From NCBI GenBank assembly GCA_024734495.1, contig JALMQS010000677.1, positions 353,278 through 417,277 of the forward strand: 64,000 nucleotides of DNA, read 5' to 3'. The number at the start of each line of letters is the position of its first letter. Within the stretch, counting starts at the first letter, position 1. The notes under the pieces were generated by a model. That model saw only the letters and a program-made list of their open reading frames with translations, was not told the DNA's origin and ran no database searches. Shown piece after piece: positions 1 to 64,000 of this stretch. Made by a program: the position numbers and the translations under genes. This stretch comes from Forficula auricularia (lineage: Eukaryota; Arthropoda; Insecta; Dermaptera; Forficulidae).

Positions 1-909
1 TTCAAATCTCAATTTATTATTTATTATTAAATTTGCTAAGATCTAATTTTAACGTAATCTATTGAATAAAAGAAATTATATTAAGTTATTTTTTTTTATA
101 ATTTATATTTAAATGAAATTTATATATAACCAGAATTAATTAAATACTATTTTTATCCTCTTTATCTCCAATCCGTCTCTCTTTGCAATTTCTTTGTACA
201 AGGTATTCTTGGATACATTGTAATATATACTTAACCATTTCTAACAATTTCATCGAAATTATTTGAAGAACAATTCCAATTTCGTCATCTGTATTGATTA
301 ATCTATCAACTGCAGTATCTGAAAAACTAAATTTTTTCAAGATATAAAGGGGAAAAGATTTAACTAATATAAAATTTCTATTTATTCTTAATTTTATCTA
401 ATATAGCTAATCAAATCTTTTATATATATATATGAAACTGTTAGTGAAGAAAGGATGTTCTCTTCAAAGATAATCCTAATACTATTTTATTTTATTAAAT
501 TAATATTAATCTATTTCTGGAGACATCCGCCATAATATAGAATGATCAGTTATAACTAAGGATGGATATGTTATGTTTTTTATTTAAGATATACTTAGGT
601 ACATCATCTTGATGAATATTTTCATTTCCTGGTTTCTTTTAAAAAGAAAATTAAACTCATTTTATTCTTTGTTTTCATATTTATATCTTTAAATATAGCT
701 GCGCCTATACTAATTAAAAAGTACTTTGCATAAATGATAATTGATAAAACAACTTTTTTATTCTTCATCGCTTGTAAAATTATTTCTTAAAAAATAGGAT
801 ATATTATGAAATAAATCTTCAAAACTATTTTTTAATAATATTTATTTATAATAATAGGATGAGTTTATATTTATATGAAATGAATTAAAGTAAAATTTTA
901 CAATCATAT
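1..909. other. AT-rich DNA without a recognisable gene
   Basis: Very AT-rich sequence with short poly-T and TA runs. The only open frame of note is about 66 codons on the minus strand (140-340), with no domain I recognise and compositional bias typical of chance frames. No repeat arms, tRNA signature or splice structure was seen. Confidence 0.6.
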
Positions 910-917
910 ACATTTTC

Positions 918-1173
918 GGTACTTACGTATTAACGCCACCGCAGCTAGATTTGGCGGTTTTTAAATTTCGCCAATCTACACCTAAACTTTTTGAGATAAA
1001 TCATAAAATAGAATAAATCAGTTCCCATCTGTCAAAAAACAACTTGAATAGGTTCGGTTTATGATCTCGGTTTGATTAGATAAAAAATGCGTTCCCAAAC
1101 AAACTTTAGGTGTAGATTGGCGAAATTTAAAAACCGTCAAATCTAGCTGCGGTGGCGTTAATACGTAAGTACC
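918..1173. mobile_element. MITE with about 70-bp terminal inverted repeats and 8-bp target duplication
   Basis: The first and last roughly 70 bases are near-perfect inverted copies, beginning GGTACTTACGTATTAACGCC. The same eight bases, acattttc, lie immediately outside each end (910-917 and 1174-1181). An 8-bp duplication is known for hAT-like (and some P-like) DNA transposons. The 256-bp element has no coding capacity, so it would be non-autonomous. The superfamily is inference; the inverted repeat and duplication are seen directly. Confidence 0.85.
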
Positions 1174-1181
1174 ACATTTTC

Positions 1182-1501
1182 TTCTCGTTTGTACGATCCA
1201 AACAGCCCGAAATCCAGATGAATATTTTTACTTTTTTTCTTGCTCTGAAGCTTGCAGGGACAGAGTTCTTGTAGCTACATCTTATTTGCTGCTGATTCCT
1301 TGCAAAATTAATCAACCTGGAATGAAACTGATTTAATCATAATTATTATTATTTTTTTTTTTTTTAAAATTTTATAAGTATTAAAATTAAAAAGCATTCC
1401 TTTCAAATAAATAAAGTTTTGCCTATTCCTTTAGAAGAATACACACTGCTTTATCGAGGGGTGCTCCCCCCAGTATATCTATCTATCTATCTATATATGT
1501 T
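1182..1501. other. Low-complexity spacer
   Basis: Contains poly-T and poly-A runs and a short ATCT microsatellite near 1479-1498. A 62-codon minus-strand frame starting near 1315 has no recognisable motif. Nothing else is supported. Confidence 0.5.
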
Positions 1502-1502
1502 A

Positions 1503-1702
1503 TTAGATTTTTCGGGTTTCTCCGCGTGTGTTTTTGAGATTTACTCGACGTTTCGGCCTTCCTTTTGGAGCCATTTTCAAGATAGGGGGGTGGGTTGTCT
1601 TAGTGGTCTTGGCCTGTCGTCCAGGGTTGTCTAAGAAAATGGAGAGGCGAAACGTCGAGTCAATCTCCAAAACCCAAACGGAGAAACCCGAAAAATCTCT
1701 AA
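1503..1702. repeat. Short foldback element with hammerhead-like GAAACGTC on both arms
   Basis: Arms at about 1504-1555 and 1648-1701 are inverted copies around a spacer of about 90 bp. Each arm reads GAAACGTCGAGT outward, the 3' core and cleavage context of the hammerhead motifs elsewhere in this window. The expected CUGANGA box is not intact here (CTTGAAAA on one arm, CTAAGAAAA on the other), so this is at best a decayed relative of the elements at 13800 and 17111. Confidence 0.55.
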
Positions 1703-1808
1703 TGACATTGAACCTATCCATGAAAACCTCAATGAAAATCTATAATATATATATTAATTATCACATTCAGTATTTGATAAAAAAAATGTCAAAAATACAT
1801 TAATATAT

Positions 1809-2199
1809 TAAGATGCGTAGCTGGTACTAGATGGGGAGCACATCCAGAGAGCATGCTGAATATTTATAAAGGATTGTTAAGATCAACCATCGATTATGGG
1901 GCATTCTTGTATGCAACTGCTTCAAGAGAGCTTCTAAAAAAACTTGACACCCTTCAATACGTAGCACTCAGATCAGTAATTGGTGCAAGGACATCTACGC
2001 CAACAAACGCACTCCTGGTGGAGTGCGGAGAGCCTCCACTAGAGATGCGTAGACAATATTTGGCGGACTGCTATTATATTAAAAATATGGCATTGAAAGA
2101 AAATCTTATTAGTAAGAAAATAACCAAATTATACAGCATAGTAATTAACCAACCAAGAAACACAAACTCCCCTCCCCTTATGAACAGTCATCTAAGATA
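1809..2199 (+). pseudogene. LINE A, reverse transcriptase C-terminal part (segment 1)
   Basis: Translates to the thumb and post-RT region of an I-type non-LTR retrotransposon. The frame contains TRWGAHPESMLNIYKG, STIDYGAFLYA and STPTNALLVECGEPPL, which align closely with the full-length LINE at 47701-52428. The element is 5'-truncated at about 1809, so the catalytic YADD part is missing. The frame continues by chance into a different LINE at about 2200. LINE A resumes at 2864 with the next part of the same protein, showing that the interruption is an insertion. Confidence 0.85.
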
Positions 2200-2863
2200 C
2201 GCTGTGGCGAAATCTGCAGCAAGGAAGATTGGCTTCTTATTCAGGTCCAAGCGATTTTACAAACCCCCACAACTTCTCACCATCTACAAGGCCCAAATCC
2301 GCCCCTGTCTCGAATACGGCTCTCACCTGTGGAGAGGAGCCTCAAAATATTCTCTTGCTACCCTGGATGCAATTCAGAAACGAGCCGTCAGGCTAATTGA
2401 CGATTCTACCCTCACCGACTCCCTAGACTCGCTGGTTCATCGAAGAAATGTCTCTGCCCTTTCCCTTTTCTATAGATACTATCACGGCAGGTGCTCTGAT
2501 GAGATAAAATCAATAATTCCCCCCAAAGCATGATTTGCACGTAGCACACGTTTTGCCGACTCCCAACACTCTTTCGCGGTCAAATTGGAAAAGTGCCGGA
2601 CCATTTCATTCGCGAATACATATATCCCCATGACTTCAAGGAACTGGAACTCTCTCCCAGCCTCTATCTTTCCCAGCACCTATGATCTTCAAACCTTCAA
2701 AACCGGGGTGCATAGACACCTACGTCTACACCCTCTCACTTAATCAACTTTCCCTTCTCTTCGGTAATGCAAGGGTCTTTCGAGATCCATAGGGGCTACA
2801 TCTTTACTGGTGCACCCCTTCTTGCATTCGATTGCATTAAAAAAAAAAAAAAAAAAAAAAAAA
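2200..2863 (+). pseudogene. LINE B 3' end inserted in LINE A, with poly(A) tail
   Basis: The frame reads YKAQIRPCLEYGSHLW, ATLDAIQKRAVRLI and LSLFYRYYHGRCSDEI, then after one in-frame TGA (about 2531) TSRNWNSLPASIFP and a stop at 2741. This is the C-terminal tail of a jockey/CR1-like ORF2. A 3' UTR of about 95 bp and a run of about 25 A (2838-2863) follow, as expected for target-primed reverse transcription with strong 5' truncation. I could not find a clear target duplication. A related minus-strand fragment lies at 55308-55500. Confidence 0.85.
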
Positions 2864-3810
2864 CGAAAAATTCCACAATAACATTGAGCAGACAATAGTA
2901 CTAGCAATATTTGAAATTCCCTATTACTCTTTATATCAAAAACCTCTCGTAGACATCCATTTAGCGGAAGATTATGCCATTAAAAAATTTCCTGCTCTTA
3001 GAAAACATTTAACAGAAGAATATATAAATAGGAAATGGTCAAATTACATCAAAATATATACAGATGGAAGCAAATCAAGTGAAAATACGGGATGTGCGTT
3101 TTACATTCCTAGCATTAAAAAGTGCGGCATATATAAATTATGTAATCAAGCCTCTATACTTTCGGCAGAGGCAAAAGCCATCTACAAAGCTACTAAGTAT
3201 ATTGAACAATTAAATGGGAGTCAATTTTTAATTTTGAGTGACTCATTATGTTCTTTAAAGAATATGCAAACATTAACAAGAGAAAGAAAAGCTAATATAT
3301 TGATTTGGAAATCAATAGAACAAATTAGTAAATTACGCGCACAAAACAAAAAAGTACAGTTAGTTTGGATCCCGGCTCATAGCAAAATTCAAGGTAATGA
3401 AATGGCAGACTCTGTGGCAAAATTATCTGAGAAATTAGACAGAAAGACGGATCCAAACGATTTAAAAGTAATAGCTAAAAACCACATGATAGAACGGTGG
3501 CAGTGTTATTGGGAGGAAACACAAGAACATAAAGGACAACACCTGTTCAAAATACAACCCCAAATCACCATAAAACCATGGTTCTATAAAGAAAATTATT
3601 CAAGAAAACAAATTACTACAATATCTAGACTAAGGACTAACCACAACCTGTTACCAATCAATATGATACGCATGAATTTGGACCCCCTTAAACCTTGTGA
3701 TTGTGAGTTAAGGATTGTAGATATGGACCATTTAATTCACGATTGCCCAAAATATAAGGATTCCCAACAAAAGATAAAGGATTTTCAAACAAGAGGAGAT
3801 AAACATTAAT
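2864..3810 (+). pseudogene. LINE A, RNase H domain and C-terminal tail (segment 2)
   Basis: Continues LINE A after the LINE B insertion. Translation contains the RNase H motifs IYTDGSKSS, ILSAEAKAIYKATKY, LILSDSLCSLKN and VWIPAHSKIQGNEMADSVAKL, then a tail with SRLRTNHNLLP and a Cys/His group (CDCELRIVDMDHLIHDCP). The same order occurs in the LINE at 47852-50176. An RNase H domain places it among I-type LINEs rather than jockey. The frame ends at 3807-3809, where a Penelope-type element has inserted; the last coding segment lies at 4551 in another frame. Confidence 0.85.
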
Positions 3811-3933
3811 TTATTAAATTTCTTCCAGAACTTAAGTGACTTGATTTAAATTTTTCGTTAAATTGAAGGGTTGGTTTTGTCACAAATATAATAAAACAAT
3901 AATTTTAATAACTATTTGTATTATTTAATTGAT

Positions 3934-3978
3934 AACTATACAGTTTCGGTCACCACTGGTCGACCATCCTCAGTAGTT
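3934..3978 (-). ncRNA. Hammerhead ribozyme motif, left arm of the Penelope-type palindrome
   Basis: On the minus strand: helix I strand AACTA, core CTGAGGA (fits CUGANGA), one U, stem II GGTC...GACC with an inner ACC/GGT extension, core GAAA, then ACTGTA and the helix I partner TAGTT. The predicted cleavage triplet is GUA. Stem III would be only AC/GU, which in known short hammerheads implies pairing between two RNA copies. The single U between core and stem II is atypical. Confidence 0.65.
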
Positions 3979-4429
3979 CTAAAAATTGAAATGAAACACT
4001 TATTTACATTTTTTCTTTTTATAGAGAATTATATAACACAAATTTTTTTTTTTTTTATAATAATTTGAAATCATACATACATCTCGTTCAAGAACCGGAA
4101 TTTGTCATTTCACATGAAACATTCATTCTTAAAAAAATAAAATTGAAAATAATATTTAATATAATCATTAATTCAAAATAGTTTCTAGTTCAGTGATAAA
4201 CGTTTTTATAAATTGTTGCTATATATATGTATGTGTGTGATTGTAATGAATTATGTGATGTATCTATATTGAAGATTTAAGAATGAATGTTTCATGTGAA
4301 ATGACAAATTCCGGTTCTTGAACGAGATGTATGTATGATTTCAAATTATTATAAAAAAAAAAAAATTTGTGTTATATAATTCTCTATAAAAAGAAAAATG
4401 TAAATAAGTGTTTCATTTCAATTTTTAGA

Positions 4430-4474
4430 ACTACTGAGGATGGTCGACCAGTGGTGACCGAAACTGTATAGTTA
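4430..4474 (+). ncRNA. Hammerhead ribozyme motif, right arm of the Penelope-type palindrome
   Basis: Exact inverted counterpart of the motif at 3934-3978. AACTA 4430-4434, CTGAGGA 4435-4441, stem II within 4443-4460, GAAA 4461-4464, cleavage expected after A4469, helix I partner TAGTT 4470-4474. Because the arms are inverted, a transcript of either strand would contain one sense motif. Confidence 0.65.
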
Positions 4475-4550
4475 TCAATTAAATAATACAAATAGTTATT
4501 AAAATTATTGTTTTATTATACTTGTGACAAAACCAACCCTTCAATTTAAC

Positions 4551-4742
4551 GATAAACATTAATGAAAATTTAATTGAGATACTAAAAAAGAATAAAATTC
4601 AATTGAATTACGCGCTATTTATCTTTGCGGAAGAAAATAATATAAAAATCTAAGTTGGCTGCATTGTAGATAAATAAATAGCAAAACTCGTGGCTAAATT
4701 CCCGAAAGGGTGGAGGCCAATCAAAACCTACTACCTACTACT
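4551..4742 (+). pseudogene. LINE A, final ORF2 codons and 3' UTR (segment 3)
   Basis: After the second target-duplication copy the sequence translates to INENLIEILKKNKI and ALFIFAEENNIKI followed by a stop. This matches the C-terminus of the LINE at 47852 (NINQILKEKNIKINHALLNF). It is in a different frame from segment 2, so LINE A was already, or later became, frameshifted. Short 3' UTR ends near 4742. Confidence 0.75.
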
Positions 4743-4848
4743 CCATTATAGAATTTTATTCCTCTGTCAAAGTGATAAAATTTTCTTTCTTTCTATTATT
4801 CTACTATTTGAATAAGATTATTTTAATATATATATATATATAAGAATA

Positions 4849-4918
4849 ATGGATACCTTTCAGATTATTGATATTAATATGATTGTAAATAATCCAAATC
4901 ATTATCCAATTTATAAAG
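4849..4918 (+). CDS. Putative first coding exon of zinc-finger gene 1
   Basis: ATG at 4849 opens 23 codons (MDTFQIIDINMIVNNPNHYP...) ending one base into a codon at a GT donor (G|GTTAGT, 4919). The next supported exon (9754) begins with the two bases that complete this codon, giving Lys-Gly-Pro. The phase match is the main evidence; the exon is short and the better-looking donor gtaagt four bases on would create a stop. Sequence upstream is the end of LINE A (about 100 bp away), so any promoter would be close to transposon DNA. Confidence 0.4.
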
Positions 4919-5208
4919 GTTAGTAAGTATATAGGTTAACTTTTTATATTTTTATTTAGAAATTTATTTTTTTCATCAATATAAAAGATACAGAGTAAAT
5001 TACATAACTATACCTAATCATATAAACAGATGAATAAACGGTTTTTATGGCCTTTTTTTACACATGTGTTTTTGTTGGGATATCTATATAGGTATTAGGG
5101 TGGTCCTTATTTTGGGTATTTACGCTGGCAGAGGCTCATATGGTTCGAAATAAATAAAAAAAAATATCCCTTAAGTTTCAAGCCCCTATCTCAATTTTAA
5201 CCTGTGCC

Positions 5209-5402
5209 CATGCGCGGATCCAGGGGGGGGGCGATGGGGTCGACCCCCCCCCCAAAGCATTGTAGACCAACATTTTTTATGTTTTTTTATAACATTAAAT
5301 TTTAAAATTGAAGAAAATAAAGTTCTATGGGGGGGGGGGTTACATAAAAAGTAGATCTTATATACCGGACCCCCCCAAATCAGAGGTCTTGATTCGCGCC
5401 TG
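5209..5402. mobile_element. hAT-like MITE with G/C runs, 8-bp target duplication and preserved empty site
   Basis: Starts CATGCGCGGATCC and ends with the inverted GGATTCGCGCCTG-like sequence; cctgtgcc flanks it on both sides (5201-5208, 5403-5410). The other arm of the host transposon (near 6365-6380) carries only one cctgtgcc, uninterrupted, and so is the pre-insertion site. An 8-bp duplication and a CAGGCGCG-type end suit hAT. The inside holds long G and C homopolymers. A similar start (GGGCGGATCCAGG) is seen near 22276. Confidence 0.85.
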
Positions 5403-5535
5403 CCTGTGCCTCAGAGCGATGTAAGATTCCCATCTAAATAACATAGGGTTTTTGGCATTGAATGATCCATTTTTTATTCGGGCCAAAGCAATGGTTTAAA
5501 AAATTTGAAACTCTGTAGATTTTATCCTTCTAATA

Positions 5536-5975
5536 GTAAATAAATTTTAATTTTCTCATTAATATATCAAAGAATAATTGATACGTCAACAAGAATTATT
5601 TTGACCGCGCTGATTTGAAAAAAGATATTTTTATCTCGCGAGACTACTGCGGATTACGCTATTGGAGTCTGCGGAGTATTGAGTCTGGACCAAGAGAGAA
5701 AAAGATGTAATCCACTTATAGCTACAATCCAACGTCGGATGGATCACCGAATGTCTAGCGGGTTATACGCGAAATGACGTTGGATTGTAGCTATAAGTGG
5801 ATTACATCTTTTTCTCTCTTGGTCCGGACTTAATACTCCGCAGACTCCAATAGCGTAATCCGCAGTAGTCTCGCGAGATAAAAATATCTTTTTTCAAATC
5901 AGCGCGGTCAAAACAATTCTTGTTGACGTATCAATTATTCTTTGATATATTAATGAGAAAATTAAAATTTATTTA
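5536..5975. repeat. Inner palindrome, about 200-bp arms
   Basis: Arms 5536-5735 and 5774-5975 are almost perfectly complementary around a spacer of about 40 bp. They include the CG-rich stretch tctcgcgagactactgcgga. It is probably a separate foldback element inserted in the transposon at 5095-6490. No coding potential seen. Confidence 0.75.
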
Positions 5976-6509
5976 ATATCATTATTTCAAGTTAGAAATA
6001 TATAAGTTCAAATATTATTTTCACTCAATATTTGACAAAAATTCCCTACATTAGAGTCGCGATCGAATAAAATGTAGAAAACCTTCAGTTAACTTCTAAT
6101 AGTAGCTACCGTTCAGAATTTTAACAGATTTGTAGCTATTATAATTTTGGAGTCTATAACTTACTAACACTAAGATATGGCAGTATTTTATCTAGCTGTA
6201 ACTACAAAATTATAATAACTAAAACTCTGAAGGATAGCTAATATTATAAGGGTAAAGTTTACAGAGATTCAAATTTTTTGAAATATTACTTTGGCTGGAA
6301 TAAAAAATTGATCGTTCAATGCCAAAAACCCCATGTTATTTAGATGGGAAACTTGCATCGCTCTGAGGCACAGGTTACAATTGAGATAGGGACTTGAAAC
6401 TTGGAAGATATTTTTTTTTATTTATTTCGAATCATGTGATCCTCTGCCAGCGTAAAAATTAGAAAATACTCAAAATAAGGACCACCCTAATATATATATA
6501 TATATATAA

Positions 6510-6762
6510 TTTTTTTTTTTTTTTTTTAATGATATTGATGTGAGAAGGAGATACACCAGAAGGTGGATCCCCTAAAGGCCTGTATGGGCTGGCCCCTCCA
6601 TCGTGAAAAGAACAGAGTAGAAGGAAAAGAAGCCGGGATCACGAGCCAATCTCAGAAACTTAGATACAATTCTATATCCAATTTACTAAGGTTTTAGGGG
6701 CTTCGAGCAGTGGTAAATTCTCCGCGCGATAAATTCGGTTAAATTTATCTCCCACTTAATAA
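6510..6762 (-). mobile_element. SINE body, 5'-truncated copy (family 1)
   Basis: Close to the body of the SINE at 52566-52920: shared ccagaaggtggatcccc and gatcacgagccaatctcag, with the same poly-T (tail) at the low-coordinate side. The tRNA-like head is missing because the copy is cut by the MITE that starts at 6763. Orientation is minus, judged from the tail. Confidence 0.8.
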
Positions 6763-7179
6763 TGCAGTCAAAACCCGTTTGTTAGTAAGATCGGGTTCTT
6801 ACTAGTTAATACGCGTTTCACTGAATACCTTTGTGGCGACTAGAGTTTACTGATGTTGGTTGAATTTGGTTCAAAGGTCTAAAATCTTAATTTTTTGACC
6901 TTCCGCCTCATTGTAGGTGTTTAAATTCAAAACTTTTTATACCAAAATGTCAAAAATTACATCCACTACAAACAAGTTGCTTCTAATTTTTGACATTTTC
7001 GTTTAAAAAGTTTTGAATTTAAACACCCAAAATGAGGCGGAGGGCCAAAAATGAAGATTCTAGACCTTTATACCAAACTCAACCAACATCAATAAACTCT
7101 AGTCGCCACAAAGGTATTCAGTGAAACGCGTATTAACTAGTAAGAACCCGATCTTACTAACAAACGGGTTTTGACTGCA
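6763..7179. mobile_element. MITE with about 200-bp inverted arms (CAGTCAAAACCCG ends)
   Basis: The left arm from 6765 (CAGTCAAAACCCG) and the right arm ending at 7177 are inverted copies covering nearly the whole element, including the paired tttgtggcgactagag stretches. Ends of this kind are typical of mariner-like MITEs. Exact target duplication is unclear. It interrupts the SINE at 6510-6762. Confidence 0.75.
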
Positions 7180-7188
7180 ACATATATA

Positions 7189-9610
7189 CAGGGTGTCCCA
7201 AAAGTCAAGGATCAAACGTGAACACGAGATAGGTGAGTTCAGGATTGTACAAAATAAAAAAAAATTTAAATTAAACTCTTTTACTTTTCGAGTTATGGGC
7301 ATTTTTTTGAAAACCGTGAAAATCGCTACGCTGCTCTAAATATTTGAATGCTGTGGCTACGAATTTTCATATTTTATAATTCTAATTTTTGTTACGGAAT
7401 CCTGAATAATACTGCTATCGATCACAAAACAGAAAATAACTAAGAGTATTATACTTTTTGAGAGAAAAAAATATTTTAATATTTTTGTCAGATTCATGTG
7501 TCAAAAAATTTTAATCAGCTAACTTTGACTCTTGATATCTTAAAAAAAAACTGTCAAACAATAATGGCAAATTATCTAAAAAATTGAAGCATTGAATCAA
7601 GATTTCAAAATGGTATAAAACATTCCACTTTTTTAAAAAACAAAAAATAATATTTGCATTTTTATGCGAAATAAACTAATTTCGAAACACAATTCGAAAT
7701 TGGCTAAAGGGTAGAGTTTAACATGAAAACTAATTTAATTTATTAAAAAATTTTTGTGACTATTCCAAAATGGTAGATTTTTGCAAAAAAAAATGTTAAA
7801 AAAAAGCAAGGGAAGATTCACAATTCTTGGACAGATGAAAGTACCTGCAGGCAAGGCGGTTATTTAAATCTACATAAATTACATTCTTGGAGTAGAGAAA
7901 ATCCTCATATAATGAGGGCAAATCGGTCCCAGTACCAATTTAAAATTAATTTGTGGACCGGAATTTTAAACGGCAAAATCATTGGACCATTTGAGTCACA
8001 AAACAGAAAATAACTAAGAGTATTATACTTTTTGAGAAAAAAAAAATATATTTTTGTCAGATTCATGTGTCAAAAAATTTTAATCAGCTAAATTTGACTC
8101 TTGATATCTTAAAAAAAAAACTGTGTCAAACAATAATGGCAAATTATCTAAAAAATTGAAGCATTTAAGAGATTCAAGATTTCAAAACATTCCACTTTTT
8201 TAAAAAACAAAAAATAAATGCATTTTTATGCGAAAGAAACTAATTTCAAAACACAATTTGTAATTGTCTAAAGGGTAGAATTTAACATGAAAACTAATTT
8301 GATTTATTAAAATATTTTTATTCAATTAATGATTTTAGAAAAAAATCTTAAATAGTTGAATAAAATATTTATTTATTCAATTAAAGTAAATGTCCGCCAA
8401 GAGCGCGGCACATTTTACATCGTCTAAGAAAGGACCGCCTCACGAGTCTTGCATATCTTCGACAATTTATTTCTTCTTTTGCTTCAGAGATTCTTTGTTT
8501 AAGTTGGCCTAGGTTATCTATTCGCTTTGAATAAACTTTTTCTTTTAAGCATCCCCAATAAAAGAAGCCAAGAGGATTCAAGTCCGGAGAATGTGGCGGC
8601 CAGAAAATTGGTCCAAGTCGTCCAATCCATCTTTCTTTGTACTTTTCATTGAGGTAATTTCGAACAGGACGAGCATGATGCGAAGGGCATCCATCATTTT
8701 GAAACCACATTGCTAATCTCATATTGAGTGGTACATCTTCTAACAAATTTGGTAAATGATTTTGCAGAAAATCCAAATAGTTGTCTCCATTTAAAGTTTC
8801 AGGAAACTCAAATGGTCCACTTATTTTGCCGTTTAAAATTCCGGTCCACAAATTAATTTTAAATTGGTACTGGGACCGATTTGCCCTCATTATATGAGGA
8901 TTTTCTCTACTCCAAGAATGTAATTTATGTAGATTTAAATAACCGCCTTGCCTGCAGGTACTTTCATCTGTCCAAGAATTGTGAATCTTCCCTTGCTTTT
9001 TTTTAACATTTTTTTTGCAAAAATCTACCATTTTGGAATAGTCACAAAAATTTTTTAATAAATTAAATTAGTTTTCATGTTAAACTCTACCCTTTAGCCA
9101 ATTTCGAATTGTGTTTCGAAATTAGTTTATTTCGCATAAAAATGCAAATATTATTTTTTTGTTTTTTAAAAAAGTGGAATGTTTTATACCATTTTGAAAT
9201 CTTGATTCAATGCTTCAATTTTTTAGATAATTTGCCATTATTGTTTGACAGTTTTTTTTTAAGATATCAAGAGTCAAAGTTAGCTGATTAAAATTTTTTG
9301 ACACATGAATCTGACAAAAATATTAAAATATTTTTTCTCTCAAAAAGTATAATACTCTTAGTTATTTTCTGTTTTGTGATCAATAGCAGTATTATTCAGG
9401 ATTCCGTAACAAAAATTAGAATTATAAAATATGAAAATTCGTAGCCACAGCATTCAAATATTTAGAGCAGCGTAGCGATTTTCACGGTTTTCAAAAAAAT
9501 GCCCATAACTCGAAAAGTAAAAGAGTTTAATTTAAAAATTTTTATTTTGTTCAATCCTGAACTCACCTATCTCGTGTTCACGTTTGATCCTTGACTTTTG
9601 GGACACCCTG
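7189..9610. mobile_element. Rearranged mariner-like transposon with very long inverted repeats
   Basis: Ends are perfect inverted copies beginning CAGGGTGTCCCAAAAGTC, flanked by TA (7187-7188, 9611-9612). The inverted homology extends about 800 bp inward on each side and includes the start of the transposase frame (7770-7995 is an inverted copy of 8810-9031). The 5' UTR occurs a third time, directly repeated at about 8000-8310. The left end was therefore built from a copy of the right end plus an extra partial copy. The whole unit lies in the putative first intron of zinc-finger gene 1. Confidence 0.85.
8381..9031 (-). pseudogene. Mariner-family transposase, catalytic part only, third Asp replaced by Gly
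   Basis: 216 codons covering the DDD/E catalytic region of a Tc1/mariner transposase; full-length mariner transposases are about 340 residues, so the N-terminal helix-turn-helix domain is missing. First catalytic Asp in WTDEST, second in FQNDGCPSHHARP, then WPPHSPDLNPLGFFYWG. In relatives the residue after NPL is usually Asp; here it is Gly. Spacing from the second Asp to this position is 41, suggesting the DD41D group. Without this residue the enzyme should be inactive (inference from the family). Confidence 0.8.
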
Positions 9611-9753
9611 TATATATATATAAAGAAAATTTCATTCGAATCAAGTCTGTATGAGTTCATTTATATTCTTTTGAACTTGATTTTAGCTCGCTAGTGTCCA
9701 TGGGGCCTTAAACATTGATATCTAACTATATAGCAATATATTATATTTTTCAG

Positions 9754-9897
9754 GACCACATTTCTTGTGCAGTGATTGTCTTACGATGTTCATTAGTGAA
9801 GAATTTCTCAACAAACATCAAAAGAAATGTATACATAGGAAATTACATTTAATTTTAAAAATGAAACTTCAATTGAGAAGAAATACATCACCTGATG
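9754..9897 (+). CDS. Zinc-finger gene 1, small internal exon
   Basis: An acceptor (tatatttttcag, ending 9753) and donor (g|gtaagt, 9898) delimit 144 bp that stay open in one frame: PHFLCSDCLTMFISEEFLNKH and onward to RRNTSPD. The Cys-X2-Cys...His-X4-Cys spacing looks like a single atypical zinc finger. Phase fits both neighbours: two bases complete the codon from the putative exon at 4849, and the last base joins exon 3 at 11403 (Asp-Asp-Asn-Arg-Ser). Decayed copies of this exon occur at 21855-21989 (minus) and 28497-28634 (plus), supporting it as a real ancestral exon. Confidence 0.7.
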
Positions 9898-11402
9898 GTA
9901 AGTTCATTTATTTGATTAACAACCTTGGGATAATTTTTCAAATTCAAATTTAGATGAAATAGGCCTCTCTCCTTTTGTCCTCCATCTCGGAGACCATTAG
10001 GAAATTTGAGAGATAAAACTTTTTAAGATTTTATTTCTTTTAATTTTCATTGATTAATGAATGCAAAATTATAATTCCTTACCAAACTACAAACTACTTA
10101 TCTAATGATACTATTAAATGATTTCACAATCAAAAATAACAATAATAATCCTGAGAGGGTGAAATCTTCGGACATATATATTTAATTATCCACGAAAATC
10201 TTTGATTAAATTAACCTTGAAAGTTTCTTTTTTGCCTAGAGTAGCAGAATTTTTATAAAATAAAAGAGTGTATTTTCTGCTAGAAAAATAATCTTTATAA
10301 ATAAATTTAAAAAATCATTTTTCCAGCAGAAGACACACTCTTTTATTGTCTCCTATAATTTAAATGGACCTTCTTATTCATCTAACGCCCTTCGCTCACG
10401 GGGCGTAATGCGTAAGAGATGAGTTATCGGAGAAATTTTTTTACTCTACTCGACTCATAATATTCTAACGACTTTCAAGCCCTCCAATTCATTCACATTT
10501 CTTTTTTCAAAATTAAAAGATAAAGATCCTCTATTTAATCAAAATCGATTGCTTAAATTGCAAAGGATTATATATTGGGCAGACAAAACAATATTTAAAG
10601 TCTACGAGCACAAATATTCGATTAACAAAAGGTCAGATAGATTGCTTTTAAAATATTTATAATTTTTTTAATTTTCCAATCTCATCCCCAAGACAATCTG
10701 TATCATTGTATATTTTTAAAATATTTATTTGTTTATAGTTTTCTCTCATAATTTTTTAGAAGCAACTTAACTAGAAACATTTCATTACCATCAATAAAGG
10801 GAGAATTTCTCCTGAAATGTTTGGCTTTTTAATAAAAAACGTTTTCGATCGTTTTACAAACGAGGTTTTTCATTTGAATTTTACAACAAAACAATCAATA
10901 AACTTTAACATAGTTACATATTTGTATTAAACGCTAAATAAATAAATTATACTTCTCTCTTTTGCAATTCTTTTGTCGCAACAATCAGCCGACAATGAAA
11001 ATTCCTTTCTAAGTACGGATGCACCCATTTTCTCAGAGTCCTTCTTTTCACCCGTCGATACCAATGAAACATAACAAGAGAAGTTCCTCATTACTTGAAT
11101 CGCTGCTTAAAACTGCTCATTCTGAAAACTCGAAGAAGAGAGGTTTGTACCTTCTCGCTTGTACACTCCGAGATGACTGCAATAAAAATCGCCCCTTGAG
11201 CCTAACCATTTTATTAAAATATAAGCGATATGAAGCCCGGAGTTGTTCTTTAAAATTTTTGAAAAAAATCACAATTCTTTAAAAATAAAATACTCAATTG
11301 TTGTATTAATTATAAAAATACCAAAACTACAATAAACTTTATTGCTCTATATTGAATTTCAATCTCTAAATTCATCTCATCAATACATTTATTTTTTTCC
11401 AG
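9898..11402 (+). other. Intron between the two supported exons of zinc-finger gene 1
   Basis: GT at 9898 and AG at 11401-11402. AT-rich with scattered short repeats, including a small inverted pair near 10258-10290/10316-10347. An open stretch of 87 codons at 11019-11282 has no homologous motif. A possible extra exon inside it (11037-11142) has a length that breaks the frame, so I do not call it. Confidence 0.55.
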
Positions 11403-12578
11403 ATAATCGATCTAAGAACGAAACTGAAGATTATTTCTGTGAAGAATGTTTATCTGGATTCCTATCATTGTCTGATTTCGAAAGCCATATACAGGAAGGC
11501 CATTCAGAAGAAGTACTCTTCACAAGTCATCTGAGCGATCGGAAATACGGTGCTGAAATTAAATCGGAACCCCTTATTGACATGATTCCTCAGAGCGAGA
11601 GGGCTTCTAAACTGACCTTACATAATCGACACAATGCCGGCAAACGGTCTTTACAATGTCCTAACGATCAAGAAAAATTGAAATCAAAGCAAACTAATCA
11701 ATGTTTGGGAACTCATTCTAATAACAAGCACACAGACCAAAAGCCTTTAGTCTGTGATCAATGCGAGAAGGGTTTCTCACAAAAGGGTGACCTCAAAAAG
11801 CATTTATGTATTCATACAGGTGAAAAGCCTTTCGTCTGTGATCACTGCGAGAAGGGTTTTTCACAAAAATCTAGTTTCAAAACGCATTTACTAATTCATA
11901 CGGGCCAAAAGCCTTTCGTCTGTGATCAATGCGAGAAGGGTTTCTCAAATAAGGGCAATTTCAATAGGCATTTACTAATTCATAGAGGCGAAAAGCCTTA
12001 CGTCTGTGATCAATGCGAGAAGGGTTTTTCACAAAAATCTAGTCTCAAAACGCATTTACTAATTCATACGGGCCAAAAGCTTTTCGTCTGTGATCAATGC
12101 GAGAAGGATTTCTCAGATAAGAGTAATTTCAATAAACATTTGCTAATTCATACGGGCGAAAAACCATTCGTCTGTGATCACTGCGAGAAGGGTTTTTCAC
12201 AAAAATCTAGTCTCAAAACGCATTTACGTATTCATACGGGCGAAAAGCCTTTCGTCTGTGATCAATGCAAGAAGTGTTTCTCAAATAAGGGTGATCTCAA
12301 AAAGCATTTACGTATTCATACGGGCGAAAAGCCTTTCGTCTGTGATCAATGCAAGAAGTGTTTCTCAAATAAGGGTGATCTCAAAAAGCATTTACGTATT
12401 CATACGGGCGAAAAACCTTTCGTCTGTGATCAATGCAAGAAGGGTTTCTCACAAAAGTGTAATCTCAAAAGCGCATTTACTTATTCATACGGGCGAAAAG
12501 CCTTTCGTCTGTGATCACTGCGAGAAGGGTTTTTCAGAAAAAGGATCTCTCAAAAGGCATATGAAAATCCACTCCTAG
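11403..12578 (+). CDS. Zinc-finger gene 1, last exon: about 11 C2H2 fingers, one frameshift
   Basis: Likely nuclear DNA-binding protein. After the acceptor at 11402 the frame reads an N-terminal finger ([10 protein letters not shown]...SHIQEGH), a linker of about 75 residues with one degenerate finger, then ten tandem C2H2 fingers of 28 residues joined by [10 protein letters not shown] linkers. The eighth and seventh fingers are near-identical ([14 protein letters not shown]). At about 12467-12471 one extra base shifts the frame within the ninth finger; the last finger and [10 protein letters not shown] with stop TAG (12576-12578) are in the new frame. The shift could be a sequencing error, a polymorphism or true decay. 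Otherwise the array is in good order. Confidence 0.75.
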
Positions 12579-12618
12579 AAAATGGACTCTATTGCTTCTA
12601 TTTCAAATAACTAAATTA

Positions 12619-12624
12619 AATAAA
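12619..12624 (+). promoter_or_regulatory. Candidate polyadenylation signal of zinc-finger gene 1
   Basis: AATAAA 40 bases after the stop codon of the finger exon. The position suits a 3' UTR signal, though the hexamer is common in such AT-rich DNA. Confidence 0.4.
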
Positions 12625-12639
12625 ACACAGAAATGGCCA

Positions 12640-13560
12640 ACAGATAGATGAGGTTGCCCAGCTAATTACAAGGCAATTAAATTCGAAGCAGTTGAAACTG
12701 ATCTCTGACGACCAACAGTCATTTAGATTCGACCTTTGTGCCTAGTGAATCTATTTGTACTTCATCCTTTGTGTATATTGTACCCTTCTTTTTCTTTAAA
12801 ATTAAATTAAGTCTTATTCTCTGACATGTTTGAATATTTATTTTCCCTAAATTTGTCCCCGTTTAGATCTTAACTTACTTTTTCAATTAAATTCATTCTT
12901 TATAATAAAATATAACTCATTACTCGTTAACTATTTATGAAATAATTACTTGGCGAGCGTATTCGCTTGCAAATACTCTCAAAGTCTTAACGTTTTATAA
13001 AGATTACATTACACATACTAACCCATATCCTAGTATGAGAAAATTTAACATCAAATCGTATTGAACGTTCAATGCTACTTAGATACACACTTGAATGTAT
13101 AAAATTCATTCGTGGGCCAAGTTTGAATTAATGTTATTAATTTTAATACAAAATTCTTTTTTGAAAATAATATTAATAGCAATAATAACGAAAATTTAAG
13201 ATACATATTTATTTTTCCTATACATAAAAGGCTTATCCGAATATACTAAGGAAATATTATCAGTTCACAATATTCATGCCACTTTTAAACCAGCCAATTC
13301 ACTCTCGTTTATTTTTTACAAAATTCAAACATAGAGGTCCTCTCTTATTTCAAAATATATTTTATTTTTTTTATTTTACTTATTTCAACGGCTAATGCCT
13401 GATATATATATATATATTACTCAGAGCACTGTGTAAAGCTAAATTGTAAGATTGTTATATGAATAAATTATTATTATTATTATCATATATATATATATAT
13501 ATATTTTATTTAATTTTTTGTATATGTGTTATTCTCTTGAACTGGTTCTTATTTTATTGT
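12640..13560. other. AT-rich intergenic DNA
   Basis: No gene seen. Contains TA microsatellites (13400-13420, 13483-13504) and a region at 13255-13340 that resembles 10470-10550 in the intron upstream, so part of it is an old dispersed repeat. Confidence 0.5.
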
Positions 13561-13570
13561 TATTTTTTGA

Positions 13571-13780
13571 TTGAAAATAACACAGATTTTTTTTACTTTT
13601 ATGATGTCATATAACGGCGTTTCGAACACCTATATGCCACTCATCATCAGCATAACAATTTTTTATTTAAAAACATACATAATTAATATATCGAATAGAG
13701 TTTTCAGATCAGTTTATACCAGTTCAAGCAATCTAAGAACTGTCTACCCGTTTGCATGAGAAAACTACTGATTAATACTA
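13571..13780 (-). repeat. Decayed hammerhead-like repeat
   Basis: On the minus strand near 13610-13655 the sequence shows CTGATGA, a weak stem-II-like segment and TTCGAAAC, in the order of the hammerhead core. Helix I does not pair and the cleavage triplet is not NUH, so it would be inactive. Probably a remnant of the element family seen at 13800 and 17111. Confidence 0.35.
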
Positions 13781-13799
13781 AAACTTCTCTCCAACTATT

Positions 13800-14424
13800 A
13801 TAATCTTTAAAGAATTAGGTGTCGGTTCTAGGTGAAACATTTTAATAGATAATAAGTAAAAATATATTTTTCTAGGTGGGTTTCACAAATAAAACAAATA
13901 TATGTTTTGAGTTTTTAATCTCGATATATATTTCGGGTTATGAGCCCATCATCAGGAGTTACAAAAAGAAAACTAAATTTAAAATTGGAAACAGATCTAT
14001 AAGTGAAGTTCAATTGGGAGGAACGTACATGGTGGGGGGAAAGAATGCAGTATTGGTTATTGTATTAATAGACAAATGAACAAAGGAGTTTAACTAAGGG
14101 CTTAGAATTATCCCTGGGCTTAGAAATAAAGGAAGAAGTAGGATAAGGTAAGGGAGGAGGGGTTAAGAACTTGAAAGAAACAATAGTAAAATATTAAATT
14201 AGAAATTTTGAGAATGGGAATAATATTTTTCGGGTTATTTAAATTATAAAATATAATCTATAATGGTATTTTTATTAACTTCTAAATGGTTATTAAGGAT
14301 GTTACTATTATTTGAAAGGGCTCTTTTAATTTCTGTGGACTCCAAAAGATCCAACATAAAAACTCAAAACATATATTTGTTTTATTTGTGAAACCCACCT
14401 AGAAAAATATATTTTTACTTATTA
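13800..14424. mobile_element. Hammerhead-bearing inverted-repeat element, 14-bp target duplication
   Basis: The 14 bases tctctccaactatt occur immediately before (13786-13799) and after (14425-14438) the 625-bp unit. Inside, 13848-13914 and 14358-14424 are inverted copies (about 67 bp). A hammerhead motif follows the left arm. The internal part has no convincing protein; a 67-codon plus-strand frame at 13876 overlaps the motif and is not homologous to anything I recognise. Duplication length and inverted ends resemble the Penelope-type insertion at 3811. Confidence 0.75.
13920..13958 (-). ncRNA. Hammerhead ribozyme motif in the 13800 element
   Basis: Minus strand: short helix I (CTC/GAG), core CTGATGA (13949-13955), one U, stem II GGG...CCC, core GAAA, then the self-complementary ATATATAT followed by C and GAG. 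The cleavage triplet would be AUC. Stem III is a palindrome, again suggesting function as a dimer. Helix I is only 3 bp, so activity is less certain than for the motifs at 17215 and 17415. Confidence 0.5.
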
Positions 14425-14439
14425 TCTCTCCAACTATTG

Positions 14440-14860
14440 TCTACTGATGCTTTGTGGGGGGGCTTTCTTTTTTCTAAAATAAACCACCTGTGTACAGGGC
14501 CGGTTCTAGGCATTTTTTTACTTTTAAGTGAACACTATTTTGTCGGCCCCCACCTCAAGAATAATAATCGTGTAAAAATTAAATTTTCAATGTCCATCAA
14601 AGCTAATCCATTCAATCGTTCTTAAAATATGTTTGATCATAAATAATTCTTTATTTGTTCTAATTTTGAAAAATCCCACTCAGAATCCGGCCATTGACAC
14701 TGGAAGAGGGAGAAGTATACTTGAGCTTACAAAAACGTTAGCTAATGAATCCCCATAGCCATTTTTTGTGAAGAAGACTTTGCCCGGAGAAAGGTCAACC
14801 TAGGTGCAAATATTTGGAGCCCTTTGAAGAGATCATTTCCATCAATGTCATCTTTCAACA
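14440..14860. other. Non-coding DNA with a hAT-like end
   Basis: Has a G run (14455-14462) and the stretch acagggccggttctaggc near 14495, which looks like a hAT terminal inverted repeat; a matching second end was not found. No gene seen. Confidence 0.35.
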
Positions 14861-14869
14861 CAGGATCAA

Positions 14870-15398
14870 GATTTGCACATCCCCTCTTCAATGTGCGTGT
14901 GGTTAGTTTTTTGCATTTCTAGCTCTCTTGAGGCCTACAGATTATGTATACAAAATTTGGTTGAGTTTGCTCCTAGAGCAAAAATTTATATTTTTTCACC
15001 CTGCCCCCTTTTTGGGTAGTTTTTTGGGGGAATTTTTTTTAAACAAATGTCTGAAATCACATCCCCTACACCTTTGCTTATAATAAAATTTGACGTAAGA
15101 GTAATTCGATAATTTTCATTCGTGCGCCCCCCCCCCCCCAACCCCCTTTTGGGTCAAAATATCAAAACGTTATATAGCTAAAAACGTAAGTTAGAAGACA
15201 TCTTGTGTAAATATGAAATTTCATAATAAAATATTTTACGTGAATCGTGAGCAACGTTTCGCGGAAACCATGGAAACATACAGACAGGCAAACGGGAATT
15301 TTGTTGAGGGTGTTTTCGTTCATAACTTTCCTTGAAACGTGTGAAACCAAAATTTGGCGTGATTTGGACCAATGTACAGACAAAACTTTATATATATA
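14870..15398. repeat. Dispersed unclassified repeat, copy 1
   Basis: From about 14980 to 15395 this matches 19400-19885 in the same orientation, with shared stretches such as aaatttggcgtgatttgga and a C-rich tract between. The front part (acaaaatttggttgagtttg) also recurs near 27115. No open frame with a recognisable domain. The gypsy element at 15399 has inserted at its distal end. Confidence 0.65.
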
Positions 15399-16629
15399 TG
15401 TAATTGGTATTTGGCTCTTCGCACTCTGGCGACCAATATAGGAACTCACTCAGAGCCAGACACCATTAGTCATAGAATAGTCATACCTGTTACAGGAACT
15501 AGGCGAATGTTTTATTTATCTTTATATATATAAAAAGAATATATTATTATATTACTGATATAAAGGGACATATATTCTATTCATCTTTCAGGTGAATATC
15601 TTTGTACATACTGTATATACTGATTTTATCTTATATTAATAAATAACATCTTTCAGATATTGAAACTTGAATCGTTTTGTGTCTTACCCTCGAATCCACT
15701 AATCACGAAGTTACAAATAGAATATAATGAAAGAAATGAGAGACTAAACCAAGTTTTAGTTAACCGCATAAGATGTAGGATTAATGAAACAAACTTCACC
15801 CAACGACCATGGTCAAAAATAGCGGAACAATGTGTGGAGGAATATAACAAGACCTTGCACGGGGTAACAAAGTTTACCCCAGAATACCTGTTAACGGGGA
15901 AAACCACAGAGATAGTACCAAAGGAATTAAAGAAAAATTATAATAATAATACAAATCTAGAAAAAGACAGAAGAATCGCATTCTATAATTCAAATGAAAA
16001 TTACATGAAGAATAAAAAATATTTAGATAGACACAGGAAGAAATAGGAGCATTTAAAGAAAGGGGATAAAGTTTACGTTAGCATAACAAGCAAATTAAAT
16101 AGAAAAAAATTAGAAGAAATAAGGTCCTGGTCCATTCGTAATAATACAGTAAGAATCTCCAACACTTTTGTACGAATCTTGGACACAAAGAAGAAAAGAA
16201 GAGAGGCAAATTTTTACCATTGTTACGTAAAGCTTAAGATCCCTACACATCTCATCGTGAAAAAAAAAAAAAAAACTATTTGTACATATTTTTTACGGGG
16301 ATGATGGGGGAGATGTAATTGGTATTTGGCTCTTCGCACTCTGGCGACCAATATAGGAACTCACTCAGAGCCAGACACCATTAGTCATAGAATAGTCATA
16401 CCTGTTACAGGAACTAGGCGAATGTTTTATTTATCTTTATATATATAAAAAGAATATATTATTATATTACTGATATAAAGGGACATATATTCTATTCATC
16501 TTTCAGGTGAATATCTTTGTACATACTGTATATACTGATTTTATCTTATATTAATAAATAACATCTTTCAGATATTGAAACTTGAATCGTTTTGTGTCTT
16601 ACCCTCGAATCCACTAATCACGAAGTACA
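15399..16629 (+). mobile_element. Internally deleted LTR retrotransposon (gypsy-like)
   Basis: Two direct repeats, 15399-15715 (317 bp) and 16314-16629 (316 bp), begin TGTAATTGG and end GTTACA/GTACA; I see only one base of difference. A purine tract (gatgatgggggaga) directly precedes the second copy, as expected for plus-strand priming. Only about 600 bp remain between the LTRs, all integrase C-terminus. Gag, protease and RT are gone and no primer-binding site follows the first LTR. Near-identical LTRs suggest a recent insertion that was deleted soon afterwards. A target duplication is not clear. Confidence 0.85.
15716..16255 (+). pseudogene. Integrase C-terminal fragment of the LTR element
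   Basis: Translates as NERLNQVLVNRIRCRI, RPWSKIAEQCVEEYNKTLHG, VTKFTPEYLLTGK and further to a stop at about 16046. After that stop the homology continues (LKKGDKVYVSITSKLNRKKL...EEIRS), ending near REANFYH. This order (end of the catalytic core, then the C-terminal GPF-like part) is typical of Ty3/gypsy integrases. The D,D,E catalytic residues lie upstream and are deleted. At least one stop and one or two frame breaks. Confidence 0.75.
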
Positions 16630-17095
16630 TCATATATAAATTAGGGCCTATCAGGGTGGGGGTGGGGTAAGAAGGCAGCTGCCTCAATCATTCAATACGT
16701 TAATGTTGAAGTGCTCAAAGTTTCTGGGAAATAAATCAATGTTATAATTTATTAAATATAAAATACCATTATTTTTATTTACTTGTCCACACGTACCTGT
16801 GAATATTTTTATTGCTGCTACTATCTGCACCAAAAGAAGAAACTTTTAACTAAAACAAAAAATTACCTGGCAGCGCTCGTTCCGCCAGGCGCTTTCTCTA
16901 AAATAAAAGGTTTAATAATAATAACAGGGAGTCTCAATAGAGAGGACAACATAGAACTGGACCATGGAAAATTTTTAAAGTCTGTATTTTTTGTATGGGT
17001 CTACTCCCTAGCTTCATTATACAGTCACGAGCAAAGAAATGGAATCATCTGCCTTGCGAGTTATTAAATGTAATTTTCATTCTCAAATATAATAA
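16630..17095. other. Non-coding DNA
   Basis: Contains a G-rich patch (16650-16670) and AT-rich sequence. A 94-codon plus frame (16783-17067) has no recognised motif and is not called a gene. Confidence 0.45.
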
Positions 17096-17214
17096 TAATT
17101 ATATAATATAAGATTGGAGTAATTTTTGGAGACGGACTGTAAAGTGAATTAAGTGGATATCGATGAGGCAGTCCAAAAAAAGAAGAAGATAATTTACACT
17201 ATCTTTTTATTCAT

Positions 17215-17258
17215 AAAACCGACGTTTCGGAGGCTATTCCCTCCTTCTTCAGGGTTTT
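17215..17258 (-). ncRNA. Hammerhead ribozyme, left arm
   Basis: Minus strand: helix I AAAACC pairs fully with GGTTTT; core CTGAAGA (fits CUGANGA); one A; stem II GGAGG/CCTCC with loop GAATAG; core GAAA; then ACGTC with cleavage expected after C of the GUC triplet. Stem III is just ACGT, self-complementary, so two molecules would be needed to form a 4-bp stem. Confidence 0.75.
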
Positions 17259-17414
17259 GAAAAGTCAGTGAAGGAAATCCAATGCGACATTCCCCTCTGT
17301 CTCCTCTTTCAGTGGCAGGAACAATACAATATATTGTATTTCATTCTCAGCAGAATTATAATCTAGTATTACTTACGAGGGAATGTCGCATTAGATTTCC
17401 TTCACTGTCTTTTC

Positions 17415-17458
17415 AAAACCCTGAAGAAGGAGGGAATAGCCTCCGAAACGTCGGTTTT
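17415..17458 (+). ncRNA. Hammerhead ribozyme, right arm
   Basis: Inverted duplicate of 17215-17258. Helix I 17415-17420 with 17453-17458; CTGAAGA 17421-17427; stem II 17429-17433 with 17440-17444; GAAA 17445-17448; cleavage predicted after C17452. All conserved core positions are present except the one-base gap before stem II, which is shared by the other motifs in this window. Confidence 0.75.
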
Positions 17459-17570
17459 ATGAATAAAAAGATAGTGTAAATTATCTTCTTCTTTTTTGGA
17501 CTTCCTCATCGATATCCACTAATTATATAATATATTTCCATTAGGTTTTCATTCTACATTTAATTTATGC

Positions 17571-17878
17571 CGCCTCTACACTATGAGCCAACTTGGGCCA
17601 ATTCAAGCCAACGCCAATGTGTAGAGGGGGGTTGGCTTGTATTGGTCATTGGTTGACGCTGGCGATGGTTGGTCTTCGGAGCGGTTTTTTCGATATATGA
17701 AAGAGGGCCACTGTTATGCAACGAAAGTGGCCAGTGGCTAGGTGTCGTTCCACAAGGCCATAGACATTGGCCCAACTCTTGGACCACTGAGTGGAGTCAC
17801 CGTCAAATTAACTCGTTTTACTGGTGGCCAACATGGTCAACATGTTTGGCTCACGTTGGGCCATAGTGTAGAGGGCCC
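17571..17878. mobile_element. MITE with GGCCAA-rich interior
   Basis: Ends CCTCTACACTATG...GCCAA and its inverted counterpart (ttgggccatagtgtagagg) mark a unit of about 308 bp. The interior repeats TTGGCC/GGCCAA-like words many times in both orientations. Short overlapping frames on both strands follow from this composition and are not genes. Superfamily not determined; target duplication unclear. Confidence 0.7.
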
Positions 17879-17884
17879 ATTAAA

Positions 17885-18590
17885 TGCTGAAAAAATGAAC
17901 CTTGTAGAAAAAATATTTAGATTTCTAATAAATTACAAAGAAATATACAAAGTATAATTGAATTAATGAAAAGAGAGGGATTCCATTTATTTGCTCAGGA
18001 GTGTATAAAAAAAAGGGTAATCACGTTTTTAAGAGGGTCCTAAAATGGCTATATAAAATTATTTTAATGCCTGAATATAGATTGCCCAAAATAGGTTAGC
18101 AAAGAATATTTACCCTTAGTAAGGATCAGAATCATTCATTCGATTAAAACTGAGACTTTCAATTGAAAAAATTTTTCACTATTTTGAATAAAACAGAAAT
18201 TTGGCTTAGACTAGACCCAGAAGAAATTCGGGATAGCATAAAAACTTAATAGGGGAACTGGAGGTTTATTATTCAAGCGAGGATCATAACAGAATGGTAA
18301 ATTTTTTCTTTTCCTCTCTTAATAAATTAATCGATTTTGATCAGGGGGGAATCCTAGAAATGAAGGTCCTCATTCGGATGATGAGAATTTTTCATCAGGC
18401 TAAAATAGGTAATACAAAACACTGTATTTTTGGCTGAATGGATAAACCCTCAAATGGTGTGCTACGTCTGTAATAAATATGAAAATGAAAATGCTTGCTT
18501 TTTATAATATGTTTTATGTGTATGTATTCACTAATTTATTTTTTCTCAATTCTAGTATTGAATTATTCAATTCTATATTTAAGATAAATA
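17885..18590. other. Non-coding AT-rich DNA
   Basis: No gene, repeat arm or RNA signature recognised. Confidence 0.5.
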
Positions 18591-18594
18591 AATC

Positions 18595-19085
18595 TAAAAC
18601 AAAAACATAAATATGAAAAAGTGGCAAGTTCGGTACAAACGACTTCAGCGACAAAAGAGTTGAGATCTTAACGTGTACCATAGCAGTTGCATAAATCATA
18701 ACTATAGAAATAAACAACGTTCTTCAATTGATTTAAAAGAAAATTTGTTACGTTCTTTGATATTAAATTTATAACTTGACAAGTTATAATAGTCAATAAA
18801 TTAGGTTTAAAGTGATGATATTTAATACAAGCTTAAAATTTAGCTTTGCTAGTTGTTCTATTTTATTCTACAAACAATTTAGTTGGATATGAAACTTGGT
18901 AAGTTATAAATTTAATATCAAAGAATGTAAGAAATTTTCTTTTAAATCAATTGAAGAAGGTTGTAGATCCCTATAGCTATTATTTAATCAACTGCTATGG
19001 AACTTGGTACCCGTTTACATCTTAACACTTTTGTCGGCGAAGCCGTTTGTACCGAACTTGTTCCCTTTTTCACATTTATGTTTTT
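18595..19085. repeat. Inverted repeat, about 190-bp arms
   Basis: 18595-18785 and 18900-19085 are diverged inverted copies (for example aagttcggtacaaacg against cgtttgtaccgaacttg) around a spacer of about 115 bp. An old foldback element or MITE. No intact ends or target duplication could be set. Confidence 0.65.
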
Positions 19086-19389
19086 GGACAGATATATCAT
19101 TAATTTTTGAAAAGTTTTATCCTTTAATTTATATAAATAATTACATTTTAACATTTATATTAATAATGATTAACGGTGCCACGCAGAAGGGAAAGTTTCG
19201 GTTTTTCAATTTTCTCCTTTATTAATGTTCCAGGCTTTACCAGTATGCCAAATTTCAGAATTCTTGCTTGATTGTATTTTCACTCTATGTTAATTAAGGC
19301 TATAATAAATTGCACCCCTTCATTTTAGGTCCTGAAAAAGTTTATTTTTTCTTAATCCTTGTATTGAATTATTCAATTCTATAGCTATA

Positions 19390-19885
19390 CCTCCAGGACT
19401 CCCACCCCAAGGGCAATAATTTTCATTTTTTGACCCCCCACCCCCCTCCTCCCCGCTCTCTTTGGGTATTTTTGGGGGAATTTCTTTAAACAAAACTTTT
19501 CAGAAATCACATCCTCTACAACTTTGCCGAAAACAGAATTTGTCATGGACTTAATAGTTTACGAGTTATTTGATAATTTCCATTAGTGCGCCCCCCTCCT
19601 CCCAAACCAACTTTTGGGGTCAAAATATCAAAAAGTTATAAAGCAATGTATTTAAATTAGAAGACATCTGATCCAAATATGAAATTTCATAATAATCACT
19701 CATTTAGCCGTTTTTACGTGAATCATGAGAAACTATTTCGCGGAACCCACGGAAACATACGGAGAGACAGAAATTTTGTTTAGGGTGTTTTCTTGCTTTC
19801 TTTGCTTGTACATGAGCACCAAAATTTGGCGTGATTTGGAACAATCTACGGACAAAACATTAATTTTATATAGTTAAATTGATTG
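19390..19885. repeat. Dispersed unclassified repeat, copy 2
   Basis: Direct copy of 14980-15395; shared landmarks are the C-rich block, tcaaaatatcaaaa and aaaatttggcgtgatttgga. It lacks the LTR insertion that ends copy 1. Confidence 0.6.
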
Positions 19886-19889
19886 ACAC

Positions 19890-20330
19890 TGCGTTTATAG
19901 GCTGATATAAATTCCTATATTTATTAAAAGGGAAAATCAAAATCTGATTAAGTATATAACTTTTAAGGAGTTCGGTGTTGATTTTAGGGGAAACATTTTA
20001 TTATTAGATTAAGTATATGGATGAATCGCTAAATAAGAATGTAAGCAAATGCGAATTTGGTTTATATTTCTTTCTATTGTTATTTATTGTCTAAATTGGC
20101 TCCATTTATACATAGATAAAATATTGGATATACAATCATTAATAGTAACAATTTACATATATACATATATTTAATATGATTAATCAATCTATAGCTGGAA
20201 CCAGACCCCTGATATCGCACAGGCCTACCCCAAATGTTTTATTGTCGGTCCAAAAACTATAAACTTATAACAAGATCCCGTATTATTTCTTCTTTCCAGG
20301 AGGCTTCAGCATTCTGTTCGAGAGTTTGGA
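19890..20330. other. Non-coding DNA before the inverted duplication
   Basis: A stretch around 19965-20000 (aggagttcggtgttgatttt) resembles the left end of the 13800 element. No gene seen. Confidence 0.4.
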
Positions 20331-20339
20331 CTATATTAT

Positions 20340-21617
20340 GAATTTCTTATCCTAGTGATCACAGGTAAATAACTTCTATGTAGTGTGAATCAGCATATGT
20401 GTTTTAAGCTTGGACTTTTGAGAGAATTTTTTACCGCAGTGATCACAGCCGAATAACTTCTCCCCAGTGTGAATCAGCATATGTGTTTTAAGGTTGGACT
20501 TTAGTGAGAATTTCTTCTCGCAGTGATCACAGCCGAATAACTTCTCCCCAGTGTGAATCAGCATATGTGTTTTGAGGTGATCCTTTCGCGAAGAATTTCT
20601 TATCGCAGTGATCACAGCCGAATAACTTCTCCCCAGTGTGAATCAGCATATGTGTTTTAAGCGTGGACTTTAGTGAGAATTTCTTCTCGCAATGATCACA
20701 GCCGAATAACTTCTCCCCAGTGTGAATCAGCATATGTGTTTTAAGCGTGGACTTTAGTGAGAATTTCTTCTCGCAGTGATCACAGCCGAATAACTTCTCC
20801 CCAGTGTGAATCAGCATATGTGTTTTAAGCGTGGACTTTTGTGAGAATTTCTTACCGCAGTGATCACAGCCGAATAACTTCTCCCCAGTGTGGGACAATA
20901 AATGTGTTTTGAGATTTCCCTTTAGTAAGAATTTCTTATCGCAGTGATCACAGCCGAATAACTTCTCCCCAGTGTGAATCAGCATATGTGTTTTAAGGTT
21001 GGACTTTAGTGAGAATTTTTTATCGCAGTGATCACAGCCAAATAACTTCTCCCCAGTGTGAATCAGCATATGTGTTTTGAGGTGATCCTTTCGTGAAGAA
21101 TTTCTTATCGCAGTGATCACAGCCGAATAACTTCTCCCCAGTGTGAATCAGCATATGTGTTTTAAGCGTGGACTTTTGTGAGAATTTTTTCTCACAGTGA
21201 TCACAGCTGAATATCTTCTCTGTACTAGAATGAGTCACAAAATGTCGATTCAAGGAACTTTTGGTAGTATATTTGTTTGGACATTTGCTACATATGAAAG
21301 GTCCTATCTTTGAAGAACTCTGAATATCTAACGTAATTTCTGTTTTTTTCTTAAATGATACTTCAGTTAAATTACAATTAATTTCGTTTTGATGAGTCAT
21401 GATTATAGGACGTTGAAATTTCCTATTACTATTTAAAGGTAGATCGGCTGCATGCTGGTCACGTATATGACTCCCGTATTAAGATATTTCGACAAAAGCA
21501 CAAACGCACTCTTCGAAGTAATAATCCTACACAGTTTTGTATTTGTCTATACTTGTAGTGGGGCAGTCGGCGCCTAAAAAAAATAAATAAAATGATATTT
21601 TTAATACAAAGTGAATT
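20340..21617 (-). pseudogene. ZNF-2: C2H2 zinc-finger pseudogene, about 11 fingers, two identical frameshifts
   Basis: After an acceptor-like ttttttag (about 21581), the frame runs ADCPTTSIDKYK and a damaged N-terminal finger with an in-frame TAA (21479-21481). From ATG 21400 it continues MTHQNEINCNLTEVSF, a finger CSKCPNKYTTKSSLNRH, then fingers of the form GEKLFGCDHCDKKF...KTHMLIHT. One extra base in a finger at about 21095 shifts the frame. The same extra base in the same finger context occurs again at about 20590, 505 bp away. The last unit contains further stops (near 20345-20390). No single frame can encode the array. Confidence 0.85.
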
Positions 21618-21854
21618 TGAGTATTCTGATTTTTACTTTACCATACTGAGTATGGCCAAGTAATGTAATCGTGCATGAAAAATTAGTTCTTTTGATTCGT
21701 TTCTTTTTTCGAAATATCAAAAAACGGCTCAAAATTATTTTCATAAAAAGATTTAAACAAAATCATGGCGTTTTACTCAATAAGAAACCCTTAGGCCGGA
21801 TATTTCAATGTCCATTTATTCAGTTTTTCTGTCTAAATAAAAAAATAAATTCAC

Positions 21855-21989
21855 CTTTATCTATTCTATTTCTCCTCAATATCAAGTTTAATTTCATGTA
21901 GAAATATTTCGTTTGACGTTTGTCTAGAAATTCTTCGCTAATATAGTAGGAACATCATTTTACATTAACACCGCACATAAAAAGTGGAC
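21855..21989 (-). pseudogene. Decayed copy of the small zinc-finger exon, arm 1
   Basis: Homologous to 9754-9897 of zinc-finger gene 1: SEEFLDK-like residues and a LNLILRRNR-like end are recognisable on the minus strand, preceded by an AG and followed by GTGA. The cysteines of the first half and the frame are not maintained. Confidence 0.55.
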
Positions 21990-22043
21990 CTGGAAAAGAA
22001 GGAAATAAAATTATTATAGAGCTGAGTATACATTATACATTCC

Positions 22044-22152
22044 GAGTGTGGTTTTTTAAAAGGAATAAAATTTTTGGATCAAGACGCCGCCCGCCAGGGC
22101 ACCAGCCCGGAGGGCCGAGCTTCGAGGGCGTGCCGAAGGCACGCACGAAAAG
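22044..22152 (+). repeat. GC-rich 109-bp repeat with terminal hairpin, copy 1
   Basis: Near-identical to the complement of 40585-40693. It contains the hairpin GCGTGCC-GAA-GGCACGC close to one end, followed by ACGAAAAG. GC content is far above its surroundings. Present in arm 1 but absent from the equivalent place in arm 2 (about 28400-28450), so it inserted after the duplication. A hairpin near one end resembles Helitron-type 3' termini, but this is only a guess. Confidence 0.65.
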
Positions 22153-23169
22153 ATCGTTAAATAATATTGGAAAATATTAATTTAATTTAATTTAAAAAAA
22201 ATAGAAAAATATTTTATTCCTAATTTTATATAGTTGAAATGGAAAACCTCCCTTTAAAAAAATATAACTCACTCAAGGGCGGATCCAGGAATTTTTGATG
22301 GGGGGGGGGAGATATATATATATAAGGTGCCCGATGTATATAAGATCTTTACTCTACCATACAGGGTTCGTTTTTTCGAAATATCTCAAAAAAGGGTCAA
22401 ACTATTTTGATTAAAAAAATTGGATAATACCATAACATTTCGTCAACAAAAAAGTCCAAATAAGTGAATATCGAAATAATTATATTTTTCTAGATAATAA
22501 CTGTTTTGTCAAAATGTCTGTTCGTGCGTTACCGAATTATTGTGTACAAGCTAGCTCAAAAACTAGTATGAATATCAAAACCAAATTTCACGTGTAGAAT
22601 TGGTGCAGTGAGTTTAAGAGCTGATTAGATTTTGGTGCACATCGACCCAAAATTAATGTGGGGGGGGGGGGGGGAAAATTAAAATTATAATATTTTCAAA
22701 CTCAAAATGCAAAAACTAACCTACCAAAATCGCGGAGGGGGGGGGGGGTTTGATCCTCTAAATAATTATAAATAATTTTATTAAATATAAGAGGTTTTAG
22801 GGTGGCCACATCTGTTAAATAGCCTCATAGGATATAAATATAGAATTAATAATAGCAAAACATTTAAATATTCTCGAAATGCCTATAAAAAACTGACACT
22901 ATTTATTCATTGATTTCAAAATTAAAATAAAATAAAATAAAGTTATTTTCCTTATTTGAATAATCACTTCTTGATGTGTCATTAGAATATAAAAATGTCA
23001 GAAAACAAAATACATATTTCAAAAAACTTTACCTTCATCTAGTATATTGATCAATTTCCTATTAGAAATATATTTAAAAAATAATTAAATATAATTTGAA
23101 AAGAATGTGATGATTGATTATTATATTTATATTAATTGTATTTAATGACAAAACAATAAAATAGCTAAC

Positions 23170-23218
23170 CTATATGGATGGGATATTTGCAGTCTTTGTT
23201 CTTTATTTCAGCCTCCGT
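23170..23218 (-). pseudogene. Exon-1-like remnant, arm 1
   Basis: Minus-strand reading ends KYPIHI plus one base at a GT donor (G|GTTAGC), like the NHYPIYK|GTTAGT end of the putative first exon of zinc-finger gene 1. The expected ATG position reads ACG. An identical segment lies in arm 2 at 26571-26619. Weak but position, phase and donor agree. Confidence 0.3.
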
Positions 23219-23744
23219 GAAGATATATATATATTTGTAATTTCAATTGATATACTCTAGATAAACAATTTGTTAATAAAATTGATATTAAAAACTTTTA
23301 TTGAAATTATAAAATTGTTTTCCTATAGGTAATTATTAGTTAATAATGTAAACCCAAATTTGACACTTTCAAGCAAAAAAACACTAGAGTGTGATCACGT
23401 GACAAGTTGGCTTGATTGCGACAGTGGTGCCAATGTTGAATTTAAAAGAGAAGATTTATAAACTGTCTTTAAAATAAATTGGTTAAATTGTAATATTTTT
23501 TGGTTCAGACAAAGCTGTTGGCCTGAGTGATGTTATGTTTTCTCACTGCCAGGTTCGCTGTCATCAGTGTTCCCCACCAGTGGCGCACCATTACCCCTTG
23601 TCGCGCTGAACTAATGAATGTCAACTTGGCGATAAATCATTATTTTTATATATATTATAATAAAAGAGAGCGGGAATTCGGCTGACTCCAACTGAACCGT
23701 CTAAAAACCAACCCAACCGAGCCGAACTGAATATATATCAACCG

Positions 23745-24170
23745 AACCGGAGTCGTTTGCACATAATTCCTCCCCAGTCCTTGAGTGCCATTGCAATATC
23801 CCAAAAGAATTTCCATCTTCTGAAATATCTTTCTTAGGCGACTTTAACGTCCACAATAAAAATTGGCTAAAATTTTCTAGCCAAAATTCCCCCGCAGGCT
23901 CCGACGCTGAAATCTTCTCTACGGCGTGTGGCCTCACACAAATTATTAACGGCCCCACAAGAATCCCAGACAAAGCCAATGAAAAATCCAATCTTCTCGA
24001 TCTTTTCATCACTTCCCACCCTTCGTCATACGAAGCAAAAATTTCGGCCCCTTTAGGTAAATCTGACCACAATCTGATAAAAATTAAAACCTCCGCCAAT
24101 TTACCAAAACCCCCGTCAGCCCACACCAACCGCAAGAGGCAAGGGGCGAGAAAGCATGTTTTGTTTTTTT
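23745..24170 (+). pseudogene. LINE endonuclease fragment
   Basis: Plus-strand frame without an ATG, open for about 140 codons: SEISFLGDFNVHNKNWLKFS, FSTACGLTQIINGPTRI, LLDLFITSHPSSYEAKI and GKSDHNLIKIK. GDFNVH and SDHN are the catalytic motifs of the apurinic-type endonuclease of non-LTR retrotransposons. The N-terminal half (N, E residues) is missing. The overlapping minus-strand frame 23701-24135 is a shadow of this. Confidence 0.8.
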
Positions 24171-24817
24171 AACTCTTCAAATTCCGCTCTAATCGACCCC
24201 ACCTCGCCTCGCACCGTCTCTCTTATAAAACTCATCAGGGCTTCATTGGTCAGTGACTCATTTTGTCCTCCTTTTGTTGCTTCCTTGCCTGTATTTTCAT
24301 CAAAAGTTATTGGACTGGATAAAGCCCTTCTTTTTCTCTTCCTCGTTCCATCAATCCACCCAGTTTCTCCCTCGAGCTCTTCTTCGTCAGTAAAATACAT
24401 TAGTTCACCCCGCGGCTGATTCGACGATGAAGCATTATTGGAATCCATCAGCGATATTTTCTCCTCCAAATCTTTAATGTGTTGCTTCATTTCATTTACA
24501 GTTTTTTCGAGGGCCATCCTTACTTTAACTTCCCTCTGCCATTCATTATAAAAATCTACATCCTGCTTTTCACCCTCCTTCGCTTGGATTGGTAGTGCCT
24601 CGATCTCGATCAATTCATCGACCCTCGATGACCTTCCAGAATTCGGTGGAGTTCTCAATGTTCTGCGACTCCTTTCAAAACCCCCAGCGCTCTCCTCAGC
24701 AAAAATCAGTTGACCTCTCCCAGTTACAGTCCCCCTGGAAGGCGGATCCTCCAGGCCCGAATCCAGACAGTCAGTCCGGCCACCCCCCTCATCCTCCGCC
24801 TTTTTCATCTCAATCAA
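24116..24817 (-). pseudogene. LINE ORF1-like protein fragment with coiled coil
   Basis: 233 codons, opposite in strand to the adjoining endonuclease fragment. Acidic and Gly-rich N-terminus, a heptad-like stretch around residues 85-125 (EKTVNEMKQHIKDLEEKIS), a basic patch (GTRKRKRRALSSP) and a second helical part (EVGSIRAEFEELKKQN). It ends abruptly at the junction near 24135. Coiled coil plus basic region fits a LINE ORF1, and the neighbour supports this. No zinc knuckle is present, so the C-terminal half is lost. Another origin is possible. Confidence 0.45.
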
Positions 24818-24829
24818 AAGTTTTCAAAA

Positions 24830-25310
24830 AATGCAAAGGTTCTCTACAGAGTTACAGAATAGACACATATACACATACAAAAGTTAGAGCTCAATCAGAA
24901 TATCACAGAATGAGAAATGTAGAAAGAGCAAAATTAAAATTGAGAATATACAATAAACAGTTCAATATGATAAATCAATTCGTTAATATATGTACCGGTC
25001 AATGTTATAAAATAAATAATGAATAAATAAAATAAATAACAATATATGCAGAGAATAAAATAAACAATAAATAAATAAAATAAATAACAATATATGTACA
25101 GGATAAAATAAATAACAATATATGTACAGGATAAAATAAATATATATATAAAATAAATAAATAAATTACAATATAAATACAGAATAAAATAAATAATAAA
25201 TAAATAAATAAAATAAATAACAATATATGTACAGGATAAAATAAATAGAAATATATAAAATAAACAAAAACCAATAATAATAATAACAAAAATATCTACA
25301 TCAGTATTTA
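24830..25310. repeat. AT-rich minisatellite
   Basis: Repeated aaataaataacaatatatg units with gtacaggata inserts, period about 28-30 bp in the best part (25085-25140), plus AAAT microsatellite. The hydrophobic-looking minus-strand frame here is a by-product of the repeat. Confidence 0.75.
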
Positions 25311-25800
25311 CATATAATGTCCAATAAAAGGGATTAAGAGAGGGGAAACAGGTAGCGCCGCCGAGGTCGATCGGGGCAGGAGAAGATTCTGGAACGACCC
25401 TGGATGTTATATATATTATGAGTGAGAGCTTATGTAATTTAAATTAAATTGAGACATTAATGTAGGTCATTGACAAGTGAAAAAACCAGAAATCGACCGA
25501 TTCCCAGTAGAAATTAACTATCGTTTTAATCGGGATTAATGCAGGTCATAGACATCCAAAGAGAAGAAAAAACCAAAAGAAAATTCCTTCAAGAAGACAC
25601 CAAAACACACAAAGAAATGGAAAACCAGGGCACCCGCAAATCCAGCAGCAGCCGAGCACAACAGGACACCATCAACACACCCACAGAAAAAAACTCAAAA
25701 ATTTTCACGCACAAAAAACCACCAAAAAGCCGGAAATTGCAGAGAGCGATCTCACACACATGCACACAATACAAATGCCATAAATAATCTCAATTAAAGT
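25311..25800. other. Unclassified sequence in the palindrome centre
   Basis: Includes a short GC-rich patch (25350-25410) and an A/C-rich tract open for 82 codons on plus (25539-25787) with low-complexity composition. No recognised domain. Could be the 5' region of the LINE whose pieces lie at 23745-24817. Confidence 0.35.
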
Positions 25801-25804
25801 AAAA

Positions 25805-26275
25805 AAATAATTTTGAAAAAATCTAGCACACGCGCGCTTTCTACTTTCTACTCCCTCTTTCGCTGTTTAAATAAATGCGCTGTTGCCAAAATGTTTTTAG
25901 TGAGAATTTTTTTTATACATTTTTCATTATTTATTCATTATTATCTCAGAAACGGTGTTGTAACTATGAATCAAACTTGTCTTAAAATATGTATTGGTAA
26001 TTGTTTAATGTTGGTTTAGTTTTTTATAAAAATGCTAAGAACGGTTTCTTAATTATAATTAAATATGTATGTAAATTTTCCGATATCCCTTATAGTGCAA
26101 TGCTAAAGAGCCCGAAAAACTGGATTTTTGAAATTAAATATCTCTGGAACTGTATTGTTCATAAATTTCGTTTTGCCACCAATCGATGCACAAGTATTTA
26201 AATAATAATATATCTAAATTTCAGAAAAATCCTAGGAAAACGCATTTGACGGAACAACTATTTTAAAAAATGGGA
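25805..26275. mobile_element. Partial copy of the TTAA-type MITE
   Basis: Closely resembles the inside and right end of the MITE at 27290-27980, in the same orientation: aaataaatgcgctgttgcc, tcattattatctcagaaac and the end gacggaacaacta followed by ttttaa. The left terminus is not recognisable. Confidence 0.7.
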
Positions 26276-26570
26276 CCTACAAGATTGCTTTTACCCTTTT
26301 TAACTAATTTAATTCAAAGACAAGTTTATAAATCCCTCTCTTTTAAATTCAACATTGGCGCCACTGTCGCAATCACGCCAACTCGTCACGTGATCACGCA
26401 CTAGTGTCTTTTTGTTTGTTAATGGCAAATTTGGCTTTACATTATTTAAAATAATAATTATAGGAAAACAATTTTATTATTGCAATTATTGTTGTTCTTC
26501 TAAAGTTTATTTTATTAACAAATTGTTTATCTATATCAATTGAAATTACAACATATATATATATATCTTC

Positions 26571-26619
26571 ACGGAGGCTGAAATAAAGAACAAAGACTGC
26601 AAATATCCCATCCATATAG
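26571..26619 (+). pseudogene. Exon-1-like remnant, arm 2
   Basis: Identical in sequence to the arm 1 segment at 23170-23218: ends YPIHI plus one base at G|GTTAGC; ACG sits where the start codon would be. Conserved between arms more tightly than the surrounding intron, but that is a visual impression only. Confidence 0.3.
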
Positions 26620-27289
26620 GTTAGCTATTGTTTTGTCATTAAATACAATTAATATAAATATAATATTCAATCATCGCATTCTTTTCAAATTATATTTAAT
26701 TTATTTTTTAATATATTTTTAATAGGAAATTGGTCAATATACAGATGAAGGTAAAGTTTTTTTGAAATATGTATTTTGTTTTCTGACATTTTTATGTTAG
26801 GAAGTGATTATTCAAATAAGGAAAATAACTTTATTTTTTAATTTAATTTTGAGATCAATGAATAAATAGTGTCAGTTTTTTATAGGCATTTCGAGTATAT
26901 TTAAATGTTTTGCTATTATTAATTCTATATTTATATTCTATGAGGTTATTTAACAGATGTGGCCATCCACAAGACTTTACCATACACCCGAACCACTCTC
27001 TTATATTTAATATTTAATATAATTATTTATGGGGCTGAACCCCCCGCCCCACCCCCATTTTGGAGTGTTAGTTTTTGCATTTTTAGTCTTCCGATGTGCC
27101 ACTGCTTAGGTTTACAAAATTTGGTTGAGTTTGCTCAAATGGTCTATTTCTTTATTAAAGGTTTATTTTGCTGTATATTTCATTTTTCATGTTTTTTATT
27201 TTTTTAGTTGGAAAATTTTTTAATTTTTAACCCCCCCCCCTCCCCCTTGGTTTTGGGTCGATGTGCACCAAAATCTAATCAGCTCTTAA

Positions 27290-27980
27290 GGTAGTTGTTT
27301 CGCGACAGTACTAGCAAAAAGTTAATGCTAGAGTATATAGAACAGACAATAAGGATTCATAATTCATAAGCTCAAAACTTTTTGCTGTTTATGTACCGAT
27401 TCTAGCCAATCTGGCACCATTGTAAGATATTGAATATTTTTATATTAAAATGACAGATAAAAAAAAATTTTAAATGTCTATTTATTTCTATAAAAATAGT
27501 TTTGTTATTTTTTAACAAATGTAATCAACGCCTACTTTACATCTTAAAAAAATTAGCGCATGCGCGCTTTATACATCTTTCTTTGGTTAAATAAATGCGC
27601 TGTTGCCAAATTGTTTTAGTGTAAATTTTTTTATACATTTTTCATTATTTATTCATTATTATCTCAGAAACTGTGTTGTAACTATGAATCAAAATTATCT
27701 TAAAATATCTATTGTTTATTGTTTAATGTTAGTTTAGTTTTTTATAAAAATGATAAAAAGAGTTTCTTAATTATAATTAAAAATGGATGTAAACTTTCCC
27801 ATTTCCCGTATAGTGTAATGTATAAGAGTCTGAAAAACTCTATTTTTGAAATTTAATATGTCCGGAACTGTATTGTTTAAAAATTTTGTTTTGGCACCAA
27901 TCGATGCAGAAGTATTTAAATAAAAATCTGTTTAAATTTCAAAAAAATCCTAAGAAAACCCATTTGGCGGAACAACTACC
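27290..27980. mobile_element. piggyBac-type MITE with TTAA target and preserved empty site
   Basis: Begins GGTAGTTGTTTCGC and ends with the inverted GCGGAACAACTACC, with TTAA on both sides (27286-27289, 27981-27984). In arm 1 the matching place reads gagTTTAAgagctgatt with one TTAA and no insert (about 22606-22622). TTAA duplication is the hallmark of piggyBac elements. 691 bp, non-coding. It inserted after the inverted duplication formed. Confidence 0.85.
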
Positions 27981-28496
27981 TTAAACTCACTGAACCAAAA
28001 TTACATGTGAAATTTTGTTTTGATATCCAGACTAGTTTTTGAGCTCGTCCACAAAATTTGGTAACGTACTAACAGACATTTTGACAAAACAGTTATTATC
28101 TCGAAAAATATTTTTTTTTATATTCACTTATTTTAATTAAGTATCAGCCGTTTTTGAGATATTTCGAAAAAACGAAGCAAAAAAGCCCACTATTATCATG
28201 CACTATTACAATACTTGACCATACCCTGTATGGTAAATTAAAAAATAACAGAAAAGTTTCAAAAATGTATCAAGTGAGTTTTATTTTTTTAAAGTGAGGT
28301 TTTTCATTTCAACTATATAAAATTAGGAATAAAATATTTTGTTATTTTATGTTAAATTAAATTAATATTTTCCAATATTGTTTAATAGTATTAATAATAA
28401 AAGACATTTCAATAAAAATTTAAATCTAGATATTTTTTATGATAAATTTTATATTCATACTCGGCTCTATATTAATTTTATTTCCTTCTTTTCTAG

Positions 28497-28634
28497 GTCC
28501 AGTTTTTATGTGCGGCGTTAATGTAAAATGATGTTCCAAATACTATATTAGCGAAGAATTTCTAGACAAACGTCAAACGAAATGTTTCTACATGAAATTA
28601 AACTTGATATTGAGGAGGAATAGAATAGTTAAAG
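28497..28634 (+). pseudogene. Decayed copy of the small zinc-finger exon, arm 2
   Basis: After ttttctag the sequence can be followed as homologous to exon 9754-9897 (YYISEEFLDKRQTKC, MKLNLILRRNR), ending at a GT (28635). A stop replaces part of the first Cys pair region. Mirrors the arm 1 remnant at 21855-21989. Confidence 0.6.
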
Positions 28635-29026
28635 GTGAATTTATTTTTTTATTTAGACAGAAAAACCGAATAAATGGACATTGAAATATCCGACCTGAGG
28701 GTTTCTTGTTGAGTAAAACGTCATGATTTCGTTTAAATTTTTTATAAAAATAGTATTGAGCAGTTTTTTGATACTTCGAAAAAAAACGAATCAAAAGAAC
28801 TAATTTTTCATGCACGGTTACATTACTTGGCCATAATCTATTATTTATTTATTTATTTATTTATCCAGAAAAATACACAACATTCATTATGTCATGTCCT
28901 ATAGAGTTGACAAGTCAACTGTACATAGGACCGGATTAAAATCTTATATCTATCTTATATATAACAATTATTTAATTTTACAAAGAATTACTATAGTTGA
29001 AATATGGTGTACATTGTTCAACATTA

Positions 29027-29347
29027 CCGTCTCCGTGGTCTAATGGTCAGAGTAACTGACTGGCAACCCGGAGGTCCCGGGTTCGATTCCCGGCTATGCT
29101 CAGAAATTTTTCTGTAAGTATAGGGTCTGGAACGGGGTTCACTCAGCCTCGTGAGGATAAATGAGTAGCTGCTTGATTGAGAAGTAGCGAATCTCGGTTA
29201 AGAAAACTGAAACGAAGGTTGTAGATGTGCGTTGAGCTAACCACTTGACCCCTCGGTACTGTTTCCAATTAGGACAGCAACCAATTCAGTAGGCCAAGAC
29301 CCATGAAGGGTTGTCGAGCCAGAGATAAATAAAAAAAAATAAAAAAA
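29027..29347 (+). mobile_element. SINE (family 2), tRNA-derived, 13-bp target duplication
   Basis: Starts with a tRNA-like head: A box in GTGGTCTAATGGTCAGA and B box GGTTCGATTCC. A body of about 230 bp and an A-rich end follow. ttgttcaacatta flanks both ends (29014-29026, 29348-29360). It sits in the 3' UTR of LINE 2. The head is almost the same as in the family 1 SINE at 52566-52920, but the bodies differ. Confidence 0.9.
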
Positions 29348-29612
29348 TTGTTCAACATTAGTTCACATTAGATATTTACATACATATCACAGGGTGAAAT
29401 CACAATGATCCAATCCATTTAACCAATTTTTTTCTCAATAATTTTTTGTCACACGACTGATTTTTTTGATCATTTGGGAGTTTGTTAAAATATTTAATTG
29501 CCACAAAATAGTAATTTTTTTGGGCAATTGACTTATTAATCTTTGGTAGTACAATTGATCTATTATTGGATAAAAATACTTGGTAGGTTTCACATTAACC
29601 TACCAAGTATTT

Positions 29613-32304
29613 TTATCCAATAATTTTAAAAAATGTTTCCCCAAATTCCTTAAAAACAATTGATCTATGTCTAGTTCTGCCACTATGTTCATTATACATA
29701 ATCTTACACACATCATAATAATAAACAACTGAGTTAACAATAAATGATTCATCAATAGCCAGGACAGGTTGTACCTTAATTTTTTTAATAAGTCTAGTCA
29801 GTATAGTGATAAGTGGTTTCATTGCATTATCATATGCTCCCCCCCCCACGCAATTATACCATAGTTAATTATACTCTCAAACAGAGCCTGATAAATTATC
29901 CTCATAGCCTTTGGATCCAATATTGCACATAACTTATGTAAAACAAAATTTATATATCTGGTTTTCTTGATAATTTGCTTTATGTGATGGTTCCATCTCA
30001 TATGACAATCTATATAGATACCCAAATATTTACAATAGTCAACTCTTTTTATTTCTTTCCTATCAATATACAATTTAATATCAACAGGTATACTATCTTG
30101 ATAACAGCCAAAAGTCATGAAAGTCGTTTTATCAGTATTAAGTGACAGTTGATTCACTTTCATCCATGTACCAAGCCTGCTCAGCCAACCTGTCATCACT
30201 GTAGCTACCTCTTCCCAAGTTTTTCCCGAACACAAGACAGCCGTGTCATCAGCATATGACACCAAAGAATTTTCAGGCAAAATATTAAAGATGTCATTAA
30301 TATAGACAATGAAAAGTAGGGGGCCAAGAGTAGTACCCTGAGGAACTCCAGTTCTTATTACATGAGCCCTACTATAGCAATTATTAGATTTAACTGTTTG
30401 ACTTCTATTTGTCAAATAACTCTTTAGTAGGTCATTAGTTACACCTCTTATATCATATGAATCAAGTTTAGACAATAGTATTTCATGGTTCACCGTATCG
30501 AATGCTTTCGCAAGATCTAAGAAAGCAATTGCAGTTGGACTATCAACATCAATGTTGCTATATATAAAGTTTGTCACAAAAGCCAGTGCATCATTAGTAC
30601 CCCTACCCTTCACGAATCCAAACTGGGAATCAGAGAGAACATTACACATACTTAAAAAATTAGTAAGTTTATTATAAACAATTTTTTCAAATACCTTAGC
30701 TATGTTTGAAATAAGAGATATCGGTCTATAATTAGTAGGTACATGTTTATCACCATTTTTGTATACAGGAATGACTTCAGCTGCTTTTAAGGCCTTGGGC
30801 CAATTTCCTTCAGATATGCACAGATTAAATATGTGTTCCAGTGGTCCACTTATATCTCTAACTAAGCATTTTAAGACTTTACTATTTATACCATCCACCC
30901 CACCTGCTCTTACTTTTAACTCCAATATAATACCTAGTTATTGGACTAAAGAAAATTGTTTTATCATTAATCTTAACTATGATGGATACATTTACATCTG
31001 GTTGATTTATTTTAGCAGCAAGATTAGTACCAATATTACCAAAAAAGGATGCAAAATTATTTGCAATTTCTACATTATTATAAATTTTTTTATCTCTATC
31101 AATTAAGTATTCAATATCATTATTTAGTTTATTATTTTTTCCCAGTTTATTATTCACATATTGCCATAGTTTTCTACAATTATTTTGGTAACCTCTAACC
31201 AAGTTATTCTCAAATAATCTCTTAGCTAGCCTTATGAGCCTATTCAATATATTACAATATTTTTTATACTCATCTCTCAGGGTGTTGTTACTTTTATTCA
31301 ATTGCCATGTTTTATACAGCAATTCCTTTGTATTACATGACTTGATCAAACCAGATGTAATCCAACCCTTCCTCGGTTTATTTTTACTTTTATCCTTTTT
31401 CATAGATTTTGCTTTATCAGTCAGAATTTGAATTTTCTTTATCAATGCCTCAATCGCATCATCAGACCCACTTATTTCTCCCAATGTCTGCCAATCAGTC
31501 TGAGCACTGTAACTCTTCAATTTGTTGTAATTAATGGTCCCATGATTTTTTTTCGATTTATATATCTTTGACAAGCTAACGGACAAAAAAATTGGATAAT
31601 GATCCGTGAAGACATTGGTGTATGTGTATGACTTACAATTATAGACTGACCTAACAAACACATTATCAACACAAGAGCCCCCATTTATATTAGGTCTAGT
31701 AACATCATTAAAATATGGCAAATAACCCATATCCAGAAAAGAATTCAAAAACTTCAGTGAGCCCATCGGATTGCATTACATTTACGTTGAAATCGCCAGC
31801 AATGAGATGATTCCTAAACCCCTTGTTAACATCAAGGTAATTTTTTAAATTGAAAACAAATTCCTCCTTAGAAACATCATGACATCTATAAACTCCAGTT
31901 ATTTTAAATACATTATTCTTAACTCCAATTGTAACAGACATAAATTTGCAACAACCAAAATTTTCACATGATATAGACTGATTTAAGTCCTTTTTAGCAT
32001 ATATAACAACACCATCAGCCCTATTGACCTTACTGTCATTATAATAGACATTGTAATTATTAAGATTATAAAATTCCACACAAGCAACATCCCAAGTTTA
32101 AGTGCACACTATGATGTCCGGCTTGACCAAAAGTCTATCAATAAACACTTCAAAATTTTCAAAATTCGAATTTAAACTCCTTACATTTAAGTGGAGAATA
32201 GTAAGATCTTCTTGATTAAAAATTTGATTTAGTGATGTTAAATCTTGTAGTTTTTCTTCCAGCTTACAAGTTTCATTATTAATATCAATATCAATAACAG
32301 CCAT
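29613..32304 (-). pseudogene. LINE 2 ORF2: endonuclease and reverse transcriptase, four breaks
   Basis: Endonuclease starts LTILHLNVRSLNSNFENFEV and has GDFNVNVMQSDG; the expected ETW motif reads T-stop-TW (TAA at 32098-32100), so the catalytic Glu codon itself became a stop. Further breaks: near 31750-31790, near 30900-30925, and at the G run 29837-29845. RT motifs present: YRPISLISNIAKVFEKI, FVKGRGTNDALAF, AIAFLDLAKAFDTV, GVPQGTTLGPLLFIVYINDI, LVSYADDTAVL, CKYLGIYID. No RNase H. All breaks are single-base changes or short indels, so decay is recent. Confidence 0.85.
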
Positions 32305-33497
32305 TGATATAATATATTAATTTTATTTATCTTGAATTTGAGATATTCACATTTACTCGTGTCGGTAGCCATGTGGTTAGTACATCTATTTTTATTGAAT
32401 TGCTGATTATAATAAAGACAGTTTAAACATTTTTTAATTTCACTTACACATCTATGAGATTCATGATCATCGGCACAGATCAAACATTTGACACTATTTG
32501 AACATTTTTTCTGGCTATGATTCGCTCTTCCACATCTTAGGCACAAATTTATGTTAAGAATATCATAAGCTCTACAGGATTGATGTCCAACATATAACCT
32601 ATATCCACTATTCTTAACATGCATGTAAGTCTCAGGTGCAACCTCGAGAATAAGAGTACGCTTGCCAATGGAATTCCTATAGTCGGCCAAAATGTTGAAA
32701 CCACCATCAAACTCTAAAAAGTTTCTGTTTCGAATATCCTCACATAATTCCTCCTTGTCCATATTATTTTCTAGATTAACTATTTTAATTTTTGGTAAAG
32801 TTTTTTTTTCAAGTTCGACGTTAAATTCTTGACTTAGTTTTTCACTTAGCACAGACTTGGTTCTTTGAACATCCTCCTTATTTTTACAGTCTATAGTCAC
32901 TAGACCGTCACTATGCGATATAACTTTGTTGATTGGCACAGCCAGGTCGCATGTTAATTTTTTTACAACACATTCATATGTTTTTTTATTATTTTTATTA
33001 TCTTTGGGTTTCACTTGAATGCTAGTTACTCCACTAGAAATTGATTTACCTCTTGGCCACGCACAAGCCCCCGCAAAGGTCGCATATGGAGGCCTATAAG
33101 TACCACCTTCCTTTTTACTTTCTAAAAGCTCTCTTAAAAGATTATTTTTTTCTTTTAGTTCAGTGTTGAGTTGTTTCAATAGTCCATTTTCAATTCCAAT
33201 TGCTGTCATATCCTCCGACTCCTGTAAATCCAGATCCTTGGTTGTATTTAAAGATCGGTTATTATATAAGTCGTTTTTTAATTCTTCTTTTTCATATAAC
33301 TTTATTTGCAAAATGATTCTTCTTGCATTTTCATCCAAAACATGACTGTTATAATCCTGCTTAGAAGTTATGTTTTGATCATGATGCTGTGGACAAATTA
33401 CCAGCATATTACCTATGTATTGTCCCTTTCCATTTTTATTAAAATCACCTTTATGATACACATTTTCACATATTACACAAATAACAATTTTAGGCAC
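32238..33497 (-). CDS. LINE 2 ORF1: Gag-like nucleic-acid-binding protein
   Basis: 419 codons, intact. The N-terminus has CVICENVYHKG and CPQHH, resembling a PHD-like zinc module. A Lys/Glu-rich helical part follows (about residues 75-130). The C-terminus has three Cys/His knuckles: CLRCGRANHSQKKC, CLICADDHESHRC and CLNC...RCTNH...C. This arrangement is typical of ORF1 in CR1/jockey-type LINEs, where it coats the RNA. The end overlaps the start of ORF2 by about 67 bp. Confidence 0.8.
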   Translation of the reverse strand: MPKIVICVICENVYHKGDFNKNGKGQYIGNMLVICPQHHDQNITSKQDYNSHVLDENARRIILQIKLYEKEELKNDLYNNRSLNTTKDLDLQESEDMTAIGIENGLLKQLNTELKEKNNLLRELLESKKEGGTYRPPYATFAGACAWPRGKSISSGVTSIQVKPKDNKNNKKTYECVVKKLTCDLAVPINKVISHSDGLVTIDCKNKEDVQRTKSVLSEKLSQEFNVELEKKTLPKIKIVNLENNMDKEELCEDIRNRNFLEFDGGFNILADYRNSIGKRTLILEVAPETYMHVKNSGYRLYVGHQSCRAYDILNINLCLRCGRANHSQKKCSNSVKCLICADDHESHRCVSEIKKCLNCLYYNQQFNKNRCTNHMATDTSKCEYLKFKINKINILYQWLLLILILIMKLVSWKKNYKI

Positions 33498-33603
33498 TTT
33501 GATATTTGAATGACACTTAAAAACTTTGTCTGTATGGTAAAGATTAAATCAGAATACTCAAATCCACTTTGTATTAAAAATATCATTTTTATTTATTTTT
33601 TTA

Positions 33604-36340
33604 GGCGCCGACTGCCCCACTACAAGTATAGACAAATACAAAAGTGTGGACGATTATTACTACGAAGAGTGCGTTTGTGGTTTTGTCGAAATATCTTAAT
33701 ACGAGAGTCATATACGTGACCAGCATGCAGCCGATATACCCTTAAATAGTAAAAGGCAATTTCAACGTCCTATAATCATGACTCATCAAAACGAAATTCA
33801 TTGTAATTTAACTGAAGTATCATTTATGAAAAAAACAGAAAATACGATAGATATTCAGAGCTCTTCAAAGATAGGACCTTTCGCATGTAGCAAATGTCCA
33901 AACAAAAATAATACCAAAAACTCCTTGAATAGACATTTTGTGACTCATTCTCGTAGAGAGAAGTTATTCAGCTGTGATCAGTGCGAGAAAAAATTCTCAC
34001 AAAAGTCCAAGCTTAAAACACATATGCTGATTCACACTGGGGAGAAGTTATTCGGCTGTGATCATTGCAAGAAGAAATTCTTACTAAAGGGAAATCTCAA
34101 AATACATTTATTGACCCACACTGGAGAGAAGTTATTCGGCTGTGATCACTGCGATAAGAAATTCTTACTAAAGGGAAATCTCAAAACACATTTATTGTCC
34201 CACACTGGGGAGAAGTTATTCGGCTGTGATCACTGCGAGAAAAAATTCTCACAAAAGTCCATACTTAAAAGACATATAATGATTCACACTGGGGAGAAGT
34301 TATTCGGCTGTGATCACTGCGATAAGAAATTCTTACAAAAGGGAAATCTCAAAACACATTTATTGTCCCACACTATGGAGAAGTTATTCGGCTGTGATCA
34401 CTGCGATAAGAAATTCTTACAAAAGGGAAATCTCAAAACACATTTATTGTCCCACACTGGGGAGAAGTTATTCGGCTGTGATCACTGCGAGAAAAAATTC
34501 TTACAAAAGTCCATACTTAAAAGACATATAATGATTCACACTGGGGAGAAGTTATTCGGCTGTGATCACTGCGATAAGAAATTCTTACTAAAGGGAAATC
34601 TCAAAACACATTTATTGTCCCACACTGGGGAGAAGTTATTCGGCTGTGATCACTGCGATAAGAAATTCTCACGAAAGGGAAATCTCAAAACACATTTATT
34701 GTCCCACACTGGGGAGAAGTTATTCGCCTGTTATCACTGCGAGAAAAAATTCTCACAAAAGTCCATACTTAAAACACATATGCTGATTCACACTGGGGAA
34801 AAGTTATTCGGCTGTGATCAGTGCGAGAAAAAATTCTCACAAAAGTCCATACTTAAAAGACATATAATGATTCACACTGGGGAGAAGTTATTCGGCTGTG
34901 ATCACTGCGATAAGAAATTCTTACTAAAGGGAAATCTCAAAACACATTTATTGTCCCACACTATGGAGAAGTTATTCGGCTGTGATCACTGCGATAAGAA
35001 ATTCTTACAAAAGGGAAATCTCAAAACACATTTATTGTCCCACACTGGGGAGAAGTTATTCGGCTGTGATCACTGCGAGAAAAAATTCTTACAAAAGTCC
35101 ATACTTAAAAGACATATAATGATTCACACTGGGGAGAAGTTATTCGGCTGTGATCACTGCGATAAGAAATTCTTACTAAAGGGAAATCTCAAAACACATT
35201 TATTGTCCCACACTGGGGAGAAGTTATTCGGCTGTGATCACTGCGATAAGAAATTCTCACGAAAGGGAAATCTCAAAACACATTTATTGTCCCACACTGG
35301 GGAGAAGTTATTCGCCTGTTATCACTGCGAGAAAAAATTCTCACAAAAGTCCAAGCTTAAAAGACACATGCTGATTCACACTGGGGAGAAGTTATTCGGC
35401 TGTGATCACTGCGGTAAAAAATTCTCTCAAAAGTCCACGCTTAAAACACATATGCTGATTCACACTGGGGAGAAGTTATTCGGCTGTGATCACTGCGATA
35501 AGAAATTCTTACAAAAGGGAAATCTCAAAACTCATTTATTGTCTCACACTGGGGAGAAGTTATTTTTACTGCGAGAAAAATTTTTCACAAAAGTCCAAGG
35601 TTAAAAGACACATGCTGATTCACACTGGGGAGAAGTTATTCGGCTGTGATAACTGCGATAAAAATTTCTCACAAAAGTCCACGCTTAAAACACATATGCT
35701 GATTCACACTGGTGAGAAGTTTTTCGGCTGTGATCATTGCGAGAAAAAATTCTCACTAAAGGGAAATCTCAAAACACATTTATTGTCCCACACTGGGGAG
35801 AAGTTATTCGGCTGTGATCACTGCGGTAAAAAATTCTCACAAAAGTCCACGCTTAAAACACATATGCTGATTCACACTGGGGAGAAGTTATTCGGCTGTG
35901 ATCACTGCGATAAGAAATTCTTACAAAAGGGAAATCTCAAAACACATTTATTGTCCCACACTGGGGAGAAGTTATTCGGCTGTGATCATTGCGAGAAGAA
36001 ATTCTCACAAAAGTCCAACCTTAAAACACATATGCTGATTCACACTGGGGAAAAGTTATTCGGCTGTGATCATTGCAAGAAGAAATTCTCACTAAAGTCC
36101 AACCTCAAAAGACATTTATGGTCCCACACTGGGGAGAAGTTACTCGGCTGTGATCACTGCTAGAAAAAATTCTCACAAAAGTCCATACTTAAAAGACATA
36201 TAATGATTCACACTGGGGAGAAGTTATTCGTCTGTGATCACTGCAAGAAGAAATTCTCACGAAAATCCACGCTTAAAACACATATGCTGATTCACACTAG
36301 ATAGAAGTTATTCAGCTGTGATCACTAGGAAAAGAAATTC
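33604..36340 (+). pseudogene. ZNF-3: C2H2 zinc-finger pseudogene, about 28 fingers
   Basis: Acceptor ttttttag at 33603, then a frame homologous to exon 3 of zinc-finger gene 1: ADCPTTSIDKYKSVDDYYYEEC...; the first Cys of the N-terminal finger is Tyr and a TAA (33697-33699) interrupts it. From ATG 33778 a 608-codon frame holds one CSKCPNKNNTKNSLNRH finger and about 19 GEKLFGCDHC-type fingers. A deletion of part of one finger near 35565 shifts the frame; a second frame carries about 7 more fingers to a TAG at 36161. Two more damaged fingers follow. Translation from 33778 alone could still yield a 608-residue finger protein, so a residual function cannot be excluded. Confidence 0.85.
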
Positions 36341-36351
36341 TTAAAAAAAAT

Positions 36352-36376
36352 GGGTGCGTGTACTTATGTACGCGCG
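36352..36376. repeat. Hairpin at the probable 3' end of the Helentron
   Basis: GCGTGTAC-TTAT-GTACGCGC, eight pairs with one G-U, lying 210 bp beyond the end of the helicase-endonuclease frame and directly next to the end of inverted-duplication arm 2. Helitron and Helentron 3' ends carry such hairpins; assigning it here is inference. Confidence 0.45.
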
Positions 36377-36584
36377 TGAGAAGTTATGTTTCTTTGGCAT
36401 CATTAAAAATAAGTTTTTAATTGCATACAAATCATTAATTAAAATAAAATAATAAAAGAATTGTAAAAGGATAGTCAACACAGTCAATAAAGTTCAGTTT
36501 AAATTTGAAAAATTAAATAAATAAATATTTATTTTCTTACATTAAGTGTAACATAAATTCTCTCATTATTCGAATGTTTTTTTT

Positions 36585-39224
36585 TTAAATTATGTCCACT
36601 GCCATAGCATCTTCCGGTAATGGCTGAATCGGAACTTCAGTTATCAGTGGCTTATGATAACTAAAATATGATACGAAAAGTTTTGTATTAACAGCGTTGA
36701 GATATCGTGCAAATACAGCATCTATGGTAGTGCCATGTCGTGTTGTCGAAATCAGAGGATTATTATTCATGGCTAGATTCAATTCATTTTGGAGGAAATC
36801 AATAAGTGGACGAGCATCTTCACGGGAAAAATTGACGTTGAAGTCTCCACTTAAAATTACCGGTAACTTGTCTTCTCCTCTACCAAGATATTCTCCTTCA
36901 GCTGTTGTATATGGCCATAATATTCTTTTCAGGAAATGAATGATGTCGTCCATTTTTTGATTTGGAGTAATGTAAATTACCATCAAAACAATTATGTTGC
37001 CATCCTCCATTTTGCATTCAGCTGCACAAAACTCACCAACTGATGTCACTGTTAAACTTGCCAATTCCGCCTGTTTTACAGTCATATCAATGTTTGGAGT
37101 AATGATATTGGTAGTGTCGTGCATATTCTGATAAATGGCAACTCCTCCAGCTCGAACGTTTGATCGCTTATATTGTATTATGCAATTGAAATTTGGTATA
37201 CTAATCGACTCTTCATTGGCTAACCAGGTTTCATTTAAAAGTAAAACATTCGATTTTTGCATAATTGGATCAATGAGATCAATGGAATGAGCACGGAGAC
37301 TTTGACAGTTAAAAGTATATATTGTCAACCCTCTCCTTTGATTAATAAAATCTAACAGATCATTGGTGATAGTTTGTAACCGATTAAGCGAGAGTCTACG
37401 GAATTCTTCTTGAAGACTATTTATAGCTGTGGATGCTCTTCTGCCATGATAGAAAGTGTTATCATTGTCTTTTGTTGTAATGTACAAACCTTGAAGACTA
37501 GTCACCCGCGTCAATGCAACATACACTAATGACAATTGATGTTTTTTATCATATTCATAAACAATTTCAGGGTATGTACTTCCCTGAGATTTATGAATCG
37601 TAGTTGCGCAAGCGCAAACTAAAGGTAGATGTGATCGTTTAATATTTATCGTTTTGTTGTTATTAAGTGGAATAGTTGCAGATCTTCTTCCTATCGGAAC
37701 AGCAGTTGTACTAATTTGATGAGAAGCTGCATGTCCAGCGACTTTTTTCTTTATTTTTTGAACAATTTTTGGTGAGTCTGGGAAATCAAGCCATACAACA
37801 TTCACATCTCCTTCATCATTAAATTCAAGATGAACTAATTTTACAACAGCTCCATTTGCTAAGCCATCTGACACATCGATGTTTGTTGTAATCATATAAA
37901 AAACATTCGGCACAAATACGGTTTCATAAGGCAATCCTCCAGTATCAATGAGCGACATTTTATATAATTTTTGACGTACAGAAGCTGTTTGTTCTGCTGA
38001 AGTACATCCAACAAATACGTCTTTAGCAATTGAAGTAGTTTTATTTTGAGCAGCACTTAAAATTCTGTTATTATATCTTGTGACAGCCTCGTTTGTATTG
38101 AATAATCTGATTCCATGTGGACATTTTACTTCGGCCTCTTGAGTTGTTACAAATCGCGATTCCAATAAAATTAATTCGCGATCGTCGAGTTGTTGACCAT
38201 TCCCAATTTTTGTTAATATTGAAGAAAACTCTTGGTTTGCCTGGCGCATAACTTGATCTAATTCATAAAATTTGAATCCACGCCATAAAATAGGTCCAAC
38301 AATTTTCTGCTTCTGCTGTTTGTAAATTGGAGTAGCTCGTACTGGTGGTAACTGGCTTAGATCTCCAATCAAAATAACATCTAAACCACCAAAATTAGTT
38401 TTGAAATCTCCAGTAATCTGCTTCAATCTAGAGTCAATCTAAAGAAGTAATTCAGCACTAATCATACTTATTTCATCAATGATTAACACTTTGACGTATT
38501 TGAATAGTGCTCTATATTGATGTGCTACTTCAGTGCTTAGTGGAAGTAATCTCGACAAAGATATTTTTAGGGCAGTATGTACGGTAGTCCCGTCAATGGC
38601 AACAGCAGCTTTGACAGTTGAAGCACAAGCGATGTACTAGTTACAGCATCCATCATTCTCATTATATCGATTATAAATTTCCATGATAAGTTTTATGACG
38701 AAAGTCTTACCACATCCAGCTGGACCCGTAAAAAACATTTGAAATGGACTACGGTTTGGAGTTAATAGATTTGAAATGACATGTAGCAAGAGCCCTCTTT
38801 GCTTATCATTTGCCATTCTCATCAATTCGTAAAACTCTATATTTGGCATTAAATTTTCTCGTTTTTTAGATATAGGCCCAAGTTTATCAAGTACAGCTAG
38901 ACGAAGATCACTATTCACATCGGAAAGAGGATTGTTATATAAATTTTGAAATGAATTTGGTTCAGATGCGATGTTAGCAACATCTTGTACTTCAGTTTCA
39001 TCATTGAAACCATCTTCTCGGCATAAATTTCGAGAAATTTCAATTACTTTCTGGATATCCAAATTAGATTCAAATTCTTTTCGATTATTTAAAATTTCAT
39101 TTTCATTCCTATTATATATATCAATAAATTTCATTTCAGCGAGTATTTCCGCATCTTCATTTCGGAAAGGAATATGTAACGTAACCATTTCACGTTTAGC
39201 CGAGTTCAAGTTCGCGTGCCACAT
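36585..39224 (-). pseudogene. Helentron (Helitron) helicase-endonuclease, 5'-truncated
   Basis: Reading from 39224: a region ending MFFTGPAGCGKTFVIKL (Walker A of a PIF1-type SF1 helicase), an in-frame TAG (38637-38639), YIACASTVKAAVAIDG, IIDEISM (Walker B), a second TAG (38439-38441), then 613 open codons with DVILIGDLSQLPPV, ELDQVMRQ, CATTIHKSQGSTYPEI and LVYVALTRV. The C-terminal about 240 residues form an endonuclease (NETWLANEE, LSGDFNVNFS). Fusion of helicase and endonuclease defines the Helentron branch. The N-terminal Rep/HUH nuclease needed for rolling-circle transposition is absent, so the copy is inactive. Confidence 0.85.
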
Positions 39225-39230
39225 GACATA

Positions 39231-39545
39231 TAATCAAACCAGCCTCGCTAATCCTACCCCCGGAGCTCCTTTTCTTCCGCGGGGGGCTCATGTGGGGAAC
39301 ATATTGACCCACAATAAGACTTCAAGAGAGCGCGCCACCGAGGGAGCTCAGGTCAACACCCCAGCGCCACCAAGCCGACGGAAGCGATACGCACAGCCCT
39401 AGTACTACACCAGCGTCCATTCTAGCAACACAAAAAAACTCTCGAGACCAGTTCGAACAACTTGTACATATTTCTTTACTTTTGTAAATAAAGATATTAT
39501 TAAAGGAAGCTTTGTTTGAGAATTATTTCGCCCCGAAATATCCCT
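39231..39545. repeat. Possible solo LTR or retroelement leader
   Basis: Moderately GC-rich sequence between two minus-strand retroelement fragments; contains aaataaag (a polyadenylation-like signal) near 39486-39493 and no coding. The borders are set by where the Helentron and the LINE homologies stop. A second copy is not in the window, so the LTR reading is tentative. Confidence 0.3.
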
Positions 39546-39563
39546 CCAGCTCATGCAGATCCT

Positions 39564-40560
39564 TCATATATAAACCAAATTTTGGAAAATTTTTAAAATT
39601 AGGCATAGTTCTTGGACATGAGTACTATTTACATATGAAAATGTAATATTTTGAATTCTACGAGTAGTAAATAAATTTTGAATTCTTGATATTGACTCTA
39701 ACACTAAACAGTCATTTATAGCAATTTTTTTAATAATATAATTATTACATATAGAATTTCTTCTTAGATATAGTGGCATTTCTTTTGCCTCTGTAATTAA
39801 TGCATTTGTAGGTGAAGATTTGAGGGCTCCTGTGCATTGTCTTATACATCTGTATTGGATTATATCTAATTTGTTAGTAATTGTTTTGGCGGCATTGTGA
39901 AATAATGGACAACCGTAATCAAAATGGGGTCTGATAAAACTTTTATATATTAGTAAACATGTTTTAGGATCTGCTCCCCATGTTGTATTGCATACTGTTT
40001 TGAGAAGGTTAATTTTTCTTCCACATTTTTCAATAATGTAATTTATATGGGTTTTCCAATTAAGCTTGCTATCCAAGTACAGACCCAAAAATTTTACCGA
40101 AGGCTTGACACATGTTTAAATTATTGATACTTAGGAATGATGGAATATCAACTCTATATTTTCTGGTGAAAATTACAGAAGTCGTTTTATCTGGCTCTAA
40201 GTCAAGTCCTAATTCGTTTAGCTTTGCACTCAAATTAGAAATGGTTTCTGAGAGACGGTCTGTGTTTATTCCAAGTGAATGTGAAGTTGTATATAGGCAA
40301 ACATCATCCGCATATTGTAGTATTTTAACTTCTGGGGTTGTACATTCCTCTAATTCTCTTGTGTAGCACATATAGAGTAATGGCGCCAAAATCGTTCCCT
40401 GTCCGATTCCCTTTGATATTCTTCGAGGGTCTATTTGCAGATTTTTATTGTGGATAAAAATTGTCCGAGAGTGGGTAATATTTGTAATGATATTGAATAT
40501 AGTACTTGGCATTTTCATTTTAATTAATTTACATGCCAAAATATCTACATTGATATTATC
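39564..40560 (-). pseudogene. LINE reverse transcriptase fragment (I-type)
   Basis: First frame (40539-40069): GIGQGTILAPLLYMCYTREL and ILQYADDVCLYTT (RT motifs B and C). After a one-step frame change near 40075 the second frame (40088-39564): LYLDSKLNWKTHINYII, FIRPHFDYGCPLFH, SSPTNALITEAKEMPLYLRR. The order matches the LINE at 47852, but sequences are clearly diverged, so it is another family of the same type. Endonuclease, early RT and RNase H parts are missing. Confidence 0.8.
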
Positions 40561-40584
40561 AAACGAGCTTTTCGTGCGTACGAG

Positions 40585-40693
40585 CTTTTCGTGCGTGCCT
40601 TCGGCACGCCCTCGAAGCTCGGCCCTCCGGGCTGGTGCCCTGGCGGGCAGCGTCTCGGTCCAAAAATCTTATTCCTCTTAAAAAACCACACTC
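40585..40693 (-). repeat. GC-rich 109-bp repeat, copy 2
   Basis: Complement of 22044-22152 over its whole length with few differences. The segment gagcttttcgtgcgt is tandemly repeated at its hairpin side (40565-40590). It abuts the truncated 5' end of a LINE fragment. Confidence 0.65.
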
Positions 40694-40699
40694 CAAATG

Positions 40700-41100
40700 T
40701 ATACCCGTAAACTACAGAAAATACATCGTCTCTTAAAAGTTTCGCCTCTTTAATTTTTGAGTGGCCTGGGGGGGGGGGGGGAGGAACAATTATCAATATA
40801 TTTAATGTTTCTTAATTTAAAATGAATTGGAGTCTTTCATTTCAAAATTCGAGTCCAAATAAGAATTATATTTCAAATTTGCCTGGTTAATGAAAATCGA
40901 TTGGAGCCATCAGTTTAAAATCCGAGCTGACAATTATATTTCAAATTTGCCTCGTTAATTAATATATATTTAATGTTTCTTAATTTAAAATCTATTGGTG
41001 ATTTTTCATTTTCATTCGAGTTCAAATGAATACAATATTATCTCGACACAAAGTCTAAATCAAAAATATATAGTTTTAGTAACAGAAATCAAGGTATAAA
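40700..41100. other. Non-coding DNA with partial tandem similarity
   Basis: A G run (40767-40781) precedes AT-rich sequence in which tatatttaatgtttcttaat occurs twice (about 40795, 40965) and aattatatttcaaatttgcc occurs twice (about 40864, 40931). Old local duplication; no gene. Confidence 0.5.
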
Positions 41101-41106
41101 TATTAA

Positions 41107-41172
41107 TGTTACATTGGTCTAATGGCTAGAGCTCATGCCCTTAGTTCAAGAGTTCGTCGGTTCGATTTCTAG
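41107..41172 (+). mobile_element. tRNA-like SINE head
   Basis: A box in TTGGTCTAATGGCTAGAGC and B box GGTTCGATTTC at tRNA spacing, with a weakly paired acceptor. Sequence differs from the other two SINE heads. The body is not defined; a near-duplicate taagcgttgttacaaat/taagtgttgttacaaat (about 41203 and 41634) may be related to the end of this unit or of the foldback that follows. Confidence 0.5.
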
Positions 41173-41216
41173 GCAAGAGGGTAATTTTTTTAGAGAAATT
41201 TCTCTAAGCGTTGTTA

Positions 41217-41446
41217 CAAATATATATAGTATAAGACGTATGTTTCGTCATTTTATTTTTGACTTTCTCAGCGACTTATTTCTCAACTCAATTGTCCAAT
41301 ATCATTATGAGAAACATTCTTTTTTCTTCTTTTCCAATTTTTTTAGATAGAATATTTCACATAATTATCGGAAATTGATTTGAGAATTAAGTTGCTGAGA
41401 AAGTCACAAATAAAATGACGAAACGTGTACGTCTTATTTAATATAA
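41217..41446. repeat. Foldback with decayed hammerhead cores on both arms
   Basis: Arms at about 41217-41291 and 41373-41446 are inverted copies. On the right arm (plus) CTGAGAA, stem II GTC...GAC, GAAACGTGTACGTC; on the left arm (minus) a similar series with GAAACATACGTC. One core base differs from CUGANGA and helix I pairs poorly, so activity is doubtful. Confidence 0.45.
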
Positions 41447-41879
41447 AACTAATTAAATTATGGATATGATTAACCACCAAACGATTAATCAGAAAAATTT
41501 ACTCTCTTTTGATTAGAGTATATTTCATGTATCTGTGATTTCAATTTCGATATAAAGTTTTTAATTTGACCGGGCCATATTCGATCCTGTTTGAAATTGA
41601 TCGCCGGGACATCTAGTGGCGGAAAAAGGAAGCTAAGTGTTGTTACAAATTAATCTAGACAAATCTTATATAGTATATGCCCCCTTAATATCAATGAATA
41701 TTGCAGTAATAATTGCACGATTTAAAAAACCCAAAATGAATGTCATTATTTAAAATTGTAAGATTGTCTAGAGTGGTTTTACCTTTTCTAAAACCATTTT
41801 GACTGTTGCCCAGTAAATTTGTAAATGGGGGCAGTGCACCAGCCCTTAGATATAGAGAATATTAGCCTGGTTATTTTCC

Positions 41880-42482
41880 GTGGTTGGTCAGGGATTAAAT
41901 TGTTTGAATAGATTCTATATATAAGACCCGCTGACCACGGAAAATCGGCAGGCGGCTCAGCCAGCCAGCAAGGCAATAGGAGAGGGGTTCGAAGAGACGG
42001 GGGAGGTAAGAGCGAGGCGTTGGCAAGCGGGCAGACGCCGAGAGACTTGGGTGATAGCCTTCGGGCGGTGAGGGTGGGAGCCTTCGGGCGGTAAGGGTGT
42101 GGGGGCGCCAAGGGGTGGCGGAGGGCATTAGTGTGGGGCGCCAAGGGTGGCGGAGTACATGAGTGTGAGAGGGTGACTCGCCAAGGGGTGGCGGAGGGCA
42201 TTAGTGTGGGGCGCCAAGGGTGGCGGAGTACATGAGTGTGAGAGGGTGACTCGCCAAGGGGTGGCGGAGGGCATTAGTGTGGGGCGCCAAGGGTGGCGGA
42301 GTACATTATTATGAGGGGGTGGTTCGCCATGGGGTGGCGGAGCGTATATTGTGTGGGGACAACGGGGATCCCGTAGAGAGAGAGAGAGCGTTAACAAGCG
42401 TGCGGGGGTGGATCGCCGAGGGGTGGCTGAGTGCGTATGTATGGGTGTGAGTGCATGGGATGAGAATGTGACGATCGTCAAG
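41880..42482 (+). repeat. Promoter-like repeat R-A, copy 1: TATA box, GC-rich leader, 73-bp minisatellite, donor-like end
   Basis: TATATATAAG at 41916-41925 is followed by GC-rich sequence very unlike the rest of the window. From about 42105 to 42310 a 73-bp unit (with gactcgccaaggggtggcgg) is repeated about three times. It ends CAAG|GTATGT, a strong splice-donor match (42483). The copy at 44930-45736 has the same front (ttgtttgaatagat/c, ataggagaggggctt), a different minisatellite and the same end. Long minus-strand frames in the minisatellite are repeat artefacts. Confidence 0.6.
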
Positions 42483-43160
42483 GTATGTGTGATATTATAT
42501 TCATAAATTATATTTCATTATAACCTATAGATTGTTACGGATTAATATAGTCATAGATACCAGATATGTTTGCTTAATTAAAGAAACCAATGTATTAAGT
42601 CTATTAATTAAGGTCATGGTACGACTACCCCCCTATAGATTGTTTATCTAATTGAGCGATATAACAATATATAGGGCGTCTAATTAAATAAGTGTGCCTA
42701 TTGTAATAACAATATAATTCGGAGCCAAATGGGTTATCCATATATATTGGTTGCTTAATTAAGGAAGCATAGTTGATATAATAACACTTAGAAATTGCTC
42801 ATAGTCATAAGCGTGAAAGTAAATTCATTATTCTGATGTAATGACATGGAAAAATTTCAACATTGTTAATAGTCTTACATGTCAAACAAATTTTACTATG
42901 TTCATTAATTCTCTTCTGATGAAATTGACAATTTAAATTGCTTGTAAATTCACGAGACCATTTATCAATTATTCGATGACCAATGTAACTTAAACTTTTC
43001 CTTATTAAATAATTTTTCCATTAATTAATGTTTTTATTGAGTTTAACTAAATTAGTTCCTGAAGACTCCCTAAATAAATTAAGTGGTTTTTTATTTCTTA
43101 AATTCAGGTAACTACCAGAGAGAGGGGGCCAACCGACCTTCCGGCTTGTTTGACCCTTTC
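42483..43160 (+). repeat. R-A copy 1: intron-like part and acceptor
   Basis: AT-rich with repeated cttaattaa words between the donor at 42483 and ttcttaaattcag|GTAACTACC (exon-like start 43108). The stretch accagagagaggg...cgaccttccgg after it recurs after the second copy (46985-47020). Suggests a non-coding exon, intron and second exon carried inside a repeat. Confidence 0.45.
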
Positions 43161-43590
43161 AACAGTATTTCGTCTGTTACCCATGGCTTTTTAATTTCGT
43201 TTTTCTTTGATTGAAGAATTTCATTGGCTGTTTCGGTCAGGCTTGATTTCATGTCATTCCATTCTTGTTCGATTTCATCTTCTTTATTATTTAGGTGTTT
43301 TTTCTTCCAGTTTCTTATTCATTACGTTTTCGAAAAGTTTTTGGGTTTCCTTATTTTTTAATTTAGATATATCCCAGTTTTTTCGCGACCGCCCCTTTTT
43401 TATTAGTTTTTTAAATTTTAGTTGGCATTTCATCGCAATTAGATTGTGATCACTAAAAATATCAGCCCCAGGATAGCTTTTACAGTCCTTTACTTGATTT
43501 CTGAATCTTTGTTTGACTAATATGTAATCTATTTGAAATCTCCCCTTGTCTTTTGGCATTTTCCACGTGTAGATCCTTCTTACAAACTCA
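43160..43590 (-). pseudogene. RTE-type LINE fragment, endonuclease end and linker
   Basis: Minus-strand frame: RFQIDYILVKQRFRNQVKDC, KSYPGADIFSDHNLIAMKCQ (the SDH motif of the endonuclease), then after a stop the linker EWNDMKSSLTETANEIL, PWVTDEIL. The combination SYPGAD...SDHNL followed by PWVT is characteristic of RTE/BovB-like LINEs. RT is absent. Confidence 0.75.
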
Positions 43591-43599
43591 AGTCAAGTC

Positions 43600-44426
43600 A
43601 ACCTATGGTAAGTGTTTGTATGTACTATCAGAAAACGTCTCCGGGAATTAGGGTTGCTGTCAAGGAGACCAGCGACAGGCCGTCTTTTGACACCGAATCA
43701 ATCAAGTGTTCCACTTTTTTTACACCACAGTGTATTAAAATAAACTGATGTGGCCATCCACATGACTTACCATACACCTGGCCACTCTTAGGGGGACCTA
43801 TATATTAGAGATGTACAAGATAATTCATAAAAAGTATCTGGAATACAAGCTTCAAGATACTTTTAATTAAAGCATTTGAGATATCAGATACAAGATACTT
43901 TTGTAAATAGTAGGTATTTGAATGACTAGAAATATTTTTTTTAAATATAAGATATTTTTATTAATCTTAACTTAAGGTTTAGTACCTGGCCACCGAGAGA
44001 TGCTAAGTGCCTTTTTGCTTCAAGCTAAAAGCTACATATATAGTACACGCCCCCTGGACTCCCACCATTACCAACACCTCCTCGCACTCGGTTTTTTCAT
44101 TTCTAGCCTTTTAGCGGCCCACAGATTATGTGTATATAGGCATATAAATAAATACCGTATAATTATTTTTTTAATAAAATAACAATTTGTCGAGTTTTAT
44201 AATTAATTAAATTGTATAAGATTTTAGCAGATTTAGTATTTACAAAATACTAAGATACCAAAAGAATGTATCTAATTACAAGATACAAAATGGAAATTAA
44301 AATAAATTGGCACGTTCTGATGTGACGATCCGCGGTGCACGGGGGGCGGTACGGGGGTTGTTGTCCAGGGGGCGAGGGGTGCAGTGACGGGGTGGTTTTT
44401 ATCAGTATTTTAAATTAAAAATAATA
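43600..44426. other. Non-coding DNA
   Basis: A stretch at 43750-43792 (gatgtggccatccacatgac) also occurs near 26956 in arm 2. A GC patch at 44330-44390. No gene recognised. Confidence 0.45.
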
Positions 44427-44430
44427 TTAA

Positions 44431-44842
44431 CCCTTAGCACTCCGTTGTCGCCGCAGCGGCGACAATTAAAAGAAACAATGTTTTTATTTTAAATATAAAT
44501 ATATATTTAATTCAAATATTCTTTGGTTCTTCATCAAGTTCTATACTCTTAGTTTTTATAATTGCGTTAAAACTATTATCATTTTTTGTATAGGTATTTA
44601 CCCTTGAAATAGAATATAATAATTTCAATGCAATTGATGAATTCTCCGAAAGTGAAGATGAATTCGAATTTAACTTATACAGCGACAATTTGGCTGAAAT
44701 TAAAAATATAAATAAAGATGTAATTAGTGATAGTGATAGCAGCGATATAATAGTTCATCGAAGGCGAAAATCATGGCCTATTGAAAGTGACACCGATGAT
44801 AATGCAAGTATCTGTAAATACCATGAAAATAAGGGGGGATGA
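44431..44842 (+). mobile_element. piggyBac 5' terminus and N-terminal coding fragment
   Basis: TTAA (44427-44430) precedes CCCTTAGCACTCCGTTG, a typical piggyBac end, followed by the perfect palindrome GTCGCCGCAGCGGCGAC. From 44606 a frame rich in Asp, Glu and Ser (EFSESEDEFEFNLYSD, DVISDSDSSDIIVHRRRKS, ESDTDDNAS) runs to a TGA at 44840. piggyBac transposases have such acidic N-termini. The catalytic part is interrupted or deleted; related downstream sequence appears at 47047. Confidence 0.65.
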
Positions 44843-44929
44843 AGTGGTATTGGGGGTGCACCTATCTGTATTATCATTAATATTAAGAATTTAGAATAAT
44901 TATTCCTATTTTATTATTGTAATAACAAG

Positions 44930-45736
44930 CCTGGTAAATTTCCATTCTCATAAAAGGTCTAATTTGTTTGAATAGACATTAGAGAATGGAAATTAGCAGA
45001 GCCAGCATTAGCGAAGGTGCGAGCGAGAGGGAGATAGGAGAGGGGCTTGGGAGGACTGGGGTAAGGAGCCCAGGCGATGGCGAGGCGGGTGAACGCCGGG
45101 AGAGTCGGGCCGAAGCCTTCGGGCGATTTGGATGGGGGGAGGCAGAGATGGGTGGTCTGAGAGAATAAGGGTTGAGAGGTGATAATTGATCCCCGGAGAG
45201 GTATTTGGGTCCCCGGGGACAAAAATGGCAGAGAGGGGTGGCCTGAGAGAATAAGGGTTGAGAGGTGATAATTGATCACCGGAGAGGTATTTGGGACCCC
45301 GGGGACAAAAATGGCAGAGAGGGGTGGCCTGCGAGAATAAGGGTTGAGAGGTGATAATTGATCCCCGGAGAGGTATTTGGGACCCCGGGGACAAAAATGG
45401 CAGAGAGGGGTGGCCTGAGAGAATAAGGGTTGAGAGGTGATAATTGATCCCCGGAGAGGTATTTGGGACCCCGGGGACAAAAAGGGAACGAGCTGATGTG
45501 TTTTGGCCCAGGGAGACGTGTGGCTGGTTGGCCCGAGGAGTCGGGGCCGGGGGCTGATAATAAGGGTTGTAGCATTTGTGGCCCGGGGAGAGAGCCGTGT
45601 CTTAAAGCGGTTTTGGGTAAATCAAAAGGGGCGGGCGGAGTTGTGTATTGTTGAGATAATAATGAGAATCGCGTTTTGTGTGTGTGTGTGTGTGTGTGCG
45701 ATCGCATAAGAGATATATAAGATGGCGGCCGCCAAG
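44930..45736 (+). repeat. Promoter-like repeat R-A, copy 2, with 86-bp minisatellite
   Basis: GC-rich unit parallel to 41880-42482. Between about 45150 and 45490 an 86-bp unit (ggttgagaggtgataattga, ccccggggacaaaaatggc) is repeated four times. Ends with atatataagatggcgg and CCAAG|GTATGT (donor-like at 45737). The several long minus-strand frames rich in Pro and Ser come from the repeat. Confidence 0.6.
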
Positions 45737-47040
45737 GTATGTAATAGACTAAATGTTGAACGAAGTACTTCTTCTGTATTATTAATATACCAATTTATTG
45801 TTACGAAACATATTTATTTGATTAATGACAAATATAATCAATCTAATAATTAATCTCTCTTATTATGATATTTGATCATTTGATAAAATCAGTATAATGA
45901 ATATAATAATCATTAACCCTTGAATGAATTTATTTGTCACTATATATTTGCTTAATTAATCAAATAAATATAATTAATATCATAGTTAATAATCCTAGAA
46001 TTAGTTATTCAGTTTCCTTATAAATTTAATCAATTTTTATTCAATGTCAAAAAATATATTACTCGTTTAGGTATATATTCTGTGAACCAATGTAAAAACC
46101 GACAATTTTTAACCGACTTCAAAAAAGGAGGAGGTTCTCTATTCGATTGAATTTTTTTTTTTGTGTGCCTATGTTACCTCATATCTCCGCCAATTCTCAA
46201 CCGATTTTGAAAATTTTTTTTGCATTGGGTCCAGTCTAGCTTCCGATTGGTCCCATTTTTTTTCGTATTTTTTTCATAGGTATTAGACCTTTTTTATTAG
46301 GTTTGTTTAGACCTAACCTCTTTGTTTATGAACCGATTTCGATGGTTCTTTTTTTATCCGAAAGGGGTGTCTTAGGGATGGTGTCATATTAATTTGGTCA
46401 AGTTCTGATGATATGATCACTATTAATAACATCACTAAAAAGAGAAAAATAAAAATAATTTTTAAGAAAAAATAAAAACCGACTTCAAAAAATTAAATGC
46501 AACAAATAAAATACACTAAAAGGTATAAAATAATTATTATCTTATTTAGTTACAACTAAACTACGAAATATAAACATGAAATTACTTTTTGAAGTTGGTG
46601 CCAAACATATACCTTTTATGAATCGCACTCGACGGATCTTACTTAGTACGTTTGGAGGGTATGCTCGCTTATAGGTATAGTTAGTTTGGCACCGACTTCA
46701 AAAAGTAATTTCATGTTAATATTTCGTCGTTTAGTTGTAACTAAATAAGATAATAATAATTTTATACCTTTTAGTGTATTTTATTTGTTGCATTTAATTT
46801 TTTGAAGTCGGTTTTTATTTTTTCTTAAAAATTATTTTTATCTTTATTAGTTAACCAATGTCAAAACTTACAATTTTCTTTATTAAATATTTTATTATCA
46901 AATCTTGTTCTTGTTAAATTTAACTTCCTTCGTTCCTGAACAGTTCCCCGAATAGATTAAGTGTCTTTTGCTTAAATTTAGGTATCAACTAGAGAGAGGG
47001 GTGGTCGATCGACCTTCCGGTTTTACCTGACCCACCCCCT
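45737..47040 (+). repeat. R-A copy 2: intron-like part with palindromic insert, then acceptor
   Basis: From the donor-like GT to an AG at 46980-46981, followed by GTATCAACTAGAGAGAGG, homologous to 43108. Inserted in it are one unit of the aaccgacttcaaaaaagg repeat (from 46105) and a palindrome at 46475-46850 whose arms (about 170 bp) share gcaccgacttcaaaaa-like ends. No gene. Confidence 0.45.
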
Positions 47041-47046
47041 TCACTA

Positions 47047-47700
47047 TACGATCATATAAGGGACTGCAAAGGGCCCCTAAATTTACATATCTGCTGCTAG
47101 ATAAAATCCCAGAGGCACAGTGTTACCATATGTTTACTGATAGATATTATACCAGTATACCTTTAGCAGAAGAATTAATAAAATTGAAATGCCACTTGAC
47201 TGGAACTATAAAAGCTAACAGGAAAGGTATCCCGACTTTTATGAAAAAACCTAAGTTTTCGGATAAAAAAACTATACTTTGTAAAAAAAGGAAAAATCAT
47301 GTTCTTAGCCTGGAAAGACAAAAGGTTTGTATCACTTTTGAGTACTTGGAATGATAGATTCAAAAAGAATTTTTCGAGGGGTACGGAAGTAAATATTAGA
47401 AAGCCTAATGTAGTTGTAAGTTACACAAATTCTATGGGTGGTGTAGATCGAGCTGATCATTATGCATCTACCTATTGTTTTTTGAGAAAGTCTCTTAAAT
47501 GGTGGAGAAAAATGTATTTTTGGGGCCTGGAAGTGGCTGTAATTAAATCATATATCTTATATAAAATTAAAAAAACAAAACAAAACAAAAAACCATTGAC
47601 ACATTTGAAATATGTTAAACTGTTAGTCGATCAACTGATTAATAATTTTCGACAAGAAAAATCTAGAGCCTCTACGTCATCATCTGAGATCAGGTTAAAT
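47047..47700 (+). pseudogene. piggyBac transposase, C-terminal half, first segment
   Basis: Frame from about 47060: KIPEAQCYHMFTDRYYTSIPLAEELIK, TGTIKANRKGIP. A frame break at the A run near 47287-47293, then FLAWKDKRFVSLLSTW, VVSYTNSMGGVDRADHY, FLRKSLKWWRKMYFWGLEVAV, KLLVDQLINNFRQEK. DRYYTS, TGT and MGGVDRAD are piggyBac landmarks; the Asp in FTDRYY and in GVDRAD are among the catalytic region residues. At 47700 a LINE has inserted; the protein continues at 52443. Confidence 0.85.
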
Positions 47701-47851
47701 TCATTCATTCATTCATTTCTATCTTCGCATGGTCACCATCCTTGCGGAAATTCAACCACTTTTTTTGTGTAATGACAATAGCCACAATAAGATGTACTGA
47801 GCTATAGCCAACTTAATTTGCCTTCAAATAAATATTGTCCTATCCATCCTT

Positions 47852-50800
47852 TCATATCCTTATATTTATATTTGAAATAAAATTTAACAGGGCATGATTT
47901 ATTTTAATATTTTTTTCTTTTAAAATTTGATTAATATTATAAGGCGTCACTAGATTTTCCTCCCCCAAAATCCGCAACATATCAACCCGGGGTTCTCTAT
48001 AGTCGGGACAAATAAATAAAATATGATTTATATCTACAGGTTGGCTTTCCTGACAATGGCATATTTCTTCAGGCGCCATTTTCAATCGATTTAAATGTTT
48101 TGGTAAAACATTATGTCCTGTTCTCAATCTTGACAACACTACTATTTGTTTTCTAGATAAATTTTGATTGTGGAACCATGGCTTATTATCGACTAATTCT
48201 TGAATATTAAACAAATTGTAACCTTTAGTGAGTGAAGATTGGTTCCAATAATTTTGCCAGTCATGAATTAAATTAGATTTGATTATCTGTTTTAAATCAT
48301 TCGCTGGGAAGTTCGGAATATTAATTTCTTGTAGTTTCCCAGATAATTTAGCCAGAGAATCTGCAGTATCATTTCCCGAAACACCTGTATGAGATGGTAT
48401 CCAAACGAACTCAACTAATTTATTATGGAATTTTAATGAGTCTATTTGATTTAAAATTTTGAAAATAATGGGATTTACTTTACTATTTCTATTAATTGTT
48501 TGAATATGTTTTACTGTGCTTAATGAATCGGTTATAATTAAAATTTTTGTGTGATCAATCTTTTCTAAATAGGTCGTTGCTTTGAGGATTGCCATTGCTT
48601 CCGCCGAAAAGATCGAAGTATTAGGGTGCATTTTATAAATTCCACATTTTTTTATTTCCGGAATAAAAAATGCACATCCTGTATATTCAGATGTTTTGGA
48701 ACCATCTGTATAGACTTTTAAAAAATTTGTCCATTTAGATAGATGAATATTAATGATATCCTTTGCAATTTGAGGTCTCATTTTCAAATTTTGCTCACTA
48801 GTTAGCTGCATATCAATATTAGGTTTAAAATATACTAATTTGTATGGAAAGTCGAAAATTGGCGAGATCTCCATTTTTTCAATCTTATCCTCGTATTGTT
48901 TCAATTTTATGTGACTTAGAATTATAGGAGGGGTAGGCTTATTTGATGGATTTATAACTAGTAAACTTGAATAATCTTCTATTACATTTTTTATGGGATT
49001 ATTTTTAAACTTCATATGTTTCAAATAAAAATTATTTGCTAGAAATTTTCTTCTCAAGTCTAGTGGGGGTTCACCACATTCAATTTGTAAGGAATTTGTG
49101 GGAGTAGATGGCATTGAGCCGATAATGATCCTAAGAGCAGAATATTGAATTTGATCAATCTTCTTTAAAAGATTTTTACTTGCTGATGCATATAGAAAAG
49201 ATCCATAATCAATTGTAGATCTTATTAATCCTTTATATATATTCAGCATGCTCGAGGGATGAGAACCCCACCGAGTACCCGCTACACATCTTAGAATATT
49301 CAAAAATTTTTCACACCTTCGCACTAAATTATTTATGTGGTCATCCCATTTTAAGTTATCTTCGAGTATGAGACCTAAAAATTTTTGTTTCTTCTTTTGC
49401 GGGATTATATTATTTTTTATTTTAATTTGGATAACACTATTTGTTACATGTTTAGAAAAAAGAACTAATGCAGACTTTCCAGTATTTATATTTATTCCCA
49501 AACCATCCATATGCTCAACGATGTTGTTAATAGCTGGTTGCAGGTGTCTGGTGAAACCCATTACGGAACTTGAACTTTTGTAAATCACTATATCATCCGC
49601 ATACTGGAGGATTGAAATTGAGGGGGGAATGATCGATTGAATATCAATAATATAAATAATAAAAAGAAGAGGACTTAATACACTGCCTTGAGGAGTTCCT
49701 AAAGATGTTGTTCTTGATGATGACACTTCTTGACCATATTGAACTCGTATAACCCTATCTGTTAATAAAGAATTTATAAATGTAATTGTTTTATTTGGAA
49801 TTCCTAGTTCAACTAATTTATGGCACAAAATATTTGGAATAACTGAATCATATGCAGCTTCTAGATCCAAAAAGACGGCACTATTTTGTTCGTTTTTTTG
49901 AAATGAAATGTTTAAATCGGTTAAGAATGTCGTAAGATTATCTATTGTCGATTTTTCTTTCCTGAATCCAAATTGTGTGTTTGGGATTATTTTTCTATTT
50001 TCTAAATAATGTTCTAGACGATTCTTAATTACTCTTTCTACTATTTTCAATACTGTTGATGTTAGGGCTATCGGTCTATATGATTCAGCTTTTCCTGGAT
50101 TTTTACCTGCTTTAAGAATAGGGATAACTGATTTTAATGAATTTATAAATTTCTTCATATGAATTAGACATACCAAGCTTCTGTGACACAGTCACTCTAA
50201 ACAGATCCCAATTAGCATTTTTTAGTTTCCATGGAGATCGAGGAGTGATAATATGATTTTTATTATGAGAATCAAATGCTATTTGAAATAAAATTGGAAC
50301 ATGGTCACTACCTAAAGAATAATTCAAAGTTTTCCAATTTCCACGAGCCAATAGGTCAGAAGAACATATAGTGATGTCTATTGCTGAAGGAATGCAATGT
50401 GGCCTAAAATATGTCTTTGAACCATCATTTGCAATGGTCAAATTCCCATCCTGGACAGCCTTATATAGTTCCAATCCTATGGAATCCGTTCTACGGTCAC
50501 CCCACGCTGGATGATGTGCATTAAAATCGCCACACACAATTAAGGGACCAGAGATCTGGTCAAATAGATCCAACCATTCCTCCCGAGACACATATGTCAA
50601 AGGGGGAGAGTACAAACTGATTAAAGATACCAGCTCTTTACCAATCCGAACTCTAACCCCCACCACTTCCATAAATTTAGCATTAGAATTTTGATTTATT
50701 CTTAATTCAAGATTTTGAAATTGTATAGATTTTTTGATTAATATCGCAACACCTCCTCCTATTCCAGACCTATCGTGTCTTACCATATTGTACCCTCTAA

Positions 50801-50939
50801 ATCTAATATGATGATTTGAATTTAACCATGTTTCCGCTATGGCTACTATATCAATATTATTTTGATAAATAAAATTTTCTACCGCCAATCTATTACTAAA
50901 TAAGGATCTTATATTAATTTGAAGTATTGTTAAAGCCAT
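47852..50939 (-). pseudogene. LINE 3 ORF2: endonuclease, reverse transcriptase, RNase H; linker deleted
   Basis: Endonuclease (50939-50112): LQINIRSLFSNRLAV, VAIAETWLNSNHH, IVCGDFNAHHPAWGDRR, LGSDHVPILFQ, all catalytic motifs present. RT (frame 50176-47852): YRPIALTSTVLKIVERV, TQFGFRKEKSTIDNL, AVFLDLEAAYDSV, GTPQGSVLSPLLFIIYII, ILQYADDIVIYKS, FLGLILEDNLKWDDH. RNase H: VYTDGSKTSEYTGCAF, FSAEAMAILKATTYL, ITDSLSTVKH, SHTGVSGNDTADSLAKL. Between endonuclease and RT only about 30 residues remain where relatives have about 200, and the frame shifts there (50112-50176). The start at 50939 overlaps ORF1 by 26 bp. Confidence 0.85.
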
Positions 50940-52224
50940 TATTTCCTTTGAATAATTCCTTTAACATTGAGATGATAGTATTTACAGTCTGAACAATCTT
51001 TGGGTCGGCTAAACTACTAATGTGGGATTCTAGTTTACATAAAACTTCTTCTAAATTCTCATCATTCTCCCTTTTTCCTCTTTCATTCTGTGGTATTTTT
51101 TGATCATTATATTCCGCTTGCCCTTTTTTGAAAAAGAGAGCTTCTTCTACTTCTTCACTATTATAATTTTTCTTATCAGAGTTCAATTTCTGTCTTTTTC
51201 TTATATTATTGGATTGGAAATTATTTTCACTAAACTTATCTACTTTAACCAGTTTTGATTCTCCCCTCCTAGATGGACCATCCATTATTTTTGAGAATAA
51301 ATTTTGTTTTTTTGATTGCCTAACTTTTTTAACCGCTTCGGGTAATAATACATTTTCCTTTTCCGCCATAATCTTCGCCTCCTTTTGAATAGAGCGCTCT
51401 TGGCACTCTTGAGAAGTAGACAAATGTTTCCCTTTGCAAAATAAACAAACCGGAGAATCCTTCGCCGGACATACATTTAAATCATGATTTTCTAGACACG
51501 CTGGACATCTCTTGACTTTATCCCTACAACTATTTACTCCATGCCCATAACGAAGGCACCTCGTGCACTGTATTGGAAGGGGAATATATGCTTGCACCGG
51601 GAGTGAAAAGGAATATAAGAACACTCTCTCCGGCAATTTAGTCGTTCTGAATGTAATTAATACTGATAATGATGGGACATAATCAATTTTCCCCTCCTCA
51701 TTCCTTACTTTTCTATTTAATCTTCTTACTTGTTCTATTGGATATTGGGAAATTAGATTCTCTTTAATTTCCTTATCTGACATATCTTTAGGCACATTTC
51801 TAACTACTCCCTTTTTTGTGATGGCGCCAAAAGGGACGTATGTCTTAAGATTGTAATCTTTGAAGTCAATGTCTAGGAATCTGTTCGCCTGGCTAGCCAC
51901 ACTAAAAGTAGCTAAAATTGAATTTCTTGAAATTCTTTTAATTTCAGTAGGTTGTGGGAACTTATTTTTATGGATTATTCTGCCTAACGATAGAGGGTGT
52001 AAATTACCTAAATTTCCATTTACGCTAGAAATAATTATTTTGAATGGAGGTAAATCCATAATACTAAACCTAATCTTAGGTCTCTCATCAGATATTATTG
52101 TCTTATTACTACTAGATTCAGAACTATCGATGGATGAACTCTCATGATGGATAGATGTGATTGAAGGGACTGCGGGGGAAAAGGGGATTTGGGCCATATC
52201 CCAGTCCCCCTCCTCCGAACCCAT
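50914..52224 (-). CDS. LINE 3 ORF1: Gag-like protein with zinc knuckles
   Basis: 436 codons, intact. Ser-rich N-terminus, a central RNA-binding-like domain (IISSVNGNLGNLHPLSLGR, RISRNSILATFSVASQANRF, YVPFGAITKKGVVRNVP), then CTRCLRYGHGVNSC, CPACLENHDLNVC and CLFCKGKHLSTSQEC, a set of CCHC knuckles, and a basic, Asn/Lys-rich C-terminus. Matches the usual ORF1 of I-type LINEs, an RNA chaperone. It ends within ORF2. Confidence 0.85.
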   Translation of the reverse strand: MGSEEGDWDMAQIPFSPAVPSITSIHHESSSIDSSESSSNKTIISDERPKIRFSIMDLPPFKIIISSVNGNLGNLHPLSLGRIIHKNKFPQPTEIKRISRNSILATFSVASQANRFLDIDFKDYNLKTYVPFGAITKKGVVRNVPKDMSDKEIKENLISQYPIEQVRRLNRKVRNEEGKIDYVPSLSVLITFRTTKLPERVFLYSFSLPVQAYIPLPIQCTRCLRYGHGVNSCRDKVKRCPACLENHDLNVCPAKDSPVCLFCKGKHLSTSQECQERSIQKEAKIMAEKENVLLPEAVKKVRQSKKQNLFSKIMDGPSRRGESKLVKVDKFSENNFQSNNIRKRQKLNSDKKNYNSEEVEEALFFKKGQAEYNDQKIPQNERGKRENDENLEEVLCKLESHISSLADPKIVQTVNTIISMLKELFKGNNGFNNTSN

Positions 52225-52442
52225 CAGGAAGGATATTAGATGGATAGGGCTTACCTTATAAGTTTGTATTTAAAAATTTTTATTTAATAAAAAAACAAAT
52301 ATTATCTTCTCCGATCCTTTTACCAATATTTATTTTGTTTTGAAGGCAAATATATTCCAAAATTTATAAATTTTTCGCTTAGAGACAAAGAAAACGATCT
52401 TGTTTATCCAACAATAGAATCAACAATCAGATCAGGTTAAAT

Positions 52443-52565
52443 GGAAAAATTCATGAAATTCGCAAAGGTAAAAAAGAGATTGCATTGTTTGCTCCAATAG
52501 ACAGAAGAAAGGCGAAAAACGAGAAACGAGTGAATATTGTGATACTTGCCCTGATAAGCTAAGAA
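52443..52565 (+). pseudogene. piggyBac transposase, last segment after the LINE insertion
   Basis: Continues the frame interrupted at 47700: GKIHEIRKGKKEIALFAPID, then RRKAKNEKRVNIVILALIS and stop. In most piggyBac transposases a Cys-rich C-terminal domain is found here; no such cysteines are seen. The terminal inverted repeat is not visible because a SINE follows directly. Confidence 0.75.
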
Positions 52566-52920
52566 TTTTTTTTTTAATGATATTGATGAGAGAAGGAGAT
52601 ACACCAGAAGGTGGATCCCCTAAAGGCCTGTATGGGCTGGCCCCTCAATCGTGAAAAGAACAGAGCAGAAGGAAAAGAAGCCGGGATCACGAGCCAATCT
52701 CAGAAACTTAGATACAATTCAATATCCAATTTACCAAGGTTTTAGGGGCTTCGAGCAGTGGTAAATTCTCCGCGCGATAAATTCGGTTAAATTTATCTCC
52801 CACTTAATTTTATTACCAGACCCTATACTTACAGAAAAAATGTCTGGGTATAGCCGGGAATCGAACCCGAGACCTCCGGGTTGCCAGTCAGTTGTTCTGA
52901 CCATTACACCACCGAGGCGG
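52566..52920 (-). mobile_element. SINE (family 1), tRNA-derived, full length
   Basis: Minus strand: tRNA-like head with GGTGGTGTAATGGTCAGA (A box) and GGTTCGATTCC (B box), a body of about 260 bp shared with 6510-6762, and an A-rich tail. The inverted piggyBac copy shows the site without it (aagctaagaatgcattttt); the duplication is at most 2-4 bp. Confidence 0.9.
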
Positions 52921-53760
52921 AATGCATTTTTAACCGACTTCAAAAAAGGAGGAGGTTCTCCATTTGACTGAATTTTTTTTTTTTTTTATGCCTATGTTAC
53001 CTCATATCTCCGCCAATTGTCAACCGATTTTGAAAAAAAAATTTGCGTTGGGTCCAGTCTAGCTTCCGATTGGTCCCATTTTTTCATTCTTTTCTTTCAT
53101 AGGTATTAGACCTTTTTAACCGGACTTCAAAAAGAGGAGGAGGTTCTCTCTATTCGACTGAATTTTTTTTTTTTTTTTTTTTGTTGCCTATGTTACCTCA
53201 TATCTCCGCCAATTGTCAAATCGATTTTGAAAATTTTTTTTACATTGGGTCCAGTCTAGCTTCCGATTGGTCCCACTTTTTTTTCGTTTTTTTTTTCATA
53301 GGTTATTAGGTTTGTTTAGACCTAACCTCTTTGTTTATGAACCGATTTCGATGGTTCTTTTTTTATCCGAAAGGGGGTGTCTTAGGGATGGTGTCATATT
53401 AATTTGGTCAAGTTCTGATGATATCATCACTATTAATAACATCACTAAAAAAGAGAAAAATAAAATTTTTTTTTTCAAAATCGGTTGACAATTGGCGGAG
53501 ATATCGAGATAACATAGGCACAAAAAAATCAGTCGAATAGAGAACCTCCTCCTTTTTTGAAGTCGGTTAAAAAAGGTCTAATACCTATGAAAAAAATGAA
53601 AAAAAATGGGACCAATCGGAAGCTAGACTGGACCCAATGCAAAAATTTTTTTCAAAATCGGTTGACAATTGGCGGAGATATGAGGTAACATAGGCATTAA
53701 AAAAAAAAAATTCCAGTCGAATAGAGAACCTCCTCCTTTTTTGAAGTCGGTTAAAAATGC
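52921..53760. repeat. Array of the aaccgacttcaaaaaagg repeat, direct and inverted
   Basis: Four units: two on plus (from 52930 and about 53118) and two inverted (ending about 53570 and 53755). Each has aaccgacttcaaaaaagg, cctatgttacctcatatctc and ggtccagtctagcttccg. A further unit is at 46105-46270. Segment 53300-53460 matches 46290-46455. The symmetric arrangement joins the two oppositely oriented piggyBac copies. No gene. Confidence 0.75.
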
Positions 53761-53764
53761 ATTC

Positions 53765-54142
53765 TTAGCTTATCAGGGCAAGTATCACAATATTCACTCG
53801 TTTCTCGTTTTTCACCTTTCTTCTGTCTATTGGAGCAAACAATGCAATCTCTTTTTTACCTTTGCGAATTTCATGAATTTTTCCATTTAACCTGATCTCA
53901 GATGATGACGTAGAGGCTCTAGATTTTTCTTGTCGAAAATTATTAATCAGTTGATCGACTAACAGTTTAACATATTTCAAATGTGTCAATGGTTTTTCGT
54001 TTTGTTTTGTTTTTTTAATTTTATATAAGATATATGATTTAATTACAGCCACTTGCAGGCTCCAAAAATACATTTTTCTCACACCATTTTTAAGAGACTT
54101 TCTCAAAAAGACAATAGGTAGATGCATAATGATCAGCGTACT
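53765..54142 (-). pseudogene. piggyBac transposase C-terminal fragment, inverted copy
   Basis: Minus-strand frame: MYFWSLQVAVIKSYILYK, THLKYVKLLVDQLINNF, RASTSSSEIRLNGKIHEIRKG, ending VNIVILALIS. Nearly identical to 47452-47700 plus 52443-52565, without the LINE or the SINE. Truncated upstream at the DHYAST region. Confidence 0.85.
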
Positions 54143-54159
54143 ATGATAATGATATCGCG

Positions 54160-55088
54160 TACTATTATAAGCGGATTAAGATTATCTCGGAAGATAAGCT
54201 AAGAATAGCTTGCCCTAATTGCTCTCGAGTGGTATATAAGAAGAGAAGTGATAGGGAGAGTTGGAGGGGTATGAAAGAGGGGGAGATAGGGACAGAGGTA
54301 TATGTGGGGGGAGATAGGGACAAGGGTATATAAGGCGGAGAGTGATTGGGAAATTGACAGTGTGTCTCAAGCAGTGGTCAGTGAAACATCAAGTGGGAAT
54401 ATTACAATATGGCCTCTCCACCTTCATCCAGCCTCTGAGTTGACTCCACCGCTCACTAATAAACAACCTTTCACTTCTAAACAATCCTTCATCCCTTATA
54501 TTAATTATATGTATAGATTATTAAATATAATTTTATTTCTTTGTATTTATTATAGTTTTAGGTAAGTACAAATCGTGTGTGTGTGTTGGTAGTGAATGTA
54601 TGTTAAGTTCAATTAATTCCTAACATCTATTTAATTTAAAATTTAATAGAATTCAATTACCTTATTTCTTTTTTACGAATCTATACAATAATTTAATTTT
54701 TGATCAAATATGAAAAATAATTTAGAGATTTCATATATAATTTCATTCTAAGATAAAACATTGCATTTTTGAAATTAATTTAAGATGATGAATAAAATAT
54801 TAATATCTGGGTAACGGGTAGGTGTGTATTTCTTTGTTCTTTTAGTTAAATAGTACATACCTACTTCAGGGCCTGGCATCCCTTCCCACGTGAGCTCATG
54901 ATTATTTTTTAAAGAGAATCATGTCCTATCCCTAATCCTAACCTACTTCAATTCCTGTTTTCGCAAATTCTTATTCCTTCAAATCGTAAGTGTTTCACGA
55001 GTATATTTTTACTTGTGCCCGAGTGTAAGAGTGTGTTCCTATGGGGTCAGAGTGTTCCAGATCGAGGCTCGAGATGTTGGCTGTTAAG
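54160..55088 (+). repeat. Promoter-like repeat R-B, copy 1
   Basis: Matches 59636-60588 over about 930 bp. Features: imperfect agggggagatagggaca repeats, TATA box gggtatataag (about 54323-54333), then gtgtgtctcaagcagtggtc, and after an AT-rich part ctacttcagggcctggcatc and ggctcgaga...TTAAG|GTAACA (donor-like at 55089). Has no coding capacity beyond short frames. Could be a long LTR or 5' leader of an unidentified retroelement. Confidence 0.6.
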
Positions 55089-55099
55089 GTAACATATCT

Positions 55100-55300
55100 T
55101 TATAATAGTCTATTCTTAAAATTAAATAATTAAGAAATACTCTAAATTTTTTCAAGTAGGTCTAAAAGCTTATTCTAATCTTATTAAACGTAGATAGTAG
55201 ACATGTTTATATTAATAATAAATAATCTGAACCATTAAGTCAAATTTCAATTTTCTAATTCAAACCATTAGCTTAAAAAATTTAAAGTCGTAGAAAGTTT
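55100..55300. other. AT-rich DNA after R-B
   Basis: Continues in similarity to the sequence after R-B copies 2 and 3 (attaagaaatactctaaat). No gene. Confidence 0.4.
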
Positions 55301-55307
55301 ATCTTTT

Positions 55308-55500
55308 TTTTTTTTATATAATGATATTGATACAAGAAGAAGTTGCACCAAGAAGGTACAACCTCTGAAGTCCGTGGTGGACCCTTGTAACGTGAAGATA
55401 AGGGGAGATTTAGGGATTGGGTAGAAGTCGAAGGTATCTGTGGATGCTGGTCTTGAAAGTTTGAAGGTTATAATCTAGTTGAAAGAAAGTTTTATTAGAT
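55308..55500 (-). pseudogene. LINE B-type 3' end fragment
   Basis: Minus-strand reading includes LQTFKTGIHRYLRLL followed by a short 3' UTR and A-rich tail (poly-T at 55308-55318 on plus). Homologous to the end of the LINE at 2200-2863 (LQTFKTGVHRHLRLH). Confidence 0.65.
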
Positions 55501-55822
55501 TAAATGATAATTGTTAATAATTATTAAAACATTAAACTTGTTTATATTTATGTTTTCATCTATTGTTGATATAAAATGTAAACAACAATACTTCACCTTA
55601 CTCTGTATGATCAAGTAAAAAAATATTTAATATTATATTTAAATTTATTATTAGGATAGGTGATCTTAGGATGGTCTTAACCAACCATTTTTTTAATAAA
55701 AAATAAATAATAATAATGTTTCACTAATCGTATTCATAATTAAATTATTAAAATGGAAAATCTATATGAATTTGAACAAAAAAAAAATCAAATTAAAAAC
55801 AGAGTTCTATCATTTAATATAT

Positions 55823-55863
55823 GCCGGACGTTTCGTCAATTTATTTATGACTTCGTCACCGGC
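55823..55863 (-). ncRNA. Hammerhead-like motif, core C mutated
   Basis: Minus strand: GCCG pairs with CGGC (helix I); GTGACGA where CUGANGA is expected (first base G and second U retained); one A; stem II GTC/GAC; GAAACGTC. Only the essential first C of the core is changed, so probably inactive. Confidence 0.35.
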
Positions 55864-55869
55864 TGAAAT

Positions 55870-58330
55870 AATGTGATAAAGACAGTCAAACAGTGAATTA
55901 TGACAAAAATCGTTAAATACTTTTTAACAAAGAATAGGTTGGTTTTTAAAAATACCTTATTATTGTAACATCCCGAAGTTTTCTGGATTTTAATTTTAAA
56001 TGTGCCGACGATCTTGGTTCTTTTCCCGCTAAAAGCCTAAAGCCCTCCGCCTTGCCTCGCACCCTCCCCTGGCCCGAGATGCGCTCTTCCCCTGGAGGAG
56101 AGAGTGAAGAGAGACAGGGTTTTTTCAGGGAGGTAGGGAGGGAAGGCTAGCTCGAGAAAGTGTCTCCACCTGACGTCACCAGCCGCCATCTTGCAATTGG
56201 AAAGAATAGAGAATGCCCATAAGAGCAATGCTAATATTTATATAGTTTAAACTATATATCTTTAAATAAAAAGGTTCTTAAATAGAACATATATATAAAT
56301 AAATATTCAAAAATGTTATTTCTTAGATCTGAAATGAATTTAAATAGCTACTTTCAGTAAAAATTTGATAAAACAAAAGAGCGCACTCGTACCCATTATT
56401 AGGTAGATTTCGAAGAATATATGTGTATGTATGTATCCCAATTTTGTATGTGCGCTGCAGGCCGCAACATTCAACCGATTGCAATAAAATTTGGCTCTAA
56501 ATTCAGTCTTGATGTAAACAAGTGATTGAAAAGTATCGCTCCTTTTGGGTTATGAGGTTTGCGGAGATCCCAAGAAGGCTGTTATTTACTTTTATAAAAA
56601 AAATAGAATGTTTCGATGGGGCTGATGGTTCGATTATCTAGTTAATTATTATTACACATATGATATCCTGAAAAAAGAGCAAATGGAGGGGAGACAAGGT
56701 AATTCTCTGCAAAGGGGTATGAAATAAAAAAGATAAAACAATTTAGAACTTATAATATAAAATTTATTCAGTAATTAATAGAGGGAAGGTTTTGATAAAA
56801 GAGGAGTTAGGTGGATGTATTAAAAGTGTTTGAGGAAGGTACAGGACATTTGAAGACCGGTTGCCGTTCCGCGTTCCTTACACGCCAAAATTGAATATGC
56901 CGTGTGTAGGCTGGGAGCACTGTATGCAAGATGCAGCGCAAAATGCCCGTTCTGTATTTGTTCAGAAAGAGAAGGGCCGCCGCTTGGCGGGCAAGTGTAT
57001 ATATATGTTGTTGCTTGGCTAAACAAGATCGGGCAATCAAAACATACATTTGGGTAAGAGTGGCTTAGGTTATTAATGAACCTTTCCGTGGTATTGCCGC
57101 ATGTGGATTAGGGCAAGATATTGTATCGGTTTTGTGCTTTGCCAATCGAGAGGACAGCAAAACATCTACAATGAGGTAACCTTCAGACTCAGACAAGCCT
57201 AACGAATAACACACAGTATAAATTTAAATGATATTTACCCTTTGGTGTTTAATAGTATAAGAATGAATTGGCGCTATCGCCGAGGCCTCGAGAGAAAAAA
57301 TGATGGTGGGGAGGGGTAGTTGCAGATGCCGACTATAGGGGCCTGAGTGCTTTTATATAGTGACTGATTTGACCATCTAAGAAATTATGGCAATTTTGAA
57401 CAAACAAGAACGGAGTAGTTTTTGGTGACTTCAGTCCCAAAGGGTTGCAAATGGTGGGTGATTGAAATCTTAAAAAATTCATGACAACGTTAATATGCCT
57501 GATACCAATTTGGTTGCAGATACCTAATATTCTGATAATTAACCTCTACAAATTTTGTCTGAAATTTTTTTATAGGAACAGTCTAAAAAGGGGCAGAACA
57601 ATAGGGTTCGAAATCTAATCTAAACTGAAGGGAGGGTTCCTTCGGTAAAAGATTAAATATTTTTTTATTAAATACTAAATATAAGGGAGGAAATAGGTGT
57701 ATGGTAAAGTTATATGGATGAGCAAATCAATTTTTATTTATTTATTAAACCAATGTTTTTTACTCAATTCAAAGATTAAGAGTTAATAAAGTTATAAAAC
57801 AAATAAAAATTTAAATATATATTATAAAAATACCAAAAATATAGTTTTTTAAATCAGGTACAATTGTAAGAAAAAGCGAAAAACAATTAAACACATGAAT
57901 GGGTTATTTAACAATTTTTAAATACATATTATAAAAATAACTAAAATATAGTTTTTAAATCAGGTACAATTGTAAGAAAATTTTGACGAATTAATATTTG
58001 GAACACGAGAAATAGAATAAATACCCGTAAAGTGCGTCAATTAACCTAACTCTAGTGTCAAAAAACTTGAAGCTAGTTTATTGTTTTAAAGGAAAATTAA
58101 AATATATACAGTCTAATCTAAAACATAAACAATTTTAATAAAAAACAAAAAATATATGAAGAAAATCAAACTTGTTTTTTATCACTGTTAATAATAAAAG
58201 AACTGTCTTAAAGATGGATACTATTAACATACGTTCAGATGGAAAGAGAAGGTTTTGTACCAATCGCAAGATGGCGGCTGGAGGGGAAATGCCTGTCCTG
58301 ACTGGAGACACCCCCACTCCTGCTTTTCTA
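55870..58330. other. Unclassified sequence without a supported gene
   Basis: Contains a GC-rich patch (56030-56200), a sequence at 56400-56600 that looks like an old repeat (tacaatcggttgaat-type text), a moderately GC-rich segment (56800-57060), and a local duplication of aaatatagtttttaaatcag at about 57838 and 57940. Short frames show no recognisable domains. Confidence 0.4.
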
Positions 58331-58332
58331 GC

Positions 58333-59031
58333 CTAGCTGTTCCTCCTTAGCTCCTTGGTTGCGGCACACTTTTAACGATTTCAAAATTTGGCGGCACACA
58401 AAGAAAAAGATAAGTTTAAAAATTATTTACTTACCTATACCACACTGCGTAAAATAGTTTATGATAATAATTTTAAATGTGCGAAATAAAATAATATGTA
58501 CTACAAAAATAACGGTACGTTTATTAAGGGATTAATTACAAGTTAATAATAAGAATACTTTTAATGCGAAATTTGACCATGATGTTTTTTGATAATTTCA
58601 TTTATATTTGGTCGTAAAAATGACAATGATACTCTCATATCGTCTTCTACATTTAACAATCTTGATCGTTTTTTAGTTTTAATGTTGGTTAATGCTTGAA
58701 AATCCGAATTCACACAAATAAGATGTGGAAAATTGTAATAATATGTTTAAAGCTTTTTTGGCTGTCATTGGATAATCGCATCTAATGTTAATCCAAAATG
58801 AATTAATAGATTCTTCTGAATGTTTTAAAATTACATCTAGATTATTGGGAAAGCAAAATGAGTTCTTCCTCTTCATTCAAAGTTAAGTCAAATACAGAAG
58901 TATCCGTTATGAGAAATGGATTAAGAACCCAATCAAATTTCTTTATATCTAATTTTGGGAAATAATGCCGGGAGTTTTGCTGATAAGAATACACCCTCAC
59001 AAGCTTCATTTTATCGTGTTGTAAATCTGTT
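58333..59031 (-). pseudogene. hAT transposase, C-terminal dimerisation region
   Basis: Minus-strand pieces: NSRHYFPKLDIKKFDWVLNPF, SINSFWINIRCDYPMTAKKAL, NILLQFSTSYLCEFGFS, then after a frame change ALTNIKTKKRSRLLNVEDDM and RPNINEIIKKHHGQISH with stop at about 58563. FW...YP...A...L...STxxCExxFS is the hAT dimerisation signature, and the tail is typical of the zinc-finger BED/SCAND3-like group. 3' UTR includes tttggcggcacac, a common hAT end. The catalytic and BED parts are missing. Confidence 0.8.
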
Positions 59032-59039
59032 AAAAAAAA

Positions 59040-59630
59040 AAATTAGGAAATGTAAAGGCTACTAAGAAATTGAAACAGGCTAAAAAACGGTTATTTTCAT
59101 TGTTGTGACTTTTCGATTTAATAATTATATATTTAATAATTAATTATTTAATTATATTTATTTGATAATTAAGTTGAATGAATGTCAAAAATAATTATTA
59201 GGATTTTATTTGAGATCTAATAATTGATTTAATATTTTGTTTATTTGATGTCGGATAAAAAAAATTTCTTATGAAAGTTGTTCAGTTTTTTTGCAGATTA
59301 TGAATATGAAAATAAATATATAGGTTTCCATTTAAAAAACAGAACTTGACCTTAAAATACCCTTGAAAGTTTGTTCTAGATCGACAAACAATAGCGTACT
59401 TTAGTTTCCCATTCGAAATAAATAAAGTTTTATTTCTATACGTACTTTGAAAATAATTATTAATTCTACTTAATTCTAATTCCTCTAATATAAAGAGAAA
59501 TGTGAATGTATCTAAACACGAATACAAGATTGTTCTGGAGAAGAATGAAGGGTTAAACAATTAGTAGTAATGAGTGAAAATCGAATGGTCTGCTTGAAAA
59601 TTGGTTAAATAATTAAAAGTGATAAATGAA
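59040..59630. other. AT-rich DNA
   Basis: A 92-codon minus-strand frame (59282-59560) shows no recognisable motif. Nothing else seen. Confidence 0.45.
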
Positions 59631-59635
59631 AATAG

Positions 59636-60588
59636 TATGACGTATTATTATAAGCCGATTAAGATTATCTGGGAAGATAAGCTAAGAGCCCTTATTGTTT
59701 CGAGGGCTATATAAGAGGGTAAGTGATAGAGACAGAGGGGTATGTGAGAGGGGAAGATAGGAACAGAGGGTGATGTGGGAGGGTGGGGGGAGATAGGGAC
59801 AAGGGTATATAAAGGGAGAGTGATAGGGAAATTAACAGTGTGTCTCAAGCAGTGGTCAGTGAAACATCAATTGGGAATATTACAATATGGCCTCTCCAGC
59901 ACCTACATCCAGCCTCTGAGATTACTCAACCGCTCACTGATAAACAACCTTTCACTTCTAAACAAGCCTTCATCTCTTAAATTAATTATATTTATAGAAA
60001 ATTAAATATAAATTTATTTATTTCTAATTATTATAGTTTTAGGTAAGTAGAAATCGTGGGTGTATGTTAAAGTGTGTTGCTAGTGAATGTGAATATATTT
60101 TGAGGTCAATTAATTCGTAACAATAAGTGTAATTTAAACTTTAATATAATTCAATTAACCTTATTTCTTTTTAACTAATCTTTATTTTAATTTAATTTTT
60201 GAGTAATTATGAAAAATAATTTATAGATTTCATATATAATTTCATTCCAAGATAAAACATTGCATTTTTGAAATTAATTTGAGATCATGAATAAAATATT
60301 AATATCTGGGTAACGGGTAGGTGTGTATTTCTTTGTTTTCTTAGATAAAAAAATACATACCTACTTCAGGGCCTGGCATCCCTGCCCACGTGAGCTCATG
60401 ATTTTTTTATCAAGAGAATCATGTCCTATCCCTAATCCTAACCTATTTCGATCCCTATTTTCCCAAATCCTTATTCCTCGAAAATCGAAGTGTTTCGCGA
60501 GTATATTTTTACTTGTGCGCGAGTGGAATAGTGTGTTCCTATGGGGTCAGAGTCTTCCAGGTTGAGGCTCGAGACGTTGGCTGTTAAG
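59636..60588 (+). repeat. Promoter-like repeat R-B, copy 2
   Basis: Same order as 54160-55088: agatagggaca repeats, gggtatataaa (59803-59813), gtgtgtctcaagcagtgg, ggcctggcatccctgccc, ggctcgagacgttggctg and TTAAG|GTAACA at 60589. Its last about 290 bp and the following 100 bp are duplicated once more downstream. Confidence 0.6.
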
Positions 60589-60869
60589 GTAACATATCTT
60601 TATCTATTGTTAAAATTAAATAATTAAGAAATACTCTAAATTTTTTTCAAGTACTTTTTTCGAGTTTAAAATAAAAATAAAGTTCAATTAAAATAAATAA
60701 ATATTACATTAAAAATAATTATATTTCGTATATTTCAATAAATTTACTTCACTATATTATTTTACTAATAGTATTTTTTTCTTTTTTCAGGTAGGTGCTC
60801 GCCCTACTTATACTAACAGGCAAGATTAAGTATTTGATTTTCTTATTTTATGGAAAATCAAATTCTTTA

Positions 60870-61275
60870 TCTTTGGGTAACGGGTAGGTGTGTACTTTTT
60901 GTTTTTTTAGATAAAAAAGTACATACCTACTTCAGGGCCTAGCATCCCTGCCCACGTGAGCTCATGATTCTTTTATCAAGAGAATCATGTCCTATCCCTA
61001 ATCCTAACCTACTTCGATCCCTATTTTCCCAAATCCTTATTCCTCGAAAATCGATGTGTTTCGCGAGTATATTTTTACTTGTGCGCGAGTGGAATAGTGT
61101 GTTCCTATGGGGTCAGAGTCTTCCAGGTTGAGGCTCGAGACGTTGGCTGTTAAGGTAACATATCTTTATCTATTGTTAAAATTAAATAATTAAGAAATAC
61201 TCTAAATTTTTTTCAAGTACTTTTTTGAATTCTAAAATAAAAGCCAAGTTCAAATAATATAAATAAATATTACAT
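60870..61275 (+). repeat. R-B, tandem partial copy 3
   Basis: Near-identical to 60300-60690, offset about 577 bp downstream; includes gggtaacgggtaggtgtgta, the GC-richer block and the donor-like GTAACA (61155). A recent local duplication, because differences are few. Confidence 0.7.
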
Positions 61276-61305
61276 TAAACAAAATAATTTTCTTCCCAGA
61301 AACTT

Positions 61306-63165
61306 AAGTGACTTGATTTAAATTTTTCGTTGAATTGAAGAGGTTGGTTTTGTCACAAATATAATAAAACAATAATTTTAATAACTATTGCGAATTATTT
61401 AATTGATAACTATACAGTCTCTGGTCACCACTGGTCGACTCATCCCTCAGTAGTTCTAAAGTTGAAATGAAACATTTGTTTACATTTTTTCTTTTGTAGA
61501 GAATTATATAAACAAGTACAAAAATTTTTTTTACAATAATTTGAAATCATACATACATCTCGTTCAAGAACCGGAATTTGTCATTTCACATGAAACATTC
61601 ATTCTTAAATCTTCAATATAGATAGATCACACAATTCATTACAATCACACACATACATATATATAGCAACAATTATAAAAAACGTTTATCACTGAACTAG
61701 GAACTATTTTGAATTAATGATTATATTAAATACTATTTTCAATTTTATTTTTTCTAATTATCTCATTGCATACGTCAATTATTATACAATTAAAAAACCC
61801 ATTATAAATAATCCATTCTAGAAACACATTATAAGTTAAATTCATTCTTTATTTTTAATTTTTTATCAACGAAATATCAAAATACACATCTCCCTATTAC
61901 ATTTTCTTATAAAATCAATACACGTTTAATCAACACACTAAATCAAACCAATATTCTCAAACAACAATGACACTAATGAGACTATGTCATTCTGAAATGT
62001 TTTCCGAATCCATTTTGAAATTTACACGGTTATCCCGTGTATCTTTCTAACATGAAAGGAACTCTTTTATTTTTCTCTTGGTCCAATTTCTCTCATAATC
62101 TAGTATCTTTACTCCTTCAAAAATCGAAACTATGCTCGTTGTCAATAGCATGTAGGTGGATAAACGCGGAGACCAATTTATTTCCATTAATCGATGAAAT
62201 ATGTTCTTTAATTCTTTGTCTCAAATGTCTCTGAAGTCTCACCTATATATTTGTGTCTGTTTTTATCTTTTTTTACATGAATCACAAACCATCTCATAAA
62301 CAACCCCCATTTTATCAAGTTTTTCAAGATGAGAGTCTTATTATTGAATATGTTCATGAGTGGCCTGCCAACATTGCGAACTAATTTTATGTCTATTATT
62401 CAGAATTTCGAGATTTTCGCAGATAAATCATGAACATATAGGATGGAGCCTTTAATAATTTTATCATAACTTCTTTTTAATCACTTCAGTTACTAATTTA
62501 TTTTTTTCTATATTTAGTTAGAACTTTATCGAAAAAAATTGTTTCCGAGATCCACTGCTTTCACATTTCTCTTTGCAAATCGAGCAATCTTATGTCTCTG
62601 TAGCTCTCATCATATTCTATCCAAATCTACCTGTTTCTCCATATATTAAATCCAATCGTATGCTGGAGTGGCCGTATTGATTTAAAGTTCAACATTCTAT
62701 TTGATTTTGAATCTTTCACATACAGGTCTGTCCTCAAGCGTTCTCGCAACTCTGACAATTTTAGTATCCAAAAAACTGATGTTATTGTTCATTTCTTTTT
62801 CATATGTGAAGTCTAAATTATCATTGAAACTATTAAGCGCCTCTATATGCATAGGTCTACGCTGCTCTTCTTAACAATAGCCAGGCTAATACATGAAGAT
62901 ATTGTATAAATAGTTTGCAACTTCATTGGTTTTATTACATCAACATATATTTTATCCATCACTAAGTCCGCAATAATGGGACGAGACATCCTCCTATTGG
63001 AACTCCTTTTAATTGTTTGTAAATGTTATTATCATGTCTGAAAAAACAATTGTCCTGCATGATGATTGTTGATGTACGGAAACCTAGTTTCCAAGTATGA
63101 TCCGATTGATCTTGTTTATAGGATCTATGAAAGAAAAAGATGGAGTGAAATTGAGAAATATACAT
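61306..63165 (-). pseudogene. Penelope-like element, RT and GIY-YIG remnants, copy 1
   Basis: Minus strand. RT part near 63060-62940: FRHDNNIYKQLKGVPIGG, the motif B region. Endonuclease part near 62300-62000, in pieces: ISSINGNKLVSAFIHLHAID-like and VKILDYERNWTKRKIKEFL, the characteristic end of the PLE GIY-YIG endonuclease. The non-coding end, 61306-61790, matches the arms of the element at 3811-4550, including a degenerate hammerhead (near 61420-61465). Many frameshifts and stops. 5' part missing beyond about 63211. Confidence 0.75.
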
Positions 63166-63204
63166 ATCTGACTTTGGAAAAGCAGTTCATTGAAGCTATA
63201 GGTC

Positions 63205-64000
63205 TGTGTCTCGACAATTGTTTTTTCAGACAAGGATAATAACATTTACAAACAATTAAAAGGAGTTCCAATAGGAGGATGCCTCAGTCCCATTATTGCG
63301 GACTTAGTGATGGATAAAATATATGTTGATGTAATAAAACCAATGAAGTTGAGCTCATTTGTACAATCATGTTGATGATAGCCTCGGCTATTGTTACGAA
63401 GAACAGCGTAGACCTTTGTATAGAGGCGCTTGGTGAATAGTTTTAATGATAATTTAGACTTCGTTATATGAAAAAGAAATGGTACAATAACATCAGTTTT
63501 TTGGATATTAAAATTGTCAGAGTTGAGGAACGTTTGAGGAACAGACCTGTATGTGAAAGATTCAAATCAGAAGATAGAATGTTGAACTTTAACAATACAG
63601 CCATACAGCATAAGATTAGTTTAATATATGGGAGAAACAGGTAGATTGGATTAGAATAAAGATGAGAGCTACAGGGGAACATAAGATTGATTGATTTGCA
63701 AAAGAAATGTGAAAAAGCAATGGATATTCAACAATTCTTCGATGAAGTTCTAACTAAACATAGAAAAAATAAATTAGTAACTGAGAGTGATTAAAAAAGA
63801 AGATAAAGTTAGTTAAAAGCGCTCCCATCCCATATATTCATGATTTATCTGCGAAAATCTTGGAGGTTCTGAATAATAATGACATAAAATTAGTACACAC
63901 GTTGGTGCCACTCATGAACATATTCAATAATAAGACTCATCTTGAAAACTTGATAAAATGGGGGTTGTTTATGAGATGGTTTGTGATTCATGTAAAAAAG
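63205..64000 (+). pseudogene. Penelope-like element, copy 2, head to head with copy 1, cut by the window end
   Basis: Plus strand from about 63205: NNIYKQLKGVPIGGCLSPII, ADLVMDKIYVDVIKPMK, then a frame change in the VDDS region and further decayed thumb sequence. Homologous, inverted, to 62268-63070. The two copies share a junction at their truncated 5' ends. Nothing downstream is visible. Confidence 0.75.

Follow-up and report, generated by a model that had tools for sequence, protein, structure and literature searches.

In Forficula auricularia, within the 64,000 nucleotides that make up the window (the whole stretch of DNA that was analysed), there lies a 409-bp insert (17111–17519) whose two halves are inverted with respect to one another and carry a hammerhead-like motif on each strand. 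The question that this locus raises is whether the inverted unit is itself a mobile RNA, as an earlier note proposed, or whether it was assembled by the machinery of a known kind of retroelement. We consider, with a probability of about 85%, that it is an ORF-less Penelope-like element (PLE) insertion made from two pseudo-LTR (pLTR) RNAs of ~250 nt, each with a minimal PLE-type hammerhead, arranged head to head. This figure applies to its identity as a PLE insertion; one alternative discussed below, self-priming, is a variant inside that identity.

Anatomy of the insert

The insert is flanked by identical 15-mers (17096–17110 and 17520–17534), and its inverted arms agree at 98% (17176–17294 with 17379–17497) and 97% (17152–17180 with 17492–17520), both much as the earlier note had described them. 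Arm pairing spans 17152–17294 and 17379–17520; an alignment that takes in a few extra bases has 148 columns, comprising 143 matches, 3 mismatches and 2 gap columns. In simulated flanks with fixed boundaries identical 15-mers arose in 2 of 200,000 trials, and when the boundaries were given a few bases of freedom, in 7 of 20,000 for an AT-rich source and in 0 of 20,000 for wider flanks. The same note regarded the insert as a strict palindrome, which it is not: 84 nt of non-complementary sequence separate the long arms, and a tail of 41 nt is present at the left end only with no counterpart in the right arm. It is therefore an inverted pair with an asymmetric end. Its features are as follows:

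17096–17110, no strand: left copy of the target-site duplication (TSD), 15 bp, TAATTATATAATATA, from flank comparison
17111–17151, minus: tail, 41 nt, a 3' extension of the left (minus-sense) pLTR only, being absent from the right arm; also judged from other copies
17111–17367, minus: left pLTR plus tail, with the longer 5' part, from the alignment of copies (the 5' end near 17367 was read from it by eye and is uncertain by a few nt)
17216–17258, minus: minimal hammerhead motif, C3 at 17252 and C17 (cleavage site) at 17221, from the motif pattern
17368–17378, no strand: centre junction, ~10 nt of filler separating the pLTR 5' ends, from the alignment of copies, boundaries by eye
17379–17519, plus: right pLTR, 5'-truncated and without tail, from the arm and copy alignments
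17415–17458, plus: minimal hammerhead motif, from the motif pattern
17520–17534, no strand: right copy of the TSD, 15 bp (base 17520 may be counted to the arm instead)

No frame of at least 120 aa overlaps the insert, which is therefore at most a non-autonomous PLE derivative; an ORF for reverse transcriptase (RT) with a GIY-YIG endonuclease was likewise not found within it. An 18-bp perfect palindrome at 17323–17340 (8 of 20,000 random sequences contained one as good) was considered as a junction palindrome of the PLE type and rejected, since the alignment of copies places it inside the left pLTR, ~30 nt from the junction.

The tail contains CAG/TCCGTCTCC (within 17111–17151), a possible splice acceptor. 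On the minus strand the stretch GTAAAT...TTTACAG (17137–17197) could be a 61-nt intron, removal of which gives MNKKIVPSPKITPI. Among the 100 tail places listed from the genome the CAG is constant and the two bases before it vary (TA, AA, TT, AT and others). A minus-strand reading of MNKKIV, the 61-nt intron and PSPKITPI would fit the start of a PLE ORF with an intron; being a guess only, it was set aside.

Copies, target sites and junctions

Copies were sought in the 1.06-Gb assembly containing the window. The whole insert gave 1117 first-look candidates, 40 of which were scored, yielding 101 matches, and the tail pattern (at most 2 mismatches) was found at 3118 places, its reversed control at 0. 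The earlier note had recommended this search and would have counted an absence of other copies against its proposal; the family is in fact very large. As 100 of the 3118 tail places were listed and the surroundings of a minority were read, "thousands of inverted pairs" is an extrapolation.

Thirty loci were read, with ~1.5 kb of flank for most. They are the best matches to the whole insert of the window, so that the sample favours copies built like the window copy. The full tail is present on exactly one side in 23 of the 30 and on both sides in none; L042 has it on neither side, L034 has no clear full tail on one side, and L031 and L035–L038 were left out as the same places on the other strand. 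Both ends are available for 22 of the 23 oriented loci, L019 having no right end and thus being omitted from the TSD count. These 22 correspond to 18 independent sites (19 with L019), because L027–L029 are alike and L014–L016 have a common target and flank. The latter three (L014 is the window copy) share more than 1 kb of flank, with alignments of 1.8–2.0 kb including the insert, from which it follows that this insertion multiplied together with its surroundings. L027, L028 and L029, on contigs C826, C804 and C148, represent the same insertion with equal match scores and ends, owing either to a recent duplication or to redundant assembly.

TSDs of at least 8 bp occur at 16 of the 18 independent sites as against 18 of 306 flank pairs drawn from different copies. 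At a threshold of at least 10 bp the figures are 15 of 18 (10–15 bp in these 15) against 3 of 306, and at 11 bp or more, 12 of 18 against 0 of 306. A convincing TSD is lacking at two sites, L026 (none) and L032 (5 bp), and the 8 bp of L024 are within reach of the mismatched pairs. Duplications of variable length at AT-rich targets, a mark by which PLEs are recognized, are thus present. In many copies the flank beside the tail-less arm starts with TTA or TTAATT, which is how the pLTR continues beyond the arm, and this suggests that priming may proceed by microhomology.

For the analysis of arm ends 21 copies, each selected for a full tail on one side, were mapped onto the tail-side arm of the window copy (246 nt, sense). 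The tail-side arm ends at 243–246 of this reference in 21/21. The other arm ends at 202–219 in 20/21, the remaining one being L019 at 174 (169 with stricter scoring), so that there is a second cluster of 3' ends near TTAATT. At the 19 independent sites it is the tail-side arm which is 5'-truncated in seven and the other arm in nine, and both are nearly complete in three (L021, L023 and L043). Under stricter scoring the truncation points range from 20 to 97 with 11 of 16 between 39 and 63, that is, they differ and are nevertheless clustered; the sites being independent, random truncation does not predict this clustering. The breakpoints at 15–24 in the first scoring (L015, L017, L019), and the tail-side starts of L030, L032 and L039, partly cross a near-palindromic stretch of the pLTR; on stricter rescoring the breakpoint of L017 remains at 20, its arms overlap, and the value is unsure. 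Shorter partner arms, of ~30 nt on contig C726 and ~80 nt on C431, extend this series.

The centre strings of 20 aligned copies are all different, and the filler varies too. Since L014–L016 are one insertion and yet have different centres, mere difference between centres carries little weight, and the better evidence is the breakpoint together with the truncated side. As both the junctions and the truncated arm differ from site to site, the inversion seems to be made anew at each insertion and not to be inherited as a palindrome. The idea of a minimal mobile RNA element consequently holds in part: the TSDs and copies attest to a mobile insertion, while the differing breakpoints and truncated sides do not agree with the palindrome as the mobile unit. 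The two arms of one copy differ by a mean of 6.0% (15 copies) and arms of different copies by 7.0% (210 pairs), i.e. the former are little closer.

The hammerhead motif and its predicted folding

The pattern CTGANGA-N4..30-GAAACGT matches twice in the window, both times in these arms, and never in 100 shuffles. The two matches are one sequence present in both arms and are therefore not independent. On the plus strand helix I is AAAACC/GGUUUU (17415–17420/17453–17458), C3 lies at 17421, CUGAAGA comes next after helix I, stem II is GGAGG/CCUCC (17429–17433/17440–17444) with the loop GAAUAG and is followed by GAA, ACGU occupies 17448–17451, and C17 is at 17452. Helix I, CTGAAGA, the 5-bp stem II and this cleavage site are all as first reported. 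The description of each ribozyme as complete requires amendment: the motif is there on both strands, with an extra A at 17428, directly before stem II, and a helix III of 2 bp (A-U and C-G) with zero loop bases. In the standard hammerhead numbering these pairs are A15.1-U16.1 and C15.2-G16.2. Without a loop, helix III cannot be closed by one molecule.

A comparison with covariance models, also recommended in the earlier note, gave no Rfam family at the gathering threshold in the window and no match to the Rfam hammerhead models even at E 10 in 17000–17700. We take this result, from a scan run without a positive control, as a limit of models which expect a helix III, and not as absence of the motif. 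A minimal hammerhead motif of the PLE type is present in the pLTR, its catalysis being putative.

Compared with the majority over 36 arms, the hammerhead core has 0.050 differences and the rest of the arm 0.056 (stems 0.046, loop 0.028), and 9829 of 20,000 random column sets were as conserved as the core. The motif CTGANGA...GAAACGTH is retained in 26 of the 36. A core that diverges as often as the rest of the arm is as expected for copies decaying after insertion. Elsewhere, the hammerhead pattern matched 13 loci in viral contigs; these we regard as chance matches, since none combines a stem II of at least 5 bp with a helix I of at least 3 bp, and a version of the pattern that admits either A or T as the extra nucleotide had 0 matches. 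An exact piece had 0 matches in the genome_contigs collection.

The transcript of the whole insert is predicted to form one long hairpin (-255.1 kcal/mol, z -23.9) in which the hammerhead core of either strand pairs with the opposite arm (mean P 0.999) and stem II has P 0.0 as printed. When the sense arm is folded alone, the predicted probability is 0.892 (plus) or 0.997 (minus) for stem II and 0.669 (plus) or 0.035 (minus) for helix I. Each strand has one sense motif only. The full transcript is thus predicted to bury both ribozymes, and the folding, so far as such predictions go, speaks against the supposition that transcripts of either strand would self-cleave.

Reviews mention that minimal type I hammerheads of PLEs possibly act as dimers (PMC6155905, PMC7761336, PMC6466107). 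The self-complementary ACGU could form a joint helix III of 4 bp between two RNAs, and the double hammerhead has a calculated energy of -26.1 kcal/mol. Two monomers come to 2 x -13.6 kcal/mol and the dimer MFE is another fold at -29.6; the double hammerhead thus gains nothing over separate monomers and is not the most stable dimer, so that the energies provide no argument for dimer activity.

The cleavage site corresponds to position 136 of the pLTR reference, and 21/21 tail-side arms run unbroken through it. The inserted template was therefore uncut, or was re-joined.

Penelope-like machinery and a proposed origin of the inverted pair

The link to Penelope-type hammerheads, which the earlier note drew, is upheld by published PLE anatomy as well as by the motif. 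In Adineta vaga, PLEs have inverted pLTRs, mostly head to head, one of which may bear a 31-bp tail at its 3' end, and TSDs of 8–10 bp at AT-rich targets (PMC3846280); among the peculiarities of PLEs named in a curation guide are pLTR inversion and short extensions at the 3' end (PMC8969392). Pen2a_Av and its relatives from the same source resemble the present insert in their ~200-bp inverted pLTRs, arranged head to head with the tail on one 3' end, in their AT-rich targets, in TSDs of ~8–15 bp and in being truncated, and differ from it in that the copies read here are ORF-less pairs. The text of PMC3846280 on the Adineta vaga PLEs mentions hammerheads 0 times. Minimal type I hammerheads without helix III are described from PLE pLTRs and from thousands of dispersed copies (PMC7761336, PMC6155905). 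As cited in the reviews, those of Cervera and de la Pena 2014 and Lunse et al. 2017 share with ours CUGANGA, a short stem II, GAAAC-GUC and practically no helix III; the extra A between A9 and stem II sets ours apart. Inverted pLTRs, tail and TSD being published PLE anatomy, the claim of something new beside the retrozymes is not supported. This is a new family of an already known kind, both motif and arrangement being known for PLEs, and no new kind of RNA element. Our literature search found no description of a large family in which inverted pLTR pairs carry hammerheads and have no ORF; as the search lay outside the primary PLE-hammerhead papers, we do not claim the family as unreported.

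The host genome possesses PLE genes in quantity. The GIY-YIG search returned 3423 candidates, and of the 150 that were scored all 150 exceeded the cut-off. At one locus (L074, G000:C563:409000-418900) there are tandem PLE frames of 858 aa spaced ~2.9 kb apart, having the RT motif YVDD and the C-terminal stretch GVYSLKCKDCEAIYVGKTERN, in the domain order of PLEs. The repeat between them includes CTGATGA-T-GAAGAC-CAA-GTCTTC-GAAAC-TATA-GTC. This is a hammerhead motif in which the same extra position is occupied and a UAUA loop closes a helix III of 2 bp, while helix I has no more than 2 clear bp beside the core. Motifs of this class (stem II of at least 4 bp and one extra nucleotide) were found within ~1.5 kb on either side of GIY-YIG matches at 8 of 30 loci (L046, L047, L054, L060, L061, L068, L069 and L073), always on the GIY-YIG strand, so that further PLE-linked motifs in the host also have a nucleotide at the extra position. 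In the remaining 22 loci such a motif may lie farther from the GIY-YIG match. The eight are of three kinds, six being one family, and in L073 the motif is part of a further inverted pair with 85% similarity over 62 nt. A sister family is represented at L085 (250–371) by two arms lying head to head; their hammerhead motif (GGAGGAAAAATCCTCC stem II) is related, and farther along comes CAGTCCGTCTC as in the tail.

An autonomous PLE with this pLTR was not found in our incomplete survey of the host genome. Ten PLE stretches (L074–L083) gave no convincing match to it (one at E 0.087), and among 41 GIY-linked loci only L084 and, partially at 85%, L073/L085 match. L084 (contig C4), where a tail and a GIY-YIG match lie 2.3 kb apart, was rejected as the partner, since it proved to be a disrupted copy that adjoins a piece of a different PLE family.

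How might two pLTR copies come to lie head to head? The PLE protein of the anole, from the Poseidon element PAc, acts on AT-rich DNA, where it cuts and extends the two strands, and the authors of that study conclude that hammerhead cleavage is unnecessary for insertion in vitro (PMC11167929). PAc likewise inserts at AT-rich targets and has its hammerhead at the pLTR/ORF start; it is autonomous and forms direct tandems, whereas the copies here are ORF-less inverted pairs. In the most probable course of events, a pLTR-containing RNA would be bound by a PLE protein (reverse transcriptase with GIY-YIG nuclease) supplied in trans, and both strands of an AT-rich target would be cut with a stagger. 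Reverse transcription would then start near the RNA 3' end on each side, at the tail end on one and near TTAATT on the other, and the two cDNAs would meet at their 5' ends and be joined with truncation of one and some filler. Ribozyme cleavage may be dispensable for such an insertion step. Within the PLE identity we favour two-ended target-primed reverse transcription of this sort at somewhat better than even odds, with a small part of the probability left open; it does not by itself explain why synthesis starts at the tail on one side and not on the other, nor the lack of a full tail on either side of L042.

Its chief competitor is self-priming, already proposed for PLEs (PMC3846280), in which the second arm arises when the first cDNA, folded back at its 5' end, serves as its own template. 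One arm complete and the other 5'-truncated, as found at 16 of the 19 independent sites, is what it would give, and the clustered truncation points could mark a preferred fold-back site. Such a process should also copy the tail onto the second arm, which none of the 30 loci shows in full on both sides, and it does not account for the second 3'-end cluster; we give it about half the weight of two-ended priming. The slightly smaller divergence of arms within copies is allowed by both models.

The remaining explanations lie outside the PLE insertion. A metazoan non-LTR retrozyme, i.e. a circular RNA derived from direct repeats in tandem that carry type I hammerheads, would suit the size class and the hammerhead type, and retrozymes may use PLE machinery (PMC7229834, PMC7761336). 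They resemble our insert in being small, non-coding and probably mobilised in trans, and differ in their direct tandem repeats, canonical hammerheads and circular RNAs (PMC7229834). No direct repeats, tandem or otherwise, were found in 16900–17750, helix III is without a loop, and the copies that were mapped form head-to-head pairs whose ends bear no relation to the cleavage site, which makes this origin improbable.

Still less do we credit the palindromic element of the original proposal, in which the 409-bp inverted unit is transcribed, self-cleaves on either strand, circularises and re-inserts. The motif on both strands and the many copies with TSDs are as it would have them, two RNAs could pair ACGU to ACGU, and the clustering of truncation points is what partial inheritance could give. 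It is disfavoured by the junctions and sides of truncation that change between sites, and the units are not permuted at the cleavage site; the hairpin predicted for the full transcript, the energies of the double hammerhead and a core no more conserved than the rest of the arm likewise count against it. Least probable is a foldback or MITE-type DNA transposon with a fortuitous hammerhead likeness, which would share the inverted arms, TSD and high copy number, since the outer ends are not matching terminal inverted repeats (one side has the tail), the arms are truncated at their inner ends (to ~30 nt on C726), TSD length varies, and the motif class recurs beside GIY-YIG genes.

Returning to the PLE insertion, we would extend it to the family only tentatively and at less than even odds: an ORF-less PLE pLTR family of thousands of copies, mostly fresh head-to-head pairs, in which the inserted template must have had its hammerhead uncut or re-ligated. 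A family of this size is useful in that its many readable junctions and TSDs can show how PLEs join two cDNAs, and it could show whether the hammerhead takes part in PLE insertion. Should this wider reading be true, the family would document on a large scale, in a natural genome, how a GIY-YIG reverse transcriptase carries out two-ended (convergent) target-primed reverse transcription. Judging by the copies read, the RNA that was inserted had not remained cut at the hammerhead site, a point of relevance to the function of PLE hammerheads.

The window contains a number of other features. Directly to the right of the insert is a second inverted-repeat element (17564–17883; arms 17564–17601/17846–17883, 79% complementary), which is MITE-like. 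Long C2H2 zinc-finger frames form three clusters, at 11336–12578 (Pfam), 20527–21478 and 33700–36163 (the last two read from translations). Among the frames scanned, non-LTR retrotransposon frames occur on the minus strand at 47852–52269, with RT, RNase H and endonuclease domains, and at 29819–32097, with RT. A protein search with an RT from the window gave jockey-like matches, and those naming an organism, among the 120 of 608 matches listed, were from insects. There are also transposon fragments at 8381–9067 (minus, DDE_3) and 47245–47772 (plus, DDE_Tnp_1_7, piggyBac-like), and a Helitron-like region at 36585–38438 (minus) with a PIF1 helicase and a weak exo/endonuclease match.
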